From: Candidatus Methanohalarchaeum thermophilum | GTDB lineage: Archaea > Halobacteriota > Methanonatronarchaeia > Methanonatronarchaeales > Methanonatronarchaeaceae | Reading direction: 5' to 3' | Assembly (NCBI GenBank): GCA_001914405.1 | Contig: MSDW01000001.1 | Coordinates: forward strand, 1,243,169 to 1,307,168 | DNA: 64,000 nt | Shown here: positions 1 to 64,000 of the stretch, in pieces | Layout: each line of letters opens with the position of its first letter | Numbering within the stretch: the first letter of the stretch is position 1 | Notes under the pieces: generated by a model | The model's input: the letters and a program-made list of their open reading frames with translations, nothing else | The model's database searches: none | What the model was told of the DNA's origin: nothing | Position numbers and translations under genes: made by a program

Positions 1-116
1 TTTAACTTTTGTGAGAGTTTGAGAGAGCAGTAAGTCTTCTTCCTTTAGGTAGGGGGATGCACGGACTCTTTCAACCAAAACTATTTATGTAAAAAATAAT
101 ATTATTTATGTAAACA

Positions 117-236
117 ATGAAAACCAAGTCTATAACTATTAGAGAAGACCAAATCGAGTGGTTGGAAAAAAACCACATCAATCTATCAAGCCTAGTTAGA
201 GAAAAAATAGACGAAGAAATGAAGAATGAAGGCTGA
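117..236 (+). CDS. small ribbon-helix-helix-like protein upstream of tnpB
   Basis: A 39-residue ORF starts MKTKSITIREDQIEWLEK and continues with a helix containing NLSSLVREKI. This is the strand-helix-helix pattern of minimal ribbon-helix-helix DNA-binding proteins. Its last 11 bases overlap the start of tnpB in another frame, so the two genes are translationally coupled. Similar small RHH ORFs precede TnpB genes and lie next to integrase remnants elsewhere in this window. The likely role is regulation of the downstream nuclease gene, by inference. It could instead be a stand-alone antitoxin-like repressor. It is short, but the overlap and the plausible fold make it likely to be real. Confidence 0.6.
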   Translation: MKTKSITIREDQIEWLEKNHINLSSLVREKIDEEMKNEG

Positions 237-1320
237 AAAAACCATCATCTGCAGGATAACTGAACCTACAAAAAGAAAAAAAGCATTACTAATCAAAGAA
301 CTATCTAATGCTAACGGATACATACGTGGAATAACAAATGACTTGTATTCAGCGACCAAACAAGCAATGGACAAATACATACAAAAAGACAAGATAAAGG
401 AACAACATACCTATCCACTGTTCCTAAGAAATGACACATTTAGGGTTGAAGAAGCGAAAAATACCAAAGAATTCGATTATTGGGCCAAGATACCAATATC
501 TAACGTTTATGGTGGTATTTGGGTTCCAATAAAACCACATGAACCAATAAAAGAAGAACACGAAATAAAGGATTCTAAGGTTGTATGGAAACCTTATGGT
601 TTCGAATTACATTTATCAATTAGTTTTGAAGTAAAGCCACAATCTCCCAAAAACATCCTTGCCATCGACTTGGGTGAAAGGGTTATGGCTGCGACCGTGT
701 CCACAGCCGACAACGGGAACCCAAGCCTATATGGCAGAGATGTTAGAGGAATCAGAAGACACTACGCATACCTAAGAAAAAAACTACAAGAGAAATCAAA
801 ATCCAAAGTAAAAGAAGTCAAAGACAAAGAAAGTAGAATTATTGAAGATAGATTACACAACATATCCAGAGAAATCATAGAGAAAGCAGACAAACAAGAT
901 GCGTTGATTGTTTTAGGCGACCTCAAAGGCCTAGGTAACAAAGACACAGGCAAAGGAGCTAGAATTAATCGGATAGCGAACACAATGCCTTTTCACAAAC
1001 TAACTAAGATGATTACATACAAAGCCAAAGAACGTGGAATAAGAGTAATTAAGGTAAGTGAGCGACTTAGTTCGGTGACTTGTCATCGCTGTGGGAGCGA
1101 GAACACAGATAGACCAACACAAGCTAGATTCGATTGCAATACCTGTGGCTTAAAGAACTATAATGCTGACCTAAATGGAGCCAAAAACATACTATATAGG
1201 TCTCTCGCCTACATGGCTGGAGACGGGGCTGTCGTGAACCAGCCCAAAACCAAGGCATCAATAACGAAACAAGATTACGACACAGAAAAAGTCCTTGGAA
1301 ACTCCTCCCTAAATTCTTGA
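226..1320 (+). CDS. tnpB: TnpB-type RNA-guided nuclease of an IS200/IS605-family element
   Basis: The 364-residue protein has the TnpB layout: an N-terminal RNA/DNA-binding part, a RuvC-like core and a C-terminal zinc ribbon. RuvC motif I is AIDLGERVMA near residue 147. The zinc ribbon is CHRCGS then CNTCGL around residues 288-308. Motif III is NADLNGAKNI near 315. TnpB proteins are guided by an RNA transcribed from the element right end and cleave DNA beside a short adjacent motif. Motif II reads IVLGDLKG, with Gly where most TnpBs have the catalytic Glu, so activity is uncertain. No tnpA is present, so the element is non-autonomous. The end of the gene runs into a right-end hairpin that contains the stop codon. 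Confidence 0.9.
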   Translation: MKAEKTIICRITEPTKRKKALLIKELSNANGYIRGITNDLYSATKQAMDKYIQKDKIKEQHTYPLFLRNDTFRVEEAKNTKEFDYWAKIPISNVYGGIWVPIKPHEPIKEEHEIKDSKVVWKPYGFELHLSISFEVKPQSPKNILAIDLGERVMAATVSTADNGNPSLYGRDVRGIRRHYAYLRKKLQEKSKSKVKEVKDKESRIIEDRLHNISREIIEKADKQDALIVLGDLKGLGNKDTGKGARINRIANTMPFHKLTKMITYKAKERGIRVIKVSERLSSVTCHRCGSENTDRPTQARFDCNTCGLKNYNADLNGAKNILYRSLAYMAGDGAVVNQPKTKASITKQDYDTEKVLGNSSLNS

Positions 1321-1340
1321 TTTAGATAGGAGTAGTTCAC
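1301..1340 (+). repeat. right-end hairpin of the tnpB element
   Basis: ACTCCTCCCTAAAT pairs with ATTTAGATAGGAGT around a short loop that holds the tnpB stop codon, and the stem is followed by AGTTCAC. This is the usual right-end/omega-RNA 3' structure of IS200/IS605-type elements. Related hairpins ending in TAGTTCAC or TAGTTGAC occur at several other places in the window. Confidence 0.6.
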
Positions 1341-1476
1341 ATAGGCCTTGATATATTGGCTTTCTCCACTACCAAAATCAGTGATTTTGGAGGGGTCTTC
1401 TCAACTACTAAGATAAAACTGGCTTTTGGCTTATGGCAAATAAAATGAAGAATAGGCTTTGAAGACTCTTTATATA

Positions 1477-1565
1477 AGCCTCGGGCGGGATTTGAACCCG
1501 CGGTAAATGGCTTTTCCTCTTTTTGATACGAAGCCATCGCTTTGGCCAAGCTAAGCTACCGAGGC
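1477..1565 (-). tRNA. tRNA-Thr (CGU anticodon) with a 14-nt intron
   Basis: The acceptor GCCTCGG pairs with CCGAGGC. The D arm, anticodon stem ATGGC/GCCAT and T arm GCGGG-TTCAAAT-CCCGC are all perfect, and the discriminator is U, as in archaeal tRNA-Thr. The anticodon loop only closes if 14 nt (1513-1526) are removed after position 37, the canonical archaeal intron position. This leaves the loop TTCGTAA with anticodon CGU. CCA is not encoded. The intron would need the archaeal splicing endonuclease. Confidence 0.9.
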
Positions 1566-1572
1566 TTTATAG

Positions 1573-2811
1573 TTATTTTTCTTTAATCCAGAATCTTTTT
1601 TTGGATTCTTTTAGAGCTTCTAGTCCGGGTAGACCTGTTCCTGAGAAAAATTTCATTAGTGCTCCTCCGCCTGTGCTGACATGGTCGAAGGATAGTTTTA
1701 GGCCTGCTTCTTCTGCGGCTGTACATATGTGTCCTCCTCCTATTATGTTAAATGCATCTGATTCGGCCGCTGATCTTAGTAATTCGTCTGTTCCAGTTCT
1801 GAATTTTTCTTTTTCGAAGACGCCTGCTGGGCCGTTCATGATTATTTTGTCTGCTTTGTTGAATTTACTTGAGAAATCTGCTATGGTTTCTATTCCGATG
1901 TCTTGTATTAGTGCTTTTTTTGGTATTTTATCTATTTTAATGTCTTTTCTGTCGTTTTCTTTTAGTATTGCGATGTCTTTTGGTAGTTCAATTTTTTCTT
2001 TGTATTTTTTATATATTTTTTTGGCTTCTGGGAGTTTGTCTTTGTATCCTAGGTCTTTGATCACTTTTAGGCTTTTTTCTCCTATTTCTTTTCCATTTGC
2101 TCGTAGGAATATGTTGGCTAGGATCCCTGTTGCGAAGACTTTGTCTGCTATATTGTTTTTTAATAGATTTTGGGTTACATAAAGAGAGTCATCGACTTTT
2201 GCTCCTCCAAGGACAAAATAAGTGGTTCCTTCTTCTTTATTTGCTCCTTTCAATATATCTATTTCCTTTTCCATTAATTTGCCTGAGATACCTGGTAGTA
2301 CTAGGGGAAATCCAACGATTGAGGGGTGTCGTCTGTGGCTGGCTGCAAAGGCATCGTTTACGTAGAAATCGAATAGTGGACCTAGTTCATCGACTAAAAA
2401 AGTATCTTTTTGTTTTTCTCTGTCTCTTTCGATGGTTTCTTCGGAATAGAATCTGACGTTTTCTAGGAAAAGTATGTCTCCGTTTCTCATTTTTCTGATT
2501 TCTTCTTTTGCTCTTGAACCGAAAATATCATCAATGTACTTGACATCTCTTTTTAGTATTTCGGAAAGTTTTTCGGCATGTTTCTCAGTTTTAGTGAAGT
2601 CTTTTTTACCTGGACGGCTCTGATGAGCTAATATAACAGTCTTTGAATCATTAAGTGATCTGAATGTCTTTAAATGAGATCTAAACCTGTTATCATCTAA
2701 TATTCTCTTCGTTGACGGATCTATAGGAGAGTTTACATCAATCCTAATTAAGATAGATTTGTTTTTTAGTTTTACATCGTCTAAAGTAAGAAAATCCTTT
2801 TTATTATCCAA
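1573..2811 (-). CDS. pgk: phosphoglycerate kinase
   Basis: This 412-residue protein has the usual archaeal phosphoglycerate kinase length. It transfers phosphate between 1,3-bisphosphoglycerate and ADP in cytosolic glycolysis or gluconeogenesis. The N-domain shows IRIDVNSPID and HQSRPGKKD (substrate-binding R and H residues), and NDAFAASHRRHPS near residues 155-167. The C-domain has VLGGAKVDDS, IMNGPAGVFE and the GGGHICTA nucleotide loop near residue 360. It is monocistronic, with tRNA-Thr immediately downstream on the same strand. It is a core chromosomal gene and marks the ground state outside the putative integrated region. The start MDNKKDF is the first ATG. Confidence 0.95.
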   Translation of the reverse strand: MDNKKDFLTLDDVKLKNKSILIRIDVNSPIDPSTKRILDDNRFRSHLKTFRSLNDSKTVILAHQSRPGKKDFTKTEKHAEKLSEILKRDVKYIDDIFGSRAKEEIRKMRNGDILFLENVRFYSEETIERDREKQKDTFLVDELGPLFDFYVNDAFAASHRRHPSIVGFPLVLPGISGKLMEKEIDILKGANKEEGTTYFVLGGAKVDDSLYVTQNLLKNNIADKVFATGILANIFLRANGKEIGEKSLKVIKDLGYKDKLPEAKKIYKKYKEKIELPKDIAILKENDRKDIKIDKIPKKALIQDIGIETIADFSSKFNKADKIIMNGPAGVFEKEKFRTGTDELLRSAAESDAFNIIGGGHICTAAEEAGLKLSFDHVSTGGGALMKFFSGTGLPGLEALKESKKRFWIKEK

Positions 2812-3240
2812 TCTATCCCCTCTTCTAAATTACCTAGATACACCTTAAAGCATTGAATAGATATCGAACAACTAAAACATATATTCAAACTATAAATAAC
2901 TCCCTAGTTAAACTAATGTCTTTTTACTCAGCATCCAATTACAGATCCCAGAAACTACAAATTTGTTTAAGGATTTTATTAATTAAATTAATTTCGCTTA
3001 TGACTAATACTCACAACTAAATATCTATCTAAGATCAAATAAAAAGACCTACCCTAAAACTTCAAAAAACCTGAGCCAATAAATTAATTTAAAACAAAGA
3101 TCAAGAAATGTAGTAACTCAAGATATTAATCAACGATCCAAATAGATCAAGATTAACAAACTACAAGTAAATGTCACTAAGCGAGGGCGTTTCGAAGAAA
3201 AACCTTTTTTTACCTGACTAAGTTATGATGGATGTAGAAT
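2812..3240. other. AT-rich intergenic spacer
   Basis: This spacer lies between divergently transcribed pgk and the unknown gene at 3241. It is very AT-rich, with no convincing ORF, RNA gene or strong repeat. It must hold the promoters of both flanking genes, but I cannot place them with confidence. Confidence 0.5.
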
Positions 3241-3774
3241 ATGAAGACAAAATCACTGGAAGAAACATTTGATGAAATAAGAGAAGAGAGTGAAGGAACC
3301 AATCAATCGAAGAAGTGGTGGGCTGGGACAGACTCACAGAAGCTAAGTAACGACCTATTTTTAGGTCACTCAGATGTAGGATTATACCAGATCAAAAGTT
3401 ACATGAAAAATTCCTTAGAATCAAAAGGAATAGGCGCAAAAATAACATCAAACCTCGATGAAGAAATAGAACAGGAATTCAAAAAGTCACCAGATTCAAT
3501 GTTTGGCGTACTACCCAGAAAAGTAGGCAAAAGACAAAAAAAGAACCTTAAAGGTCTTTTGGAGAACAAGGATTTTTCTAATGAAAAAGACTTCTTCGAC
3601 CAAGTGATGAAAGCTCTAGAAGTAAACATCAAGGGCTCACTAACCCATTCCAACCAAAAGAAAAAAGGACCGATCAAGGAACTAAGAAGTAAGTTTGAAG
3701 AGGAACAAAAAGAATTAAACGAAGAGTTCGAAAAGATAGTTAACGAAGACCAGGTCTACAAATCCTATTTATAA
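3241..3774 (+). CDS. hypothetical protein, charged, helical
   Basis: The 177-residue soluble protein has no signal peptide or membrane segment, and I do not recognise a family. It is rich in Lys and Glu. The last 40 residues (KKKGPIKELRSKFEEE onward) look like a coiled coil. A central segment, FGVLPRKVGKRQKK, is basic. It stands alone just upstream of tRNA-Glu, outside the predicted integration site, with a 70-bp gap to the tRNA. The ATG follows TGATGGATGTAGAAT with no clear ribosome binding site, so it may be leaderless. Confidence 0.6.
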   Translation: MKTKSLEETFDEIREESEGTNQSKKWWAGTDSQKLSNDLFLGHSDVGLYQIKSYMKNSLESKGIGAKITSNLDEEIEQEFKKSPDSMFGVLPRKVGKRQKKNLKGLLENKDFSNEKDFFDQVMKALEVNIKGSLTHSNQKKKGPIKELRSKFEEEQKELNEEFEKIVNEDQVYKSYL

Positions 3775-3845
3775 AAAACTCTCCAAAAAAATTATATAAA
3801 ACAAAGAATATCCAATTGTAGCATTTTAGTTGAACTTGCCCTAAT

Positions 3846-3943
<98 letters not shown>

Positions 3944-3946
3944 ATG

Positions 3947-3958
3947 TAGTTGCAACTA
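3947..3958. promoter_or_regulatory. 12-bp palindrome, possible operator
   Basis: TAGTTGCAACTA is a perfect palindrome 20 bp before the start of the ribbon-helix-helix gene at 3979. That is a good position for autorepression by an RHH protein. Binding is inference. Confidence 0.35.
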
Positions 3959-3978
3959 ATTCTTTACTGAGAAATAAA

Positions 3979-4497
3979 ATGGGTAAAACTGATTCTATAA
4001 AACAAAGAAGAGTAGACGTCTACCTAGACTCACTAGAAAGAAAAAAGAAATGGAAAAAAATAGCCGAAAACCAAGACGATTCCTTATCAAAATTCATCCA
4101 AAAAGCCGTACAATACGCAATAGACCACGGAGGACCAAACTTCAAAGAACTAGGAAACAAAGCCAAACAAATACAAGAACTACAAAACCAAATCAACGAA
4201 CTCAAAGAAGAAGTTAAACAAAAGGACATGGTTATAGATAAACTCGAAGAAGAAATAGAACAATACAGAACCCAAAAATTCACAAACCAAACCTTCAGCG
4301 GCAAAAGAAAACACAAAAAACAACTAATAGACCTACTAAAAAACCACAAAAAACTAAATGGCGATGAAATCCTACAAAAACTCAACATAGACCCAACAAA
4401 CACAGAAGTAGTTGAAGGAATCAACAAACAACTACAGAACCTAGAACAATACGGCCTAATCGAAGACACAGGAAACGGCTGGAGGTGGACACAATAA
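3979..4497 (+). CDS. ribbon-helix-helix / coiled-coil / winged-helix protein, integrase partner
   Basis: The 172-residue protein has three parts. Residues 8-45 (RRVDVYLDSLER... LSKFIQKAVQYAI) look like a ribbon-helix-helix DNA-binding domain. About 60-100 form a heptad-rich coiled coil (IQELQNQINELKEEV). The C-terminus, about 110-172, resembles a winged helix ending LEQYGLIEDTGNGWRWTQ. It overlaps the integrase start by 13 bp, so the pair is co-transcribed. In haloarchaeal integrative elements, small DNA-binding proteins beside the integrase assist or regulate recombination. That role is inferred here from position. A palindrome just upstream may be its operator. Confidence 0.75.
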   Translation: MGKTDSIKQRRVDVYLDSLERKKKWKKIAENQDDSLSKFIQKAVQYAIDHGGPNFKELGNKAKQIQELQNQINELKEEVKQKDMVIDKLEEEIEQYRTQKFTNQTFSGKRKHKKQLIDLLKNHKKLNGDEILQKLNIDPTNTEVVEGINKQLQNLEQYGLIEDTGNGWRWTQ

Positions 4498-5453
4498 AAA
4501 CACAAACAAACCAACAAAAAACAACCAAAAACAACAAAGAAATACTAAACGAATTCATAAGAGACGCCAAACTCCAAGGCCTACAAAAAAGAACACTCGA
4601 AACATACAAATCAAACCTACAATACTACCTAAACTACATCGAGAAAAAACCCTGGCAAGCAAACAAAAAAGACCTAAAAAACTTCCTACATCACCTAAAA
4701 AACCAAAAACAAGGAAGAAGAGGTAAAGGTTTGTCACCAAGCACCATCAACTCATATTTTAGTGCGTTAAACACCTTCTACGATTACCTAAAGTATGAAG
4801 AAATTATCCAAGAAAACCCAGTCAAAGAAATAAGACAACGCTACATCCAGAACAAACAAGACAAAAACAAACGAAAAAGACAACTCCTATCTGTAAAACA
4901 AATGGCTTCATTAATAAAAGCAACCCTAGACACAAGAGACCGAGCAATAATAACCCTATTAGCAAAAACAGGAATAAGAAGAAACGAACTAATAAACATC
5001 GACCTAAAAGACATAAATTGGCAAAAAAACAAAATAGAACTAAAACCAACAGCCAAAAGAACAAACACAACCGTATTCTTCGACGACGAATGCGCAAGAA
5101 CACTAAAAAGATGGACAAAAACAAGAAACAAACAAGAACCCAAAACACAAGCACTATTCACAAACCAAAGCCAAAACAGACTAAAAAGACACGGAATCTA
5201 CCACGCAGTAACCAAACACGCACAAAAACTAGGCCACCACAATCCCAACTCAAACAACTTAGAAGAAAGATTCACTCCACACTGCTGCAGGCACTGGTTC
5301 ACCACACACCTAAGAAGAAACGGAATGAGAAGAGAATACATAAAAGAACTAAGAGGAGACACAAGAAACCAAGCAATCGACATATACGACCACATAGACA
5401 AACAAAAACTCAAAAGATCATACATGGCACACATACCAACACTAGGAATATAA
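4485..5453 (+). CDS. tyrosine recombinase / integrase
   Basis: This is a 322-residue XerC/D-like site-specific recombinase. Residues 20-110 form the SAM-like core-binding domain (TLETYKSNLQYYLNYI). The catalytic domain shows TGIRRNELINID (Arg I), a Lys in the beta-hairpin at KPTAKRTNT, HCCRHWFTTHL (His-x-x-Arg) and the nucleophile in IDIYDHIDK near residue 305. All catalytic positions are present, so the enzyme appears intact. The start is GTG inside GGAGGTG and no nearer ATG exists. Its closeness to the tRNA-Glu 3' end and its RHH partner mark it as the integrase of an element whose far end may be at 41.4 or 46.75 kb. Confidence 0.9.
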   Translation: MDTIKTQTNQQKTTKNNKEILNEFIRDAKLQGLQKRTLETYKSNLQYYLNYIEKKPWQANKKDLKNFLHHLKNQKQGRRGKGLSPSTINSYFSALNTFYDYLKYEEIIQENPVKEIRQRYIQNKQDKNKRKRQLLSVKQMASLIKATLDTRDRAIITLLAKTGIRRNELINIDLKDINWQKNKIELKPTAKRTNTTVFFDDECARTLKRWTKTRNKQEPKTQALFTNQSQNRLKRHGIYHAVTKHAQKLGHHNPNSNNLEERFTPHCCRHWFTTHLRRNGMRREYIKELRGDTRNQAIDIYDHIDKQKLKRSYMAHIPTLGI

Positions 5454-5727
5454 AACAAAAGATAACTTTCTTAAGAAAAAAATGGAACTCAGAACCAAGA
5501 ATAGATTACAAAAAACGATGGAGTTATCAGACTGTTTTTGATAAAAGGATTAATGAAGATTCTCTTCCCGAGTTAGCTAATTTATATGAAAAAAATAACC
5601 AAAAAAACACATCTTTTCCTTCTTTTTAGCTCTATTCCCCTAAACTTAGAACTAACTCCCTACCCCAGACTAGGTTGAAGTTTTTTTGGTCCATTCCCCT
5701 TACTTTACAGTTATTTACAAATAAGTC

Positions 5728-5808
5728 CACAAGTAACCCTTAACTAGGGCGTTTTTTATCCCTTATGTAGAGAAGGGTGTTTTTGCCCTATATAGGGTTT
5801 ACTTGTGC
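5728..5808. repeat. nested imperfect palindrome
   Basis: CACAAGTAACCCTTAACTAGGGC on the left pairs imperfectly with the right arm GCCCTATATAGGGTTTACTT... on the other strand. An inner CCCTT/AAGGG hairpin sits between them. Outside these, ATTCCCCTTACTTTACAG near 5693-5710 resembles the inverse of 5822-5842, which extends the symmetry. This could be a protein-binding array, replication site or stem-loop RNA. Confidence 0.45.
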
Positions 5809-6256
5809 ACCTAATTGTGATTTTTTACAGATAAGGGAATAGTGATTCTTATTAACTTACAAACAAACGTGATTCGCCATACTTCTCCAGCAAAATAACC
5901 CAAAAAACCACAGAAAAATAAAATAAAAAAAATAGACCAAAAAAACAATTACGCTTAAATCAAAGAACCTAAAACAAATAAAATAAATAAAATAGACATT
6001 TAAAAATCAAATATAGTATTTAAGTGTTATTTCATTATTTATTTTTATTAAAAAGCTTTTTAAAGTCAAGTAAAATAAAGGAGTTAGAGAAAGTATACAA
6101 CGCCATTATAATGATTTAAACAAAACAAAGAACTTACCTAAGATAACAAAAGAAATGAAAAAAATTAATTCATAACTAACCTAAAAGACTCCAAAAAGAA
6201 ATAAATCAAAAGTAGTTTCTTTCACTAAAGCAACTTCCTATCCCTGTCAAATTCCA

Positions 6257-6290
6257 TGTATACTTTTCCCTCAACAAACAAAAGTATACA
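6257..6290. repeat. 11-bp inverted repeat, GTATAC-type
   Basis: TGTATACTTTT and AAAAGTATACA are perfect inverted arms separated by 12 nt. A third half-site, AAGTATACAA, lies about 160 bp upstream. Possible operator or small hairpin; no neighbouring gene start explains it. Confidence 0.4.
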
Positions 6291-6519
6291 ATCATCCAAA
6301 GAGAAATAAACAATCAAACAACAAAACACAGTTCTCAAGTTAACTAATAAAACTAAATAATCAATTATTAAAAAAATTATTGTTAATTTAAGATACAAAA
6401 GAGACTTAATGCTAAAAGAAAAACATCTATGATTTAAATAGCTCTATAATTAATTTTTGTGCTTCTATACTATTTATTGAATTATTTTTTGTTTTCTTTG
6501 AGATCACTTAAACTATCTA

Positions 6520-6864
6520 TTATGTCTTTTTAAACCAAGGTTTCCCTCTAATCATTTTTTTGATTGATTTAGCTTCTTTTTCTTCCAAACAATTTTTTAA
6601 TAGGTCTTCCATTGGTAGGGCAATGTATTTTTTATTTAATTTCTCTAATTTAGACATTTTTTCTCTGGCTTCAGATCTGTTCTCAAAGTTTGAAACTTTG
6701 ATGACTGAGCTATACAGGGTTTTATATCTTTATTTAGATTTAGCCATTCTGAGATTTTTTTGCCTTTCTTTGTTTTTTTGTAACTTTTTCCAACTTCATT
6801 ATCTTTGGATCTAGTGATGAGTTCTTCTTTTTTTAACCAATTTATGTTCCTGGATATATGCGAT
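6520..6864 (-). pseudogene. frameshifted winged-helix-like gene remnant
   Basis: Read on the minus strand, one frame gives GLKSHISRNINWLKKEELI and a basic wing-like stretch, KSYKKTKKGKKISEWL, resembling the end of a winged-helix DNA-binding domain. A second frame continues with a helical tail, SEAREKMSKLEKLNKKYIA to RGKPWFKKT. No start codon lies in the first frame and the two frames need a shift to join. It is therefore best seen as a truncated and frameshifted gene abutting the stop of the next gene upstream. Confidence 0.45.
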
Positions 6865-6865
6865 T

Positions 6866-7264
6866 TTAAACCTCCAGTTTTTTAGGTCTCTTAAAGTATT
6901 CAATTAGGTTTTCCAGGTCTATTATAACATAGTTTGACTTCAATAACCCTATTTCACTTATATCTATAGCTTTTAAACCTACAACATAATCTTTTATAAG
7001 TTTTTCAATATCTAAATCCCTTATTCCTAATATAGTGTTAATTCCGTTTTTTCTTACCATATCCTCCAATACTTTCCCTTCTAGAGTGCTAAATTCGATG
7101 GGTTCTAAAGTTATTGCAGACATTAAGGAATTTTTTATTTGATTATATTTTTTATTAAATTCAGTAGATGGTTTTATCTCTCTTTTATACTTTTTAGCTT
7201 CTTTTTTTGTTATATTAGTTTCCTGAAATAGTTTAGTAATATTATTTACCGACGTAAACCTCAA
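6866..7264 (-). CDS. hypothetical protein
   Basis: The 132-residue protein has no recognised family. The first 45 residues are Lys-rich and helical. The second half alternates short hydrophobic strands and helices (NTILGIRDLDIEKLI, NYVIIDLENLIEYF). No membrane segment is present. It follows the small membrane protein at 7541-7269 with a gap of only 4 bp, so the two form an operon. The function is unknown. Its position in a mobile-element-like block suggests an accessory role. Confidence 0.6.
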   Translation of the reverse strand: MRFTSVNNITKLFQETNITKKEAKKYKREIKPSTEFNKKYNQIKNSLMSAITLEPIEFSTLEGKVLEDMVRKNGINTILGIRDLDIEKLIKDYVVGLKAIDISEIGLLKSNYVIIDLENLIEYFKRPKKLEV

Positions 7265-7268
7265 CTAA

Positions 7269-7541
7269 TCACTTTGGGACATTTAAAAACCATAACAAAC
7301 CTGCAATCACACTTACCACTAAGAGAGGGACTATTATACTACCAATATCAGTTGGAGGTAAATGCTTAGTAGAAAAATAAGAAACAACTGCTTTAAATGT
7401 CTTACCTTCAACCAAATACTTATAAAAAAACAATAAAGCCAAGATGCCGGAACCAAACTTCAACATAGGACCAGGATTCTTAATCAGGCTTTTCAGTACG
7501 GGTTTGTGACACCAATGTATGTCCACTCTTTCATTACCCAA
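7269..7541 (-). CDS. small membrane protein, two transmembrane segments
   Basis: The 90-residue protein has two hydrophobic helices: FGSGILALLFFYKYLV around residues 29-45, and IGSIIVPLLVVSVIAGLLWF around 66-86. A short His/Cys-containing N-terminus (DIHWCHK) lies outside them. I recognise no family. It is the first gene of a two-gene minus-strand operon with the hypothetical protein that follows. Unannotated membrane proteins of this size are common in archaeal plasmids and viruses. Confidence 0.6.
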   Translation of the reverse strand: MGNERVDIHWCHKPVLKSLIKNPGPMLKFGSGILALLFFYKYLVEGKTFKAVVSYFSTKHLPPTDIGSIIVPLLVVSVIAGLLWFLNVPK

Positions 7542-7791
7542 GCAAACAATTTCTTTAGAAACTTAAGCATAGGTTCCACCTCTAAAATAAAATAAAGAGT
7601 GGTGTTTATTGTTTCTTCGGGTATCAGTCAAAAAGAGATAGAAGTAAAGAGATCACCAATGCTTGGTGGAAATTATTTTTCTATGATACCAAACATATAA
7701 AAGTTTTCAATAACCCCTATTTTTGTGAAATAAAATAAGAAATGAAATCTTTTTTGAAATCTTTCTTGTTACGATTAACAGAAATCGTGTT

Positions 7792-8131
7792 AAAAAGATT
7801 TCATTTCCCTTATAAACACCCACACCCCGTGTGAAATATTAAAAAGACAAAAAATAGTGCATCAAAGAATCAAAATTTAAGCAAAAATTGCTTAATTTTA
7901 TTAAAATACTTTATGGAAAAAATTGGCTTACAGAATTATAAGTTTTGTATCTTTTATAAATGTTTTGTATTTTTTTTTAAAGTTTTCTTTAATTCTTACA
8001 AGTTTAGTTGAAAAAAAAGATTTCAAAAAGATTTCAAATATCACCAAAATCTCGCAACTATTACACTATTTTGAAAGATTTTAAAATTTCATACGGGGTG
8101 TGGGTGTTTATAAGGGAAATGAAATCTTTTT
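7792..8131. repeat. near-perfect 46-bp inverted repeat around an AT-rich core
   Basis: The left arm (7792-7837) and right arm (8086-8131) are reverse complements with one or two mismatches over 46 bp. Both contain CCCACACCCCGT / CGGGGTGTGGG and AAATGAAATCTTTT. The 248 bp between them are almost pure A/T with several GATTTCA words. G-rich inverted arms around an AT-rich unwinding region are the layout of archaeal replication origins, though no orc1/cdc6 gene lies beside it. It could instead be a MITE-like insertion or a cruciform regulatory site. Confidence 0.75.
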
Positions 8132-8297
8132 TCTAAACCAGTAAAACCAATACAAAAACCAAAACTAATAAAGATTTCATATAACACACACCAACACCAC
8201 TCTAATGAAAAAATAAATAAATTAAACAATTGGAGCTAAAAAACAAGATTTTTTTAAAATCACTCCTATATATTTAGCTCCTCTAAGCCAAAAAAAA

Positions 8298-9089
8298 TTA
8301 TCCGGTTGGAGTTAAGAAATATCCATCTTTTCCTTCTCTTAGCTCTATCTCATCAAATTCTGAACAAGTTCTTTTTGCAAACTCAGTTGAGTTACCAACA
8401 AAATTAAATTCCTCTGAAATACTGGAAACAGTAACTACTCCTCTATCTTTAACTAGTTGTTGTAATTTCTCTAATTGGTTTCTCTCAAATCTATTAAATT
8501 CTAATACCTCTTTCTCTGGCAAATTCTTTCTTATCCAATAACCGATATCTATTAATATGTTTCTTAGGTCACTTTTTCCTCTGTCACTAGGTGATATCTT
8601 TTTCTGTAATGTTTTAATTAAATCAAAAACCTCTTGTTTTTTCTCTTCCTCTATTTCATCAACTGTATCAATTTCTTTTTTTAACTTAACTAATTGAACA
8701 TCCAAGTCTCTTCCACGATGATATTGGTTATCATCTCTGTTTGGATTTACTTTTCCACAAACTGGACAAAGCATTGGTGGAGGCATCCTCCAATCAGTTC
8801 TTCTTGTTTCTTTACCTGTTGTTGGATCTGTTATTGTGCTTGGTTCAACAAAGCAATGTTTTTTTAGGTTATTACTAAGAATCTCTAGATCCTTTGTTGT
8901 TCCATCACAATCGTCTTTGAAGCATCCATCTATTTCTCCTTCTATTTCTACAAACTTAGTGCCACATTCAGTGCATCTAATTAATTTGTTTTTACAGTTG
9001 CTACATTCAATAAAACTGCAAGTGAAATGGCAGTCACTACAATAATATCTTTGCCATTTTTCGTTTATTATCTTTAATGCTGTACATAT
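8298..9089 (-). CDS. zinc-ribbon / winged-helix protein with no clear start codon
   Basis: An open frame of about 263 codons encodes several Cys pairs. Its N-terminal part has YYCSDCHFTCSF, CSNC and CTECGT. The middle has CPVCGKVNPNRDD. Then come a helical segment and a C-terminal winged-helix-like part (RNQLEKLQQLVKDRGVVTVSSIS...) ending DGYFLTPTG. The only ATG in frame is at 8786, just before CPVCGK, which would discard the first two zinc ribbons. Upstream the frame opens directly after a stop with no ATG, GTG or TTG. Either the 5' end is truncated or frameshifted, or a rare start is used. The zinc ribbons and wHTH suggest a DNA-binding or replication protein. It sits between the large inverted repeat and the nuclease gene. 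Confidence 0.6.
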   Translation of the reverse strand: MCTALKIINEKWQRYYCSDCHFTCSFIECSNCKNKLIRCTECGTKFVEIEGEIDGCFKDDCDGTTKDLEILSNNLKKHCFVEPSTITDPTTGKETRRTDWRMPPPMLCPVCGKVNPNRDDNQYHRGRDLDVQLVKLKKEIDTVDEIEEEKKQEVFDLIKTLQKKISPSDRGKSDLRNILIDIGYWIRKNLPEKEVLEFNRFERNQLEKLQQLVKDRGVVTVSSISEEFNFVGNSTEFAKRTCSEFDEIELREGKDGYFLTPTG

Positions 9090-9184
9090 TTAATTAAACC
9101 AATCAAATAACCCATTTAAAATCCCAAACAAACATTATGTCTACTAAAACTAATTTTTTTTCCAATAAAAAGTTAGAGTTTTAT

Positions 9185-10519
9185 TCAATTATCTGGTAAC
9201 TTTACTTCTATATCTAAGTCACTAATGAATTTCTTAAATTGCCTTGGTCGCTCAGTGTGAACTGGATAAACAGTTTCTGGATCAATTTCCTGTATAGCGT
9301 TTTTTAGTTGATTTGGACCAACATGACCAGATGCATGGGCATGGTATTGTGGTAAACCCATGTGTTCACACCAATTAAGTAAGCGCTCATGTTGGATTTC
9401 GCCTTCCTCGTCAAATGCTTCAGATTGTGACAAAATAAACACACTACCTGGTTGTGGTCTTATCTTCATTACTTCATTCATGTCATAATAAGAAGCAACT
9501 AAAACCACTTCCTCCTGAATCTCGTTCAAATCACTTCCACTATAAGTTTTTACTTCCCCTATAACTTCTTCTTCCCAAGCCTGACTATAACTCTTTTCTT
9601 TCCTAAAAACCAAAACATCATCATCCCTAATATCAAAAATATCCAAGTGCTTATCTTGTCTCAACCTCTGTAACAAGAATGCTTGTTTTGTTGAGATTGC
9701 TAGTTTTCTGTCATTTATTTTTGCTGCTTTGTATGCGGTTCTTAAGCGATCAATGTCCCTGTTACTGAAATTAGTTATCACTAAGCCAGTTGCTTCAGAT
9801 ATTATTTTTGTTAAGTCCTGTCTTACGTCTTCTTCTGTTCGGACATCAGCACCAACTACGTTGGTTGCTTCGGTGATTAATGTGTCTATGTCAGCTGCTT
9901 TGGCTCGATAAATAAATTCCTCCGTCATTTCTGACTTAGGTCCATGTAGGCGGAAATCACCAGTGTATGCAATTGTTTTCCCTGGTGCGTGGATGATGTA
10001 GGCATAGGCACCTGGAATCGAATGATCCACATGCACAGGCTCAACACTTAAATCATCAAACTCTAATTGGTCACCAGTTCTAAATGTCTGGAAATCTTTG
10101 TATACTTCTCTCCCATTTTTCTTAGTTAAGTTAGCTAAATAATAGTCCTTTGAAGGACCACAACTACCACAATATTCATAATTAAGTATCATGTCTCGGG
10201 TGGCTTCACCACAATATAAGGGAATTTCGTTGTCTAGGTAGCAACTGTAGCCCCAATGATCTAAATGAGGATGCGTAACCAAAACGCCATCAACACCTGG
10301 CTCCAGGGAGTTCTTGTATAGGTTCTCTATTTGAGGCAATAGTCCTAGTTCCTTGAGTTGTCTAGGTTTTCTTGGTGATAAATATGGATCATCATAGTAT
10401 TGTTTTTCTCCTCCAAAACTACGGCCAAAATCTAAAAAAAGAGATGTTTCTTCTGTATTTAATCGTATCTTGTTTCCACCTATTTCCTCAACCCCGCCAA
10501 AGAAATCTAAATCAGGCAT
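9185..10519 (-). CDS. metallo-beta-lactamase/beta-CASP nuclease (RNase J-like)
   Basis: The protein has about 444 residues. The N-terminal metallo-beta-lactamase domain begins FFGGVEEIGGNKIRL and has the metal motif THPHLDHWG near residue 83. Further ligands are HVDHS and the Asp in YTGDFR. The beta-CASP insert includes TNFSNRDIDRL. The C-terminal motif is HASGHVGPNQL followed by VYPVHTERP. This is the layout of RNase J-type archaeal 5' exonucleases and related nucleic-acid hydrolases that use two zinc ions. Chromosomal copies serve RNA turnover. This one lies in a mobile-element-like block, so it may be an accessory or DNA-acting version. The ATG at 10519 is preferred over the TTG one codon earlier. 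Confidence 0.85.
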   Translation of the reverse strand: MPDLDFFGGVEEIGGNKIRLNTEETSLFLDFGRSFGGEKQYYDDPYLSPRKPRQLKELGLLPQIENLYKNSLEPGVDGVLVTHPHLDHWGYSCYLDNEIPLYCGEATRDMILNYEYCGSCGPSKDYYLANLTKKNGREVYKDFQTFRTGDQLEFDDLSVEPVHVDHSIPGAYAYIIHAPGKTIAYTGDFRLHGPKSEMTEEFIYRAKAADIDTLITEATNVVGADVRTEEDVRQDLTKIISEATGLVITNFSNRDIDRLRTAYKAAKINDRKLAISTKQAFLLQRLRQDKHLDIFDIRDDDVLVFRKEKSYSQAWEEEVIGEVKTYSGSDLNEIQEEVVLVASYYDMNEVMKIRPQPGSVFILSQSEAFDEEGEIQHERLLNWCEHMGLPQYHAHASGHVGPNQLKNAIQEIDPETVYPVHTERPRQFKKFISDLDIEVKLPDN

Positions 10520-10636
10520 CAATTAATGAATTTTTAATTATCTACCAAAATCCTTTGGTCTAAAAACCTGATAGAATTTAGATTTTCTCTTTTTTGAATA
10601 GTTTTTTGTATATTGATTAAAAATGGGTTATTAATT

Positions 10637-11062
10637 ATGTCAGAAGAAGATGAAACAGTAGGAATTATTTTTCCTTTATATAACGAAATAATTGAAAGAG
10701 CACTTGAAGAAAACAAAGATGTTTTCGCTAAATACAGTAGAAGAAAACTAGAACAAGGAGATACACTCTACCTATACAGTTCAGGACCTAGTGGTTTAAA
10801 GAATATAACTGCTAAAGCAAAGATAGAAGAAACAACTAAATTAAAACCAAATAAGGTATGGGAAAGATACAGAGATAGGTTATTCCAAAACAAAAAAGAA
10901 TTTAACGATTACACAAAAGATAGAAAAAACAAAAAAATGCTGGTCCTAGAACTAACAGATATAAAAGAACTAAAAGAAACCGTTGAGGCTCCAGGAAACA
11001 TGACAGTAGCAGGTCTATATGTTGACAAAAACATGAAACAAAAAATAGAAGAAAAAACCTAG
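10637..11062 (+). CDS. PUA/ASCH-like domain protein (resembles DUF365)
   Basis: The 141-residue soluble protein has the motif order of archaeal DUF365/PUA-like proteins. It starts GIIFPLYNEIIERAL, continues NKDVFAKYSRRKL and a strand (GDTLYLYSSG), then NITAKAKIEE and a conserved-looking end, APGNMTVAGLYVD. PUA-like folds bind modified RNA or nucleotides. The specific role is unknown. The ATG of MSEEDETVG is chosen over one eight codons earlier, because family similarity begins at VGIIFP. It is divergent from the nuclease gene, with about 115 bp between them. Confidence 0.6.
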   Translation: MSEEDETVGIIFPLYNEIIERALEENKDVFAKYSRRKLEQGDTLYLYSSGPSGLKNITAKAKIEETTKLKPNKVWERYRDRLFQNKKEFNDYTKDRKNKKMLVLELTDIKELKETVEAPGNMTVAGLYVDKNMKQKIEEKT

Positions 11063-11089
11063 GATATAAGAAAGGGATATAGTTGCTGG

Positions 11090-11287
11090 TTATCGGTGTT
11101 CTTTAGGCTTAATAATGTTATTTGTACCATTTTCTTTAAAACCTAATTGCGTATTTTTGTATTCTTCTTCATCCATTTTTTTCTTAACTATTTCAACCCC
11201 ATCTTCTTCTGAAAAAGCTATCAAGTCCGAGGTCATTATGTCTTTAACACAAACAGTCATATCTATACCTAAAATCTTTTTATTCAA
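11090..11287 (-). CDS. partial CBS-domain protein
   Basis: The 65-residue ORF has the first half of a CBS motif: VCVKDIMTSDLIAFSEEDGV, then EIVKKKM. The rest of the repeat and any second CBS are missing, and the C-terminal 20 residues do not look like the family. CBS pairs bind adenosyl ligands, but a half-motif cannot do so alone. It is probably a truncated gene. Confidence 0.45.
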   Translation of the reverse strand: MNKKILGIDMTVCVKDIMTSDLIAFSEEDGVEIVKKKMDEEEYKNTQLGFKENGTNNIIKPKEHR

Positions 11288-11481
11288 GCTTTAATAAACC
11301 TACACTAAAAAGAAGTAAATACACTTAATATTAAATTCAAGTAATTAACTCAAGTCATTGAAATCTATTCTATTCTCTGTGATTAATTTATTTTGTTAGG
11401 AGAAATATATTTGTTTTTATGGATCTCTAGATAAAGAATCTTCCTCCTCAAATACTCTTCAATTTAGAGATTTTAACTCTC

Positions 11482-11829
11482 TTGATAATTGGTTATTCTG
11501 TTGAAAGGTATTATACAAGCAGAATCAGTTTATTTTCTAATGTCATAGCATTAAATATTTTTTTTATGGAAGTAGAAACTAAAGTAAGTTTATTTTATTT
11601 ATATTCAAATATTGGGGCTCTAACGGCTATTATAGCTCTTTTATCTTATTTATTTAATAAGAGCTTACAGAATTGGTTTTATAGATACAGTTATTATTTT
11701 TATTCTTCAATTACAGTAGGTGTCTTTATTTTTTTAACAAAAACTTCTTTAATTCCTGATCCATTTATTAAGCTCTTTGTTTCCATAGATATCGGTTATT
11801 TGAGTTACGGAAAAAGAAAAAAACATTGA
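11482..11829 (+). CDS. small membrane protein
   Basis: This 115-residue ORF opens with TTG and has about three hydrophobic stretches: IGALTAIIALLSYLF, YSYYFYSSITVGVFIFL and a weaker N-terminal one. It ends with a basic tail, YGKRKKH, which would face the cytoplasm. I recognise no family. An in-frame ATG at 11566 (MEVETKVSLFYLY) is an alternative start. Evidence that it is expressed is weak. Confidence 0.4.
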   Translation: MIIGYSVERYYTSRISLFSNVIALNIFFMEVETKVSLFYLYSNIGALTAIIALLSYLFNKSLQNWFYRYSYYFYSSITVGVFIFLTKTSLIPDPFIKLFVSIDIGYLSYGKRKKH

Positions 11830-11914
11830 GTCAAAGGCCAAATCAACTATAACCCCTTATTTTAAGTCTTTTTTTTGGCATTATAGTACCTTTATATATG
11901 TATTACACGATGAA

Positions 11915-12193
11915 TTATTGATTTAGTTTTTTTATCTTTACCTTTTCACCGATACTTGTATCGATTTCGTTTCTTAGGTATCCATCTATTCTTATATTGT
12001 CTTTTTCGTCGTTGGGGTAAGCTGGTAATGCTTTTGCAACTGTTTCTTCGTTTCCCTTGATTTTAATTAAGTCACCTTCTTTGATTTCAAGTTCTTTCAT
12101 TTTTTCTTTACTTATTCTAGCTATGTCTTGTTTTATGTCTTGGTGCCTAGCTTCCCTAACAATTAACTCAAGGACCATGGACTCATTCATCAT
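11915..12193 (-). CDS. stand-alone CDC48/VAT N-terminal domain
   Basis: The protein of about 92 residues matches only the N-terminal double-psi beta-barrel of the AAA ATPase CDC48/VAT. Motifs run LELIVREARHQDI, GDLIKIKGNEETVAKALPAY and IRIDGYLRNEIDTSIGEKV, in the family order. In CDC48 this domain recruits substrates and adaptors. Here no ATPase follows. It may act as a decoy, adaptor or competitor for host CDC48 partners, which is inference. Several ATGs are possible at the start; one of the MMNES pair is chosen because similarity begins shortly after. Confidence 0.7.
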   Translation of the reverse strand: MMNESMVLELIVREARHQDIKQDIARISKEKMKELEIKEGDLIKIKGNEETVAKALPAYPNDEKDNIRIDGYLRNEIDTSIGEKVKIKKLNQ

Positions 12194-12398
12194 ACAATAA
12201 GTATTTTTTAAAAACATCCATTATTATTCCTTCCCTAAGAAAAAAACAAAAAAATCCATTAGTCACTCAATACCCAGTACCACTTGAAAAAATATAATCG
12301 AAGAAGAACATTTGGTGTCTAAAAAATCTTTTTGAATAAATGAGGTTTTTAAATTAAATAAATTAGTTAAATTTTACCTAAAAGAAGATAATTGGGGC

Positions 12399-12410
12399 TG
12401 ATACGTATCA
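12399..12410. promoter_or_regulatory. TGATACGTATCA palindrome (copy 1)
   Basis: The 12-bp perfect palindrome matches the core of the 16-bp palindrome at 13092-13107. The two copies bracket the ribbon-helix-helix gene at 12482-13048. It lies just past the 3' end of that gene. Confidence 0.45.
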
Positions 12411-12481
12411 AAAAACCTGTAATAGTTTATTTTGTTAAATAAGAAACCCTCTGTAGTGTATGTGTGCCTTTAAGTCCTTGT

Positions 12482-13048
12482 TCAGTACCAGTGTTTTTTG
12501 TTTTCTTCTTGGTTCTCTAGTTCATTTATTTCTTGATATACGGATATTGGTTCTTGATATACGGATGTTGGTATTAGTTCTTCTTTTGAGTCATCTAATT
12601 CTTCTTTCCGCTCTGTTTCTGGTAAATCTTCAAGGTCTTTGACTTCTACGCTTGGATCCTCTAATTGTCCTCTGAGATTGTATCCCGATACCTCAATAAT
12701 TGTATCATTCGGGGTTTTTTTATTAGCTTCTTGTACAGCTTCTTTAAATCCATTTTTGTATCCTTTTTCACGTGTTTCTATTTTTATTTCTTTTTTTCCT
12801 TCTTTATAGCCTTCTTTGTATCCTTCTTCTTTTCCTTCTTTTTTTCCTTGCCTGTAACCAAGTTCTTTTCCTTCTTCGAATGCGTCAACGTTTTTTTCAA
12901 TTACTTCTCCAATCCATTCCTTTTTCGCCTTTTCTATTTCATTTAAATAATCCATCAATTTTTCTTTCTCTTCTCTCGGAACCCTAAAACTCACCACAGG
13001 ATTCTTTCTGTCATATTCCTTTTCTTTATCCGTTTTTTCATAAGTCAT
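12482..13048 (-). CDS. ribbon-helix-helix-like protein with Gly-Tyr-rich coiled coil
   Basis: The 188-residue acidic protein starts with PVVSFRVPREEKEKLMDYL, a plausible ribbon-helix-helix DNA-binding start. A stretch of glycine-spaced helix repeats follows (GYKEGYKEGKKE and similar, about residues 58-105), then an acidic tail with a small tandem repeat (TSVYQEPISVYQE). The layout, an N-terminal DNA-binding part plus a long oligomerising helix, resembles partition or regulatory proteins of archaeal plasmids. Perfect palindromes lie about 45 bp upstream of its start and just downstream of its end, suggesting autoregulation. The family is not identified with certainty. Confidence 0.65.
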   Translation of the reverse strand: MTYEKTDKEKEYDRKNPVVSFRVPREEKEKLMDYLNEIEKAKKEWIGEVIEKNVDAFEEGKELGYRQGKKEGKEEGYKEGYKEGKKEIKIETREKGYKNGFKEAVQEANKKTPNDTIIEVSGYNLRGQLEDPSVEVKDLEDLPETERKEELDDSKEELIPTSVYQEPISVYQEINELENQEENKKHWY

Positions 13049-13091
13049 AACTTAATAAACAATAAATTATTGTCTCTAATAAAGTTTTTTA

Positions 13092-13107
13092 TTTGATACG
13101 TATCAAA
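13092..13107. promoter_or_regulatory. TTTGATACGTATCAAA palindrome (copy 2), probable operator
   Basis: A perfect 16-bp palindrome lies about 45 bp upstream of the RHH coiled-coil gene start, where a repressor would cover the promoter. Related sites lie at 12399-12410 and as a degenerate pair at 13815-13844. RHH proteins bind such palindromes as dimers; binding here is inferred. Confidence 0.5.
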
Positions 13108-13275
13108 AAACAAACAAATACAAAAAATAAACCCCAAAAACACTCATTCACTTATAAAAAGTTCTTATAAATAAGTAATGTTATTTTTGGTTATTTAGAT
13201 CTTTTCAAATTCACTTATAAAGGTTTCGGATAGATAACATTTATTATTTTACAAATAGTGTTTTTTTTGATATAT

Positions 13276-13398
13276 ATGTTACCTGAATTGAACAAAACAG
13301 CAATTAACAGCAAAAATAAACTTGATATAGAAGAAAAAACAACAAGAAAACCAAAAAAATCTATTAACAAAAAAACCTCTAATATAGATTATATATAG
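13276..13398 (+). CDS. possible small basic peptide
   Basis: The 40-codon ORF starts MLPELNKTAINSK and is rich in Lys and Asn. It has a TATA-like stretch directly before it but no ribosome binding site and no recognised family. It could equally be chance in AT-rich DNA. Confidence 0.2.
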   Translation: MLPELNKTAINSKNKLDIEEKTTRKPKKSINKKTSNIDYI

Positions 13399-13505
13399 CT
13401 TAGTTTTTTGTTTTTGAATTTTCTTATACCCTAGAAAATTAAATCAAAATACAATCCACTTATAAAGTTTTTATCTAACTAATCATACTTATTTATGAGA
13501 ACATT

Positions 13506-13558
13506 GTGGGAAACCTTTTTAAAGTATGTGGGAAATATTTTTAAAGTAGTGGGATATT
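13506..13558 (+). repeat. three tandem 21-22-bp repeats
   Basis: Units beginning GTGGGAAACC, GTGGGAAATA and GTGGGATATT start at 13506, 13528 and 13549. The first two share TTTTTAAAGTA. Iterons of this size often mark plasmid origins or regulator-binding arrays. They lie 1.5 kb before the clamp/loader/helicase genes. Confidence 0.5.
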
Positions 13559-13780
13559 ATTGTTATGTGAGGTTTTGGGGTAACAACTTAAAATCTCTTG
13601 TAGGGGCAAGTAAACGGGTAAATTCAGAGTAACTTAACTAGGTGATGAACACCTGAATGGGTGCGGTTCCGACCAAGATCCCATAGGGTTACGCCTCAAG
13701 AAGCAACACCTCAAAGGAAAAACCCGAAATATTGGAAAAAACTTTGAGATAGAGATGACCTAGTAAGAGTTATCAAAAAA

Positions 13781-13844
13781 ACACAATAGTCAAATGCTAT
13801 TGTGTGAGTTGATTTTGATATACATCAAATTTGATACATATCAA
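13781..13844. promoter_or_regulatory. 9-bp hairpin followed by two operator-like palindromes
   Basis: ACACAATAG/CTATTGTGT forms a perfect stem with a 7-nt loop (13781-13805). Directly after come TTGATATACATCAA (13815-13828) and TTGATACATATCAA (13831-13844), both one-step variants of the TTTGATACGTATCAAA site upstream of the RHH gene. The cluster may be a terminator plus operator controlling the genes downstream. Confidence 0.45.
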
Positions 13845-13906
13845 TTTCAAGACCCAATTGAAAGCCAAAAATTTCGATTAGGTAGATCCAGCAGTTAAGA
13901 GAGATT

Positions 13907-14035
13907 ATGGAAATAACCACTCTTTTAGAAAGTGGGAATATACAGAACCCTCATTATTTGGTGGACTTCTATATGTGGAATAATCACCCTCAAGAAAAAT
14001 TTAACCCATATAGAAGAATGAAGCCAAACCCATAG
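13907..14035 (+). CDS. possible small protein
   Basis: The 42-codon ORF starts MEITTLLESGNIQNPHYLVD and then reads FYMWNNHPQEKF. Its composition looks more protein-like than chance, but no family or ribosome binding site is visible. It lies in a stretch that also looks RNA-structured, with several G-rich segments from 13560 to 14143, so it may not be coding. Confidence 0.25.
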   Translation: MEITTLLESGNIQNPHYLVDFYMWNNHPQEKFNPYRRMKPNP

Positions 14036-14143
14036 GTCAGTGGGTAAAAGGAAATGGAAATTTTCCCATAAAACCTACTGAGTAGGAAATAGAGGGGCTT
14101 GGATCACATCAAAACAACAAAAAACGGCTTTGGGTGAGATGCC

Positions 14144-14572
14144 TTGAATGAAAGAATAAGCACAAAAGAAGCAAAAGAAGATAACAAGATACCAATAAAA
14201 CCAGAAACCGAGAAAGGTCAAATAAAATTGGAAATAGACAAAGCAAAGGACAAATTCGATGAAATACCAGAAATGACCGTTGAAACGATAGTTTTACACG
14301 AACAAAGACAAAAATTTTTCCAGAAACTAAGAGAAAACGGATTTAAGCACTTAGCGTGGACACCAGGAATTAGAGATGTATTTTACCACGAAGAAAAAGA
14401 CATATTAGTTGTTAATCTTGAAGGCGACATTAAGATATACACAAACAATACTTTCGAAGACATAGAAAAAGAAATACAGGAATACCCAAAACCAGAAGTT
14501 AGTTTAGGCGAAAATTACGACAGACGATTCGAGAAAGGAAAAGAACACTACAAAAAACAAAAAAACAACTAA
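14144..14572 (+). CDS. hypothetical protein ahead of the replication cluster
   Basis: The 142-residue acidic protein starts at TTG, six bases after the strong ribosome binding site GGGTGAGA. The same GGGTGA signal precedes the PCNA and RFC genes, so they probably share translation control. The first 40 residues are disordered and charged. The middle (VETIVLHEQRQKFFQKL, HLAWTPGIRDVFYHEE) looks folded. The tail is Lys-rich. No family is recognised. Order and shared signals make it the likely first gene of the PCNA-RFC-MCM cluster. Confidence 0.6.
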   Translation: MNERISTKEAKEDNKIPIKPETEKGQIKLEIDKAKDKFDEIPEMTVETIVLHEQRQKFFQKLRENGFKHLAWTPGIRDVFYHEEKDILVVNLEGDIKIYTNNTFEDIEKEIQEYPKPEVSLGENYDRRFEKGKEHYKKQKNN

Positions 14573-14731
14573 AATTTCTTCTTTTCTCTTATTTTAATGA
14601 ACACCTTGAAGGAACAAGATCCAAAACCAGCGAAACTAGATAAAAAAACCACAAAAAACAGAGAAAACAGAAAACACTAAAACAACAAAAAATAACGATA
14701 CAAAAAGACATAGTTTTTCTCCAAAAACAAG

Positions 14732-15012
14732 ATGAAAGTTGAATTAGTAACTCAAAGACAAATAACCAAATTAATTAATCTAAGAATAAAGAAACTGAAA
14801 GCACAGGAACATGAGATAACTGAAAAAGATAAGAGAGACAAAAAAAGCACTTGAAGAAACATTTTTTAGACAAAATAAAGCTATATAACTCCTATATTTA
14901 TTTAGAGAACGCAGATAAACTAGAAGCACAGAAAAAATTTAATAGAGCAATTAAATTTCATAAAAAAGCAGTAGCACTAAACAATAGACTTAAACCAATA
15001 ATAACACACTAA
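14732..15012 (+). pseudogene. small coiled-coil gene broken at an A tract
   Basis: An ATG frame encodes MKVELVTQRQITKLINLR and helical Lys/Glu-rich sequence, then stops. A second frame continues from the A7 tract near 14840 and encodes YIYLENADKLEAQKKF through to ALNNRLKPIITH. Joined, they make a helical protein of about 93 residues. It is either a frameshift mutation or a homopolymer sequencing error. Confidence 0.4.
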
Positions 15013-15036
15013 AATACTTTTTTTGGGTGAAACCCA

Positions 15037-15924
15037 ATGGTTGAAGCACAAACCGAAGCCAAAACAAAAACCGAAGATGAAGAAACAGAAGTGGAGGAAA
15101 AAAAAGAAGAGGTGGAAGAAGAGAGGAATCAGACAATTGGAAATGCAAAAACAGAAGCAAAAACAAGCTACGGTGAATTAGAGGCAAAAATCAAGAAGAA
15201 AACAATTAACCGATTGATTAAGTCAATAGCAGGAATAATTGATGAAGCGAGAATAGAGGTAAGTAAAGACAAAATAACTTCAACGATGGCTGATCCATCT
15301 AATGTCTGTATGTATAACCTAGAGCTAAAAGACAGCGAATTTGAAGAATACGGATTAAATGAAGGCGAAGATGAAGATAGAGGATTTGAAACAGGCATAG
15401 ACCTAAATAGGTGGAAGAAGGTCTTAAAGATGTTTGATGACCGCAAAATAGAGATCGAATTAACTCCAGAAGAAACCAAGTTCATAGGAGATAAAAGAGA
15501 AGTTGTTTTAGACAATTACGATCCAAGCACAATACAACAAGAACCAAAGGTTCCTGACCTAGAATTACCTAGAAAATTCGAAGTAGACGAAACTGACTTC
15601 AAAGAAGCAATAAGTAATTCCGCCGAAATAAATGACAATGTAGAACTAAAAGCAGATGAAGAAGAAGGAGAACACTTTGTTATCGAAGCAAATGGTGACG
15701 CAGGAAGTTACAAAGACCAAATAGAAATAGAAGAAGACATAGAAAACGAGGGAACAGCAAAGTCAACATATAGTCTTGATTACTTAACAGACATAGCTAA
15801 GGCAAGTAGATTATTATCTGGCAAACCAGATAACTTAGAGATTGAATTAGGCACAGATTATCCCACTGTTCTAAGATACGATTACTTAACATTTCTGTTA
15901 GCTCCAAGAATAGAAAGCGAATAA
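15037..15924 (+). CDS. PCNA-like sliding clamp with acidic N-terminal extension
   Basis: The 295-residue protein has about 45 extra N-terminal residues that are almost all Glu, Lys and Thr, followed by a clamp-like domain of about 245 residues, the usual PCNA length. The clamp part has KTINRLIKSIAGIIDEARIEV, the FDDRKIEIEL segment, and YSLDYLTDIAKASRLLSG, which matches the conserved PCNA C-domain helix-strand pattern. It ends DYLTFLLAPRIESE, the PCNA last strand. PCNA encircles DNA as a trimer and tethers polymerases and nucleases. The start is fixed by GGGTGAAACCCAATGG. It lies directly ahead of RFC-like and MCM-like genes. It is a divergent, likely element-borne copy. Confidence 0.85.
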   Translation: MVEAQTEAKTKTEDEETEVEEKKEEVEEERNQTIGNAKTEAKTSYGELEAKIKKKTINRLIKSIAGIIDEARIEVSKDKITSTMADPSNVCMYNLELKDSEFEEYGLNEGEDEDRGFETGIDLNRWKKVLKMFDDRKIEIELTPEETKFIGDKREVVLDNYDPSTIQQEPKVPDLELPRKFEVDETDFKEAISNSAEINDNVELKADEEEGEHFVIEANGDAGSYKDQIEIEEDIENEGTAKSTYSLDYLTDIAKASRLLSGKPDNLEIELGTDYPTVLRYDYLTFLLAPRIESE

Positions 15925-15983
15925 AATTCCTCCACTTTCCTTTTTTCCTTTTCTCTTTTTCTTTTCTCTTTTTGGGTGAGAAT

Positions 15984-16640
15984 ATGGAGCCACTAACTGA
16001 AAAATATCGACCTAAGGCACTAGATGAAGTGGTTGGGCAACCAGAGAATATTGAAACTATTAAGAAACTACTAGAGAAGAGAGAGTCACAGCAAATTCCT
16101 TCTTTGTTGTTGTATGGTGGAGCAGGGTTAGGTAAGTCAGCTACAGCAGAAGCAATAGCAAACGAAATAAACGCAGAATTATCCAAATTCAACGCATCCA
16201 GCGAAGGAAAAAAGGAAACAGCAAAAGAAAAAATAGTTCCAGCATTACGAAATGCTTGGCGACCAAAGGTTGTTGTAATAGAAGAAGCCGACGGATTAAG
16301 CGGACACGCACAAATGAGTTTGAAAGAAGATATAAGCCAAAACCAATCCACAAAAGCAATCCTAATACTAATAACTAATCACATAGACAAAATCGTTGAT
16401 CCAATCAAATCAAGATGCATGCCTTTTGAATACGAACCAATTGAAACAAAACAAATCAAACAACACCTAGAACATATAGCAAAAAAAGAAGACCTAGACA
16501 GCGACCTTAATGGAGAAATACAAAAAATAGCTAAAAGAGCTGATGGCGACATAAGAAAAGCAATTAACCAATTAGATAGAGAAACACTAATAGATGATGA
16601 CAAAACCAAAGAAACAGCAAAACAAATATTTGGTGAATAA
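15984..16640 (+). CDS. truncated replication factor C small subunit (clamp loader)
   Basis: The AAA+ protein has about 218 residues. It starts LTEKYRPKALDEVVGQ (the RFC box), with Walker A YGGAGLGKSA near residue 47, Walker B VVVIEEADGLS with Glu in place of the first Asp, and the SRC motif SRCMPFEYE near residue 140. The lid follows (ADGDIRKAINQLDRE, sensor 2). It then ends about 100 residues short of normal RFC-S, so the C-terminal collar that assembles the pentamer is missing. It may work with host RFC subunits or form a simpler loader. The ATG at 15984 follows GGGTGAGA. The MCM-like gene begins one base after its stop. Confidence 0.85.
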   Translation: MEPLTEKYRPKALDEVVGQPENIETIKKLLEKRESQQIPSLLLYGGAGLGKSATAEAIANEINAELSKFNASSEGKKETAKEKIVPALRNAWRPKVVVIEEADGLSGHAQMSLKEDISQNQSTKAILILITNHIDKIVDPIKSRCMPFEYEPIETKQIKQHLEHIAKKEDLDSDLNGEIQKIAKRADGDIRKAINQLDRETLIDDDKTKETAKQIFGE

Positions 16641-16641
16641 A

Positions 16642-17622
16642 ATGGGCGGTTTCACTAATAAGAAACTAATCAAAGACTACGAAGAGCTACTAGAAAACAA
16701 GAGAGATATGGTTAACTATTGGTATCCAAAATATAATCCAAAAGTCAGCCAAATGGAGCAAACCAAGAAAGCATTATTATTAACAGTTGGTTCTATGGGC
16801 GACAGATACGGTGACAGAGGCAGAGTCCACACCCTATTAGCAGGTGAGCCTGGAACAGCCAAATCCAAACTAGGTATATGGACCGCACACCAACTAGATG
16901 GAAGAATGTGTGGAAAACGAACCACAGATGTAGGACTAACAGGAAGCTACGACAAAAAAACAGGAGAGATTGAACCTGGTGCGTTGCCACAGGCACATGG
17001 AAACGCCATCTTTATTGATGAATTAGATGAGTTTGCTGAAAAAGACAGACAGGGATTGCTGGAGGCGATGAGTGATGGAAAAGTGAATATAGAAGTAGGA
17101 GGAGACAAAAAACAATTCGAGGCACAGTGCCGAGTAATTGCTTCAGTAAATGATACAAGTGTTCTAAGCCCTGAATTAAAAGACAGATTTGACTTTGTTT
17201 TTGAATTAGAAACACCAAACAAAGACGAGCAACAGGAAATAATGAATGACCGAATAAGTGATTTCATGAAAGAAACTGAAGGATACGAAGGAAGTGAACT
17301 AAGAGGATATTTAGATTACATCAAGAGTTTTCAACCAGAGATCACACGAGAAACGAGAGAAAGACTAAAAGACATAGTGAACTTCTACATAAGTGCAGTT
17401 GATGAAGGAGAAACAGGGATACGGCACAAAGAATCAATCATCCGAATAGGAATAGGAATCGCCAAACTCAATATGCGTGACCTAGATCCAAGTGATGTAG
17501 TAAGAGCCACCCTACTACAAGATCCAAGCAACTCAAAGAATTGGAGAACAGCACAAAACATGGCGAACAAAACAATAAAACAAATAATACACAAAGCACT
17601 AGAAATAGAAGGATACACATAA
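16642..17622 (+). CDS. MCM-like AAA+ helicase lacking the N-terminal domain
   Basis: The 326-residue protein corresponds to the MCM ATPase half. Walker A is LLAGEPGTAKSKL near residue 57. The helix-2/presensor region holds DVGLTGSYDKKTGE, as in MCM. Walker B is AIFIDELDEF near 118. Then come sensor 1 (VIASVND) and the arginine-finger motif LKDRFDFVFEL near 180. The C-terminal lid includes RHKESIIRIGIGIAKL. Canonical archaeal MCM has about 250 extra N-terminal residues (OB fold and zinc domain) that order the hexamer on DNA; none are present. The ATG at 16642 is one base after the RFC stop. The likely role is unwinding or remodelling at an element origin. A non-replicative MCM-related ATPase is the alternative. 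Confidence 0.85.
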   Translation: MGGFTNKKLIKDYEELLENKRDMVNYWYPKYNPKVSQMEQTKKALLLTVGSMGDRYGDRGRVHTLLAGEPGTAKSKLGIWTAHQLDGRMCGKRTTDVGLTGSYDKKTGEIEPGALPQAHGNAIFIDELDEFAEKDRQGLLEAMSDGKVNIEVGGDKKQFEAQCRVIASVNDTSVLSPELKDRFDFVFELETPNKDEQQEIMNDRISDFMKETEGYEGSELRGYLDYIKSFQPEITRETRERLKDIVNFYISAVDEGETGIRHKESIIRIGIGIAKLNMRDLDPSDVVRATLLQDPSNSKNWRTAQNMANKTIKQIIHKALEIEGYT

Positions 17623-17709
17623 CCAAAATCCAACCACTTTTACTTATTTATTTTTTTTTTTGGATGAGATAAAAATGGTAGATGTCCATACTTGGAGTGG
17701 TGGCTAGAG

Positions 17710-18009
17710 ATGGAGAAGGGAGAAAAAGAAATTGAGGAATATATCGAAGACAGGTTCCAGGACGAAATCGTTGTTGATTGTAAAAAAAGAAACAATCACC
17801 TAACACTCCTGGCAGAAGCCAAAGAACAATACAGCGACAAATACACTAAACAAGGGTTTTGTAGATATGGAAACCAAGAAACAATCTATGAATTAATTGA
17901 TGAGTTAAGGGAAGCACGAAACGGTGAACCAATTAAAGAAGTTACTGAAAAAATGGGCGACGCAATAAGTTACAAAGAAGCAGCACAAAGACTAGGTTTC
18001 AAGGTATGA
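17710..18009 (+). CDS. hypothetical protein
   Basis: The 99-residue acidic protein begins MEKGEKEIEEYIEDRF and includes a strand-like segment (EIVVDCKKRNNHLTLLAEA). It ends YKEAAQRLGFKV. I recognise no family. The start is unclear. The ribosome binding site GGATGAG and the ATG at 17675 lie in a different frame that stops after ten codons. The coding frame can be read upstream through a TTG at 17692 and CPYLEWWLE, so a frameshift near 17680-17700 is possible. It follows the MCM gene closely and probably belongs to the same cluster. Confidence 0.5.
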   Translation: MEKGEKEIEEYIEDRFQDEIVVDCKKRNNHLTLLAEAKEQYSDKYTKQGFCRYGNQETIYELIDELREARNGEPIKEVTEKMGDAISYKEAAQRLGFKV

Positions 18010-18225
18010 TTGTTCTTTGTTTTTCTGTTTTCTATCTTCTATTTTATATTTTATTTTTTTTTAGTTCTAAAAAACTATAGTGATTTCATAGTATATAAAA
18101 AAAATTTTGACAAATAAAACAAAGACACCTAATAATTTTTAAAGAGAAACACTCAATCTCGATAATATTTCTTTCCCACATTTTCATAAATAATACCCAC
18201 ATATCTATGGGTTGAGGTTGAATAA

Positions 18226-18681
18226 ATGGTTAAAATAGAAGTAAGTAGTGATAAAATAATAAGAAAAAAAACCGATAACCGAGGAAGACTAACACTTGGA
18301 TCAGAATACAAAAATCAAAAAGTAGAGATAGCGATACTAGATACAAAAAAGATTAAAAAACAAAGAATTGAAAAAATGAAAAATAAATTCGAAGAAAACA
18401 TCGAAGAAATAACAAAAAAACTATGGAAAGGAAAAGGAGAAATATGGTTACGCCTAGACAAACAAAACAAACTACACATTAACTTAGTTAATCAAAAAAC
18501 ATCTCCAAATCCATCAAATTACGAAAAAGATGAATTATTAGTTACAATAAAAACTTGGAACGACATAAAAGACTTGGAAAAAAAAGATCTAGAAGAAAAA
18601 AGAATTTTCGAGATATTAAAAAACAACTTGATGCTCAACAAAGACAAATACATAAACAAAACAACAGCCAGAATCTTCTAG
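18226..18681 (+). CDS. AbrB/SpoVT-like transcription regulator
   Basis: The 151-residue protein has an N-terminal swapped-hairpin motif, KKTDNRGRLTLGSEYKNQ followed by KVEIAILD. This closely follows the 'DSRGRLYLG...VEIAVLE' pattern of small regulators I know from haloarchaeal genomes and plasmids. The rest is a Lys/Glu-rich helix around residues 40-65 and an unassigned C-terminus. It probably binds DNA as a dimer and controls element genes; the target is unknown. The start follows GAGGTTGA. It is the last intact gene before transposase debris and the CRISPR array. Confidence 0.65.
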   Translation: MVKIEVSSDKIIRKKTDNRGRLTLGSEYKNQKVEIAILDTKKIKKQRIEKMKNKFEENIEEITKKLWKGKGEIWLRLDKQNKLHINLVNQKTSPNPSNYEKDELLVTIKTWNDIKDLEKKDLEEKRIFEILKNNLMLNKDKYINKTTARIF

Positions 18682-18806
18682 CCCATCTCCATATCATCCC
18701 TAAAAAAAAATAAAAAAGGATTCCCCCTCCCTAATCAATGAATCACCCTTTATAAAGTCATTTCAAAAGTGTTAAGTAACTTCTATTTCTAGGTTATAGG
18801 AAAGGA

Positions 18807-19043
18807 ATGGATTTGAGGTTTGAAGAGTTAACGGACGAAGAATGGAGGTTTATAGAGCCTATTTTTCCTAGTCAACCTGAAAAACCAATATATTCACATA
18901 TTATGAAAAAAAAATCCATACAACTACTTTATCCAAAGATAATAGACATAAAATCCATAAAAAAACAGAAACAACTTATATACAATCTATATAAAAACAG
19001 GTTCTTAATTAGAAAAAATCACAAAAAACAAAAACAGAAATAG
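18807..19043 (+). pseudogene. N-terminal scrap of an IS5-type transposase
   Basis: The first 27 residues, starting MDLRFEELTDEEWRFIEP, match the conserved N-terminus of IS5-group transposases (the helix-turn-helix part before the DDE domain). After that the ORF becomes an unrelated Lys-rich tail and no catalytic domain follows. It is a truncated fragment left by an insertion sequence at the boundary between the replication block and the CRISPR locus. Confidence 0.6.
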
Positions 19044-19420
19044 CAAAGCAAAAGTAATCCCAAAATATGACCTACTTAATTTACAATAGCGTCCTTGTAT
19101 AAGGTTTGTTTTAATTATATTATTCAATTAAAGCTATATAGGGAATATTTAGTAGTCACCAATTTCTTGATGGTTTAGTACAAGAAAAAACAAACAATAA
19201 TTTCCTTTAACTCTTATTTTTATATATAGGATTACGGTCTTTGAGAGCTCTAAGACTCTAACCCACGGGTAAAGAGGCATAGATCCAGGAAATACACGGA
19301 TCAGTTTAGTCTTTTTTATTAGATCCGTCATTTAGTAATTCCTTTTTGCACCCACAGCACTGGAACCGAGTCATTTTTTGTGTCAATATATTTTTGCTCT
19401 AATGCTGCTTCGGCTTATTT
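19044..19420. other. intergenic spacer before the CRISPR array
   Basis: No gene or clear repeat is visible. It lies on the trailer side of the array, assuming the minus-strand orientation. Confidence 0.4.
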
Positions 19421-19526
19421 ATTTCAATTTCTTATGAGTTTTCTAATGTACTGAGAGTATTTCAATTCAGAATACAAATAATCTTTTTCGTTTCAATCTC
19501 TTATGAGTTTTCTAATGTACTTAGAG
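19421..19526 (-). CRISPR. two-repeat, one-spacer CRISPR array
   Basis: Two 37-bp repeats (19421-19457 and 19490-19526) flank a single 32-bp spacer (19458-19489). On the minus strand the repeat ends in GAGATTGAAAC, the usual 3' handle of type I repeats. The cas2-proximal copy is intact-looking and the distal one differs at three positions, as a terminal repeat would. The leader should therefore be 19527-19646, between the array and cas2. I found no further repeats. Confidence 0.85.
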
Positions 19527-19646
19527 TCCAGGGCCAAAATCGTTCAAAATCCAAAATAACTCTTATAGTCCTCTCATTAGAGAACCTTTTTTCATGAACC
19601 CCTGCTATACATAGGGTTTATAATAGTCCATGAAAACCAAGTTAAA

Positions 19647-19925
19647 TTAAATAATATTTGATGACTTTCCGCTAGTATCTTCACCAAGATCCTTGATATT
19701 ATCTGCACACTTTTTACATAAGGAGTATATCCTGATTTTATCCCCTGTTTCAAGATGTTTCTGTAGTTCATCTTCGAGTTTTACTCTCTCGGTTTTAGTT
19801 ACTTCTAATTCAAAAACACTGTATTGTTTCCAAGCACCATATTTTCTTAAAGTTTTGTATACTTTTCTCCTATTCTTATCATCGCTTATATCATAGGCAA
19901 TTGCGAGATGTTCAGTTTCGCTCAA
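19647..19925 (-). CDS. cas2: CRISPR-associated endonuclease Cas2
   Basis: The 92-residue protein has the Cas2 ferredoxin-like fold pattern. It starts LAIAYDISDDKNRRKVYKTL with the conserved Asp after the first strand, then GAWKQYSVFELEV, and ends with IRIYSLCKKC. Cas2 forms the Cas1-Cas2 integration complex that inserts new spacers. It lies 4 bp after cas1 and is the last gene before the array. The C-terminal GEDTSGKSSNII tail is short and unremarkable. It appears intact. Confidence 0.92.
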   Translation of the reverse strand: MSETEHLAIAYDISDDKNRRKVYKTLRKYGAWKQYSVFELEVTKTERVKLEDELQKHLETGDKIRIYSLCKKCADNIKDLGEDTSGKSSNII

Positions 19926-19929
19926 GATA

Positions 19930-20931
19930 TCATCTCTTAAATTTTAGTGCATGATATTCGTCCATCTCACCAGTAATCCGTTTTCGAAGTAATACTGATT
20001 GCATTCTAATAGACTTTCTTTTAGACACCTTATAATCGAAATGAGGATGTTTAAATTCTTCTTTCATGTAACTATCGAATTTTTCTAAATAAGTTTTAAA
20101 TTTTTCATCTTTGAGGTGGTTGTTCTTCTTAAAATCATCATGAGTTATAGTTCCTCTATTCACCAGTCTTGTTGTGAATGCATCACAGAATATTGGCCGA
20201 AATTCTTCAAGTAAGTCGAGGGCTAGAGAAGGTCTTCCGTGTCTATCCGTGTGCATTATTCCAAGGAATGGATCAAGGTTATATTGTCTGAGAGCGCTTA
20301 TCACCTCATTCTTCATCATGACATAGGTTAAAGACATTAAAGAATTTATATGATCCTTTGGTGGATTCTTAGTTCTTTTTGTAAAGGCCCAGTCTCCTAC
20401 GAGTGCTCCATCTAGGAGTCTGAAGTATTCTTCGGTTGCAACTCCTTCGTATCCTCTTAGTTCTTTCATTTTTTCGGATTCCTCTATTCTGCTTTGAATA
20501 TCCTTAATTTTTCCTAGCCCTTTAACTCCTTTTCTTTTTAGGAAAGTTCGAGAATTCTTGATTTTAGCTTTTATCATGGATTTAGCTATCTCTAATTCTT
20601 CATCTCCCGTAATTCCATATTGTTTTCTTCTAACTTCTGCTATAGTATTCTTTTTTGGTATAAAAGATCCTTTATATTTCCCGTTTTGAGTGAAGTAGTT
20701 GAGAACTATCCCATAATCGTTAGCTCTTTTAACAAAAGGCGTAGTAAAGTTAATATTTCCAAAAACATTTATTGTATCCAACTTCTTTACTGGAAAAGAC
20801 CCTAATTCCCCCTCATCCCCATCTACATCCCAGATCACTATCCTACCTTCATCAACTCTAACCTGAGTACCTTGTTTAGTAACATAAACAACAGAATCAT
20901 CAAATATCTGTTCAGAAGCTTTCATAGACAT
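19930..20931 (-). CDS. cas1: CRISPR integrase Cas1
   Basis: This 333-residue protein has normal Cas1 length. The N-terminal beta-domain holds VYVTKQGTQVRV and the segment FGNINFTTPFV. The catalytic helical domain has the metal ligands in order: Glu in VMMKNEVISAL near residue 205, His in LGIMHTDRHGRPSLALDL near 222, and Asp/Glu in LLEEFRPIFCDAF near 238. Cas1 cuts and joins the repeat during spacer acquisition together with Cas2, and with Cas4 selecting prespacers. It is tightly packed between cas4 (6 bp) and cas2. All key residues are present, so adaptation may be functional despite the single spacer. Confidence 0.95.
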   Translation of the reverse strand: MSMKASEQIFDDSVVYVTKQGTQVRVDEGRIVIWDVDGDEGELGSFPVKKLDTINVFGNINFTTPFVKRANDYGIVLNYFTQNGKYKGSFIPKKNTIAEVRRKQYGITGDEELEIAKSMIKAKIKNSRTFLKRKGVKGLGKIKDIQSRIEESEKMKELRGYEGVATEEYFRLLDGALVGDWAFTKRTKNPPKDHINSLMSLTYVMMKNEVISALRQYNLDPFLGIMHTDRHGRPSLALDLLEEFRPIFCDAFTTRLVNRGTITHDDFKKNNHLKDEKFKTYLEKFDSYMKEEFKHPHFDYKVSKRKSIRMQSVLLRKRITGEMDEYHALKFKR

Positions 20932-20937
20932 ATTAAT

Positions 20938-21480
20938 CTAATCTTCTCCTAACTTCTTAGATTCTTCAGGCATACAATACTCACGAGCAGAACATTTTCT
21001 ACATTTACTAGGATTTTCATTAAATTTAGGAGGATTATCTGGTTTCATATTCTTAATATCCTTAGTTACTTCTTTAACTTTGTTTCTATGCCATTCAGTT
21101 ATCTTTATCTCAAACCTCTGGTCTGTTCCAAATAGATATATGATTCCACTATCGATTCTCTCATTTATATTCTTTTCTAACAACATACAGTATCCAGCTA
21201 ACTGTATTTCATCATTTGTATAGTAATCAGTTCCTCTTTTCCTCTCCACTGGAGTTATATTATCTTCTAAAATATCAATTTTCCCCTTAAGACCCAGTTC
21301 CTTTGACTCGAAGTATCTTTCTTTAGTCCAACCGCCCCTCCTAGATTGATTCTTATGTTTTGTTTTCCCATCAATTCGATAATAATTAGATCCTTGAGTA
21401 TTATAAAAAAGAATATACCAAAACCTACGAGGACAATAAAGATACTGATTAAGCATGGAAACATTAACTAGTCTATTCAT
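20938..21480 (-). CDS. cas4: CRISPR-associated exonuclease Cas4
   Basis: The 180-residue RecB-family nuclease has a 4Fe-4S cluster. The first Cys lies in LYCPRRFWY near residue 17 and three more in CRKCSAREYCMP near 159-168. The nuclease motifs are GKIDIL (Asp), VERKRGT (Glu-x-Lys) and the motif IQLAGYCMLLE. Cas4 processes and selects prespacers for Cas1-Cas2. Its ATG overlaps the cas3' stop by 4 bp, so it is translationally coupled. Cas4 is typical of type I-A, I-B and I-D loci. Confidence 0.93.
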   Translation of the reverse strand: MNRLVNVSMLNQYLYCPRRFWYILFYNTQGSNYYRIDGKTKHKNQSRRGGWTKERYFESKELGLKGKIDILEDNITPVERKRGTDYYTNDEIQLAGYCMLLEKNINERIDSGIIYLFGTDQRFEIKITEWHRNKVKEVTKDIKNMKPDNPPKFNENPSKCRKCSAREYCMPEESKKLGED

Positions 21481-23471
21481 TCTAGATCAAAAGTAGAATC
21501 AAGTTTCAAAGCATTTTGACCAAATGATAATTTATAATCTTTACTACTTCCGATCTTCAGATCATAAGTTCGGAATAAATGAGGTATTAATCCTCTATTA
21601 TCTTTATAAGTTCCTTCATCTAAAACATAGATCAAAAGATCCTTTTTAGAGAGCTTTTCTTCGATAAAATGTATAATTCTTGAATCCAAGTTATCTCCAG
21701 TGATCTTAAACTTAAAGCCTGCCTCATTTGGATACTTAATTAATCCAAGTTCTGGTTCATTATATCTAGTTGTTGTGAAACAGACATCCTTTGACTCTCT
21801 CTGAGGTCTTTCAGAAAAAAATAAGATAGGATCTATTACTTTTCTCTCTATATAATCAATTTTAACTGGAGATTTCCGTTTATTCTCTTCCTTAGTAATA
21901 AAATCTTCTCTTGAAACAAGGCTCTTAACTTCTTGAGTCTCAAGAAAATTAATTATATTTTGGAAATTAATCCTATTTTTTTCACTGACAGCTACCTGAG
22001 GGACTCCCGGATCCCTAAACGACATTAAATACTCTTCATATCTAGAATCACTTCTCGGAGACTTATGATATATTCGGTTACTTACTCCTATAACTTTTCC
22101 CTTAAGTGCAGGCTTAAAATCTTTCTTCATATTCCCTAACTCTAAAGGCCCATACTTGGTAATGAAACCTCTAAGATCATTTCTTTGTCTCATGTTCTTC
22201 AATACATCTCGTTCAAACTGTTTCCTGTCCATATAACTATCTTTCATCTCTTCAAGATCAAATGAGTACTCAGAGGTATAACAAATTGCCTTCGATCCCT
22301 TCCCTCTTCTACCAGTTCTCCCAAGCTTTTGAAGAAAATCTCTAGCCCTATAAGACTCAAAAAATAGATTTCTTGTCTCGAAATCTATTCCAACTGATAA
22401 AGTCCTAGTTCCAATCTGTAAACGAACTTCAGGTTCAGTTATACTGAGATCACTCGATAAATGACCTGTGTTGTAAGCCATTAAATCCTTCAGACTTGGG
22501 TATTCATTTTTAAGGAGTTCCACAAGATCTAAAGTCCGTTTCTCTGACTCAAAGATGGCTGTGATCTCTTTTGACTTCCCCTCAATTAAGCTCAATACAT
22601 TCTCTTCATTCTTATTAATAAAGAAAGAGGGAGCATTCCATTTCTTACCAAACACAATTTCAAGATCAAGATCCCCTGCTATAGTCTTACTTCCCCCATT
22701 AGATCTAGACTGATCATCTTTAAACACACTAATCCCATTCTCCGAGATCGCCTTTAGCCTTTTTTTGAAATCATCATCTGGAGTTGCCGATGAAAACACT
22801 ATGGACCGACTTATACCCTTATTCTGATGGATCAATAGTGATAAGTTTAGAATAGAAGTCTCCTGACTAACATCATACATATGGAACTCATCAAAAACAA
22901 AATAGGATATACCCCCGATAGCATTCTCTATAGCTCTATCCATAGGCTCAGAGAATCCAGAACTACTCCAGTATTTCCCAGTCAATACATTATAGAGAGT
23001 ATCTGGATTAGTTAAAAAAACATGAGCCCGAGAATGATCGGCCATTGCATTTCCAAACTTATCATACAGAATATCAGGAATGTTCTTATCTTTATTCATT
23101 CTTTCGTTCTGTAAGTATCCAGAGTTTATTTTCTCTATATTAATCTTATCTTGGAACCCAAACTCCTCTGAGTCCTCTTTAATTGAATTATACTGGTCCT
23201 CTATCAAGGCATTAGTAGGATAAGAAAGTATTATATTAGATCTTTTTTCCAATGCAGGCATTATATTAGCTATTGTCTTCCCTGAACCAGTCATTGACTC
23301 AAGAAAAAAAAGTTTAGAATTATTGTTATCCAAGGCATGTATCATAGAACGAAAAAAATCAGCCTGATGAGGGAATAAACTAATGTCTCCAGTGCTATGA
23401 GGCTGCTCTTCAGAATATTGAAACTTAACTGGATCAATCTTAATCCTTTTTCTTTTTGAGGTACCCGACAT
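21477..23471 (-). CDS. cas3: CRISPR type I-D helicase Cas3'
   Basis: The 664-residue superfamily 2 helicase has no HD nuclease domain. Walker A is ESMTGSGKT near residue 62. The DExH box is FVFDEFHMYD near 195, and motif III is FSSATPDD. Motifs V and VI are GTRTLSVGIDF and LGRTGRRGKGS near 385. A helicase-only Cas3 paired with an HD-containing Cas10d is the signature of type I-D. It would unwind target DNA after recruitment by the effector complex. It overlaps csc1 by 32 bp and cas4 by 4 bp, so the operon is very compact. Confidence 0.9.
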   Translation of the reverse strand: MSGTSKRKRIKIDPVKFQYSEEQPHSTGDISLFPHQADFFRSMIHALDNNNSKLFFLESMTGSGKTIANIMPALEKRSNIILSYPTNALIEDQYNSIKEDSEEFGFQDKINIEKINSGYLQNERMNKDKNIPDILYDKFGNAMADHSRAHVFLTNPDTLYNVLTGKYWSSSGFSEPMDRAIENAIGGISYFVFDEFHMYDVSQETSILNLSLLIHQNKGISRSIVFSSATPDDDFKKRLKAISENGISVFKDDQSRSNGGSKTIAGDLDLEIVFGKKWNAPSFFINKNEENVLSLIEGKSKEITAIFESEKRTLDLVELLKNEYPSLKDLMAYNTGHLSSDLSITEPEVRLQIGTRTLSVGIDFETRNLFFESYRARDFLQKLGRTGRRGKGSKAICYTSEYSFDLEEMKDSYMDRKQFERDVLKNMRQRNDLRGFITKYGPLELGNMKKDFKPALKGKVIGVSNRIYHKSPRSDSRYEEYLMSFRDPGVPQVAVSEKNRINFQNIINFLETQEVKSLVSREDFITKEENKRKSPVKIDYIERKVIDPILFFSERPQRESKDVCFTTTRYNEPELGLIKYPNEAGFKFKITGDNLDSRIIHFIEEKLSKKDLLIYVLDEGTYKDNRGLIPHLFRTYDLKIGSSKDYKLSFGQNALKLDSTFDLE

Positions 23472-24147
23472 TAAGAGGTAGCACCCCTCCTTCCTCAGTT
23501 ACTATCATATCCCCATTAAAAACAGCTGATGTTATCAATGGAGTGGGTCTCATTCTCTTAATTTTAATCTTCTTAGTATTTTGCTCAAACTCTTCTGACA
23601 AATCAAAAGCATTAAGAACACTTGTTAACTTTTTTTCAGTATTAGTATTTTCTCTCTCAAAATCCCGATCTACTGTTTTCAATCTTACCTTGCTCATAAA
23701 CTTACCAAGACGAGTTCTCGAAGGAAAATCGAACTCTTCTCTCGATAAAATAAAAGTTTCGAACTTAGATCCAATATCTATTCTTTGTAATTTATGACTT
23801 GTGAAAAATCTCTTTCCTCTCCTTGCTGTAACTTCTTCGTGGTATTCCTCACTAGTAGTATTAACTATTTCTGTACTAAAGTTGATATCAACCGGTTTTG
23901 CCGGAAATACGTAGAAATTCAATCTTCTCAAATCCTCTTTGTATTTGGGGCCTTCACCGGAAGGTTTTTCCCATTTTTTTGTGTACTCTGTTAACTTAGA
24001 AAAGTTTCCAGACGCATTTAAAATGGAATAAGTAAGGGCGTAATTATGAAGATAACGCCCTGAAGACACTCTCTTATTCATCTCCTTTCCACTGAAATAT
24101 ACTGGATCTTTTACCTCAATAGTAGCTTTCTTAACACTAATAGACAT
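23440..24147 (-). CDS. csc1: type I-D Cas5-like subunit Csc1
   Basis: The 235-residue protein sits where Csc1/Cas5d is expected and has matching traits. Its opening strand is followed by SSGRYLHNYALTYSIL, and the motif SRTRLGKFMSKVRL near residue 145 resembles the conserved Csc1 arm. It ends VLPLNVGYLKKKKD. Csc1 caps the 5' handle end of the crRNA in the I-D effector. The call rests partly on gene order (csc2 directly upstream with a 1-bp gap, cas3' downstream and overlapping). The sequence is divergent from the few members I can recall. Confidence 0.8.
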   Translation of the reverse strand: MSISVKKATIEVKDPVYFSGKEMNKRVSSGRYLHNYALTYSILNASGNFSKLTEYTKKWEKPSGEGPKYKEDLRRLNFYVFPAKPVDINFSTEIVNTTSEEYHEEVTARRGKRFFTSHKLQRIDIGSKFETFILSREEFDFPSRTRLGKFMSKVRLKTVDRDFERENTNTEKKLTSVLNAFDLSEEFEQNTKKIKIKRMRPTPLITSAVFNGDMIVTEEGGVLPLNVGYLKKKKD

Positions 24148-24148
24148 T

Positions 24149-25105
24149 TTAATCTCTCAATTGACTCCCATAGAGTTTCTCTAAGAAATTAATTTCATTA
24201 GATTCAAATCTACTTTTAATATCATCTTTGATGTCATCTATATCGACCTTACTATTAGGTAATGTCTCTTTCATAGCTTTTCTAACGGTTTGAACTGATA
24301 GATCATTAAGAGATCCATTATTGTTCTCAATCTCTTTAGTTACTTCTTTAGTAAGTTCTAAATTGGAAATAGTTTCCTTAGTATCAAACCATATTGAAAC
24401 AATCTGATTATCAATGTATCCAGTTCGACTAGTCTCAGCCCCATACCTAGTAGTGCTCTCTATCAGATGAATCAACCAGTATAGCTCCCTCCAAGTGAAA
24501 TCTCGAATAGTTACTATCGATGGGAAAAAGGTTTCTGGCTGGGTATGGGCTGTAGAGTTAAGGGCTGTAGATGCCTCAGATTCGTTTTCCTCACTTTGTG
24601 CATTGAAAGTAATGTCCTCACGCTGGTTTAAGCCTCTTACTGAAAAGGCTGAGTCAGTTAGAATCCTTGAGTGTCTGGAGCCATCTTTTTCCTCTGCATT
24701 AGCGAATCCATAGAGTTTACAGTCTATACATTTTCCTCCGAGGTTATCATGTAACCTACATAAGTCCTCATCCTCATTGAAATTTCCGAAGGCTTCCTCC
24801 TTTTCTATGTCATCAGAATTATTTTTGTATAGTCCTCGGAGTATTTCCTTTCCTTTTCTTCTCTCTGATGCTACTTGTTTTCTCTTAAACATAACTATTC
24901 TCTGAATTTTTTCTTCAGATTCAGGCTTTTTTGAAGTAGAAGCCAAGTTCAGTTCAGAGCCCTCCGTAGTAAATATGTTGTAAGAATCGGTTTTTCTTAG
25001 AACTCCAATATGTGCCATTCTCCCTGTTTTTGTTTTAGGAACTTTTTCGTATATATAATCCTCTATTTCTTGGAGGATATCAGGAAATTCAGAACTTTCA
25101 CTCAT
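24149..25105 (-). CDS. csc2: type I-D backbone subunit Csc2 (Cas7-like)
   Basis: This protein of about 318 residues forms the crRNA-bound backbone. It has GRMAHIGVLRKTDSYNIF near the N-terminus, a four-Cys zinc site CRLHDNLGGKCIDCKLYG near residue 130, and the helical motif FTWRELYWLIHLIESTTRYG, both typical of Csc2. The start is set at MSESSEF because GGTGAT lies four bases before that ATG. It then overlaps the cas10d stop by 8 bp in the form AATGAGTGA. A start eight codons upstream is possible but has no ribosome binding site. Confidence 0.87.
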   Translation of the reverse strand: MSESSEFPDILQEIEDYIYEKVPKTKTGRMAHIGVLRKTDSYNIFTTEGSELNLASTSKKPESEEKIQRIVMFKRKQVASERRKGKEILRGLYKNNSDDIEKEEAFGNFNEDEDLCRLHDNLGGKCIDCKLYGFANAEEKDGSRHSRILTDSAFSVRGLNQREDITFNAQSEENESEASTALNSTAHTQPETFFPSIVTIRDFTWRELYWLIHLIESTTRYGAETSRTGYIDNQIVSIWFDTKETISNLELTKEVTKEIENNNGSLNDLSVQTVRKAMKETLPNSKVDIDDIKDDIKSRFESNEINFLEKLYGSQLRD

Positions 25106-27941
25106 TCTTATCACCCTTCTTTTGAACATTAAAGTAAAAAGCGTCTAAAATATCATTTTTTTGATTTGCAAGTCTTATTTTGTCTTCATTCAACATATCT
25201 TCATAAATTTCCTCGTAAAAAGACTTGCATCCCTTTTCTATCCTTTGATCCTGGCCCTCGTTTTCCTCAGTTGAGATATATACGTTACTTTCTCCCCATT
25301 TTCTCTCTACTCGCCTATAAATTGAGCCAGCAGCTTCCTCGATTATTTCTTCTTTAGTTTTGTTATCAGAATCCAATATCTTGTTTATCATTTTTCTCAA
25401 TGGTAATTGAATCTCATGTGTTGACGCATCTGGACTTGCAGATATCTTGAATTCTTTTACCACATTTTCTATCCTATTCACATTCAAAACCTCCTTTTCT
25501 TGACTTAAATCCTCTTTGAGGAGGATCTTAGATTTCCAATAGTTAATAGAATCACAAACAGGAATTACATTATCTCTTATTCTGTAGTATGGGGCACTTG
25601 AGTTAGCTTCTCTTTCACCTGCCCGATAAAATCTAGCTCCTGGAAACATAGATCTCTTAAATTCTCCGTATATACCGTTCAGATCTGGTATCGAGCTGTA
25701 TTGATCAAAATTTAGTACATAAGTTAGATTAGTAAGTCCATCCAAGTATCCATCAATATTTTTGTATTTAATCTCCTCATCGAAAACTGAAGATATCTGA
25801 GAAGGGGGATTCACGATCTTAACTCCTGAAACATCTGGGTAAGGTTTATCCACTAACATCTCTGGATTACTCTCTATCCTGACATTGACATTATGCATCC
25901 TATATAGAAGTAAAGCCCTTTGAATAGCCTTAAGCCAGTTAAGAGTAATCTGTTTAGTTTCATTATTAGTCTTATCTTCAATAGCAAGGAAGAAATAGTT
26001 CTCAGAACTTATAAGTAAACTTATATTTTCAATATTCATTACTTTATCTAAATTAATTTGATAATCTTCTTGAAAAGGGTAATATGGGTTATCGGAATCA
26101 TTTTCTATTATCGGATATAATGTATCAGAATCATTTTCTATTTCATATTCCTTTTCTGTTGCTAAATATTTCTCAGAATCTTTTTTAACGTTATTAAAAC
26201 TTTCATTCAAATTAGCTCTAAGAAGTTTTATCTGACTCGTATTTAAGTACCTGTTAGGCATGACCTTTAAGAACAAAGTGTTCTCCATATCTGAGATACT
26301 GTTAGATCTGCTAATAAGGGATCTCATTAATGCATTATCAAGGAAACAGGTTGTACAAAGTTTCCAGTCTGAAGACAGATCTTTTCCTGTGACTCCTCTA
26401 GTCATGTACGAGGCACTGTATTCTGAATACTCTCCCCTACCAGAAGTTCTATAATCGAAATCACTTTCCTTCCCACACAGAATACAGGCTTCATCATAAT
26501 TTAGATCACTTTTTATCTCATTTGGAATGCTAGATCCGGTTATATTCTCCTCTTCTTCATTTTTATACCAGTTAATAGTTAATATCTCATCTAAATATTC
26601 ACTTAAATAATCTAACTTAAGTGCTGAGCCCTTATCTTCACCTAGTAAATTTTTGCCAGCATTTCCTAACTTCTTTAGAATCTTTTTAACCGCATCAAAT
26701 TCTGTTTTCTGATAACAATAATTGCCTACAATCATTGCTAAATGAGTCTGTTGTGTTCTCCAATTAATATCCTGAAACCTATCCAGATCCACATTAACAT
26801 CGAAAACTTTTTTAGAAAGCCCCTCAATCACTTTTATTCTTGGAATATTTTCCTGAGAATTGAGTTCCTTAGTTAGTTTCTTAAAAGTATCTCCGACTAG
26901 GTAACCTTTCTGAGTTACTGGAACACTAGTCAGCACGCTTTCATTCTCTTTATCTATATCTACTAGATCGGAACCCTCATTTACAATAGAATACTCTTTT
27001 AAATCTTCTACTTCAAATAATTTACTTGTAAGATTCCTATACTGATCATCTAAGTTATCTTGACCTTTTTCAGCATTCAGATCTTCTATCTTATTTTGAA
27101 TTAAAGTCTCTATATTTATCTCCGCCCCATAAACACTGCTTCTGATCTTATCAGGAACTCCAGACACTATACTCTTCTCTTTGAATTCACTTACAATATT
27201 ATTAGCTATTTCTGACTTAAGATCCTTCGTATCAAGTTCCCTAGGTAATAAGTAAATTGTAGCATCAATTCGAGAACCAACTGGTATACTGCCCCTTTCT
27301 TTCAATGTTTTTCTTGTCATTTGGTGAATAAGCGCCCCTAAGGCAGGCTTGACTTCTGACAGTTGATGATAACCAAGACAGTAATCCTGGTCAAGGAACT
27401 GGTTTAGTCTCTCTACCTGTCTAGTCTTTTTCCTATTCCCAGTTTGATAAAGACTATCAAGGTTCTCAGTTGAAGCTATTCCATCAGACAGCCTTATCAC
27501 TTGCAAAACCCTAAATAAATCTTTATTCGAGTTGACTCTAATCTTAGAAGAACTCGAACCATGATAAGAATGAATACTCTTAAGTAGATCTGTAAACTCT
27601 TGTAGAGAGAAGTTTCCTAGTGCCTTATCCTTAACACCCCATTTATCTAGAAGAGATTTAACCTCTTCCTCGCTCATTGTCTCTGTTCCACCGATATTAT
27701 CGATTTTATGAAGATCATGAAAAAAAGCAGCTGTTATAAAATCTTTTAAAGAATATTCAACCTTTAGATCTAGTTCAGATGCTAAATTATAGGTTATCTG
27801 AACCACATCTAATGAGTGAGACAATAAATCCAATTCGTTCTGACTATTCGTTCCCTTACCTCGTATTAAGTGCCAATTATTATTCAGAGCTTTTTTTCTT
27901 AAGTCCTCGATATATTGCATTAGTTCTGCCATCGTTTTCAT
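25098..27941 (-). CDS. cas10d: type I-D large subunit Cas10d (Csc3) with HD nuclease
   Basis: This is the 947-residue large subunit of the effector. Near residue 70 lies the HD motif FITAAFFHDLHKID, with an upstream His in LLSHSLDVVQ and a downstream His pair in SIHSYHG, consistent with an active HD phosphohydrolase. A zinc site is made by CILCGKESDF and LCTTCFLDN near residues 487 and 530. The C-terminal half is the divergent palm-like and helical bundle region. In I-D the HD of Cas10d, not Cas3, cuts target DNA. It lies 2 bp after cas6, and csc2 starts within its last codons. Confidence 0.92.
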   Translation of the reverse strand: MKTMAELMQYIEDLRKKALNNNWHLIRGKGTNSQNELDLLSHSLDVVQITYNLASELDLKVEYSLKDFITAAFFHDLHKIDNIGGTETMSEEEVKSLLDKWGVKDKALGNFSLQEFTDLLKSIHSYHGSSSSKIRVNSNKDLFRVLQVIRLSDGIASTENLDSLYQTGNRKKTRQVERLNQFLDQDYCLGYHQLSEVKPALGALIHQMTRKTLKERGSIPVGSRIDATIYLLPRELDTKDLKSEIANNIVSEFKEKSIVSGVPDKIRSSVYGAEINIETLIQNKIEDLNAEKGQDNLDDQYRNLTSKLFEVEDLKEYSIVNEGSDLVDIDKENESVLTSVPVTQKGYLVGDTFKKLTKELNSQENIPRIKVIEGLSKKVFDVNVDLDRFQDINWRTQQTHLAMIVGNYCYQKTEFDAVKKILKKLGNAGKNLLGEDKGSALKLDYLSEYLDEILTINWYKNEEEENITGSSIPNEIKSDLNYDEACILCGKESDFDYRTSGRGEYSEYSASYMTRGVTGKDLSSDWKLCTTCFLDNALMRSLISRSNSISDMENTLFLKVMPNRYLNTSQIKLLRANLNESFNNVKKDSEKYLATEKEYEIENDSDTLYPIIENDSDNPYYPFQEDYQINLDKVMNIENISLLISSENYFFLAIEDKTNNETKQITLNWLKAIQRALLLYRMHNVNVRIESNPEMLVDKPYPDVSGVKIVNPPSQISSVFDEEIKYKNIDGYLDGLTNLTYVLNFDQYSSIPDLNGIYGEFKRSMFPGARFYRAGEREANSSAPYYRIRDNVIPVCDSINYWKSKILLKEDLSQEKEVLNVNRIENVVKEFKISASPDASTHEIQLPLRKMINKILDSDNKTKEEIIEEAAGSIYRRVERKWGESNVYISTEENEGQDQRIEKGCKSFYEEIYEDMLNEDKIRLANQKNDILDAFYFNVQKKGDKNE

Positions 27942-27943
27942 CC

Positions 27944-28801
27944 TTAAGACCTATTAACAATCCTAATACCCACACTCCCACATCCTCTGCTCACAGAACT
28001 TCCAATACCACCAAATTCAGAGAATAAAGAAAGAGCAGTTACAGCCATCTTAAAATCTTGATCTGTTTTCTTAGAGAAAAAATACTTGCATTTCCCAGTA
28101 AACCCTTGTCTAAATATTGGCCTCTTATGGCCCTTGTTCTCATCATCCACCCGATCCACCATAACACTATGAAACTCCAGGGATCGGTTATCTGGCTTTT
28201 CTATAATGTTACGTCCAATTTCCTCCTGTGATATATCTATTTCAAATCCATTAGGTACTACACCATTCCATTTAGATAAAATTGATGAGAACACTGCTTT
28301 TCGATGTGGAAACATTTCCGTTACCTTTGAGTCCTTGAATTGGATGCAAGTTGGGGTTTCGAATTGAACTAGGATTTCAGGATCTTCATATTCATTTGCT
28401 TCTTTGAATATTTCTTCAAAGCTCACTTTCGAGCTTTCAAATTCTTCAACTCTTAGCGATCCATCCTCAAATTCTATGAATCCTTCATTGAGTATAAGGG
28501 GTTCTACCAAACTTTGAAAGATTTCGGCTTCTTTCGGATCCGTTACACCTATTTTGAATTCATATTCTTCACTAGGCAGGACACTCTTTCGGTGTTTCCT
28601 ATTGGTTTTTGGCTTACTGAACTTTCCATCTAGATTAGAAACATTGATGGATGAAAACTCTGTATCGTGGACGTGTGAACTTATTTCATTGTCAGATTCA
28701 TTAATTTTATTTAAAAGTGCTGAGTAGAGCATATACCCATCACTATCAGGTAAGTCAAATCTATTCTTAGGGCCTGCCGTGATTTTAATTTTCCTAGGCA
28801 T
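27944..28801 (-). CDS. cas6: CRISPR RNA endonuclease Cas6
   Basis: The RAMP-fold protein has about 285 residues. The C-terminal glycine-rich loop of Cas6 is clear: SLFSEFGGIGSSVSRGCGSV, just before the last strand VGIRIV. Upstream is the paired-strand segment GFTGKCKYFFSKKT. Cas6 cuts the pre-crRNA at the repeat 3' handle. It is the first gene of the operon. The start is placed at MPRKIKI because a TATATA box lies about 20-25 bp upstream, which suits a leaderless transcript. An ATG three codons earlier is the alternative. With one spacer in the array it would make a single crRNA. Confidence 0.85.
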   Translation of the reverse strand: MPRKIKITAGPKNRFDLPDSDGYMLYSALLNKINESDNEISSHVHDTEFSSINVSNLDGKFSKPKTNRKHRKSVLPSEEYEFKIGVTDPKEAEIFQSLVEPLILNEGFIEFEDGSLRVEEFESSKVSFEEIFKEANEYEDPEILVQFETPTCIQFKDSKVTEMFPHRKAVFSSILSKWNGVVPNGFEIDISQEEIGRNIIEKPDNRSLEFHSVMVDRVDDENKGHKRPIFRQGFTGKCKYFFSKKTDQDFKMAVTALSLFSEFGGIGSSVSRGCGSVGIRIVNRS

Positions 28802-28816
28802 TTTACGCATGTACAG

Positions 28817-28824
28817 TATATATC
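28817..28824 (-). promoter_or_regulatory. TATA box of the cas operon
   Basis: ATATATA on the minus strand lies about 20 bp upstream of the chosen cas6 ATG. This is the right spacing for an archaeal promoter giving a leaderless cas mRNA. Confidence 0.45.
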
Positions 28825-29168
28825 TTATTTGGGAACTAAAAAAACCCTTAATCCATGGTTTTGAATTAAGTTAAAGCTTATGCGTCTTTTCTTTCTGTTC
28901 TTCCTAGATCTTCCTCGTTATCTATATAATAAGGTATGTGTCATAATTTGGTTTGACGCCTATATCAAATAATTCTTCTCTCCTAGGACTCTCCGTTTCA
29001 CCGCCTTTACCCATCTCCGACCTAGATACCACAAGTGGTCTATACTTCTCTTTCACATAGCATAATATAGCCAACCATAGTCTATTCTTATTGTAGAAGT
29101 AAAAAAAACACTAATCTAAAAACTATTATTTATTATTTATTTGGTAAACAAAAATCAAGAATATAATA
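28825..29168. other. intergenic spacer between cas operon and methylase remnant
   Basis: AT-rich, with no gene or notable repeat seen. It contains divergent promoter space for the cas operon and for the broken methylase gene. Confidence 0.4.
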
Positions 29169-29696
29169 ATGAATAGACCAGCTTATTTATTAACTAATTT
29201 AGGTATTGAGGACACTGATGAAGAAATATTAGATCAAACTTGTGGTAGTGGAACCTTTTTAGTTTCTTCATATAAGAGAAAAATGAGTAAATAGAGAAAA
29301 AGGAAAAACATCATCAACAGTTTTTAGAAGAAGATATCACTGGTACTGACATAATGCCTTTTACTGCACAACTTAGCTACTATTCACTTAGCTCTTCAAG
29401 AAACTCCGAAGCAAACGGATAAAATTAAGATAGAGATTGAAGATTCTACTAAATTCTCTCTTGGTAGTAATATTCTTTATCTTTCTAGGATTATTCCTGA
29501 ATCAGTGAAACAAAGAACTTTCAAAGATTTCAAAGAAGAAAAAGAATTTGAGGAGGTTGAGAATGGTTTAGTAGGGTTAAATGCTGAACCTAGTCAAGAG
29601 ATAGATTTAAAACCTGTTGATTCAGTTATTATGAACCTTCCATTTACTAGAAAGGAATCAATAGCTAAGTTTAGTAAAAAGTATATAAGGTATTAA
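29169..29696 (+). pseudogene. broken N6-adenine DNA methyltransferase
   Basis: Fragments in different frames spell out a class of N6-adenine methylase. The SAM-binding motif DQTCGSGTFLVSS comes first, ending at a stop after MSK. Next is ITGTDIMPFTAQL, interrupted by shifts. Last is VDSVIMNLPFTRKESI, with NLPF in place of the catalytic NPPF. The start and the C-terminal target-recognition part are missing. Such methylases belong to restriction-modification or BREX-like systems. Its position just upstream of the cas operon suggests the remains of a defence cluster. Confidence 0.7.
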
Positions 29697-29908
29697 TAAT
29701 CTTTAAAGAGATAATTAGAGGAACTAATTTGAATAAAAAAGTGATCTCTCAACTAATGTTTAAGAGTTTTTGTAGATACCTGAAGTTTCATACAATATTA
29801 TATAGATAAGGTGAACTGGCTATGTTTTATACTCCTTTTTATTCTATTTTAATAAGAACCAAAAAAAATTTAATAAAAAAATAAAAAGTTTTTAGTTTAA
29901 ATTTGGTC

Positions 29909-30982
29909 TTAATATTGTCCGTATTCTCTGGCGGCTTTAATCATGGCGTAGGTGTTAATTGGGGGTGCAAATGGAGGTAATTCACAGCCACAGCCAAGTA
30001 AATATCCTTTATCAGCCTCAATACCCTTCTTTATATTTTCTTTGCAAAGTTTCATTACTTCTTTAAACGATTTTTTTTGGATAGAAGGTGGACTAACATT
30101 TCCTAAGATAACGCTTTTATCACCAAACCTTTCAACAACTTTTGCTACATCTACTTCTGGACCAAAATGAATTATTCCGGGATCTCCCATTGGAATCTTA
30201 TCTATATGACCTGCTTCTATATTTCCATTATGATCTGAACACCAATGAGTGTAGATCATAGGCAACCCAAGATCCAATAAAAACTCATGATGCTCCTGGA
30301 CTCTTGGTAAAATTAATTCTCCAAATGTATCAGGAGAAATCAAAATATTGGCATCATTAGGAAAAGATGTCCAGGGAATAAACGAATCAGCACCAAATTC
30401 ATTTACTAACTCTTCCGTAACAAGCTGAACAAACTCCGTTGCCTTGTCCAAAGCCACTTCACACAAACTTGGTTCTTTCCGAAGCCACATCATAAACTTT
30501 TCAGTACCAACAATAACAGGAGCAGTAGCAGTTATACCAGTTGTTAGATAAACAAAAGGTTTTACCTCACCTTTTTCTATCACCATCTCGACCATATCAA
30601 AAAATTCTTCCATATACTTTCCTTCCCTAGGATCCGGGATCTCCAACTCCTCAAGCTCCTCAGCCGTTTCAACAACAGGTTCATGAACAGCTATTGATCC
30701 CATCGCCTCCCTATAAGGATGTTCTATCTCAGAACCCCAGACCGCAGCATGTTTGTAACTAGTAGGAAACGCTATCAATGGCTGACCATATCCAAACATC
30801 TCCTTAGCCCTAAGCTGACATTTCACATGCACCTCAGGCTTTGAATAAAAATCACCTAAATTCTCGTAACCACAAACCAAAGCACTCTGCCCCAAAACAA
30901 GTGGCATAACCGGAACCCTATCAACTGGATCACCTTTCAAAAGTGCCTTCCATCTCTCCTCAGAAGACAATTCCTCTTTCAT
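29909..30982 (-). CDS. UroD-family corrinoid methyltransferase (MtaA/MtbA-like)
   Basis: The 357-residue TIM-barrel protein belongs to the uroporphyrinogen decarboxylase superfamily. Its neighbour is a corrinoid protein. The zinc ligands of methylcobamide:CoM methyltransferases are suggested by His and Cys in IYTHWCSDHN near residue 245 and by Cys in LLGCGCELPPF near 335. The N-terminus SSEERWKALLKGDPVDRVPV is typical of the family. It would transfer a methyl group between the cobamide and coenzyme M or tetrahydro(metha)nopterin, feeding methanogenesis or methyl catabolism. It starts 4 bp after the corrinoid gene, so the two are co-transcribed. The methyl donor cannot be read from sequence. 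Confidence 0.85.
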   Translation of the reverse strand: MKEELSSEERWKALLKGDPVDRVPVMPLVLGQSALVCGYENLGDFYSKPEVHVKCQLRAKEMFGYGQPLIAFPTSYKHAAVWGSEIEHPYREAMGSIAVHEPVVETAEELEELEIPDPREGKYMEEFFDMVEMVIEKGEVKPFVYLTTGITATAPVIVGTEKFMMWLRKEPSLCEVALDKATEFVQLVTEELVNEFGADSFIPWTSFPNDANILISPDTFGELILPRVQEHHEFLLDLGLPMIYTHWCSDHNGNIEAGHIDKIPMGDPGIIHFGPEVDVAKVVERFGDKSVILGNVSPPSIQKKSFKEVMKLCKENIKKGIEADKGYLLGCGCELPPFAPPINTYAMIKAAREYGQY

Positions 30983-30986
30983 TTGT

Positions 30987-31643
30987 TTATGCCTCCTTTT
31001 TCTTTTGTTTTAGTAGTTTTTCGGCTGTTTTTTTGGCTTGTGGTGCGTTTGGTGCGTAACCATCGGCTCCTATCTTTTCCGCATAATCCTCTGAAATTGG
31101 AGCTCCACCAACCATCACCTTTACTCTCTTCCTCAACCCAGCTTTCTGTAAGTTTTCTATTATCTTAGGCATACCAGTCATCGAAGTAGTCATCAAAGCC
31201 GATAAACCAAGAATATCAGGTTTCTCCTTTTCAATAGATTCCTGGAACTGTTCAGGCCTTACATCCCTTCCTAAATCTATGACGTCGAAGCCGGCAGCAT
31301 CAAAAATCGATTTCAAGACATTCTTTCCTATGTCGTGTATGTCTCCTTCTACTACTCCTAGCAAAACCTTCCCTGATACTCCTGTATCCTCAACATCGAT
31401 ATGCGGTTTTAGTACATCCATTGCTTCGTAGAGAGCTTCAGCCGACAACAAAATATCCGGCACATAAGCCTCCCCCTCATCGTATCTGTCACTCATAATA
31501 TTCATACCCTCAGCACACCCCTCCATCAACGCCCTATACGGATCAACACCCTCATCCAAAGCCTGCTCAGCCAAACCACGACACCGATCCTTATCACCAG
31601 CAACCACCGCATCCGTCAACTCACCAAACAAATCCTCACTCAT
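30987..31643 (-). CDS. corrinoid (B12-binding) methyltransferase protein, MtbC/MttC-like
   Basis: The 218-residue protein has a helical cap (residues 1-85, ending RYDEGEAYVPDILLSAEAL) and a cobalamin-binding Rossmann domain. The signature is EGDIHDIGKNVLKS near residue 102, with the lower axial His, then LGLSALMTTSM and VMVGGAPIS. It shuttles methyl groups from a substrate-specific methyltransferase to the UroD-family partner encoded next. The substrate-specific methyltransferase (for example MtbB, MttB or MtaB) is not in this window. It is the first gene of the pair. Confidence 0.9.
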   Translation of the reverse strand: MSEDLFGELTDAVVAGDKDRCRGLAEQALDEGVDPYRALMEGCAEGMNIMSDRYDEGEAYVPDILLSAEALYEAMDVLKPHIDVEDTGVSGKVLLGVVEGDIHDIGKNVLKSIFDAAGFDVIDLGRDVRPEQFQESIEKEKPDILGLSALMTTSMTGMPKIIENLQKAGLRKRVKVMVGGAPISEDYAEKIGADGYAPNAPQAKKTAEKLLKQKKKEA

Positions 31644-31921
31644 TTAGATCCAACCACAACTAAACTTAAATTAATCACCGTTAATAAAGGTAACCCAACT
31701 AACTAAAACTATAATCAAAGTTAGAAAAATTTATTTTGTCTTTTTTATTTCTAAATTAGCCTTTTTTAGTAAACTTCAATTCTGTCTCTTATATGTGTCT
31801 CTTGCTGTTTTTGGTATGTGTTTTCTTTGCCATCGCACCGGATACAATAAATATAAACTATAAAAAAATAGGTTTAAAGTAATAAATAAAAGATCGAGTT
31901 CTCTATTCTTACCTGCTACCG

Positions 31922-33508
31922 TTATCGAAGGCTTTGTTGGTTAGCTGTATCCGATAAACCGACATCGTCAGTTACTGAAACATTAACTGTAAATGGTTTT
32001 TTGTTACTAGGAAGTCCTCCTATTATTACTGTTTTTGTTTCGCCACTTGAACTTAATTTACCTTCGTCAGTTTCTTTGAGTTTATCCTTTTTGTTGTACA
32101 CTTTTATTGTATAGTTATCTAGGTTATTATCCAGATCAGAGGCAGTAAAATTAACTTCCACCTCTTCATTGTTATTCTGATAAATTGCACTGTTTATTGT
32201 TACATTTGGCGCTGTGTTATCTCCTCCGTCTGTGTCTTGAACTGTTATGGTTGCTGTGTCTGTGTCTGTTGCTCTATCATTGTCAGTAACCCTAACTTTC
32301 ACAGTATAAGTTCCGTTATCAGGATAACTATGTTCTACTGTTCCATCTGTATTTCCAGTCACCTCATAAGTTCCATCATTAGTGAAATCAAAGGCATACT
32401 CCTCTACTGAACCATCTGGGTCACTACTTCCAGTAGCATCCATCAAAGAGTCCTCATCTGTCAAGACTGGTGATTCTACACTCAAAGAGGCTGAAGGATT
32501 ACGGTTTTCCACTGTTACTGTTTCGGTATAGGTATCGGTTACACCGTCGTCGTCTGTTACTCTTAATGTAACATCGTAATTTCCGTCATCTGGGTAAGAA
32601 TGACTAGGATTAGAACCAGTTGATTCATAGGTGCCATCACTTGTCCAGTCCCACTCGTAAGTGCTTATGCTACCATCGCTATCACTACTCAGGGTTCCGT
32701 CAAAACTTATGCTTTCATCAGTCAATGGGTCAGTTGGTGAGTAATCGTAGTCAGCTGAAGGATTTGAATTTGTTTCTTTCGTTGTTGTTGTGAAGGTCCA
32801 TGTGTTTGATTTATTGGTTTTTTGTCCGTCATCTGCTACTGCATACCAACTATATGTTTTTCCTTGTTGTAGGTTTAGATTGGATGTTATGGCTTTTGAA
32901 CCTGTGTCCACATTATTAACTGATTCAATTAATGTATTGTTACTCCAGTAGAAGCTAGTGTTTATTTTATCGTTGTTTGGGTCGGTTACCTTTACAGCTA
33001 AGTCTGTATTAGTCGAAACATCTGTTTCTTTGTGGCTTGGGATTGGGTTTGTTGTTTTTGGTGGTTGGTTTTGGTGGTATTTGAATTTGTTGTTGGTGGC
33101 TTTGAGTATTGTGTTTGAGCTGTCTTCGACGATTATTATTTGTCCTGTTTCTGTGGAGTTGGTTACTTTGACTTTTAGTGTTTCTCCTGGATCCAGGTCT
33201 TGGTTATTTCCTGATACTGTTAATGTAGCGTTCTCGTTCAATTTTGAGTTTTGACAGTACAATATGAGGTTACTAGAAACATCAGCAATCGAATCCCCAG
33301 TCACATGCTCGACATAAAATATGTTATCCCTGTCATCAACACCTCTAATTGATAATTCAACTAATGGCGAGCTATTAGGTTCTTGAATCACTTCAAATAC
33401 AAAACCAGCAACTATCGTTGCCATAATAACAGTAATAGCAACTAACAAAACAACACCAATAACAGGCGACACACCATCCCTATCCCCAAAAAAATCACTA
33501 AACCCCAA
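31922..33508 (-). CDS. secreted type IV pilin-like protein with PKD domains
   Basis: The protein of about 528 residues begins with a class III signal peptide. RDGVSPVIGVVLLVAITVIM is the archaeal pilin N-terminus, cleaved by prepilin peptidase before the hydrophobic helix. Next is a pilin-like beta domain, then an Ig/FN3-like part (TNTDLAVKVTDPNNDK). Two PKD repeats follow, each with SDPDGS/SDSDGS and HSYPD motifs, around residues 260-345 and 350-440. It ends with another beta domain. It is probably a cell-surface adhesin or pilus-associated protein. The TTG at 33508 is chosen because longer starts add an implausible G/T-biased Phe/Trp-rich leader. Confidence 0.75.
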   Translation of the reverse strand: MGFSDFFGDRDGVSPVIGVVLLVAITVIMATIVAGFVFEVIQEPNSSPLVELSIRGVDDRDNIFYVEHVTGDSIADVSSNLILYCQNSKLNENATLTVSGNNQDLDPGETLKVKVTNSTETGQIIIVEDSSNTILKATNNKFKYHQNQPPKTTNPIPSHKETDVSTNTDLAVKVTDPNNDKINTSFYWSNNTLIESVNNVDTGSKAITSNLNLQQGKTYSWYAVADDGQKTNKSNTWTFTTTTKETNSNPSADYDYSPTDPLTDESISFDGTLSSDSDGSISTYEWDWTSDGTYESTGSNPSHSYPDDGNYDVTLRVTDDDGVTDTYTETVTVENRNPSASLSVESPVLTDEDSLMDATGSSDPDGSVEEYAFDFTNDGTYEVTGNTDGTVEHSYPDNGTYTVKVRVTDNDRATDTDTATITVQDTDGGDNTAPNVTINSAIYQNNNEEVEVNFTASDLDNNLDNYTIKVYNKKDKLKETDEGKLSSSGETKTVIIGGLPSNKKPFTVNVSVTDDVGLSDTANQQSLR

Positions 33509-34073
33509 ACCAAACCACCCCACAAAAACAAACCAATAAACAAAATAGGAATACCCCCAAAGAAACAAAAAACCCATCCCACAAAAAACCCACAAAACAA
33601 CCGCAAAACAAAAAAATCAGCCAACAAATCCCAAAAAAATACAGATAAACCAACCACAAAACACCAAAAACAAGACAAAACAAAAAACCATAAAACCCTT
33701 AACCAATACAATAGCACCAACCAACCAAAGTTAACCAAAAGTTAACAGAAACCAATTTAATTTAATTTAATACTTAACTCTACAATAAATTAGACCCAAA
33801 TACAATTAAAATAGAAAACAAAAACCATTTTTACATAGAAAACCACCCACCCAACAGATCAAATTAAAAGACGCAAATAACCTATGCCACATAAATCAAC
33901 TAAGAAGAATCGAATCAGAACCAAAACCAGAAACACCAGCAGAATGAAGCAATTGAAATTACCAGAATAACTCCAACCCCCTTAAAAAATGTGGAAAAAA
34001 TTGAATTAAAGACACTATTATTTATTACTAATTTGCCATACAAACATTAACGGTTATTATAGTAATTTTATCT
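33509..34073. other. intergenic, strand-biased low-complexity DNA
   Basis: From 33509 to about 33740 the plus strand is almost only A and C, with runs such as CCAACCAAACC. This is an unusual purine/pyrimidine skew upstream of the pilin gene. The rest is AT-rich without a gene. Confidence 0.5.
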
Positions 34074-34418
34074 TTGCTCTTCTCATTTAAGATTTCTTTT
34101 AGGATTGTAAAAAGCTTTGAATCACTTATAACCGCTTTAGGATTACAGATTATATCATTATTAATTTTAATTAGCTATTTATATTCGATAAATGTTAATT
34201 CTTATCTTGATAAATTAATAATTAAATTGGAAGGTATTAGAGATAATTTTGAAAAGTATAAGGAGAAAAAATTTGGTGAAGAAGATGGATTCGATAAAAA
34301 GGACTTCTTAAGCTCTCTACTTGATTATGGAGTATTAATAATGAATAATCCATTATTTGGACTGGTTCCTTTTTATCTCTTAGTGCCTAAAGAAGTATTT
34401 GGAAAAATATTAGATTAA
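34074..34418 (+). CDS. small membrane-anchored coiled-coil protein
   Basis: This 114-residue ORF has an N-terminal hydrophobic segment (ALGLQIISLLILISYLYSI near residues 20-40), then a charged helix (KLEGIRDNFEKYKEKKF), and a short hydrophobic end. No family is recognised. The start is TTG. The frame can be read 14 codons further upstream through more hydrophobic sequence (TVIIVILSL) but without an ATG, so the true N-terminus is uncertain. Confidence 0.4.
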   Translation: MLFSFKISFRIVKSFESLITALGLQIISLLILISYLYSINVNSYLDKLIIKLEGIRDNFEKYKEKKFGEEDGFDKKDFLSSLLDYGVLIMNNPLFGLVPFYLLVPKEVFGKILD

Positions 34419-34784
34419 TTCTTAATTCTAAATCCGGCTTTATCGTATATTTCTTTCAAATCTTCTGCACTTTGTCGATCATAGTTCCTTAAATCTACGT
34501 TTCCAAAATAAACTAACAACATCTCTTTAATAGAAGTTGGTAGGCCTTCACGGTCCCATTGTTGGCTAAAATATTTCCTACAATGCTTTAACTTAACATC
34601 CGGTTTATTGTCCATCTTTTTTGTTAGACCGTAGATGGTTTTAGTGCTAAATGGTTGCTCCTCAAACAACTCCTTTAATTTAACCAAATGATCTTGTGCT
34701 TACTCATTAAAGACAACGATTCTCTCGTGTTTTGTTTTCGTTTTTTCAGCAGGTAACTCAACTACCCTTTCATCAATATCTAGG
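34415..34784 (-). pseudogene. C-terminal remnant of a tyrosine integrase
   Basis: Read on the minus strand, LDIDERVVELPAEKTKTKHE and RIVVFNE match the beta-hairpin Lys region of archaeal integrases. An in-frame TAA follows, and then AQDHLVKLKEL. Further on, LKHCRKYFSQQWDREG (His-x-x-Arg), KEMLLVYFGNVDLRNYDRQS and EIYDKAGFRI cover the rest of the catalytic domain. The usual LLGHS is replaced by LLVYF. The N-terminal half is missing, cut at the ACTAGTAAATTGG repeat. It is a dead integrase left by an older integration. Confidence 0.7.
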
Positions 34785-34814
34785 TTTACTAGTAAATTGG
34801 CGTGGTAATCCCGT
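34785..34814 (+). repeat. 30-bp dispersed repeat, copy C (possible attachment core)
   Basis: ACTAGTAAATTGGCGTGG and the following AATCCCGT recur, with one mismatch, at the left ends of the two 230-bp repeats (41209 and 46546). Here the repeat cuts the integrase remnant. The downstream GTCCCCCGCA has the look of a tRNA 3' end, so it may be an old attachment site. Confidence 0.55.
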
Positions 34815-34980
34815 CCCCCGCATAATTGATTAAATTTGTTTTTTGATTAGAAGAGGAGTTTAATTTAGTCCTAGCCTCTGAGAACTGGTTTTCTACGAAC
34901 TTTGAGAGATTTAATCCGTATTCTTTTGCCCATTGATGCAATTCTTCATCTATATGGACAGTGGTTGTTTTCTTACTCAT
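34789..34980 (-). CDS. ribbon-helix-helix protein
   Basis: The 63-residue protein has a clear RHH start: KKTTTVHIDEELHQWAKEYG, then LNLSKFVENQF. It resembles the small protein upstream of tnpB at 117-236. The C-terminal residues YAGDGITTPIY are encoded by the dispersed repeat, so the natural C-terminus may have been replaced by an insertion or recombination. It probably was the regulator paired with the integrase remnant next to it. The ATG at 34980 (MSKKTTT) is preferred over one four codons upstream. Confidence 0.65.
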   Translation of the reverse strand: MSKKTTTVHIDEELHQWAKEYGLNLSKFVENQFSEARTKLNSSSNQKTNLINYAGDGITTPIY

Positions 34981-34992
34981 ACCTAAACCCAC

Positions 34993-35376
34993 ATATCGAA
35001 TTATTTCAAATAAAATAAATGTATTTCGCTGGAGAATTATTCCATAAATTTAAACTTCTTCACAAAAATCGGGTATATAGTGGTTTTTAGGAAAAAAAAT
35101 CCTCTCCAAGAGATTTAGGCGATTCACGGTTTCTGGTGCTTTTAGTGCTTTAACCCACACGATTAAAGACGGTGAAAAACCCAAAAACCGGGAATTAATC
35201 TTTAGTATGTTTAATATTAGTTTTATTTCCTATTTTTTTTATTTTTTTGGTGATGAAAAAGTTTTAAGTAATATTTCAAAAACATTTTAGATGTAGTTAT
35301 TTCAAATAAACTTAAAATATAAAGGGGGGCTTCAATTGGAAAAAAGAATCATTTGGAGTGTTAAGGAGGTATAAAC
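34993..35376. other. intergenic spacer
   Basis: No gene is seen. It contains the upstream region of the exported protein at 35377 and a few short T tracts; no strong repeat. Confidence 0.4.
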
Positions 35377-36090
35377 TTGAATAAGAAAACAATAATAATT
35401 TTATTTGTTTTAATTGTAGTGGCTCTAGCAGGGATATATTATATAAATAACACAACATTTAATTTTTCCTCTAGTTGGGCTAAAAACAGTATGGAAGAAG
35501 CGGAAACTGTCTATAATGGTTCTATTTCAGTTAAAGAGAGTCGAAAAATGCCCGGAGTGAAAATAAATGTTAACGCCACTAATAGGATAATAATAGATAC
35601 TCAACGGCCTAGTGGGGGAAAAAGAGGTTTTGTAGGTGTAACAGCAACTACTCCAGGAATAGGTCGGGGAGGTTTGTTCTTGAACCCTGTTAGTAGAATG
35701 AATAATAGTGAAAGGATTACTTATTTTTGGGAAAACTTGTTTAGAGATATTCCTACGGAACCGCTAGAGGAATCAGTATGGAAAGCGGGGATTATCCCCA
35801 AGGACTGGCTTAATGTAGCTGATGTCCATAACCTAGAGTTGACTAAAATTTCGAAGATTAAGGAAGTAGAGTTTGGTGAAGAGGAAATATCGCCTCAAAA
35901 AATTCATGTATTCGAGTGCCGTTTTGAATTAAGAGGAGTTAAAGAAGATATATTAGTGTCAATGGGGAAAACAAATCACCAAGGCGATATAATTATTGGA
36001 GTAACACTCACAAAACCCTTAGGGGACTATAATATATCAAGACAATTCGATGGGTTCATATTTGAACATCCAATCGAGAAACCGGAATAG
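35377..36090 (+). CDS. exported or membrane-anchored protein (resembles DUF6517)
   Basis: The 237-residue protein has an N-terminal hydrophobic helix (KKTIIILFVLIVVALAGIYYI) that would anchor it in the membrane or act as an uncleaved signal. The rest is a beta-rich extracytoplasmic domain (VKINVNATNRIIID, GGKRGFVGVTATTPGIGRGG, DILVSMGKTNHQGDIIIGV). The pattern recalls DUF6517-type archaeal surface proteins, though I am not certain. The TTG start is fixed by the strong ribosome binding site AAGGAGGT six bases upstream. Its function is unknown. Confidence 0.6.
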   Translation: MNKKTIIILFVLIVVALAGIYYINNTTFNFSSSWAKNSMEEAETVYNGSISVKESRKMPGVKINVNATNRIIIDTQRPSGGKRGFVGVTATTPGIGRGGLFLNPVSRMNNSERITYFWENLFRDIPTEPLEESVWKAGIIPKDWLNVADVHNLELTKISKIKEVEFGEEEISPQKIHVFECRFELRGVKEDILVSMGKTNHQGDIIIGVTLTKPLGDYNISRQFDGFIFEHPIEKPE

Positions 36091-36253
36091 GAAAAAGAAA
36101 GACAAAAATTACAAATATAAATTATAAACCCAGGAATTAAAGATCAGAATCTCGTTAAATAACAAAATTTCAATTTTAAATAAAATGAGTGGTTTTTTTC
36201 ACTTTTTAGATGGTTTCATGTTTTTTCCTTTCATTTATTTTAATTATTTTTCT

Positions 36254-36601
36254 TTATTGGTGCTGTTGGTCTTGTATTGTTTTGATGTTTTTTAGAGTTT
36301 TTTTGCCTTTTTTTGTTATCTTGTAGATTGAGAATTTTCCTTCTTTTTTGTTGGTTATTAGGTCTTTTTTTTGTAGTTTTTTTAGGTGATAAGACATTTT
36401 TGAGTAGTCTAAGTTCATTACTTTGATGAGAACGCAAACACATAGCTCTTGGTCTCTGAGGATTTTAAGTATTTTTATTCTGTTGTGGTTTGATAAGGTT
36501 TTTAAAATTGAGGTGACCTCATTGTAGTCTTTTTTAGCTATTTTTTTGTATTTTTTTATTTTTTCTTTGGATATTCTGTAGTCGCTGGGTATTTCTTTCA
36601 T
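36254..36601 (-). CDS. ArsR/SmtB-family metal-responsive repressor
   Basis: The 115-residue winged-helix protein has the ELCVC motif in the recognition-helix region (RDQELCVCVLIKVMNL). This is the metalloid/metal-binding site of ArsR/SmtB repressors. HTH and wing follow: YSKMSYHLKKLQKKDL and GKFSIYKI. It probably represses the permease operon that starts on the other strand at about 36.75 kb and releases on arsenite, antimonite or a thiophilic metal. The C-terminus is Lys/Gln-rich. It is divergent from the permease, as for many ars regulators. Confidence 0.85.
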   Translation of the reverse strand: MKEIPSDYRISKEKIKKYKKIAKKDYNEVTSILKTLSNHNRIKILKILRDQELCVCVLIKVMNLDYSKMSYHLKKLQKKDLITNKKEGKFSIYKITKKGKKTLKNIKTIQDQQHQ

Positions 36602-36834
36602 TTTTTGTTATTGAGTTTTTGTATTTTATTTTAATATACTTTTTTGTATTGTACTCTTGAGGTATTAGGAAAGTTTTAAGTATTATTTCAATAATATTTG
36701 AAATAAGAATATTTCAAAAAGATTTGAAATAAAAGGGTTGTGGTAAAATAGACTGGATAAATATATCAATAAAGATTCTTGAAGCAGGAATCGACGAAGT
36801 ACTGAGTTACTTAACTCTTCATGTTTTAACTTGT

Positions 36835-37896
36835 TTGGTGCCTGCCTTTTTTATAGCAGGTGGAATAGATTCAGTTATACCACGGAATTCAATTGTTAAG
36901 TATTTGGGTGCTGGAACTAAGAAATGGGTTTCTTACTCTATTGCTTCTGTGTCTGGAATGGCTCTTGCCGTCTGTAGTTGCACGATTTTACCAATGTTTG
37001 CAAGCATATACAAAAAAGGTGCTGGGATAGGTCCAGCGTCTGCTTTTCTTTTTTCAGGACCAGCAATTAATTTACTAGCAATAGTGTTCACAGCGAGAGT
37101 ACTAGGACTTGATTTAGGTGCTGCCAGGGCTTTTTTTGCAGTATTTGCAGCAATAGTGATTGGAATAATAATGGCTTTCTTTTTCCAAAAAAATGATTCA
37201 GAGTCTAGTTTTGAGAACCAGGGCTTTTCAACAGGAGTCGAAAAAGAAGGTAAGTCTAAATGGGTTTTAGTTGCTTTTTTCGGTTTACAAGTGGCAATAC
37301 TGTTAGTTGCAGCTTCCCCTATTCTAGGTGAATTAATTAGATATTTTGGATCATTAATTTTGATATTAGTGCTTGCAATAGTGTTAAAGAAATATTTCAC
37401 AAGTAAAGAAGTCAAGAAATGGTTTGAGAAGACCTGGTGGTTTGTTAAGTTAATTTTTCCAGTTTTAATAGCTGGTACTTTTGTTATTGGAGTAATTGGT
37501 GGATCTGCAGCTATATTTCAGGGCATGGATCCATTTGAACCTGTAAATATTGGTGAAAAGACATTTATGGCCTATAAAGTCTCTATTGGTCAATACACCC
37601 AACAACTCTTCGGCCAAAATACATTACTATCTAACTTAGTGGCTTCAGTGATAGGTGCAGTTCTGTATATGCCAACTTTATTAGAGGTCCCTATAGTTGG
37701 AGACTTCTTCGGTTACCTACATGGAATGATGGATGCCGGCCCAGCTCTAGCAATATTACTAGCCGGTCCTTCAATGAGCCTACCCAACATGATCGTTATA
37801 TGGAGAGTCATGAAAACCAAAAGAACATTATTGTATATTTCCCTTGTAGCAATAGTTTCAACCCTCATAGGATTACTATGGGGCTTTTTGGTCTAA
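36835..37896 (+). CDS. ArsP/DUF318-type permease (metal or organoarsenical efflux)
   Basis: The protein has at least 353 residues with about eight transmembrane segments. It has the family motif SGMALAVCSCTILPMFASIY, whose Cys pair is typical of the DUF318/ArsP permeases, and the repeat-like segments GPASAFLFSGPAINL and GPALAILLAGPSMSLP. It would export a metalloid or metal. The TTG start lies inside the first membrane helix. The same frame is open back to 36733 and encodes KILEAGIDEVLSYLTLHVLT, which belongs to the family N-terminus, so the real start is upstream at an unusual codon or the 5' end is damaged. An ArsR gene is divergent; a redox protein and a DUF follow. Confidence 0.8.
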   Translation: MVPAFFIAGGIDSVIPRNSIVKYLGAGTKKWVSYSIASVSGMALAVCSCTILPMFASIYKKGAGIGPASAFLFSGPAINLLAIVFTARVLGLDLGAARAFFAVFAAIVIGIIMAFFFQKNDSESSFENQGFSTGVEKEGKSKWVLVAFFGLQVAILLVAASPILGELIRYFGSLILILVLAIVLKKYFTSKEVKKWFEKTWWFVKLIFPVLIAGTFVIGVIGGSAAIFQGMDPFEPVNIGEKTFMAYKVSIGQYTQQLFGQNTLLSNLVASVIGAVLYMPTLLEVPIVGDFFGYLHGMMDAGPALAILLAGPSMSLPNMIVIWRVMKTKRTLLYISLVAIVSTLIGLLWGFLV

Positions 37897-37920
37897 TATT
37901 AGATAAGGAGGTAATTATGT

Positions 37921-38160
37921 ATGAAAATAGAGGTCTTAGGAACAGGTTGTCCAAAATGCAAGAAAACATATAAAAACGCAAAAAAAGCAATAAAAGAACT
38001 AGAAGTAGATGGAGAAGTGACAAAGGTATATGAGACAGCAGAGATAGCGAAACGAGGAGTCATGTCAACCCCAGCCCTATCAATAAATGGTGAAATAAAG
38101 ATTTCAGGAGAAGTACCAGGTGTGGAAGAAATAAAAGACCTAATAGAGGGAATCAATTAA
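37921..38160 (+). CDS. small thioredoxin-like redox protein (CPKC)
   Basis: The 79-residue protein of the MTH895-like thioredoxin family has the active site GTGCPKCKKTYKNA near residue 10. The cis-Pro loop is MSTPALSINGEI and the final helix VEEIKDLIEG. It reduces disulfides or handles thiol-bound metals in the cytoplasm. The ribosome binding site AAGGAGGT precedes it. It starts 24 bp after the permease stop, so it is co-transcribed. Such mini-thioredoxins often accompany DUF318 permeases and ArsR. Confidence 0.85.
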   Translation: MKIEVLGTGCPKCKKTYKNAKKAIKELEVDGEVTKVYETAEIAKRGVMSTPALSINGEIKISGEVPGVEEIKDLIEGIN

Positions 38161-38209
38161 AAAATTGAAATTAGTTATGTTATATGGTTTAAGCAAATAG
38201 CGTCAACTA

Positions 38210-38245
38210 CCCACGACTAAAGTCGTGGGTTCCCTTGAGGTAACC
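38210..38245 (-). repeat. solo right-end hairpin of a TnpB element (copy i)
   Basis: CCCACGACTAAAGTCGTGGG is a perfect hairpin, followed on the plus strand by CTTGAGGTAACCTATGAA. The same sequence recurs at 40204-40245. On the minus strand it ends GTGGGTAGTTGAC, identical to the tnpB right end at 38871. No nuclease gene is attached, so it is a leftover end or solo guide-RNA end. Confidence 0.6.
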
Positions 38246-38284
38246 TATGAAACAAAAAAAGTAATTAAAAAAAGGAGATTCTTT

Positions 38285-38608
38285 ATGGTTGTTAAAGCAT
38301 CAATTGATACACCCTTATGTGATCAAAAACATGAGGTAACCGTAAACAAAATCGAAGATAGCGTAGAAATCACAATAGAAACATCCTGCGAAAACATAGG
38401 AGAAAAAATTAACCTAACAAAAATGGAACTATTAAAACCCGACACCTACCATAAAAAAATGAAAAAATTCATGAGACCAGGTTCCATCCGCCACTGTTTC
38501 ATACCAACCATAATAGCCAACCTAGCAGAAGCCGAAATAGGATTAGACACCAAATCAAGACTAGACAAAATAACCAATACAGAAATAAAAATCAAAGAAA
38601 ACAAATAA
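38285..38608 (+). CDS. Cys-containing conserved protein (resembles DUF6951)
   Basis: The 107-residue soluble protein has a Cys after a first strand (VKASIDTPLCDQKHEVTV), a second in ITIETSCENIG, and a third in MRPGSIRHCFIPTIIANLAE. This is the Cys spacing and order of archaeal DUF6951-like proteins seen beside ArsR and permease genes. The function is unknown; metal or thiol handling is likely from context. The start is the ATG after AGGAGAT. A TnpB-type hairpin separates it from the thioredoxin gene, so the operon may have been interrupted. Confidence 0.6.
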   Translation: MVVKASIDTPLCDQKHEVTVNKIEDSVEITIETSCENIGEKINLTKMELLKPDTYHKKMKKFMRPGSIRHCFIPTIIANLAEAEIGLDTKSRLDKITNTEIKIKENK

Positions 38609-38870
38609 AACCCATTAAAACCATAAATTTTTTATTTTTATACTTTTTTAAGCTAGTTAATTTAAATAGTTAATTTAAAAAAAGTTATTATAAATTACAA
38701 GTGTCTTAATTCACTAATTAAAAATAGATCCGACTTAGGCATCAAGGGAAGAATATGGACTTAAGAAAAAAATTATAGAAAAGGCAGATAGAGAAAAAGA
38801 AGACGAAGAAAATGAGGAGATGGAATTAGGTGCCGAGCCAAAGGAGCCTAGAGGTGGACCTGGTCAACTA

Positions 38871-38986
38871 CCCACGGCTAAAGCCGTGGGCTTGTCAGTG
38901 AGCTCCACCTCAAACCCATTTAATTTGGGTAAGAGTAATAATCTCCATTCGGTTTCAACACTCCTGACTTTAGGGCAAGTTGACCG
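38871..38986 (-). ncRNA. tnpB right end with hairpin, candidate omega-RNA 3' part
   Basis: CCCACGGCTAAAGCCGTGGG (38871-38890) is a perfect 8-bp stem downstream of the tnpB stop. It is followed on the minus strand by TAGTTGAC at the element end. In IS200/IS605 elements the guide (omega) RNA is transcribed from the tnpB 3' end through this segment. It is called by position and structure only; the exact RNA ends are not visible. Confidence 0.5.
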
Positions 38987-40120
38987 TTACCCATCCCTTG
39001 ACTGGGACATTTGCCCGCCAAAGATAGTTTTAAATCCAATATTCTTTGAAGCATTATAATCACTATCAACTCTATAACCACAGTCCATGCACTCGAAGTG
39101 TTGATTCCTTCGATTCTGTTTTAATGTAGTTCCACATCGCGAACAGCGTTGACTAGTGTATTTTGGATTAACATACTTTACCTCTATATCTTTTTCTTTG
39201 GCTTTGTATTCGATGTATTTTTGTAGTTTCCTAAACGCCCATGTCTGGAATTTCTTGTTATCTGAGATGTTTTGTCTTATTTCTTTTAGTTCTTCCATAA
39301 CTATTACATCAACATCCTTAGATAATGCTTCTTCTACGATTTTTTTGGAGATGCGGTGAAGCGTGTCACAGGCGAAGCGGTTCTCCCGCCCACTCATCGA
39401 TTTTAAAGTTAAATGAGCAGAACGGGTGCCTTCTGCCTGTAGCTTTCCACGCAACTCCTCATAGCGTTCTCTCCTACTAAAAAACTCAGTTCCAGAAAAA
39501 AACTCCCCAGTAGAAGTAACAGCCAAGTTCTCTATTCCTAAATCAATTCCCATTATTGTTGGATTAATTGATTTGTTTTTTTGTATTTCTTTTTCTAATC
39601 CAAGATGCAAATACAATGGTTCACCATCTTCATAACTATGTTTCTCTATCGTGGATTGGGTAATTTCCCAGCCGTCGTTTAAGTATTTGTCGTAGTAGTC
39701 GTTGAGTTCGTTTGGTAAATCGAAACCAACTTCTATTCTATCATCAATTGTTGCAATAGAACAACTTTCCTCATCTAACCAAACTGTTAGTGTCCTTTTA
39801 TCATAGGCTATTGAATCAGATTTGAAAATTGGTTTACTAGCTTTCTCATCGTTTTTGAGTTTCTCTACACAACCTTTGATTGCTTCTGATGCTCTATCCC
39901 TTGCTCTAATCACTAAATTAGCTGGTAAATCAGTATCTTCCCGTATTTTGTCGTAAGTGGCTTTATGTAGCTTGTTCTTTTGATAGGTCTTTAAGCCATC
40001 TTCGTTCCATCCATAATCAACCACTTTCTGGCAAGCCTGCTTAAATTGCTCTATCGTTTCTTGTAATAGTTTCTGTTGATTTTGGTCTAGGCCTAGTTTG
40101 ATTTTAACTGTTCTCCGCAT
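38987..40120 (-). CDS. tnpB: TnpB-type RNA-guided nuclease
   Basis: The 377-residue protein has all TnpB catalytic motifs. RuvC I is IMGIDLGIENLAV near residue 190, and RuvC II is VIVMEELKEIR with the expected Glu near 275. The zinc ribbon is CSRCGTTLKQN with CMDCGYRV around 330-347, and RuvC III is DSDYNASKNI. The N-terminus RRTVKIKLGLDQNQQKLL is typical. It is intact and would cut DNA guided by the RNA from its right end. No tnpA is nearby, so transposition would need one in trans. It differs clearly from the TnpB at 226, so two TnpB lineages are present. Confidence 0.93.
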   Translation of the reverse strand: MRRTVKIKLGLDQNQQKLLQETIEQFKQACQKVVDYGWNEDGLKTYQKNKLHKATYDKIREDTDLPANLVIRARDRASEAIKGCVEKLKNDEKASKPIFKSDSIAYDKRTLTVWLDEESCSIATIDDRIEVGFDLPNELNDYYDKYLNDGWEITQSTIEKHSYEDGEPLYLHLGLEKEIQKNKSINPTIMGIDLGIENLAVTSTGEFFSGTEFFSRRERYEELRGKLQAEGTRSAHLTLKSMSGRENRFACDTLHRISKKIVEEALSKDVDVIVMEELKEIRQNISDNKKFQTWAFRKLQKYIEYKAKEKDIEVKYVNPKYTSQRCSRCGTTLKQNRRNQHFECMDCGYRVDSDYNASKNIGFKTIFGGQMSQSRDG

Positions 40121-40203
40121 ACTTAATTATTCATTAAATTACCTAAACTAATTAAATCCTGCCACATATAAGAACATGTATTGGTCTCTATACCTCAATT
40201 CCT

Positions 40204-40245
40204 CCCACGACTAAAGTCGTGGGTTTCCTTGAGGTAACCTATGAA
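40204..40245 (-). repeat. solo right-end hairpin of a TnpB element (copy iii)
   Basis: CCCACGACTAAAGTCGTGGG is followed by CTTGAGGTAACCTATGAA, as at 38210-38245. It lies 84 bp beyond the tnpB start and fuses directly into the broken nuclease-like gene that follows. Confidence 0.6.
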
Positions 40246-41157
40246 GAGTTTTTCAAACACTCCCTCTCAAATGTCCACACAGGATTAGATGAAAAAGTAA
40301 GGTGGAAAAAGATTGGAAGGAGACTGAGAGAGCTATACGGTCAGAAACTCGGTTTCATAATCTTCCAAGTACCAACCCATCTAGCGGGTGACTTTAGGGA
40401 AAGGTTAAAGGAGGAGACAGGAACTAAAAGGATACAGGTAATTGAGATTAAACCTAAAATCGCTGGAAAAAAAAATATTAACTGAAAATAAGGCCATAAA
40501 CCCGTTAAATGTAAAAAATAGGCTTGCCAGCGCATTATGAGGGTATACACTCGAAGATTTGGACTTAACTGAAAAAGAAACCTTTGACGAGTTTTTCTCA
40601 CTAGGCGAAGAAGAATTTAGAAGCAAACTCAAGGAATATGAAAACAAGCCTATAAGGGGTCAGGACAAAAAGAGAAGTGTTACACATCTCGTTAATAGAA
40701 GCCTGAACTTGAAGATGGCCCCGAAAGAAATGAAACACCTCTCCACTATAGTCTAAAGGCTTACGTGACCAGATATTTGATAGAAACTAAAAAATTTAGT
40801 TTTGATTCCGTTGACACCGAAGAAGATACAGCCATTGCAACAGACACCAACGGCAGAGTTATACCGGACATCCAAGCTGGAAACAGGGTCTATGAAGTTG
40901 AAACCCTCTACAGCTCAGGCAAACCACTAAGCAAGATTAAAGGAACCATAGAAAAGTACAAAGAAGAAGGCCTGAACCCTGAAATCAACATCGTATTAAA
41001 GAATCTCGATGCTTTTTTCAGATATAAAGAATTGAAGGATCTACAGAGAGATATAAAGGAAGACTGGAGCTTGGATATAAAGTTTAAAGTTCCCCACCTA
41101 CCTGAAAAAAGATTAGTTTCGGTCAATACTATTGCCGATATTACAACAAATTTCTGA
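40243..41157 (+). pseudogene. broken gene with PD-(D/E)XK-like nuclease end
   Basis: Three frames carry successive parts. The first encodes RWKKIGRRLRELYGQKLGFI and ends KIAGKKNIN. The second encodes KETFDEFFSLGEEEFRSKLK. The third encodes KKFSFDSVDTEEDTAIATD and then VIPDIQAGNRVYEVETLYSS. The last has the spacing PD-(n)-ExE of a PD-(D/E)XK nuclease-like fold. At least two frameshifts and a missing 5' end (replaced by the TnpB hairpin) show decay. I cannot name the parent family. Confidence 0.5.
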
Positions 41158-41208
41158 TGAATTTCTCTGAACCAAAAACTCATTTAATAACTTATCTGAT
41201 ATCAGTTA

Positions 41209-41438
41209 TTTACTAGTAAATTGGCGTGGGAATCCCGTTTCTCGAACATTGTAGTTAAAGATTACTTAGAAAATTATAAAAACAATTTTTTGCATTCATT
41301 ACTTAAACCAACTAAATGAATTGACTTGGGAGAAGGCCCAGGAGAATGCATTCAAGAATCCCTATTTAATAATTTACGGGCAAAACTCGAACCTAAACCC
41401 CCGTCGGAGCATTTAACCGAAGGCTTTAACTCCCTTAC
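41209..41438 (+). repeat. 230-bp direct repeat, copy A (contains tRNA-Glu 3'-end-like core)
   Basis: This is identical to 46546-46775 at all but about five of 230 positions, with no indels. It begins with the ACTAGTAAATTGGCGTGG motif also at 34785. Near its right end lies CCCCCGTCGGAGCA, a two-mismatch copy of the tRNA-Glu tail, preceded by the arm ATTTACGGGCAAA. It is a probable attachment-site scar. Confidence 0.8.
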
Positions 41439-41608
41439 CTAATCCCCAAAAAACCATAAATGGTTTGAACGCCTCTTTTATCCGCAAAACACCAAAAACC
41501 CAATAACAAAACAAAGAATTTTTCTCTTTTTTCCTTTGCTGAATCTATAATCGTAAGATTGCTGTGTAATTTTTATACCTTATTATAAACTAATTATTGA
41601 TAAGTAGG

Positions 41609-44563
41609 ATGATTAGGATTCTTTTGGTTGATGATGAGTCTGCTTTTTTAGAGCAGGCCGAGATCTTTCTCGAGAAAGAGGATGAGGAGCTAGATGTTGA
41701 GACAGTTAGTTCTGCTGGAAAAGCTCTCGAATCGTTAAGTAATTCTGAATACGATGTCGTTGTCTCGGATTATCAAATGCCTATAACGGATGGTCTCGAG
41801 TTCTTAGAAACTTTGAGAGAAGAAAGAGGCAGTGATATACCCTTTATAATCTTTACGGGGAAAGGAAGAAAAGAAGTAGCTATAGAAGCTCTCAATCTGG
41901 GTGCAGACAGATACATCCAGAAAGGAGGAGACCCTAAATCACAGTTTGGTGTTTTAAGTGATGCAATTAAACAAGAGGTTGAACATTATCAGAGAAAAAG
42001 GGAGTTATTGGAGAGTGAGGAGCGGTATAGGCGTTTGTTTGAAACTGCTTATGATGGTATGCTTATCTTAGATGCTGAATCTGGAAAAATAAAGGATGCA
42101 AACCCACATATTCAGGACTTAACTGGTTATTCAAAAGAAGAACTTGTCGGAAAAGAACTTTGGGAGATTGGTACCTTCGAAGATATTTTTGAAAACAAGA
42201 AGAGATTTAATGAGTTAGTTAATGAAGGATATATTCGCTATAAAGATTTACCGCTCAAAACAAAAGAAGGGAAAGAGAAAACAGTTGAGTTCCTTAGCAA
42301 CACATATGAGGCTGGTGGAGAAAAAGTAGTTCAATGCAATATCAGAGACGTTTCCGAACGGAAGAAGAAGAAAGAAGAACTTCAAAAGGAGAGGAAACGG
42401 TTTCGAGAAATATTCAATAATGTGAATGATGCGATTTACTTGCATGATTTGACTGAGGAGGGAATGCCAGGCAAGTTTATAGAGGTTAATGATGTTGCTT
42501 GTAAGATGCTTGGGTATTCGAGAAAAGAATTTTTGGAAATGAGTCCCAGAGACATAGATTCTTCGGAAAAAGCTGATGAAGTTCCTGAAGTTATGAGGGA
42601 ATTGCTAGAAGAAGAGGATATTCGTTTTGAGATGAAGCATCAAGCCAAAGACGGTACCGAAATACCAGTGGAGATCCATTCTCATCTCTTCGAACTCGAA
42701 GGAGAAGAAAGAGTTCTCTCCGTAGCTAGAGACATTACCGAAAGAAAACAAAAAGAAAAAGAACTTGAAAGGAAGAGGGATAGAGCTCAGAGATACTTGG
42801 AAACTGCAGAAGTTATGATGGTTAGTATAAATCGGCAGGGAGAGGTTATAGAAGCTAATAGAAAAGCTTCTGAAGTCTTGGGTTATGACAAAGAAGAAAT
42901 AGTAGGAAAAAACTGGTTCCAGAACTTCGTTCCCAAAGAAAATAGAAAAGAATTGAGAAAGGTTCATCAAAAAGTCGGAGAAAGTGAGTATCCTGAGTAT
43001 TATGAGAACCCTGTTTTAACTAAATCCGGTGATGAAAGAACCAATTTATGGTACAACTCAGCCCTAAAAGATGAAGAAGGAGACATCAAGGGAACTCTAA
43101 GCTCAGGAATAGACATCACTGAACGAAAAAAGACAGAAGAAAGGCTTGAAAGTTTTGTTAATGCCATACCAGACCTAGTTGTTGTATTAGATGAAGAAGG
43201 ATATTATGAGAAGATTCTAACTTCCCAACACAAATTATTGTACGAACCTAAAGAGGATTTACTAGGTAAACGGGTCGACGAAGTTATGCCCGAGGACCTA
43301 GGAACCCGTATGTTGAATTTTGTACAAAGAACAATTGAATCCGATGAAGTTCAAAAAATTGAATATCCCCTAGATTTTGACGGACAGAAACACTGGTTCG
43401 AAGCGAGAGCTATCTCTCTCCAAATGAAAGAAAAAGATCCTAGAAAAATAATCACGGTTATTAGAGATATCACTAAGCGAAAAAAGGCTAGAGAAAAACT
43501 TAGAGAAAACAAAGAGAGATTATCTCGAATTGTTCAAGGAATTTCGATTCCGGCTTTCGTTTTAGATGAAGAACACAATGTGGTTCACTGGAACAAAGCA
43601 TGTGAAAAATTAACAGGAATACCCGAAAAAGAGATTAAAGGAACAGATAATCAATGGAAAGCGTTTTATGAAAAAGAAAGACCAATGCTCGCAGACTTAG
43701 TACTAGAACAAGCATCAGAAGAAAAAATAGAGGAATACTATGGCGGAAAATACGAAAAATCACCTCTACTAGAAGACACCTACGAGGTTGAAGACTTTTA
43801 CCCAAACCTTGGAGAAAAGGGAAAATGGCTCTACTTCACAGCAACACCCATAAAAAACAGAAAAGGAGACATTAAGGGAGCTATAGAGACATTTCAAGAC
43901 TTCACCGAACGAAAAAAGGTTGAGGAAAAAAAAGATTTTCTTAATTCATTGTTCACTCATGATTTAAGAAACAAGATGCAAGTAACCAAAGGTTACTTAG
44001 AACTAATAAAAGAAGAACTAAGCGAAAAACAAAAAGAAAAAATCAGAAAAGCAATAACTTCAATCGAAAAAACTCTTAGTTTAGCAGATAAATTAAGAAA
44101 AACAACTTCCATTAAAAAAGCAGGAATAAGAGAAGTTAGTGCAGAAAATTTCAAAACATACATAACCAATACAATAAAAGACAAAAAACCTCTAGCAGAA
44201 GAAAAAGACATAGAAATAATACAAGATATCCAAGGAATAAAAGTAAGAGCCAATTCATTAATAGAAGATGTCATAAGAAACTTATTAGAAAACGCTATCA
44301 TTCACGCAAACTGCCAAAAAATAAAAATAACAACTAAAGAACAAAACAAGGAAGCAAAAATAATCGTAGAAGACGATGGAAAAGGAATACCAGACGAAGA
44401 AAAAAACAAAATATTCAACAGAGAATACACTGAAAAACCTAGCACTGGAGGACTAGGACTACTTCTAATCAAAAAAATAATAGAAACCTACAATGGAAAA
44501 ATCAAGGTAAAAGACTCAGAACTTGGAGGAACCAGATTCGACATCTATCTCAAAAAAGAATAA
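41609..44563 (+). CDS. hybrid sensor histidine kinase: receiver, five PAS domains, kinase
   Basis: The protein has about 984 residues. A receiver domain (ILLVDDESAF, phospho-acceptor in VVSDYQMP, Lys in GADRYIQKGG) comes first. Five PAS/PAC units then begin near residues 140, 260, 390, 510 and 630, for example RYRRLFETAYDGMLILD. The kinase part has FTHDLRNKMQVTKGY (His box) near 785, RNLLENAIIHA (N box), VEDDGKGIPDEE and TGGLGLLLIKKI. No membrane helix is present, so it senses in the cytosol, perhaps redox or small ligands. The ATG at 41609 is chosen over a TTG upstream. It lies with a second kinase between two long direct repeats. Confidence 0.9.
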   Translation: MIRILLVDDESAFLEQAEIFLEKEDEELDVETVSSAGKALESLSNSEYDVVVSDYQMPITDGLEFLETLREERGSDIPFIIFTGKGRKEVAIEALNLGADRYIQKGGDPKSQFGVLSDAIKQEVEHYQRKRELLESEERYRRLFETAYDGMLILDAESGKIKDANPHIQDLTGYSKEELVGKELWEIGTFEDIFENKKRFNELVNEGYIRYKDLPLKTKEGKEKTVEFLSNTYEAGGEKVVQCNIRDVSERKKKKEELQKERKRFREIFNNVNDAIYLHDLTEEGMPGKFIEVNDVACKMLGYSRKEFLEMSPRDIDSSEKADEVPEVMRELLEEEDIRFEMKHQAKDGTEIPVEIHSHLFELEGEERVLSVARDITERKQKEKELERKRDRAQRYLETAEVMMVSINRQGEVIEANRKASEVLGYDKEEIVGKNWFQNFVPKENRKELRKVHQKVGESEYPEYYENPVLTKSGDERTNLWYNSALKDEEGDIKGTLSSGIDITERKKTEERLESFVNAIPDLVVVLDEEGYYEKILTSQHKLLYEPKEDLLGKRVDEVMPEDLGTRMLNFVQRTIESDEVQKIEYPLDFDGQKHWFEARAISLQMKEKDPRKIITVIRDITKRKKAREKLRENKERLSRIVQGISIPAFVLDEEHNVVHWNKACEKLTGIPEKEIKGTDNQWKAFYEKERPMLADLVLEQASEEKIEEYYGGKYEKSPLLEDTYEVEDFYPNLGEKGKWLYFTATPIKNRKGDIKGAIETFQDFTERKKVEEKKDFLNSLFTHDLRNKMQVTKGYLELIKEELSEKQKEKIRKAITSIEKTLSLADKLRKTTSIKKAGIREVSAENFKTYITNTIKDKKPLAEEKDIEIIQDIQGIKVRANSLIEDVIRNLLENAIIHANCQKIKITTKEQNKEAKIIVEDDGKGIPDEEKNKIFNREYTEKPSTGGLGLLLIKKIIETYNGKIKVKDSELGGTRFDIYLKKE

Positions 44564-44667
44564 GAACAAAAACCGTACCTTATCAATAGAAAAATAAAAA
44601 AATAAAAACAAAAAACTCCTAAAGAAAAAAAAGAATTATTTAAATAAAATAGATAAAAAATAAAGAA

Positions 44668-44709
<42 letters not shown>

Positions 44710-44810
44710 CCTAGGATTAAGTGTTTTAAATCAGAGAAACCAAAAAATTGTTTCCAGAAAAAAATATTAGCTCTAAATAGTTTTAGAGACACAAGGGAAG
44801 TAATATATAC

Positions 44811-46497
44811 ATGATATATGTCTTTAAGAACTTCATACCTATACTATTATTGTTTACTGGCTTCTCCATCATCTTTTTCTCTGTTTATTTATACAAAAAG
44901 AGTCAAAGCAACTTAAAAAAAACCTTCCTCATATTTATTGCTTCTGCAGAGATCTGGGTATTCTGTCACTTATTAGAACTAATTTCCCAGCCAACATCCT
45001 TGACCTTATTATGGGGAAAACTAAAATATATAGGAATCGTTACCCTCCCAACCATATGGCTAAACTTCGCCCTACAATACACAGGAAAAAAAATACGTTA
45101 ACTGGAAAAACACTACACTCTTATCCCTAATTCCAATAATTGTTTTATTTAGTTTATGGACCAATGGACACCATCACTTATTTTACAAAAACATTATAAT
45201 AAAGGAATTAGGCGGAATCACTTATTTCTCAGCGACACTAGGACCATTCTTCTGGCTAAACGCCATATATATCTATTCCTTATTCCTAACGGGAGTCGCC
45301 ATAATCCTTCATGCTCTAGCAAACTTACATAAATATTATTGGAAACAAGCAACTCTCATAGCCACTGGAATACTAATTCCCTTAATAGGAAACATAATCT
45401 ATGTTACTTCTTCTCCTCGCCCCGAACTCGATATCACTCCCTTCTTATTCTTACCTACACTCCTTTGCTTAGCCCTTGGAATAAAAAACTTTAATTTCCT
45501 AGATGCATTGGTTATAGGCAGAAAAACAGTTTTCGAAGAAGTTAACAACCCTATAATAGTATTAGACAAGGGTGAAAAAATAATTGACATAAATAAATCA
45601 GGAGAAAAACTAATAAAACAACTCAAAAACATCAACAAAGTAATTGGAAAAAACATCACTGAAGTTTCTCCAGAAAAATTTAACTTCCTTAAAGAAGTTA
45701 ACGCCCAAGAAAAATCCATCCATGAATTTAAAGCCAAAATAGACGAAGAAACCAGATATTTCGAATCACAACTCCACCCACTAAAAGACAACAAAAAAAA
45801 CCAAATAGGGTGGACAATAATAACCACAGACATAACCAGAAGAAAGGAAATGCAGAAACAGGAAGAATTTCTCCATTCATTACTAAGACACGATGTCAGA
45901 AACAAGAACCAAATAACAAAAGGATATCTCCAACTACTAAAAGAAAAAGACCTAAATAAAGAGATTAGAGGAAAAGTCGATAAGGCCATAGATGCTTTAT
46001 CAGAGAGTGAAGACATAATAAAAAAAGTCAGAACCTTAAAAGAAATTCAAGAACAAAAAATCAAAGAAATAGATCTAGAAAACGTTATCCAAGAAGTTAT
46101 AGAAGAAAACCAATCCAGAATAAAAGAAAAAAACATCGAAATCATAAAAAACCCCAAAAAATTCAAAACTAAAGTAAAAGGAGGACCTCTTCTCAAAGAA
46201 TTATTCGATAACCTAATAAATAACAGCATAAAACACTCTGGAGGAAACAAAATAAGAATAAATTGCAGAAAAAAACCAAAAAAAGTTATATGTTCTATAG
46301 AAGATGACGGAAAAGGAATACCTAAAGAAGTAAAGGACAAGATCTTTGAAAGAGGCTACAAACAAGGTGAAACAGGAAAAACAGGAATAGGACTCTACTT
46401 AGTAAAAGAAATTATTGAAAAATACAATGGAAAAATTGAAGTTAAGGACTCTGAACTAGGAGGAGCCAGATTCGACGTAACATTAAAGAAAACTTGA
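44811..46497 (+). pseudogene. 7TM-PAS histidine kinase, frameshifted at an A8 tract
   Basis: Two frames together encode a kinase with a seven-helix N-terminal sensor of the histidine-kinase N-terminal type. Helices include IPILLLFTGFSIIFFSVYLY and, after the shift, LSLIPIIVLFSLWTNGHHHL. A PAS domain follows (VFEEVNNPIIVLDKGEKII), then the kinase core (SLLRHDVRNKNQITKGYLQL, VICSIEDDGKGIPKEV, TGIGLYLVKEIIE). The break is at the eight A's at 45085-45092; removing one A restores the frame. It is therefore a real frameshift or a homopolymer sequencing error. The intact 3' part could not span the membrane alone. It is paired with the upstream kinase gene in the repeat-flanked cassette. Confidence 0.8.
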
Positions 46498-46545
46498 AAA
46501 AGCCATAGAAATTTTTAATACACTATCTCACACGTAAAAAAATTT

Positions 46546-46775
46546 TTTACTAGTAAATTGGCGTGGGAATCCCGTTTCTCGAACATTGTAGTTAAAGATT
46601 ACTTAGAAAATTATAAAAACAATTTTTTGCATTCATTCCTTAAACCAACTAAATGAATTGACTTGGGAGAAGGCCCAGGAGAATGCATTCAAGAATCCCT
46701 ATTTAATAATTTACGGGCAAAACTCGAACCCAAATCCCCGTCGGAGCATTTAACCAAAGGCTTTAACTCTCTTAC
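46546..46775 (+). repeat. 230-bp direct repeat, copy B, with putative attR
   Basis: This copy is about 98% identical to 41209-41438. It contains CAAATCCCCGTCGGAGCA (46731-46748), an exact 18-bp copy of the tRNA-Glu 3' end. The arm ATTTACGGGCAAA (46709-46721) is the reverse complement of the arm after tRNA-Glu at 3926. It is the best candidate for the far junction of the element that starts at 3.9 kb. A partial inverted copy of the repeat's left motif lies at about 46877-46900. Confidence 0.75.
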
Positions 46776-47011
46776 TCAGCCCAAATATCAACAGATTAGA
46801 CTTAGAAAAATTCAAATTTATATTTATATAGTAGTGGAGTGTGGTTTTTTTAGAAAAATGTGTCGGAGATTTAATTATCACGCCAACTTACTAGTAAATT
46901 ATTTGGTTTACAGAGAAATTATGAAAAAAATTAAAAGTCTGGATCAAGAAGAGTGTTGAAGAAAAAATATACAGAAAGAATATTAACTAATATTAAATAC
47001 TTAAGGGATTT
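46776..47011. other. short spacer after repeat B
   Basis: It contains an inverted partial copy of the ACTAGTAAATTGG motif near 46877-46900. No gene is seen. Confidence 0.4.
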
Positions 47012-47302
47012 TTAACAATTCTTTTGAGAGAGTTCTTTGACTTTTTCAATAAATTCATGGACTGAAGGATCAGTTATCTTATAGTAGCTTTTTCTTCCTT
47101 TTTTTTCTTTTTCTACGAGACCACATTTATGTAATCTCCAGAGGTGATGGGATATGAGTGTTTGCTCTTCATTCAGACTTTCTATGATTTCGGTTACATA
47201 TTTTTCGTTTTCTTCTAATAATCGAAGGATCCTGTATCGGATTTCGTTTCCAACGCATTTGAGGAGTTCAATTTCTTCTTCTCTTGCTTTTTCCATTTCC
47301 AA
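47012..47302 (-). CDS. arsR: ArsR-family transcription regulator
   Basis: The 96-residue winged-helix protein starts EIELLKCVGNEIRYRILRLL, with recognition helix EEQTLISHHLWRLHKCGLV and wing KGRKSYYKIT. A Cys in the first helix, one in HKCGLV and the final Cys could bind arsenite, but no ELCVC motif is present. It lies 17 bp after the arsenite permease gene on the same strand, so it is the last gene of an acr3-arsR operon and probably its repressor. Confidence 0.85.
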   Translation of the reverse strand: MEMEKAREEEIELLKCVGNEIRYRILRLLEENEKYVTEIIESLNEEQTLISHHLWRLHKCGLVEKEKKGRKSYYKITDPSVHEFIEKVKELSQKNC

Positions 47303-47319
47303 TTACCCTCCGACTCAAA

Positions 47320-48388
47320 TTAGAAATGTTTTCTTGTTCGGTTTGCTATCCATACTAATGAAAGCATTACTGGGACTTCTACTAAAACACCTACTACTGT
47401 TGCTAATGCCGCTCCTGAGGTGACTCCAAAGACGGATATTGCTACTGCTACTGCTAATTCAAAGAAGTTGCTTGCCCCTATTTCTGCTGCAGGTGCGGCT
47501 ACTTTGTGTTCAATTCCCCAGAGATAAGCCCAACTGTAAGCAATTGAAAAAATTGTATATGTGTATATCACTAAGGGAATTGCAATTAAGGCGATATGTA
47601 ATGGATTATTTAGTATTATGTTTTCCTTGGAAAGAAAATAAGAGTATTAATGTAAATAATAGGCCTATGATAGTCAGGTTTCCAATCTTTTCGAGATAAA
47701 CATTTTCGAACCAGTTTTGTCCCTTTTTTTTGATTAAATAAATCCTAGATAGGTAACCTATGGCTAGTGGAATTCCTACATATAAAATTACAGAGAGGAT
47801 TAAAGTGTCGTAAGGAACTGAGATACCTCCTATTCCAAGTAAAAGAGTAACTAATGGTACATAAGCGAAGAGTAATATTATGTCGTTTGTAGCGACTTGT
47901 ACCAGCGTGTAAGCTGGATCCCCATCTGATAAGTAACTCCATACAAAAACCATGGCTGTACAAGGAGCGCTTCCTAAAAGTACAGCTCCGGCTATATATT
48001 GTGTCTGGAGTTCTGGAGTTATGAATTTTTTAAATATAACTGTCATAAATAACCAAAATAGACCATACATTACGAATGGCTTGATTAACCAATTAGTTGT
48101 CCAAGTAACTACTAGGCCCTTAGGTTTCTTCTTTACTCCTAATATGCTTTTAAAGTCTATTTCAGCCATTCCTGGGTAAATCATGAACCATATCAAAATT
48201 GCTATCGGTATATTTACTTGAGCATACTCAAATTTACCTAAAGTATTTGGGATAATAGGGATAAATCTACCTAAAGCAACTCCTATTAAAATACATAAGG
48301 CTACCCAAATTGAGAGATACTTTTCAAAGAAACTAAGTCCTCTTCCAAGATCCTCTGCTTCCTTCCTACTTTCTGATTTTTCAGACAT
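47320..48388 (-). pseudogene. acr3: Acr3-type arsenite permease, single frameshift
   Basis: Together the two frames encode a full-length permease of about 350 residues with ten membrane helices. The essential Cys motif is in AVLLGSAPCTAMVFVWSYLS near residue 155, followed by DPAYTLVQVATNDIILLF. The first frame ends [12 protein letters not shown]. The rest continues in another frame as [17 protein letters not shown] through to [20 protein letters not shown]. One extra G near 47627 would restore QGENIIL. Acr3 exports arsenite, driven by the membrane potential or proton gradient. It is either recently inactivated or a base-call error, as everything else is well conserved. Confidence 0.85.
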
Positions 48389-48845
48389 TTTTCCTCTAAT
48401 TTTTTCCTTTTAATTCTTTTTTAATAAAATTTTTTTCATATGAAATAAATTTTATATTTTGTAAAATTTTCGATCTAATTCATTTTAAATCAAAGAAGTA
48501 GAGACCAATACCGCTGCAGCAAAACACATAAAATAAATTTTGTATTTTTCAACTAACCCCTTATGATGAATAATAGCTAAAAATACCCAACCCATTACCC
48601 AATAAAGAAACAACTGTAAAAACAGCTATCCACTCAAAACCACCTAAATTAACCATTCTCGCCTCCAAATTATATTGTAATCTTTTTCTATTTACGATTT
48701 CTTCTACATCTCAATCAAAAGATACAACTCTATAAAATCTGTTTTACATCTCCCCTAATACCTTTACGTTATATCTATATCGAGAACGGTTACATCATAA
48801 TAATCTAAATTCAGCCCAGTTAAATAGATTTCCCTCCTAACAGAC
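48389..48845. other. AT-rich intergenic spacer
   Basis: It holds the promoter side of the acr3 operon and ends at the IS6-like inverted repeat. A short hydrophobic reading frame around 48490-48660 is not convincing. Confidence 0.4.
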
Positions 48846-49621
48846 GGCACTGTTCAGTTAAGCACCTCTATTTACTTGGTTAGGTGTTTTTCATTCCAGG
48901 CCTTGGTGTTTTCTTAGGTTGTTGTGGGAGAGGGTAAACACCTTTAGCCATCTCTTTTGCATGTTGAACGTTTTTGATCTCTGGGAATAACATTAAAAGT
49001 TCTGTATTCTTCTTTTCAATGTTTGGAACCATCTCTTGATATAGTTTCTGATGCTTTCCTGAGACAACCCTCCTCTTTATTCCGAGCTTCTCAATGATCT
49101 TGTACTATGGATGCTCTGTCCACGATAGCTTTTCTAGGCTTTTCCCCGTATTTCTTCATCATCTTTTGGAAGAAGCTCTTTGTCGTTAGGTAATTTCTGG
49201 AGGGATAGGCCAACAGCATAGGGCGATTCTCCTGGTCTTTTGGGTGAATGTTGCTGCATAAATAAGGGTACTAGTGGTCACTACCTACCTTCACTACTGT
49301 CTCGTCTACAACTACTTTTGAGGTAGTTCTCCTTTCCAGATTTCCTGTTCCCTCAGCTTCTGCAGTCCAGTAATATAACTCCCTTATAGGTCAAATCTTC
49401 GTTTAAGTAGCTTAACAGTTCTTTTGACCTTTTTTAAGCTATTTACCTGATGGTACAACAGTATTGACAAAGCTATAGCCTTAGGTTCTCTTTTTTCCCT
49501 CTCAACAAAACCTTTAAAGTCTAAGGTAAACTTATCTAAAATTGCTTCTAGCTCTAGCACATCCATCCCCTCCAATAGGGAATGGATCCCTCTACTATTT
49601 AACTCTTAACTGAACAGTACC
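48846..49621 (-). mobile_element. IS6-family-like insertion sequence, degenerate
   Basis: The 776-bp unit is bounded by inverted repeats GGCACTGTTCAGTTAAG and CTTAACTGAACAGTACC (one mismatch). The size and GGCACTGTT ends are typical of IS6-group elements. On the minus strand the transposase is still recognisable in pieces. One holds ILDKFTLDFKGFVEREKREP and LYHQVNSLKKVKRTVKLL, the N-terminal part. Others hold SKVVVDETVVKVGSDHYPYL (first DDE Asp) and RKAIVDRASIVQDH (second). Stops and shifts break the frame, so it is inactive. I see no matching target duplication. Confidence 0.75.
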
Positions 49622-50844
49622 AATTTAAAGCATCATTTACATTGGCATTAATTAGTTTATAGTAGGGTAAGGTAGAAAATCCTACGGCTTGCCGTGAGGA
49701 TTAACCTATTAACCAAGAAGTCACCTTCCTGAATCTTTGATTTAGGTGGGTGATGAATTGGGGTTGTTTTATGTAGTAGAGAAACAAAGTATTCTATTGC
49801 TTAGAGAGGTTCCAGGTCTATATGTGGAGTCCGAACAGCCGAGTGTTTGGGCAATAGGCTCTTCTGCAATGGATACGTGGGAAGACTTGGAACGGGGTTC
49901 AAGTGACCGAACCCTAAACCCGGGCAGAAAATAGTGATGGATATAGGTGATGAGTCCTGAAAATAAGTGTAAGCCCTGGGAACCTGCAAGGAATGGCGAA
50001 CCGTGTTCGCCTTGGAAGACTATCGTGCAACAAGGCACTAATCTCGGATACCGGTCTTGTGAATGGATAGAAGCACCTTCCAAAATCTTGATTTTGGTAG
50101 GTGAGGAGGTCACTGCCATAACAATTCAACAGCTCCAATATTAGTTAAAGTTAAACTGGTAATTGGTTGGCTTTTGTCTGCCTTTTTTTTAAACAAAAAG
50201 CGATTTCGTACATGGGGCACTCAAAATTTCTGGACCAAACTTGGAGACAAGCTAAGTATGGTATAAAAGAGATAAGTGGGTGAGTGGTAAGCTAGGAAAG
50301 CCATTTTTCTTTGGTTGGTATGGTACTAGTGGCTGGTGTGGAGCAACCGAAAGTGGATAGGGGACTTCATCGTGTAATTAGTATGTAGCGGGAGCCTAAT
50401 CCATTTTTTCACTTGGAACAATAGTATTCCTTGTTAGTAATGAATGAGGTAAGTTCAATGGTAAGCCAAAATTCTTTTCTTTGGGATAAGGGCTGTTTGG
50501 AAGTTTTCTCTCTTTTGGGAGCGAGTCACTTTGCTGGAGGTTTTTAAGGAAAATATATTGGTCTTTTCTAAGTTTTTTTTGTTCTAGTTTTGTTATTTTG
50601 GTTAATTTGATACTTAATCAAGTTTTTATCTGATATGAATAAATTTTAGAGATCTTAAAAAATTGAGATAGATGTTTTTTCTTGGATTTTGCTTAATTTC
50701 TGTTCTCTTTGATTAAATAGTAAACTGGAGTATAAATGCTAAATTTTTTTAAGTGTAGGAGTATTTTGGTATAGTCTTAAAATGAATTTGAGTTTTTTTA
50801 AATAAAAAAAGGTAGTTTTTGTTTTTGTATTTGGTGTTAATTTG
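49622..50844. other. G-richer intergenic region with TnpB-type hairpins, possible structured RNAs
   Basis: No protein gene convinces. Two stem-loops stand out: TCACCTTCCTGAAT pairing with GATTTAGGTGGGTGA (49721-49754), and CACCTTCCAAAATC pairing with ATTTTGGTAGGTG (50074-50104). Both have the shape of the tnpB right end at 1301. The DNA between and after them (to about 50540) is visibly richer in G than its surroundings, as structured RNA genes are in AT-rich archaea. It could hold orphan omega-RNAs or decayed elements. Confidence 0.45.
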
Positions 50845-52839
50845 TTAGGATGAACCTAGGAGGTCTTTTTCTTCTAGTTTGTCTGCTACATCATTGAGAT
50901 CTAGTTCTTCGAGTTTTGATCTTGTTGGTCTACCAGTTTCGGTGTCCCAGCCTAGTTTTTCATAGAATCTAGTTAGTAATTTTTTCCATTCTGTGGCGTC
51001 TTTACTGATGTGTGTTCTCCATGATTTTTCTTTTTCTGGCCATTTAAAGTGATTGATTACGTATTCGTCTATTTCACGTTTTCTTTTATGGTTTTTGACT
51101 TGGATAGCTCTTTCGAGGTTTACAATTCTTTCGGCTTTAGGGCTTTCCATTTCGTTGTTTGATATATCTAGGCCTGTACAGGTGCTGTATAGTTTGGATT
51201 CTGCTTCTAGCATACCTGGGCCAAGTGAATCTGCGTTTGCTTTTTCATCCCAGTTTTTGAAGTTCTTTCTTAACATGGGGAATGTCCAATCACAGGCTGG
51301 AGCACAGTCTTTTATAACGGAACGAAGTTTGTGATAATATGCTGCGAGTTCAACTCCTTCGTAGTTAGGATAAACAGTTTTTTCGGATCCATAAATATCT
51401 TTAGATAGTTTTGCTAGTCTTTCTGGGGGTTTACATTCTTCTCTGGGTACTTCTTGGCTTTTTTCTGCATAACCAGCCTCTCCTGTAAGGAAAAAGAATT
51501 CGTGGTGATTTGGAGTAGGGTCTCTTGAGGCAATTGCGTAGATCAAGGAACTGTATACCCAAAATGGTATAGGATGAGGCTCCATTGATCTTCCTTCTCT
51601 GTGCCAGGCATGGCCTCTACTTCCCTTTGATTCAATAAAATCAGCTAATTCTGGATCTATTTCATATTTATCGGAGAATCTAGCTAATCCTTCTGCCATG
51701 TCATCTCCAATACCTTTCCTATAAGAAACTTTATTTATCCAGTCATCCCAAAAATCAGTTTTGTCTGGCTCTAATCTATATCCGTCAATTTCATCAATTC
51801 CCTGCTTTTTTAGTCCCTTGAAGTAACGATACCATGTGTCGTATGACCAACTTGTGATTCCCATATACTCTGCTTTAGCAACTAGATCCTCGCCTGGTTC
51901 ACCTAAACCTGGTGGGCGAGGAACATCGAGTTCTCTATTATTTTCATCTTCTAAAAAATACCCTTGGTAATCAGGATGTCCTCCTCCAACCCATGCACCA
52001 TCAACGCATGTTTTCATATTCCAGCCGTATCCACCAGTGGTTCTTCCTAAACTAGTGTAGCATACAACATCACAGGCATGGCTGCAGCCCACGCTATCTG
52101 GAAAAGTTTGATCCTCATTTAAGGATCCGACTCTTGAAATTCCTCCTTTCGCTTCTTCCCAAACCTCATTTACAGCATCCATAAATTTTTCTGGTTCGGC
52201 TACATCGACTCCATTAGTTCCTCTTACAGCAATAGCTTTAAGATTTTTAGACCCCATTACTCCGCCAAAACCAGCGTTACCTACTGCATTAGCTAATCTA
52301 CTTGTAATACAAGCAAAACGCACTTCATTTTCTCCTGCTGGACCAATAGCGGAAACCTCATATTCACCTTCGTGTCTATCATTTATCCATCTCTGAGCAG
52401 AATAAACATCTTTTCCCCAAACTTCACTTCCATCTTCTATGCTGACTTTATCATCATTTATTTGGATATAACAGGGTTTATCGGATTTTCCTTCAATTAT
52501 GATTTGATCATATCCTGCAAACTTAATCTCCGGAGGAAAGTCACCACCCATACCTGATCTTTGATACATTGGCTCTGGATATCCTCTGGGGGCTATTGTA
52601 GCCCAGTCAGATCTACCAGATGTAGGAGAATGCGTTCCAGTTAGAGGACCAACAGAAATCATTAGCTTGTTACCTTCGTCATAGGCACTAACATCAGAAC
52701 CTATTTCTTCAAAGCCTACTTTGGCGTTCCAACCTCTGGGCCCTAAGTACTTATCAGGATCAGGAGTATCCTCAACAGATGTTACACCCGAACTGAGATC
52801 AACTCTAAGAACCTTTCCAGTAAAACCTCCACTATACAT
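50845..52839 (-). CDS. tungsten aldehyde:ferredoxin oxidoreductase family protein (module 1)
   Basis: The 664-residue AOR-family catalytic subunit begins GGFTGKVLRVDLSSGVTSVE. Motifs for the tungstopterin and first domain follow: GPLTGTHSPTSGRSDWATIA and KFAGYDQIIIEGKSDKP. Then come IGPAGENEVRFACI and NAGFGGVMGSKNLKAIAVRG. The 4Fe-4S ligands lie in DSVGCSHACDVVCYTS plus a later Cys. AORs oxidise aldehydes or related substrates to acids and pass electrons to ferredoxin. The substrate is not evident. There is no signal peptide, but its partner encoded just upstream has a Tat signal, which could carry it out by piggyback. The ATG follows GAGGGTTT, two bases past the partner stop. Confidence 0.88.
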   Translation of the reverse strand: MYSGGFTGKVLRVDLSSGVTSVEDTPDPDKYLGPRGWNAKVGFEEIGSDVSAYDEGNKLMISVGPLTGTHSPTSGRSDWATIAPRGYPEPMYQRSGMGGDFPPEIKFAGYDQIIIEGKSDKPCYIQINDDKVSIEDGSEVWGKDVYSAQRWINDRHEGEYEVSAIGPAGENEVRFACITSRLANAVGNAGFGGVMGSKNLKAIAVRGTNGVDVAEPEKFMDAVNEVWEEAKGGISRVGSLNEDQTFPDSVGCSHACDVVCYTSLGRTTGGYGWNMKTCVDGAWVGGGHPDYQGYFLEDENNRELDVPRPPGLGEPGEDLVAKAEYMGITSWSYDTWYRYFKGLKKQGIDEIDGYRLEPDKTDFWDDWINKVSYRKGIGDDMAEGLARFSDKYEIDPELADFIESKGSRGHAWHREGRSMEPHPIPFWVYSSLIYAIASRDPTPNHHEFFFLTGEAGYAEKSQEVPREECKPPERLAKLSKDIYGSEKTVYPNYEGVELAAYYHKLRSVIKDCAPACDWTFPMLRKNFKNWDEKANADSLGPGMLEAESKLYSTCTGLDISNNEMESPKAERIVNLERAIQVKNHKRKREIDEYVINHFKWPEKEKSWRTHISKDATEWKKLLTRFYEKLGWDTETGRPTRSKLEELDLNDVADKLEEKDLLGSS

Positions 52840-52841
52840 TG

Positions 52842-53561
52842 TTATAAACCCTCATAATTTTCTCTTTCATCTTTTTCAACTAATTTTAAAGCAGAACCAG
52901 ACAAAGGACAAGCTTCTAAACATGCTGGATCACCGTCTTTGTCTTTGCATAAGTCACATTTGAAGGCTACTTTTTTGTCTACATCCATTTTGATGGGTGA
53001 TGGGTTAAAGGGACAGGCTTCTACACAGTCTCCGCATCCTGTGCATTTTTCAGAGTCTATGCACCTAGCTCCAGTTTCTTCATCGATGTACATAGCTCCC
53101 TCTATCGGACAAGCATAATAACACTCCGGAGAATCACATTGCTTACAGGTTAAGCCCTCGATAAGGTCACCAGAATCAAATGGATCCCATTTAACATTCA
53201 TTCTACTTAAATCTGGATTAGCTTCGCCTTCCTTATGAATAGAACAAGCAACTTCACAAACTCTACAACCATGGCAGTTTTCTTTGCCAGTCCAAACTAA
53301 TGCTGCCGATCTAGATATTTGTCCTGCTTCTTGAGAATGTGCCTCATTTATGTGATCTCGAAGTTCACTTTCATCTTCAAACTCTTTGTCGCAGTAAGGG
53401 CAGGCGTATTTGGTGGTGGTTCCTTGTTGTTGTTGTGTGCAGCCGGATACTCCTACTGTTGCTGCTGCTCCACCAGCAGCAATCACCTTTAACAAATTTC
53501 TACGACTTAACTTAGATTCACCTTCTTCATTTTCTCCTTCAACTATATCTTTTCCCTTCAT
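52842..53561 (-). CDS. Tat-signal four-cluster ferredoxin subunit with a C2H2 finger (module 1)
   Basis: The protein has about 239 residues. It starts with a twin-arginine signal, LSRRNLLKVIAAGGAAATVG, ending at a lipobox-like VSGC, so the mature protein may be a lipoprotein. Next is a C2H2 zinc finger, ACPYCDKEFEDESELRDHIN then EAHS, which is odd in such a protein. Four 4Fe-4S motifs follow: CHGCRVCEVAC, CKQCDSPECYYACP, CTGCGDCVEACP and CDLC...ACLEACP, as in DmsB/NrfC-type electron-transfer subunits. It probably carries electrons from the AOR subunit encoded directly after it. The ATG at 53561 (MKGKD) is preferred over a TTG five codons earlier. Confidence 0.88.
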   Translation of the reverse strand: MKGKDIVEGENEEGESKLSRRNLLKVIAAGGAAATVGVSGCTQQQQGTTTKYACPYCDKEFEDESELRDHINEAHSQEAGQISRSAALVWTGKENCHGCRVCEVACSIHKEGEANPDLSRMNVKWDPFDSGDLIEGLTCKQCDSPECYYACPIEGAMYIDEETGARCIDSEKCTGCGDCVEACPFNPSPIKMDVDKKVAFKCDLCKDKDGDPACLEACPLSGSALKLVEKDERENYEGL

Positions 53562-54092
53562 TTTAATAAAAATCAATTATTCATATTTTTAATCTAATAA
53601 TTAGCTAACTATACGAATTTTGACCTAATCTGATTTTACTACTATTAAAAATCTATTAAACCTGATATAAAAACTCTGCGTAATTAAAAATAATAACAAA
53701 AACTACACTATGTAATCAAAAAAGATTAATATGCTGAATTAAAGATAAAAAACTAACTCTAGTGAAAGATTTATTTTAGTTGTTTTTCAATTTTCATTTT
53801 ATTAGTTGGCAGGAGACTCTCTCCCTAAACTCTGATTTTATAGAATTAGTAGACTATTGTGGTAAATAAGAACAAATTAGGGTTAGTCAAAGTAGGTTTG
53901 ATTGCCATAATTGTGTTTTTGGAGAATTATAATGTTGATTTGAATGATGCCAAGAAGAAGATGCATCTTTTTTACCTTATTTGGTGAGAAAGTATTTAAA
54001 TAATCAGAAAATATTTTCCTAAGAGTAAATTAGTTCCTTTGTCTCTTGACTATTGGATAAATATCTTTTACTGGTTTGGAGGTAGGGATGTT
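53562..54092. other. intergenic spacer
   Basis: AT-rich, with no ORF or clear repeat. It provides divergent promoters for AOR module 1 and the response regulator. Confidence 0.4.
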
Positions 54093-54515
54093 ATGAAGGT
54101 ATTGTTTGTGGATGACGATCCTTCAATTTGTGAGCAAGCGGAGACTTTTCTTGAAAGAGAAAATGAGTTTCTTGATATTGAAGACGAAGAACTAGAAGTT
54201 GAGTCTGTTTCTTCTGCAAAAGAAGCTTTAAATATTATTGATGATATGGAATATGATTGTATCGTTTCTGATTATCATATGCCTGAAATAGATGGACTTG
54301 AGTTTCTCGATTTTTTGAGGGTAGTAAAAGAGGAGAAAAGTGAAGAACTGCTTTTTATAATATTCACAGGAAAGGGATGTGAGGACGTAGCAATGGAAGC
54401 CTTAAATAATGGAGCAGACCGATACCTCAAAAAAGAAGGGGATCCTCTTTCTCAATATGGTCTTTTAGCTGAAGCAATAATTGAAGAAACGAAGAAAAAC
54501 CAAACTAAGGAATAA
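54093..54515 (+). CDS. stand-alone receiver-domain response regulator
   Basis: The 140-residue CheY-like receiver has acidic residues in KVLFVDDDPS, the phospho-acceptor Asp in CIVSDYHMPEIDGLEF near residue 67, Thr/Ser in IIFTGKG and the Lys in ADRYLKKEGDP. No output domain is present. It closely resembles the receiver of the hybrid kinase at 41609 (same VSDYxMP, IIFTGKG and GADRY motifs), so it may be its partner or a copy. The ATG at 54093 follows GGAGGT by nine bases. The alternative at 54039 is unlikely. Confidence 0.85.
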   Translation: MKVLFVDDDPSICEQAETFLERENEFLDIEDEELEVESVSSAKEALNIIDDMEYDCIVSDYHMPEIDGLEFLDFLRVVKEEKSEELLFIIFTGKGCEDVAMEALNNGADRYLKKEGDPLSQYGLLAEAIIEETKKNQTKE

Positions 54516-55037
54516 AACCTATCTAATTTAGAATTAAGTCTTTAAATTATTTAACTTATATGAAAATTTTTTATGCAACGCTTTTTTATTTAGTTAGCAG
54601 GTTTTTCCTTTATAGGCATAGGTAGGCAAGATAAACAAGCACATTGTAAGTAATGAAACGGAAAATTTGTTTCTTCAAGTGTAATGAGATGAATGACAAT
54701 TTGATAAAAAATTTAGGTGTTAAGAGGGAAAAAAGATACAACCTTTTTTGAGTCTCTGAAACCGAATGTGGAGGTATTGGATTGGGATCTATAGGACTAA
54801 AGTCTTCTTTGAGCTGTGAACAGGGGAGACTATTGGGTTTTTTTTGTTTTACTAGCTATGTTTTGGTCTCTGGGTAATTGCCTTTGAACAATGTGAGAAG
54901 AGATCGTCAACATTGACTATGAAGGGTTTAACTTTTTTTGGTGAGAAATCCCTGTCTTTAATCTTTGATTTAGGTTGGGGATGAATTACCACAAGATGTG
55001 TATAAGTAGTTGAATAATGTTTATGTAGGAGGTATGT
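54516..55037. other. intergenic region with a TnpB-type right-end hairpin
   Basis: No gene is seen. ATCCCTGTCTTTAAT pairs with ATTTAGGTTGGGGAT (54948-54982), followed by GAATTACC. This is the same shape as the tnpB right end at 1301. Upstream DNA (54560-54940) is moderately G-rich and may be a decayed guide-RNA scaffold. Confidence 0.45.
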
Positions 55038-55178
55038 GTGGGAGACCCGGCAACTATACAGGTAGGAAAAGAAACACGGAAGAAACTCAAGGAGCTAAGG
55101 ATAACAAGGAGAGGAACATATGACGAAATATTAAATAGGTTGATGAAAAATGCAACTGACTCAAAAAATAAAGATTGA
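55038..55178 (+). CDS. small antitoxin-like DNA-binding protein before a TnpB remnant
   Basis: The 46-residue protein starts at GTG after GGAGGT and reads ATIQVGKETRKKLKELRI, then RGTYDEILNRLM. This is a ribbon-helix-helix-like pattern found in short archaeal proteins that accompany TnpB and toxin genes. It ends inside the decayed tnpB (their frames overlap), as at 117-236. It appears intact even though its partner is broken. Confidence 0.6.
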   Translation: MGDPATIQVGKETRKKLKELRITRRGTYDEILNRLMKNATDSKNKD

Positions 55179-56433
55179 GTTAACAGAAGAATAAGAAGAA
55201 GTTTTTACTTCTCTTTTTGAGATATGTAGGTTGCTTTATGATTTTTCACTCAAGGAAAGTATAGAGGACTGGAAAGAAAACAAGGACAAATTAAAAGAGG
55301 AAAGAAATTACATTACATATACAGATCAATAAAATAAGTTATTCAAATTAAGAGAAGGATACTCAAAATATAACTGGGTGTATTTAAAAGTCTTACAAAT
55401 GATTTTAAAGAAACTGGACGCCGATTACAAGTTTTTATTCTCTTTATGGAAGAAAGGGAGACAATAAAGCGAAGCCACCAAGATTTAAAGGCAGTAAATA
55501 CTTCACGAATTTATGCTATAACTAATTTGGGTTTAAAATAAAAAAAGGGGGGAATAAAGTTTTTTCACAATCATCCAGACAAGACAGAACTATTTTTTGA
55601 TATTTCAACCAAGTTTTATTTGGAAGATAAGGACATTAAATAAATTGAAATTTTCAGAGATGAAGTTAAGGAAGAATACTATGTCTTAATATCTTATGGG
55701 GTAGATATTCCAAGATACAAAGATAACGGAGAGTATCAAGCTTTCGATTTAGGAGTTGACAAACACATGGGAGTTGATATGAGTGGGAAGTTTGTTGGGT
55801 TCAAGAACCCAAGACCAGGCAAGTTTTGGCAATTGAAAATGGAAGAAGTTTAATCAAAATGAGACAGATGTAAAAAAAGGAAGTAATGGATGGAGATGGT
55901 ATAATAAGAAATTGCAACAGGTGAAAAGAAGACTTGCTAATTAAGTGAAGGATTGGCGACATAGATTAGGTTAAAAGATAGTTGAGAACATTAAAGCGAA
56001 TATTATAGTAGTTGGAGTTTTAGATACTGAAGATATGGCACAGAGCAACAAGAATGTAGGGGGTTTGAACAGGAGTTTACAAAACATAGGCACTATAAGT
56101 AGATTTGTTAGGTTTCTAATCTACGAGGCAGAACTTGTAGGTAAGAAGGTAGTAGAAATCAACGAAGCAAACACTACTAAAAGGTGCTGTGTCTGTGGAA
56201 AGAAACAGGATATGCCATTACATAAAAGAACTTATAAATGTGATTGTGGAAACGAAATTGACAGAGACAAAAACTCTGCTATCAATATAATGAATCGTTT
56301 CCTATCACAAGAACGCTCTGTGAACGAGCAATCTTCCTTTATGGAAGGTTTTCTGCGACAAACAGGTTTGGAATACGCCAACCAGCAAATGTCCAAACAC
56401 TCGCAGGAAACCCCTTCCTCACGAACAACGTGA
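55150..56433 (+). pseudogene. decayed TnpB gene
   Basis: Segments in different frames spell a TnpB. The start is MQLTQKIKIELTEE and a stop follows. Later parts include AFDLGVDKHMGVDMSGKFVG (RuvC I) and IIVVGVLDTEDM (RuvC II, with Gly at the Glu position as in the TnpB at 226). The zinc ribbon is CCVCGKKQDM with CDCGNEI, and RuvC III is DRDKNSAINIM. Many stops and shifts between 55190 and 56030 show inactivation. The 3' end still has a right-end hairpin. It is the same lineage as the first TnpB, judging by motif II. Confidence 0.75.
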
Positions 56434-56446
56434 GCTAGGTAGGGGT
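56410..56446 (+). repeat. right-end hairpin of the decayed TnpB element
   Basis: ACCCCTTCCTCAC pairs with GTGAGCTAGGTAGGGGT, followed by AGTTCAC, the same end as at 1301-1340. It may still work as a transposon end in trans. Confidence 0.6.
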
Positions 56447-57010
56447 AGTTCACTATAAATGCTATTGAGCCGCAAATCTATCTCTTTTAGGGGGATGGGT
56501 AAGGCACTAGATGTTTTTTCGAGCTTTAGTTTTGGTTTTTTCAGTAGAAAATATTTTTTTGGAGAAATATACTTTTTCTTTTCCATCATGGTTTTTAGGA
56601 GTAAGTTGGGGGTTTTTGGTAGTTGGTTGGGTTTGTTTGTTTTATTTAAAAGTTGTTTTATGTTTTTTGGGGTGTTTTGGCTGTGTTAAGGGCTTTGAGG
56701 CTCTTTATTGTATAAGGTGTGTTTTGGGGGGTTTTGAAGCTTTTTGGGGTAGGGTTTTAGTGGTTTGGTGTAGGAGTTACTGGGAGGAGGATATGTGGGG
56801 GCTTTTCTGAGGGTTAGGTTGATATGTGGGTTTTTGTGTTTGTCCTGATCTAAGTCTTCTTCTAGGAGTAAAGGGTTTTAGGTGTTGATTTAGGTGTATT
56901 GAGAGAAGCTTCCTCTCCTGGGATGGAAGAAAGAAGACTTCACTCTGGATAAGGATTACATGGTTACATGGAAGCTTGGTTTCTAAGTCTCTGATTTGGG
57001 TAGGGGTACT
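56447..57010. other. G/T-rich low-complexity intergenic region
   Basis: The plus strand is strongly G/T-biased (long TTTTGG-type runs) and gives spurious Phe/Trp/Gly-rich frames. A further weak TnpB-type hairpin with TAGGGGTACTTC lies at 56979-57010. A segment near 56848-56880 (TGATCTAAGTCTTCTTCT) resembles one near 63258-63276. No gene is called. Confidence 0.45.
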
Positions 57011-57898
57011 TCATTCTTCTATTTTTTCGTACCATTTTTCGTGTTTTTGTTTGACTTCTTTTTTTGGCATCCATCCTGTGGCCATTGATTTGATGAAGGG
57101 CCAGGAAGAAGGGATTATTGCTGCTGTTATTATGTGAACTATTAGTAGGGCTATTCCTATTAGTGCAAAGGTATCGTGCATTAGGTTGCTCCAGTATAAC
57201 ATAATGTTTGTCCATGTGGGTGGAGTAGGCCCTGAGAACCATATGTGGCTAGAGACTTTTATGAGGCCGGATATAATTAGTATTATTACAATTAAGGACC
57301 AAGCTAGGTATTCTAGTCTTTCTACGGCTTCGTATTTGTCTTCTTTTGGTATTTCTGATAGGCCTAGTAGATGTAGTGTTTCTTTAATTGCTTTTGAAGG
57401 ATCGCCCTTTTTTGGGAGAATCTTGTTACTTTTTTTCTTTAGGTGGTAGCTTATGTGGTAGGAAATGGCAAAGACAAAAAATAGGATCCCTAGGAAATGT
57501 AGGTTAAAGAGAAATGTTGTTATTTCATTAGTTTGTACTAGGCGGGGGATGAATAGGTAATTTATGGGGAAATTGCTTAAAAGATAGCTTCGAAATCCGA
57601 GTAGAATTCCTGAGACAGCTAGTACCACGAATCCAGTGGCATGGGTCCAGTGATCAATGAAACTGCCTATTGGATGTCTTAGGATTTTACCTTTTTTTTC
57701 TATAGGGTTTTTGTCTTCTCTTAAGTAACTGAAGATTACTCCTTCTAGGGCAACTAGGATAATTAGCCAATTTGCTGATGTATTGTAGAGCAATAAATTT
57801 TGCTTGGATAAAAAATGAACCCAATTTAATCCAGCTAATAAAAAAACTAACAATCCTGTTGCTATAACTATTCTATTGAAGATTTCTTTACTAACCAT
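57011..57898 (-). CDS. membrane cytochrome b subunit of the AOR operon
   Basis: The protein of about 295 residues has some six transmembrane helices. Candidate haem-ligand histidines are in SFIDHWTHATGFVVLAVSG near residue 87, FNLHFLGILFFVFAISYHIS near 143-155, and LMHDTFALIGIALLIVHI near 250-262. The last pair and the helix spacing resemble cytochrome b subunits of formate dehydrogenase/b561 type. It would anchor the complex and pass electrons to quinone or methanophenazine, or across the membrane. It is the last gene of the AOR module 2 operon. The ATG follows GAGGTG. Calling it the partner of AOR is inference from gene order. Confidence 0.8.
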   Translation of the reverse strand: MVSKEIFNRIVIATGLLVFLLAGLNWVHFLSKQNLLLYNTSANWLIILVALEGVIFSYLREDKNPIEKKGKILRHPIGSFIDHWTHATGFVVLAVSGILLGFRSYLLSNFPINYLFIPRLVQTNEITTFLFNLHFLGILFFVFAISYHISYHLKKKSNKILPKKGDPSKAIKETLHLLGLSEIPKEDKYEAVERLEYLAWSLIVIILIISGLIKVSSHIWFSGPTPPTWTNIMLYWSNLMHDTFALIGIALLIVHIITAAIIPSSWPFIKSMATGWMPKKEVKQKHEKWYEKIEE

Positions 57899-57952
57899 AG
57901 GGGACACCTCTATTTTTATCTATTTTGATCTATCTCTAACTTCTTGAATTGA

Positions 57953-59236
57953 TCAAGTTTTTTTAGTCTTTAATCCGACATAATTTGAGATTTCGGATAA
58001 TAAGTTTTCCAGCTTGCTCTTAGAAAGATTTCTTGTTTCCATGACTAGATGTTTTGCATCGTATTTAGACCAATCGTCTGTTAATATATTGATACCTAGT
58101 TCTTCGGCTTTTTTTCTGTATTTTGTTCCAGGAAAAGGTGATGTGCATGATAAAAGTATCTTTGCTCCTTTTTCTGATAACTTCTTCATGTAATCTTTTG
58201 TTTCTCGTATTGTTTCTTCATTATCGTATGGATGAGGAAACATAAAGCTACAAGCTACATTGATTCCAAGATCTAATGCGAAATCTATCTTATTAAGAGC
58301 TATTTCTTTGCTTATTCCATTTTTTACTTCATTTAGTACGCTTTGTGATCCTGTTTCCATCCCGAATTGAATAGAAGAGCAACCTGATTTTCTCATTTTT
58401 TCAAGTAGTTCCTTGTCTACTAAATCGATTCTAGTTGAACAACCCCAGTTAAAGGGTTGGTCTATTTTATTTAATTCATTTAATAGATTAATAGTCCATT
58501 CTCTGCTAAGAGTGAGAGTGTCGTCTACCATGAAAACAAATCTGATTCTTTCTTTATTTAAAAGGTATTTTATTTCTTTAGCTATATCGCTGGGTTTTCT
58601 ATATCTCTTTTTATTCTTCCAGATCTCGGATACAGAGCAGAAGGGGCATTCGAAGGGACATCCCCCTCTAGAGGTTAATACAGTCCATGGTTGATCGTAG
58701 AATTTGAGCGGAAATAGATTTCTAGCAGGCCAAGGCAGGTTACTGGGGTCAAGAGGATCTCTTCTCTCGTTTAAGCAAAAATTTCCTTTATTACTATAAG
58801 CTAATCCTTTTATTTCCTCTAAATTATTTTCTTGATTATCTATGTGTTTTAATAGCTCTAAAATTGTTTTTTCCCCTTCTCCAACCACAACATAGTCAAC
58901 ATATTCATTTGAAAGTACTTCTTTAGGTTTTAATGTTGGATGAGGTCCTCCTAGAGCTATATCTATTCCTTTGTCGATATCTTTGATTTTATCTGCTATT
59001 TTAAGCGCATTAGGTAAACTTTCAGTTTGTGCAGAAATACCAACGAGATCAGGATTCTTTTTTGCAAATCTTTTAATTCTTTTTTCGTTGTATCCACTTA
59101 GATTCATGTCAATAGCTTTTACATTGCATCCTTCCTTTATCAGGTAAGAACCTATATAAGCAAGGCCTAAAGGAGGATTTAACTTTGAATGGGTTGTAGA
59201 TGTTGGCGTTGGAGCATTGATTAAACCGACATTCAA
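57953..59236 (-). CDS. B12-binding radical SAM protein
   Basis: This 427-residue protein has an N-terminal cobalamin-binding-like domain (LGLAYIGSYLIKEGCNVK, DLVGISAQTES, IALGGPHPTL, VVVGEGEKTI). A radical SAM TIM barrel follows, with cluster motif RGGCPFECPFCSVSEIW near residue 193 (CxxxCxxC). Enzymes of this BchE/methylase class do difficult methylations or ring formations. It lacks the DxHxxG motif, so it may not bind cobalamin. Set between the AOR genes and cytochrome b, it may modify the cofactor, the enzyme or its substrate. The substrate cannot be told. Confidence 0.82.
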   Translation of the reverse strand: MNVGLINAPTPTSTTHSKLNPPLGLAYIGSYLIKEGCNVKAIDMNLSGYNEKRIKRFAKKNPDLVGISAQTESLPNALKIADKIKDIDKGIDIALGGPHPTLKPKEVLSNEYVDYVVVGEGEKTILELLKHIDNQENNLEEIKGLAYSNKGNFCLNERRDPLDPSNLPWPARNLFPLKFYDQPWTVLTSRGGCPFECPFCSVSEIWKNKKRYRKPSDIAKEIKYLLNKERIRFVFMVDDTLTLSREWTINLLNELNKIDQPFNWGCSTRIDLVDKELLEKMRKSGCSSIQFGMETGSQSVLNEVKNGISKEIALNKIDFALDLGINVACSFMFPHPYDNEETIRETKDYMKKLSEKGAKILLSCTSPFPGTKYRKKAEELGINILTDDWSKYDAKHLVMETRNLSKSKLENLLSEISNYVGLKTKKT

Positions 59237-59282
59237 TATAGAGTCCTCCTCTTGTGATATAAAATAAAAAAAAGAGAGTAAA

Positions 59283-59696
59283 TCAGTTTTCGCTAATTAA
59301 TTCTCTGCTCTGTTTGATCCTTTTCTCTATTAGCTTTCTAATGGTTTTTGCCTGTTTTCTGTAGTCGTCTTCTTTATCTATGTTTTTTTCTATTTTTTTA
59401 GCTAATTCACTGTCACCTAGAACTTCTTTTATCCAACTTGAGAGTGCATTAGGGTCTATGTAGTTTACTGAACTGGTTTGCCCTTTTATTAGTTTGCCTG
59501 GGGCTTTTGCTTTTAAGAAGTTATCAACTTCTCTTAAGCTTCCTAGTGGTTCCTTGGTATTACCAGCCATTGCATGCATTCTTACGCCAGCTATTTTATC
59601 TCCATATCCAACTTCAGATAGAATCTTTTTTGCCTGTTCCTCTGAGGGCTTTGAGAGATTAAAATCTTTTTCCTTTTTCTTGTCTTTTTCCAACAT
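59283..59696 (-). CDS. hypothetical protein in the AOR operon
   Basis: The 137-residue soluble protein has no Cys and no recognised domain. It starts with a Lys-rich stretch. The middle (SEEQAKKILSEVGYGDKIAG, GVRMHAMAGNTKEPLGS, GQTSSVNYIDPNAL) looks folded. The end is a charged helix. It lies 9 bp after the AOR gene, so it is certainly in the operon. It may be a chaperone or assembly factor for the exported tungstoenzyme, by position only. Confidence 0.65.
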   Translation of the reverse strand: MLEKDKKKEKDFNLSKPSEEQAKKILSEVGYGDKIAGVRMHAMAGNTKEPLGSLREVDNFLKAKAPGKLIKGQTSSVNYIDPNALSSWIKEVLGDSELAKKIEKNIDKEDDYRKQAKTIRKLIEKRIKQSRELISEN

Positions 59697-59705
59697 TTTA
59701 ACCCT

Positions 59706-61799
59706 TTATTCTATTTTGTTTTTCTGCTCTAATTCATCGGCGACTTTACCTAGTCCCAAGTTTTCTAGAGTTTCTCTTTTAGGTCTACCAGTTTCTGTGT
59801 TCCATCCCTCTAGTTCGTAGAATTTAGTTTTCCATTCATTGAATTTTTCTTTGTCTAATGATCTGCTGGCGACATTTTTGTATTTCCATTCTCCGTCTTC
59901 TTTAACTGGCATGTAGTAAGGTACTTCGTAATTTGCATGGGGGCTTATTTCTGGTCCCCATGAAGCAACATCGTAGGTGTATCCTGCAAACTCTTCTTGA
60001 TCCCGATGCCTACCTTGTAATGCCCATATCGATCTATCGAGGTTCCAGATCTTTCTGCCGATCTCCATTCCTTCCTTAAACGAGATATCTTTTCCTGTAA
60101 CTGCGTTGAAGAACCTAGTTTCTCCTTCAGGAGTTATTCCTCTGGTTTCAGGCCCATAAGGATTTAAGAAATCTGCATAAGCCCAATCACAATATTGTAG
60201 TGATTGCTTCCAAAATCGAGTATAATGTCTGTGCCAAGCAACAAGTTTAGCCATATTCTTTGAATAAATACCTTCATTACTGTAGTTTGGGACTGCATTA
60301 TAAGGAATAGTTTTATCCTTGATTATTTTCGCTAATTTTTCGGCCTTTACAGGAGGATTTCTGCCAAATAATTTTGCTAGGCTTACCTGCCAATAAACTA
60401 CCCAGTTAAAGTCATGTTCGTTGATATCTCTTTCACCTAATATTGAACCGTATCCCCATTCAACTTCGGTTCTGGCATCATAATGCTGAGGATAACCCCA
60501 GTATTGTAGACCCAGCAAACCAGAATTGAGGTCCTGTTCTAGTCTTCCCCACTTCTTAGCGGCTCTAGGTAAACCCATAGCAAGATCTTCTCCTATACCC
60601 TCCTTATTAGAGACCTTGTAGATAAGTTCTTTTGCAAAACTAGCATTTCCTAGTTCATCCCAAGGTAAACTGGCCTCAATCTCTTTACCTTCACCTAAAA
60701 TCCCTCTTTCATGCAGGTGTTTAAGGTAATTTATTCCTTCTTCAAGGAAATAAACATTTATTCCATATCTTTGAGACAAATCACCAGCTTTAGCAGTTTC
60801 TTTGGTAGGGCCACCATGCTTTTGTTCATCATGAACATCATAAAATAAGAAGTCCACGCATCCACTTTCATTACCATGACCACTTTCTGTTCTCTTACGA
60901 GTGCATCTATGACACGAAACACAGCCTTGAGGCCTTACCTGTTCCTCTGCAATATTTCCAAATCCTTCAGCTCCCGGGACTCCTCCAAATGCACCTACAC
61001 CGGAGCCCCAATTTGGTTTAGGATCGGATTCTTGGTTGTTATAGTTGTCTTCAGCCCACTCCCTAGATTTCAATAAGGCACTTGGATTAGCTACTTCCAC
61101 ACTTTTTGTACCCAATACACTAATAGCTTTCAGGTTCTTAGAACCCCAAACTGAACCAAAAGCAGCATTACCAGCTCCATTACCAGCATCATGTATTATG
61201 GCCCCGCTTCGAGTTTTGTTTTCTCCTGCAGCACCTATTGTTGCAACAGCCGGTTTTTGTGTTGTTCTACCTTCATCCCTACCTCTCTCAGTTTGATACC
61301 ATTCTCTTTCGTCTACGGAAGTAGAGTTACCACTCACATCAGTCCAAATTTCCTCCTGAGTCTCCCAAGCATCCAGACCCCACAGGGATTCTGCATCCTT
61401 GAACTCAACATCTTCGTTTACAATGTTGATCCAGGTTGGTTTGTCTGCTTTTCCTTCTATTACGATTCCATCGTATCCGGCGTACTTCAACATCGCCGAA
61501 AATCTACCACCAAAATTACTTCTAGAATACCACTCAGTCGGATAAGGCTGAGGACTAATACCATTCAGCTCAATCCTACCCGTCGCTGGAGCCAATGTCC
61601 CACACAAAGGAGATGTCATCATAGTTATAACATTGTCCGGATGAAAAGCACTTATCGTCTTATCCTTAACTGCATCAAAAAAGATAGCAGAACCTAAACC
61701 ATGTCCTCCAACGAATTCCTCATATTCACTGGTATTAATTTCCTTAGTATTTAGATTAGTTAAATCCAATCTTAAAATCTTACCCATATGTCCTTTCAT
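59706..61799 (-). CDS. tungsten aldehyde:ferredoxin oxidoreductase family protein (module 2)
   Basis: The 697-residue AOR-family protein starts GKILRLDLTNLNTKEINTSE. Further motifs are SPLCGTLAPATGRIELNGIS, KYAGYDGIVIEGKADKPTWI, TIGAAGENKTRSGAIIHD and NAAFGSVWGSKNLKAISVLG. Cluster Cys lie in QGCVSCHRCTRKRTESG near residue 300, with another Cys in NESGCVDF. An extra segment around residues 150-175 is absent from module 1. It shares only the family backbone with module 1, so the two AORs are old paralogues, likely with different substrates. The start is placed at the ATG nine bases after GAGGTG. Confidence 0.88.
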   Translation of the reverse strand: MKGHMGKILRLDLTNLNTKEINTSEYEEFVGGHGLGSAIFFDAVKDKTISAFHPDNVITMMTSPLCGTLAPATGRIELNGISPQPYPTEWYSRSNFGGRFSAMLKYAGYDGIVIEGKADKPTWINIVNEDVEFKDAESLWGLDAWETQEEIWTDVSGNSTSVDEREWYQTERGRDEGRTTQKPAVATIGAAGENKTRSGAIIHDAGNGAGNAAFGSVWGSKNLKAISVLGTKSVEVANPSALLKSREWAEDNYNNQESDPKPNWGSGVGAFGGVPGAEGFGNIAEEQVRPQGCVSCHRCTRKRTESGHGNESGCVDFLFYDVHDEQKHGGPTKETAKAGDLSQRYGINVYFLEEGINYLKHLHERGILGEGKEIEASLPWDELGNASFAKELIYKVSNKEGIGEDLAMGLPRAAKKWGRLEQDLNSGLLGLQYWGYPQHYDARTEVEWGYGSILGERDINEHDFNWVVYWQVSLAKLFGRNPPVKAEKLAKIIKDKTIPYNAVPNYSNEGIYSKNMAKLVAWHRHYTRFWKQSLQYCDWAYADFLNPYGPETRGITPEGETRFFNAVTGKDISFKEGMEIGRKIWNLDRSIWALQGRHRDQEEFAGYTYDVASWGPEISPHANYEVPYYMPVKEDGEWKYKNVASRSLDKEKFNEWKTKFYELEGWNTETGRPKRETLENLGLGKVADELEQKNKIE

Positions 61800-61813
61800 G
61801 TCATTAAACACCT

Positions 61814-62515
61814 CTATTCAGATGGAAAACCTAGTTTTTCCCAATTTTTCCCTCTTAGATTGACTTTGTATCCTTTTTGTCCGATTTGTACGGGTATTTG
61901 GTCTGTTGTTTTTATTGCGTTTACTGGGCAGATTTCTACGCATGCTTGTTTGCCGTCTGGTCCTCCGTTTTCTTCCCAGTGTGGTGTGTCTATGCATAGG
62001 TCGCATTTTAGGCTGTATTCGTCTTCGTGGTTCCATGCTGCTCTGGCTGGGTTATTTATTTGATCGCACGCCTCTATACATCTCTGACATCCAATACACT
62101 TTTCCTCATCAACCAACCTAACATTACCATTAACCTCATCAACAGACAAAGCACCAGTAGGACAAGCAGCAACACACTCCGGATACTGACACTGCCTACA
62201 CTGCTCCTGCACCAAATCATCAGGAAAACCAGCCAACGGATCTTCAAAAACCTGGATCCGGGAGAGGGAGAGGTTTTCCTTGCCCTCATGAGCTAAAGAA
62301 CAGGCGAGCATGCAGCTTCTACATCCTGCACACTTTTCTCTATCAACCAATAGATAAGCCTCTGACGGTGGAGTCTCTACCATTGTTTTTATTTCTTCGA
62401 AGCTTCTGCCTTCGGCTTTTTCTATTGTATCAGTAAGAGACCCTAAAGCAAACCCTGCTACTGCTGCTCCAGCACCTCCTGCAATTCCCTTTAAAAAATC
62501 TCTTCTATTAACCAT
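61814..62515 (-). CDS. Tat-signal four-cluster ferredoxin subunit (module 2)
   Basis: The 233-residue protein begins with a twin-arginine signal: NRRDFLKGIAGGAGAAVAGF. No lipobox Cys follows, so it would be cleaved or stay N-terminally anchored. Four 4Fe-4S motifs follow: CAGCRSCMLACS, CRQCQYPECVAACP, CIGCQRCIEACD (one ligand pattern altered to ACD) and CDLC...ACVEICP. The layout is that of DmsB/FdhB-type subunits. It is the first gene of the operon that continues with AOR, a hypothetical protein, radical SAM and cytochrome b. It probably links the AOR active site to the cytochrome. Confidence 0.9.
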   Translation of the reverse strand: MVNRRDFLKGIAGGAGAAVAGFALGSLTDTIEKAEGRSFEEIKTMVETPPSEAYLLVDREKCAGCRSCMLACSLAHEGKENLSLSRIQVFEDPLAGFPDDLVQEQCRQCQYPECVAACPTGALSVDEVNGNVRLVDEEKCIGCQRCIEACDQINNPARAAWNHEDEYSLKCDLCIDTPHWEENGGPDGKQACVEICPVNAIKTTDQIPVQIGQKGYKVNLRGKNWEKLGFPSE

Positions 62516-63470
62516 TTTAAACTGAAACCCCTTTCACTATCCTAATTCATTGTTTTAAATAAATCTATTGCCCAATTAAACAACTTCAATACCTTTAATT
62601 TTTAAACAAATAAATAAAAAAACTTAAAAAATTAAACCAAACCAAAATTTTTTGAAAAAAATTAAAACAAAAATACTAAAATCTAAAAAAAAATAAAATA
62701 ATCTTATAGCCCACAGGATTCTTCACTCCCTCTAGAACAAAACCCTAGAAAACCACAAATCAACAAAAAATTAAAAAACCGAAAAACCAATCACCATCAC
62801 TGTCTTCCAAGACTAAAAACCTTCAAAACTACATAATATAACATAAATAACCAATAAATTGGCTTTTCACTTTAATCAGAAACTTAAAGTACTTTATATA
62901 GCTTTCAATTTATTTTTTTATTTCTAGGTGAAAAAATAGATTAATCGTACTTTTCAAATTGCATTATGGCTTATATAAGAAGAAATGGTAGTTGATCATC
63001 TCTATTTTGTCTTATCATCTTCTATATTTCAAAAAACTATTTCCTGATTTTCGAGTTTGTCGGGTGAACTACCCCTACCTTACTCGCTTGCGCTCGTGTG
63101 GGGGGGACTTCTTACCAAATAAGTTAAATCCTTCAGACCGACATCTAGTGTTGGTTATTTTCGAGTTTTGGTATAGTCTTTATATTTTTTTTGCGGAAAG
63201 CTTTTTTGGGGGCCAGAAAAAACCGTGGAGAGCTTCTAGCTGCCTTTGGTTTTGCTTGATCTAGGTCTTTTTCTGGAGCGAATAGTTTCAATCTCGGTTG
63301 AGTTCATTGGACGAAGTCCGATATAAAAAGCAATCTTTCTCTTAGGATAAGAATACTTTTATTTCAAGTCCTTATTCTTATGTGAGAAAATTGATTTGGT
63401 TAGAAGTTTTCTTCTTTACTGGTTAATTTGGTTTGTGGTTATTTTGGGTTTTAGATTGTTTTTTATTTGG
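62516..63470. other. intergenic region with a TnpB-type hairpin
   Basis: No gene is convincing. On the minus strand, 63065-63113 forms a hairpin with an AGCGCAAGC-type top and ends TAGGGGTAGTTCACC, matching the right ends at 1301 and 56410. The segment 63258-63276 resembles 56848-56880. The first 400 bp are plain AT-rich sequence. Confidence 0.45.
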
Positions 63471-63992
63471 TTATATTTTTTTTATGGCTATCTCTATTGC
63501 TTTCCTTAGGCTAGCTTTGGGCATGATTGTTACGACTGGTATATTTATTATTTTTTCTATTGTTGAACTGACTATTGGTGCACATATTAGGGCGGAAGCT
63601 CCGTCTCTTTCTGCTCTTATTGAGGATATTATTACTTCGTCCATTGATGTTGCTGCATATTCCTCTATTTGGATTTTTTGGTCGTTTTTTTCTATGTATT
63701 TTTTTTCGATTTTGTCTAGTACTGGTCTGGTACCTATTATAGCTATGAATTTGTTTTTTTTCTTTTCTCCTGTAAGTTCTCTAACTGTATTGATTATTTT
63801 TCGGACGGTTTTTAGATTTGGTTCTCTTTCGCTTGATACTATTTTGTATAGTGTGCTTGCTGGTATATTGGCTGCTTTGCTGAAGTTTGATATGTTGGTT
63901 TTTAGTTCTTCTGTTATTGTTGTCTTTAGTGTTTTTGCGAATTCTTTATTTGATTTTAAGGCTGCTTTAATTAATTTTCTCTCAGCCCTCAT
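63471..63992 (-). CDS. XRE-type helix-turn-helix regulator with sensor domain
   Basis: The 173-residue protein has an N-terminal XRE helix-turn-helix (NISNFSKAANIPASTLYKIV then EREPNLKTVRKII, residues 30-68) joined to an alpha/beta domain. That domain has FIAIIGTRPVLDKIEKKYI, ATSMDEVIISSIRAERDGAS and ALICAPIVSSTIEKIINIPV, resembling the PrpR-N/small-ligand sensor found in archaeal regulators. It probably binds a metabolite and controls a nearby methanogenesis or cofactor operon outside the window. The ATG is 8 bp from the window edge and its reading frame may not extend further. Confidence 0.75.
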   Translation of the reverse strand: MRAERKLIKAALKSNKEFAKTLKTTITEELKTNISNFSKAANIPASTLYKIVSSEREPNLKTVRKIINTVRELTGEKKKNKFIAIIGTRPVLDKIEKKYIEKNDQKIQIEEYAATSMDEVIISSIRAERDGASALICAPIVSSTIEKIINIPVVTIMPKASLRKAIEIAIKKI

Positions 63993-64000
63993 GTTTGCCT

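Follow-up and report, generated by a model that had tools for sequence, protein, structure and literature searches.

Introduction

MCM helicases and RFC clamp loaders are engines of archaeal and eukaryotic replication, and it is thought that the N-terminal tier and winged helix of the former, and the collar of the latter, make them replicative helicases and loaders. The AAA+ ATPases Orc1/Cdc6 and DnaC, which have no clamp-loader collar, have a ring helicase as their target. DnaC works as an AAA+ helicase loader (PMC8213410). MCM-family AAA+ helicases are also borne by archaeal mobile genetic elements, among them the pT26-2 family, pMEFER01, BJ1, HFTV1, HATV-3 and the thaumarchaeal CIEs, where they often lie near an integrase and are considered to recruit the replication machinery of the host (PMC6563490, PMC6972569). 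The examples that we examined keep both an N-terminal tier and a C-terminal part, at a full length of 688-777 aa.

Unlike these, the MCM described here consists of the AAA+ core with its lid, and its gene directly follows that of an RFC small-subunit-like ATPase that lacks the collar. We refer to the whole 64,000-nucleotide stretch of DNA analysed as the window. A sequence-only reading of it had proposed that a PCNA-like clamp with an acidic extension, a collarless RFC and an MCM ATPase core lie in this order on the + strand (15037-17622), and we confirmed all three ORFs. The RFC/MCM-core pair is not described in the open-access literature that we searched, and it gives the impression of a genuine minimal kit for replication that has so far gone undescribed. 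As a natural, conserved and selected pair without collar, N-terminal tier or winged helix, it makes the functions of a bare AAA+ engine directly testable, including the ability of an RFC-type ATPase to work for a helicase in place of a clamp, and it brings a further replication type to what little is known of the mobilome of methanogenic and halophilic archaea.

Results and discussion

Organization of the locus

The MCM Shine-Dalgarno region consists of the final codons and stop of the RFC gene (GGT GAA TAA), which end 1 nt before the MCM ATG (Table 1). The stop codon is embedded in this way both in the window and in a relative described below, G199 (GGTGAATAAAATG and GGGTGAGTATG). With GGTGA lying within the last RFC codons, MCM probably starts at ATG 16642 and not at 16594; RFC, with a GGTGA-type Shine-Dalgarno sequence ahead, probably starts at ATG 15984 and not at TTG 15972. 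The earlier suggestion that the genes share GGGTGA ribosome-binding sites held for two of the three: the leader TTTGGGTGA, with four matches in the window against 0.6 expected, precedes PCNA and RFC, as well as the 142-aa gene, but not MCM. The gene for the 105-aa protein stays directly 3' of MCM in the sister genus, with a dN/dS of about 0.24.

Table 1. Features of the module and of the island that carries it (window coordinates)
Feature	Position	Strand	Remarks
tRNA-Glu(TTC), integration target	3846..3921	+	3' end is the attL core
attL-side arm TTTGCCCGTAAATAATTTA	3926..3944		inverted relative to the arm next to the attR copies
Tyrosine integrase, 322 aa, complete catalytic domain	4485..5453	+	PF00589, E 8.8e-27 over 5-171/172
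Non-coding stretch upstream of the module	13560..14140	+	strong RNA folding
142-aa protein, TTTGGGTGA leader	14144..14572	+	no confident Pfam or PHROG match
PCNA-type sliding clamp, 295 aa	15037..15924	+	PF00705 2.9e-7, PF02747 2.6e-5
Collarless RFC small-subunit-like AAA+ ATPase, 218 aa	15984..16640	+	Walker A, Walker B, sensor 1, SRC arginine finger, sensor 2
MCM AAA+ core with lid, 326 aa	16642..17622	+	no N-terminal tier, no winged helix
Protein of up to 105 aa after MCM	17692..18009	+	later start likely; counterpart L012:8270-8572
att copy 1	41361..41411		arm and degenerate tRNA-Glu 3' end; inside a 233-bp direct repeat
att copy 2	46704..46748		arm and exact tRNA-Glu 3' end; likely outer island boundary

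The RFC protein comprises the AAA+ module and lid only. It aligns to residues ~7-219 of archaeal RfcS, covers as much of the protein as PDB 2chg, an archaeal RfcS chain of 226 residues, and stops after the lid, where the C-terminal collar domain would follow. It shares with the RFC/gp44 clamp loaders an AAA+ module with Walker A and B, SRC arginine finger and sensor 2 (motifs GGAGLGKS, VVVIEEAD, SRC and GDIRKAIN), and it keeps clamp-loader hallmarks, namely SRC and the coupler Gln of AQxxL, whose T4 counterpart is Gln118 (PMC8121543). Identity is 34% to the host RfcS and up to 38% to archaeal RfcS.

The MCM protein aligns from just ahead of Walker A through the lid. It matches PF00493 (3.2e-22), the MCM_lid match falling under its cut-off (22.4 of 27.4 bits), and it keeps the invariant MCM-type AAA+ residues of Walker A/B, arginine finger and sensor 2, including R182 and R261. 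It is 31% identical to the host MCM. The h2i and PS1 hairpin regions appear as strands in its AlphaFold (AF2) model, which has low confidence (pLDDT 46) and was not taken to a fold search. The sequence-only reading had held that an MCM needs its N-terminal domain; this is too strong, since the C-terminal tier of SsoMCM or ApeMCM unwinds DNA in vitro on its own, a separate N-terminal tier increasing processivity in trans (PMC4619765). A core-only MCM is therefore plausibly a helicase.

The truncations

The host is a halophilic archaeon and, judging by its relatedness and genome features, probably belongs to the Methanonatronarchaeia. Its genome encodes its own full-length PCNA, RFC-S (RfcS), RFC-L and MCM, so the module is an extra set. 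We considered whether the short genes could result from frameshifts, with the missing domains encoded next door, as the sequence-only reading had allowed. They are not: the RFC stop forms part of the MCM Shine-Dalgarno region 1 nt before the ATG, which leaves no room between the genes for a collar or an MCM N-terminal tier. Moreover, in this genome both missing domains occur only in other, chromosomal-type ORFs, the collar family PF08542 once, in the chromosomal RfcS, and MCM_OB PF17207 in frames of 723 and 885 aa. The 885-aa frame (G000:C1:1067388-1069085) represents another chromosomal protein carrying an MCM OB domain, in addition to the 723-aa MCM. A recent duplication of the host genes is also unsupported, the identities being ~30-35% and the window PCNA not grouping with the host PCNA.

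A remnant of the module in the sister genus (SCG-AAA382B04, L012) bears on the same question. It retains the last 76 MCM codons and the following 105-aa gene at ~82% nucleotide identity, and its MCM ends at the same residue ('...EGYT*'). Comparison with the window MCM gave a dN/dS of 0.097/0.677, or ~0.14 (NG86, 75 codons), showing that MCM is under purifying selection. With the same end and a low dN/dS in the sister genus, the lack of a winged helix has been inherited and selected. The RFC and MCM truncations are real, and these do not look like decayed genes.

Relatives in other archaea

We searched phylum-wide, in 394 genomes of one phylum, and found core-only relatives of the MCM in three genomes of two other families: G199 and G214 (family f7) and G360 (family f4). 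They are 421, 432 and 415 aa long, respectively, and 42%, 42% and 33% identical to the window MCM over the aligned length; in a local search they score far above all full-length MCMs. The homologues are thus core-only themselves and not, as the sequence-only reading had left open, ordinary full-length chromosomal proteins. The N-terminal tier, with its OB and zinc-binding subdomains, is absent from the MCMs of the window, G199, G214 and G360, and all of them lack a C-terminal winged helix, ending soon after the lid. The relatives have an N-terminal domain of ~100 aa, which the window MCM lacks; it looks winged-helix-like by eye only, and a profile search of the PDB gave nothing significant.

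Each of these MCMs has a collarless RFC, or what the contig keeps of an RFC gene, upstream. In G199 a complete one (217 aa) lies directly upstream of MCM, its stop inside the MCM Shine-Dalgarno sequence (AGGGTGAGTATG); in G360 a complete one (228 aa) lies 2.4 kb upstream on the same contig; and the G214 contig begins in the 3' end of RFC, followed by MCM. All the RFCs stop just past the lid, with similar tails in the three relatives (YLQR, YLKK, YMKQ), and the G199 RFC matches that of G360 at E 3e-60. RFC and MCM alike keep their ATPase, arginine-finger and sensor residues intact, and the truncation points of both are conserved across three families. A tyrosine integrase lies within about 1.7 kb of MCM in G199 and about 2.2 kb in G360, and the two integrases are homologous (3e-17). 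Together these comparisons indicate that the RFC/MCM-core pair is recurrent and conserved; of the three genes it is this pair that recurs, and PCNA is not found beside it in G199 or G360. The 52-kb G360 contig (L157) also holds a second tyrosine integrase (L157:10336-11154), similar to that of the window (9e-14), 1.2 kb from a PCNA gene (12331-13113).

In phylogenies the MCM cores formed a 100/100 clade on a long branch apart from the full-length chromosomal, viral and plasmid MCMs sampled, together with a 548-aa hypothetical protein of the Haloplanus rubicundus plasmid pCBA1112-01. That protein likewise lacks a winged helix and a match to the canonical N-terminal tier, but it sits on a very long branch and has its own, unrelated-looking N-terminal part of ~260 aa; we found no RFC match on its plasmid. 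The collarless RFCs fell outside chromosomal RfcS (89/98), and their monophyly is compatible with the data (AU p 0.39) in a poorly resolved tree with long branches. In MCM and RFC trees lacking the new relatives, the window proteins were placed by long branches only. IMG/VR yielded no close relatives with the module proteins or the G199 MCM as queries, and with alignment A2 it returned nine MCMs, each 604-727 aa long, plus an unrelated MoxR-like ATPase. Among the related-genome contigs searched only the SCG-AAA382B04 remnant matched, and no collarless RFC partner was present in the stretches read around known archaeal mobile-element MCMs.

The PCNA clamp

Both PCNA domains of the window clamp exceed the Pfam gathering score, and the protein aligns to 1rwz over its full length. 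It is 35% identical to the host PCNA and lies outside the host PCNA group in the tree. Residues 1-47, ahead of the Pfam alignment, which begins at about residue 48, form the acidic extension (16 D/E, 7 K/R). Haloviral and haloarchaeal plasmid PCNAs (phiH, PhiCh1, HFTV1, and Haloglomus and Haloplanus plasmids) are likewise extra clamps on mobile DNA; they are ~23-31% identical, but no neighbouring collarless RFC and MCM core were seen.

A PCNA gene adjoins the RFC/MCM pair in the window only; none lies beside it in G199 or G360. PCNA is therefore not a constant member of the module, nor the equal partner that it had been taken for, and its acidic extension is shared with haloarchaeal plasmid clamps. 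Long N-terminal extensions are annotated in four of six such clamps checked (L116, L117, L123 and L124, ~80-100 residues) and are acidic in L116 and L117, the two whose sequence was read; the extension is a recurring feature among mobile-element clamps.

The mobile element

The gene for the tyrosine integrase comes after tRNA-Glu. Two further copies of the tRNA-Glu 3' end are present, an exact one at 46731-46748 and one with mismatches at ~41395-41411. Next to the core, at attL and at attR, lies an arm in inverted orientation (TTTGCCCGTAAATAATTTA / TAATAATTTACGGGCAAA), the arrangement expected of a split attP. tRNA 3' ends are the preferred mode of integration in archaea (PMC8371274). These features indicate that the module sits in a mobile element inserted at tRNA-Glu, and the sister-genus remnant also lies near tRNA-Glu, amid att-like copies. 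The island is composite and measures 37.5-43 kb, with two attR copies; as it is AT-rich and partly degraded, this copy of the module may have lost the ability to replicate. No polymerase, primase or Orc1 was recognised among the island ORFs scanned, in line with the sequence-only reading. The element must therefore rely on its host, which argues against the alternative that the system is self-contained.

The island also holds a complete type I-D CRISPR-Cas operon (19421-28810). The matching repeat has only two copies in the genome, separated by a single spacer of 32 nt, and little of the array is thus left. The att copies lie in a 233-bp direct repeat (41206-41438 and 46543-46775, 97%) on either side of a 5-kb segment that encodes a PAS histidine kinase; the segment looks accreted or duplicated and has no integrase of its own. 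At 7792-8131, 53-bp near-perfect inverted repeats, 340 bp end to end and with no 60-aa ORF inside, resemble a MITE.

Possible roles of the pair

The conserved heart of the module is the pair of collarless RFC AAA+ module and MCM core. The explanation that we judge best, giving it a little under an even chance, is that the locus serves to replicate an archaeal mobile element that integrates at tRNA genes, the host replisome being recruited by a reduced MCM ring together with its dedicated partner, the collarless RFC. This agrees with the original proposal of a reduced, host-dependent replication module, which the integrase, the tRNA-Glu gene, the att repeats and the recurrence of the pair all support. 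The MCM core would form the element's own unwinding ring, its helicase activity being predicted, and the RFC would be the AAA+ protein dedicated to assembling this ring, or loading it, at the element's origin in the manner of DnaC or Orc1/Cdc6. Host primase, polymerase and RFC would perform the remaining steps, and in the window copy the element-specific PCNA would capture the host polymerase. Because no PCNA lies beside the pair elsewhere, the constant partner of this RFC, in contrast to the RFC/gp44 clamp loaders, is the helicase and not the clamp, and a collarless loader with such a neighbour suggests a helicase-directed role. Against this, the window RFC keeps its clamp-loader hallmarks and adjoins PCNA, and no helicase-binding domain was recognised. 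The likeness to DnaC and Orc1/Cdc6 is one of function; the AAA+ lineages differ, and the RFC has neither a winged helix nor a DnaB-binding domain. That the collarless protein is a helicase loader derived from RFC and dedicated to the stripped MCM core, the two making up a two-protein initiation system of mobile elements, we put forward tentatively, as possible though rather doubtful; such a system would link clamp loaders to helicase loaders of the ORC/Cdc6 type.

The adjacency of PCNA, RFC and MCM in the window, two of them with TTTGGGTGA leaders, would also fit a hybrid clamp loader, in which the AAA+ module of the collarless RFC becomes part of host RFC, or competes with it, to load the element's own PCNA, while the MCM core acts as an independent Rep helicase. 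The SRC finger, sensor 2 and coupler Gln are all retained, and T4 provides a precedent for divided loader domains, in the opposite arrangement, with gp62 lacking the AAA+ module (PMC3331839). However, it is the carboxy-terminal collar that holds clamp-loader subunits in the pentamer (PMC3331839), and in G199 and G360 RFC and MCM stay together while PCNA is missing beside them; we consider this reading unlikely. It seems to us improbable that the element gains an advantage through mixed rings, in which its shortened AAA+ proteins would disable or divert the clamp loader and helicase of the host. Full-length host homologues are present and MCM N and C halves cooperate in trans in vitro (PMC4619765), but all catalytic motifs are intact, which a dominant-negative protein would not need, the identity to host proteins of only ~30% makes mixed rings uncertain, and the pair is found across several host families. 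The pair travels with integrases, and SCCmec MCM-like helicases adjoin recombinases according to the passages of PMC6972569 and PMC6563490 that cite them, so a recombination or fork-restart module of MCM8/9-type or SCC-type helicase-like kind, not serving replication initiation, was also weighed. We regard it as quite improbable: the adjacent PCNA and the repeat-rich, structured non-coding region favour replication, and apart from integrases the pair is accompanied by no conserved nuclease or recombinase. Decay of ordinary replication genes, as truncated pseudogenes or frameshift artefacts, would suit the degraded stretches of the island and the survival of only a remnant in the sister genus. 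It is largely refuted and very improbable, given truncation points conserved in three families, a retained stop/Shine-Dalgarno overlap, intact motifs, the dN/dS of MCM and the lack of adjacent coding sequence for the missing domains.

The upstream non-coding region

A candidate origin lies upstream of the module. The non-coding stretch of ~580 nt folds more strongly than its shuffled versions (z -5.4, 0/100 shuffles); it is preceded by TTCACTTATAAA repeats and contains TTGATAYRTATCAA-like palindromes. No Rfam match was found for it, and no copy in 20 relatives. We suggest that it is possibly an origin or control region, or a large structured RNA. Divergent from the module, a 188-aa ORF on the - strand (12482-13048) matches PHROG 4785 and has a start that looks ribbon-helix-helix-like by eye and KEG-rich repeats. 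Further upstream, a 100-aa ORF (11915-12217) encodes a stand-alone CDC48 N-terminal domain (PF02359, 1e-25) without ATPase domains.
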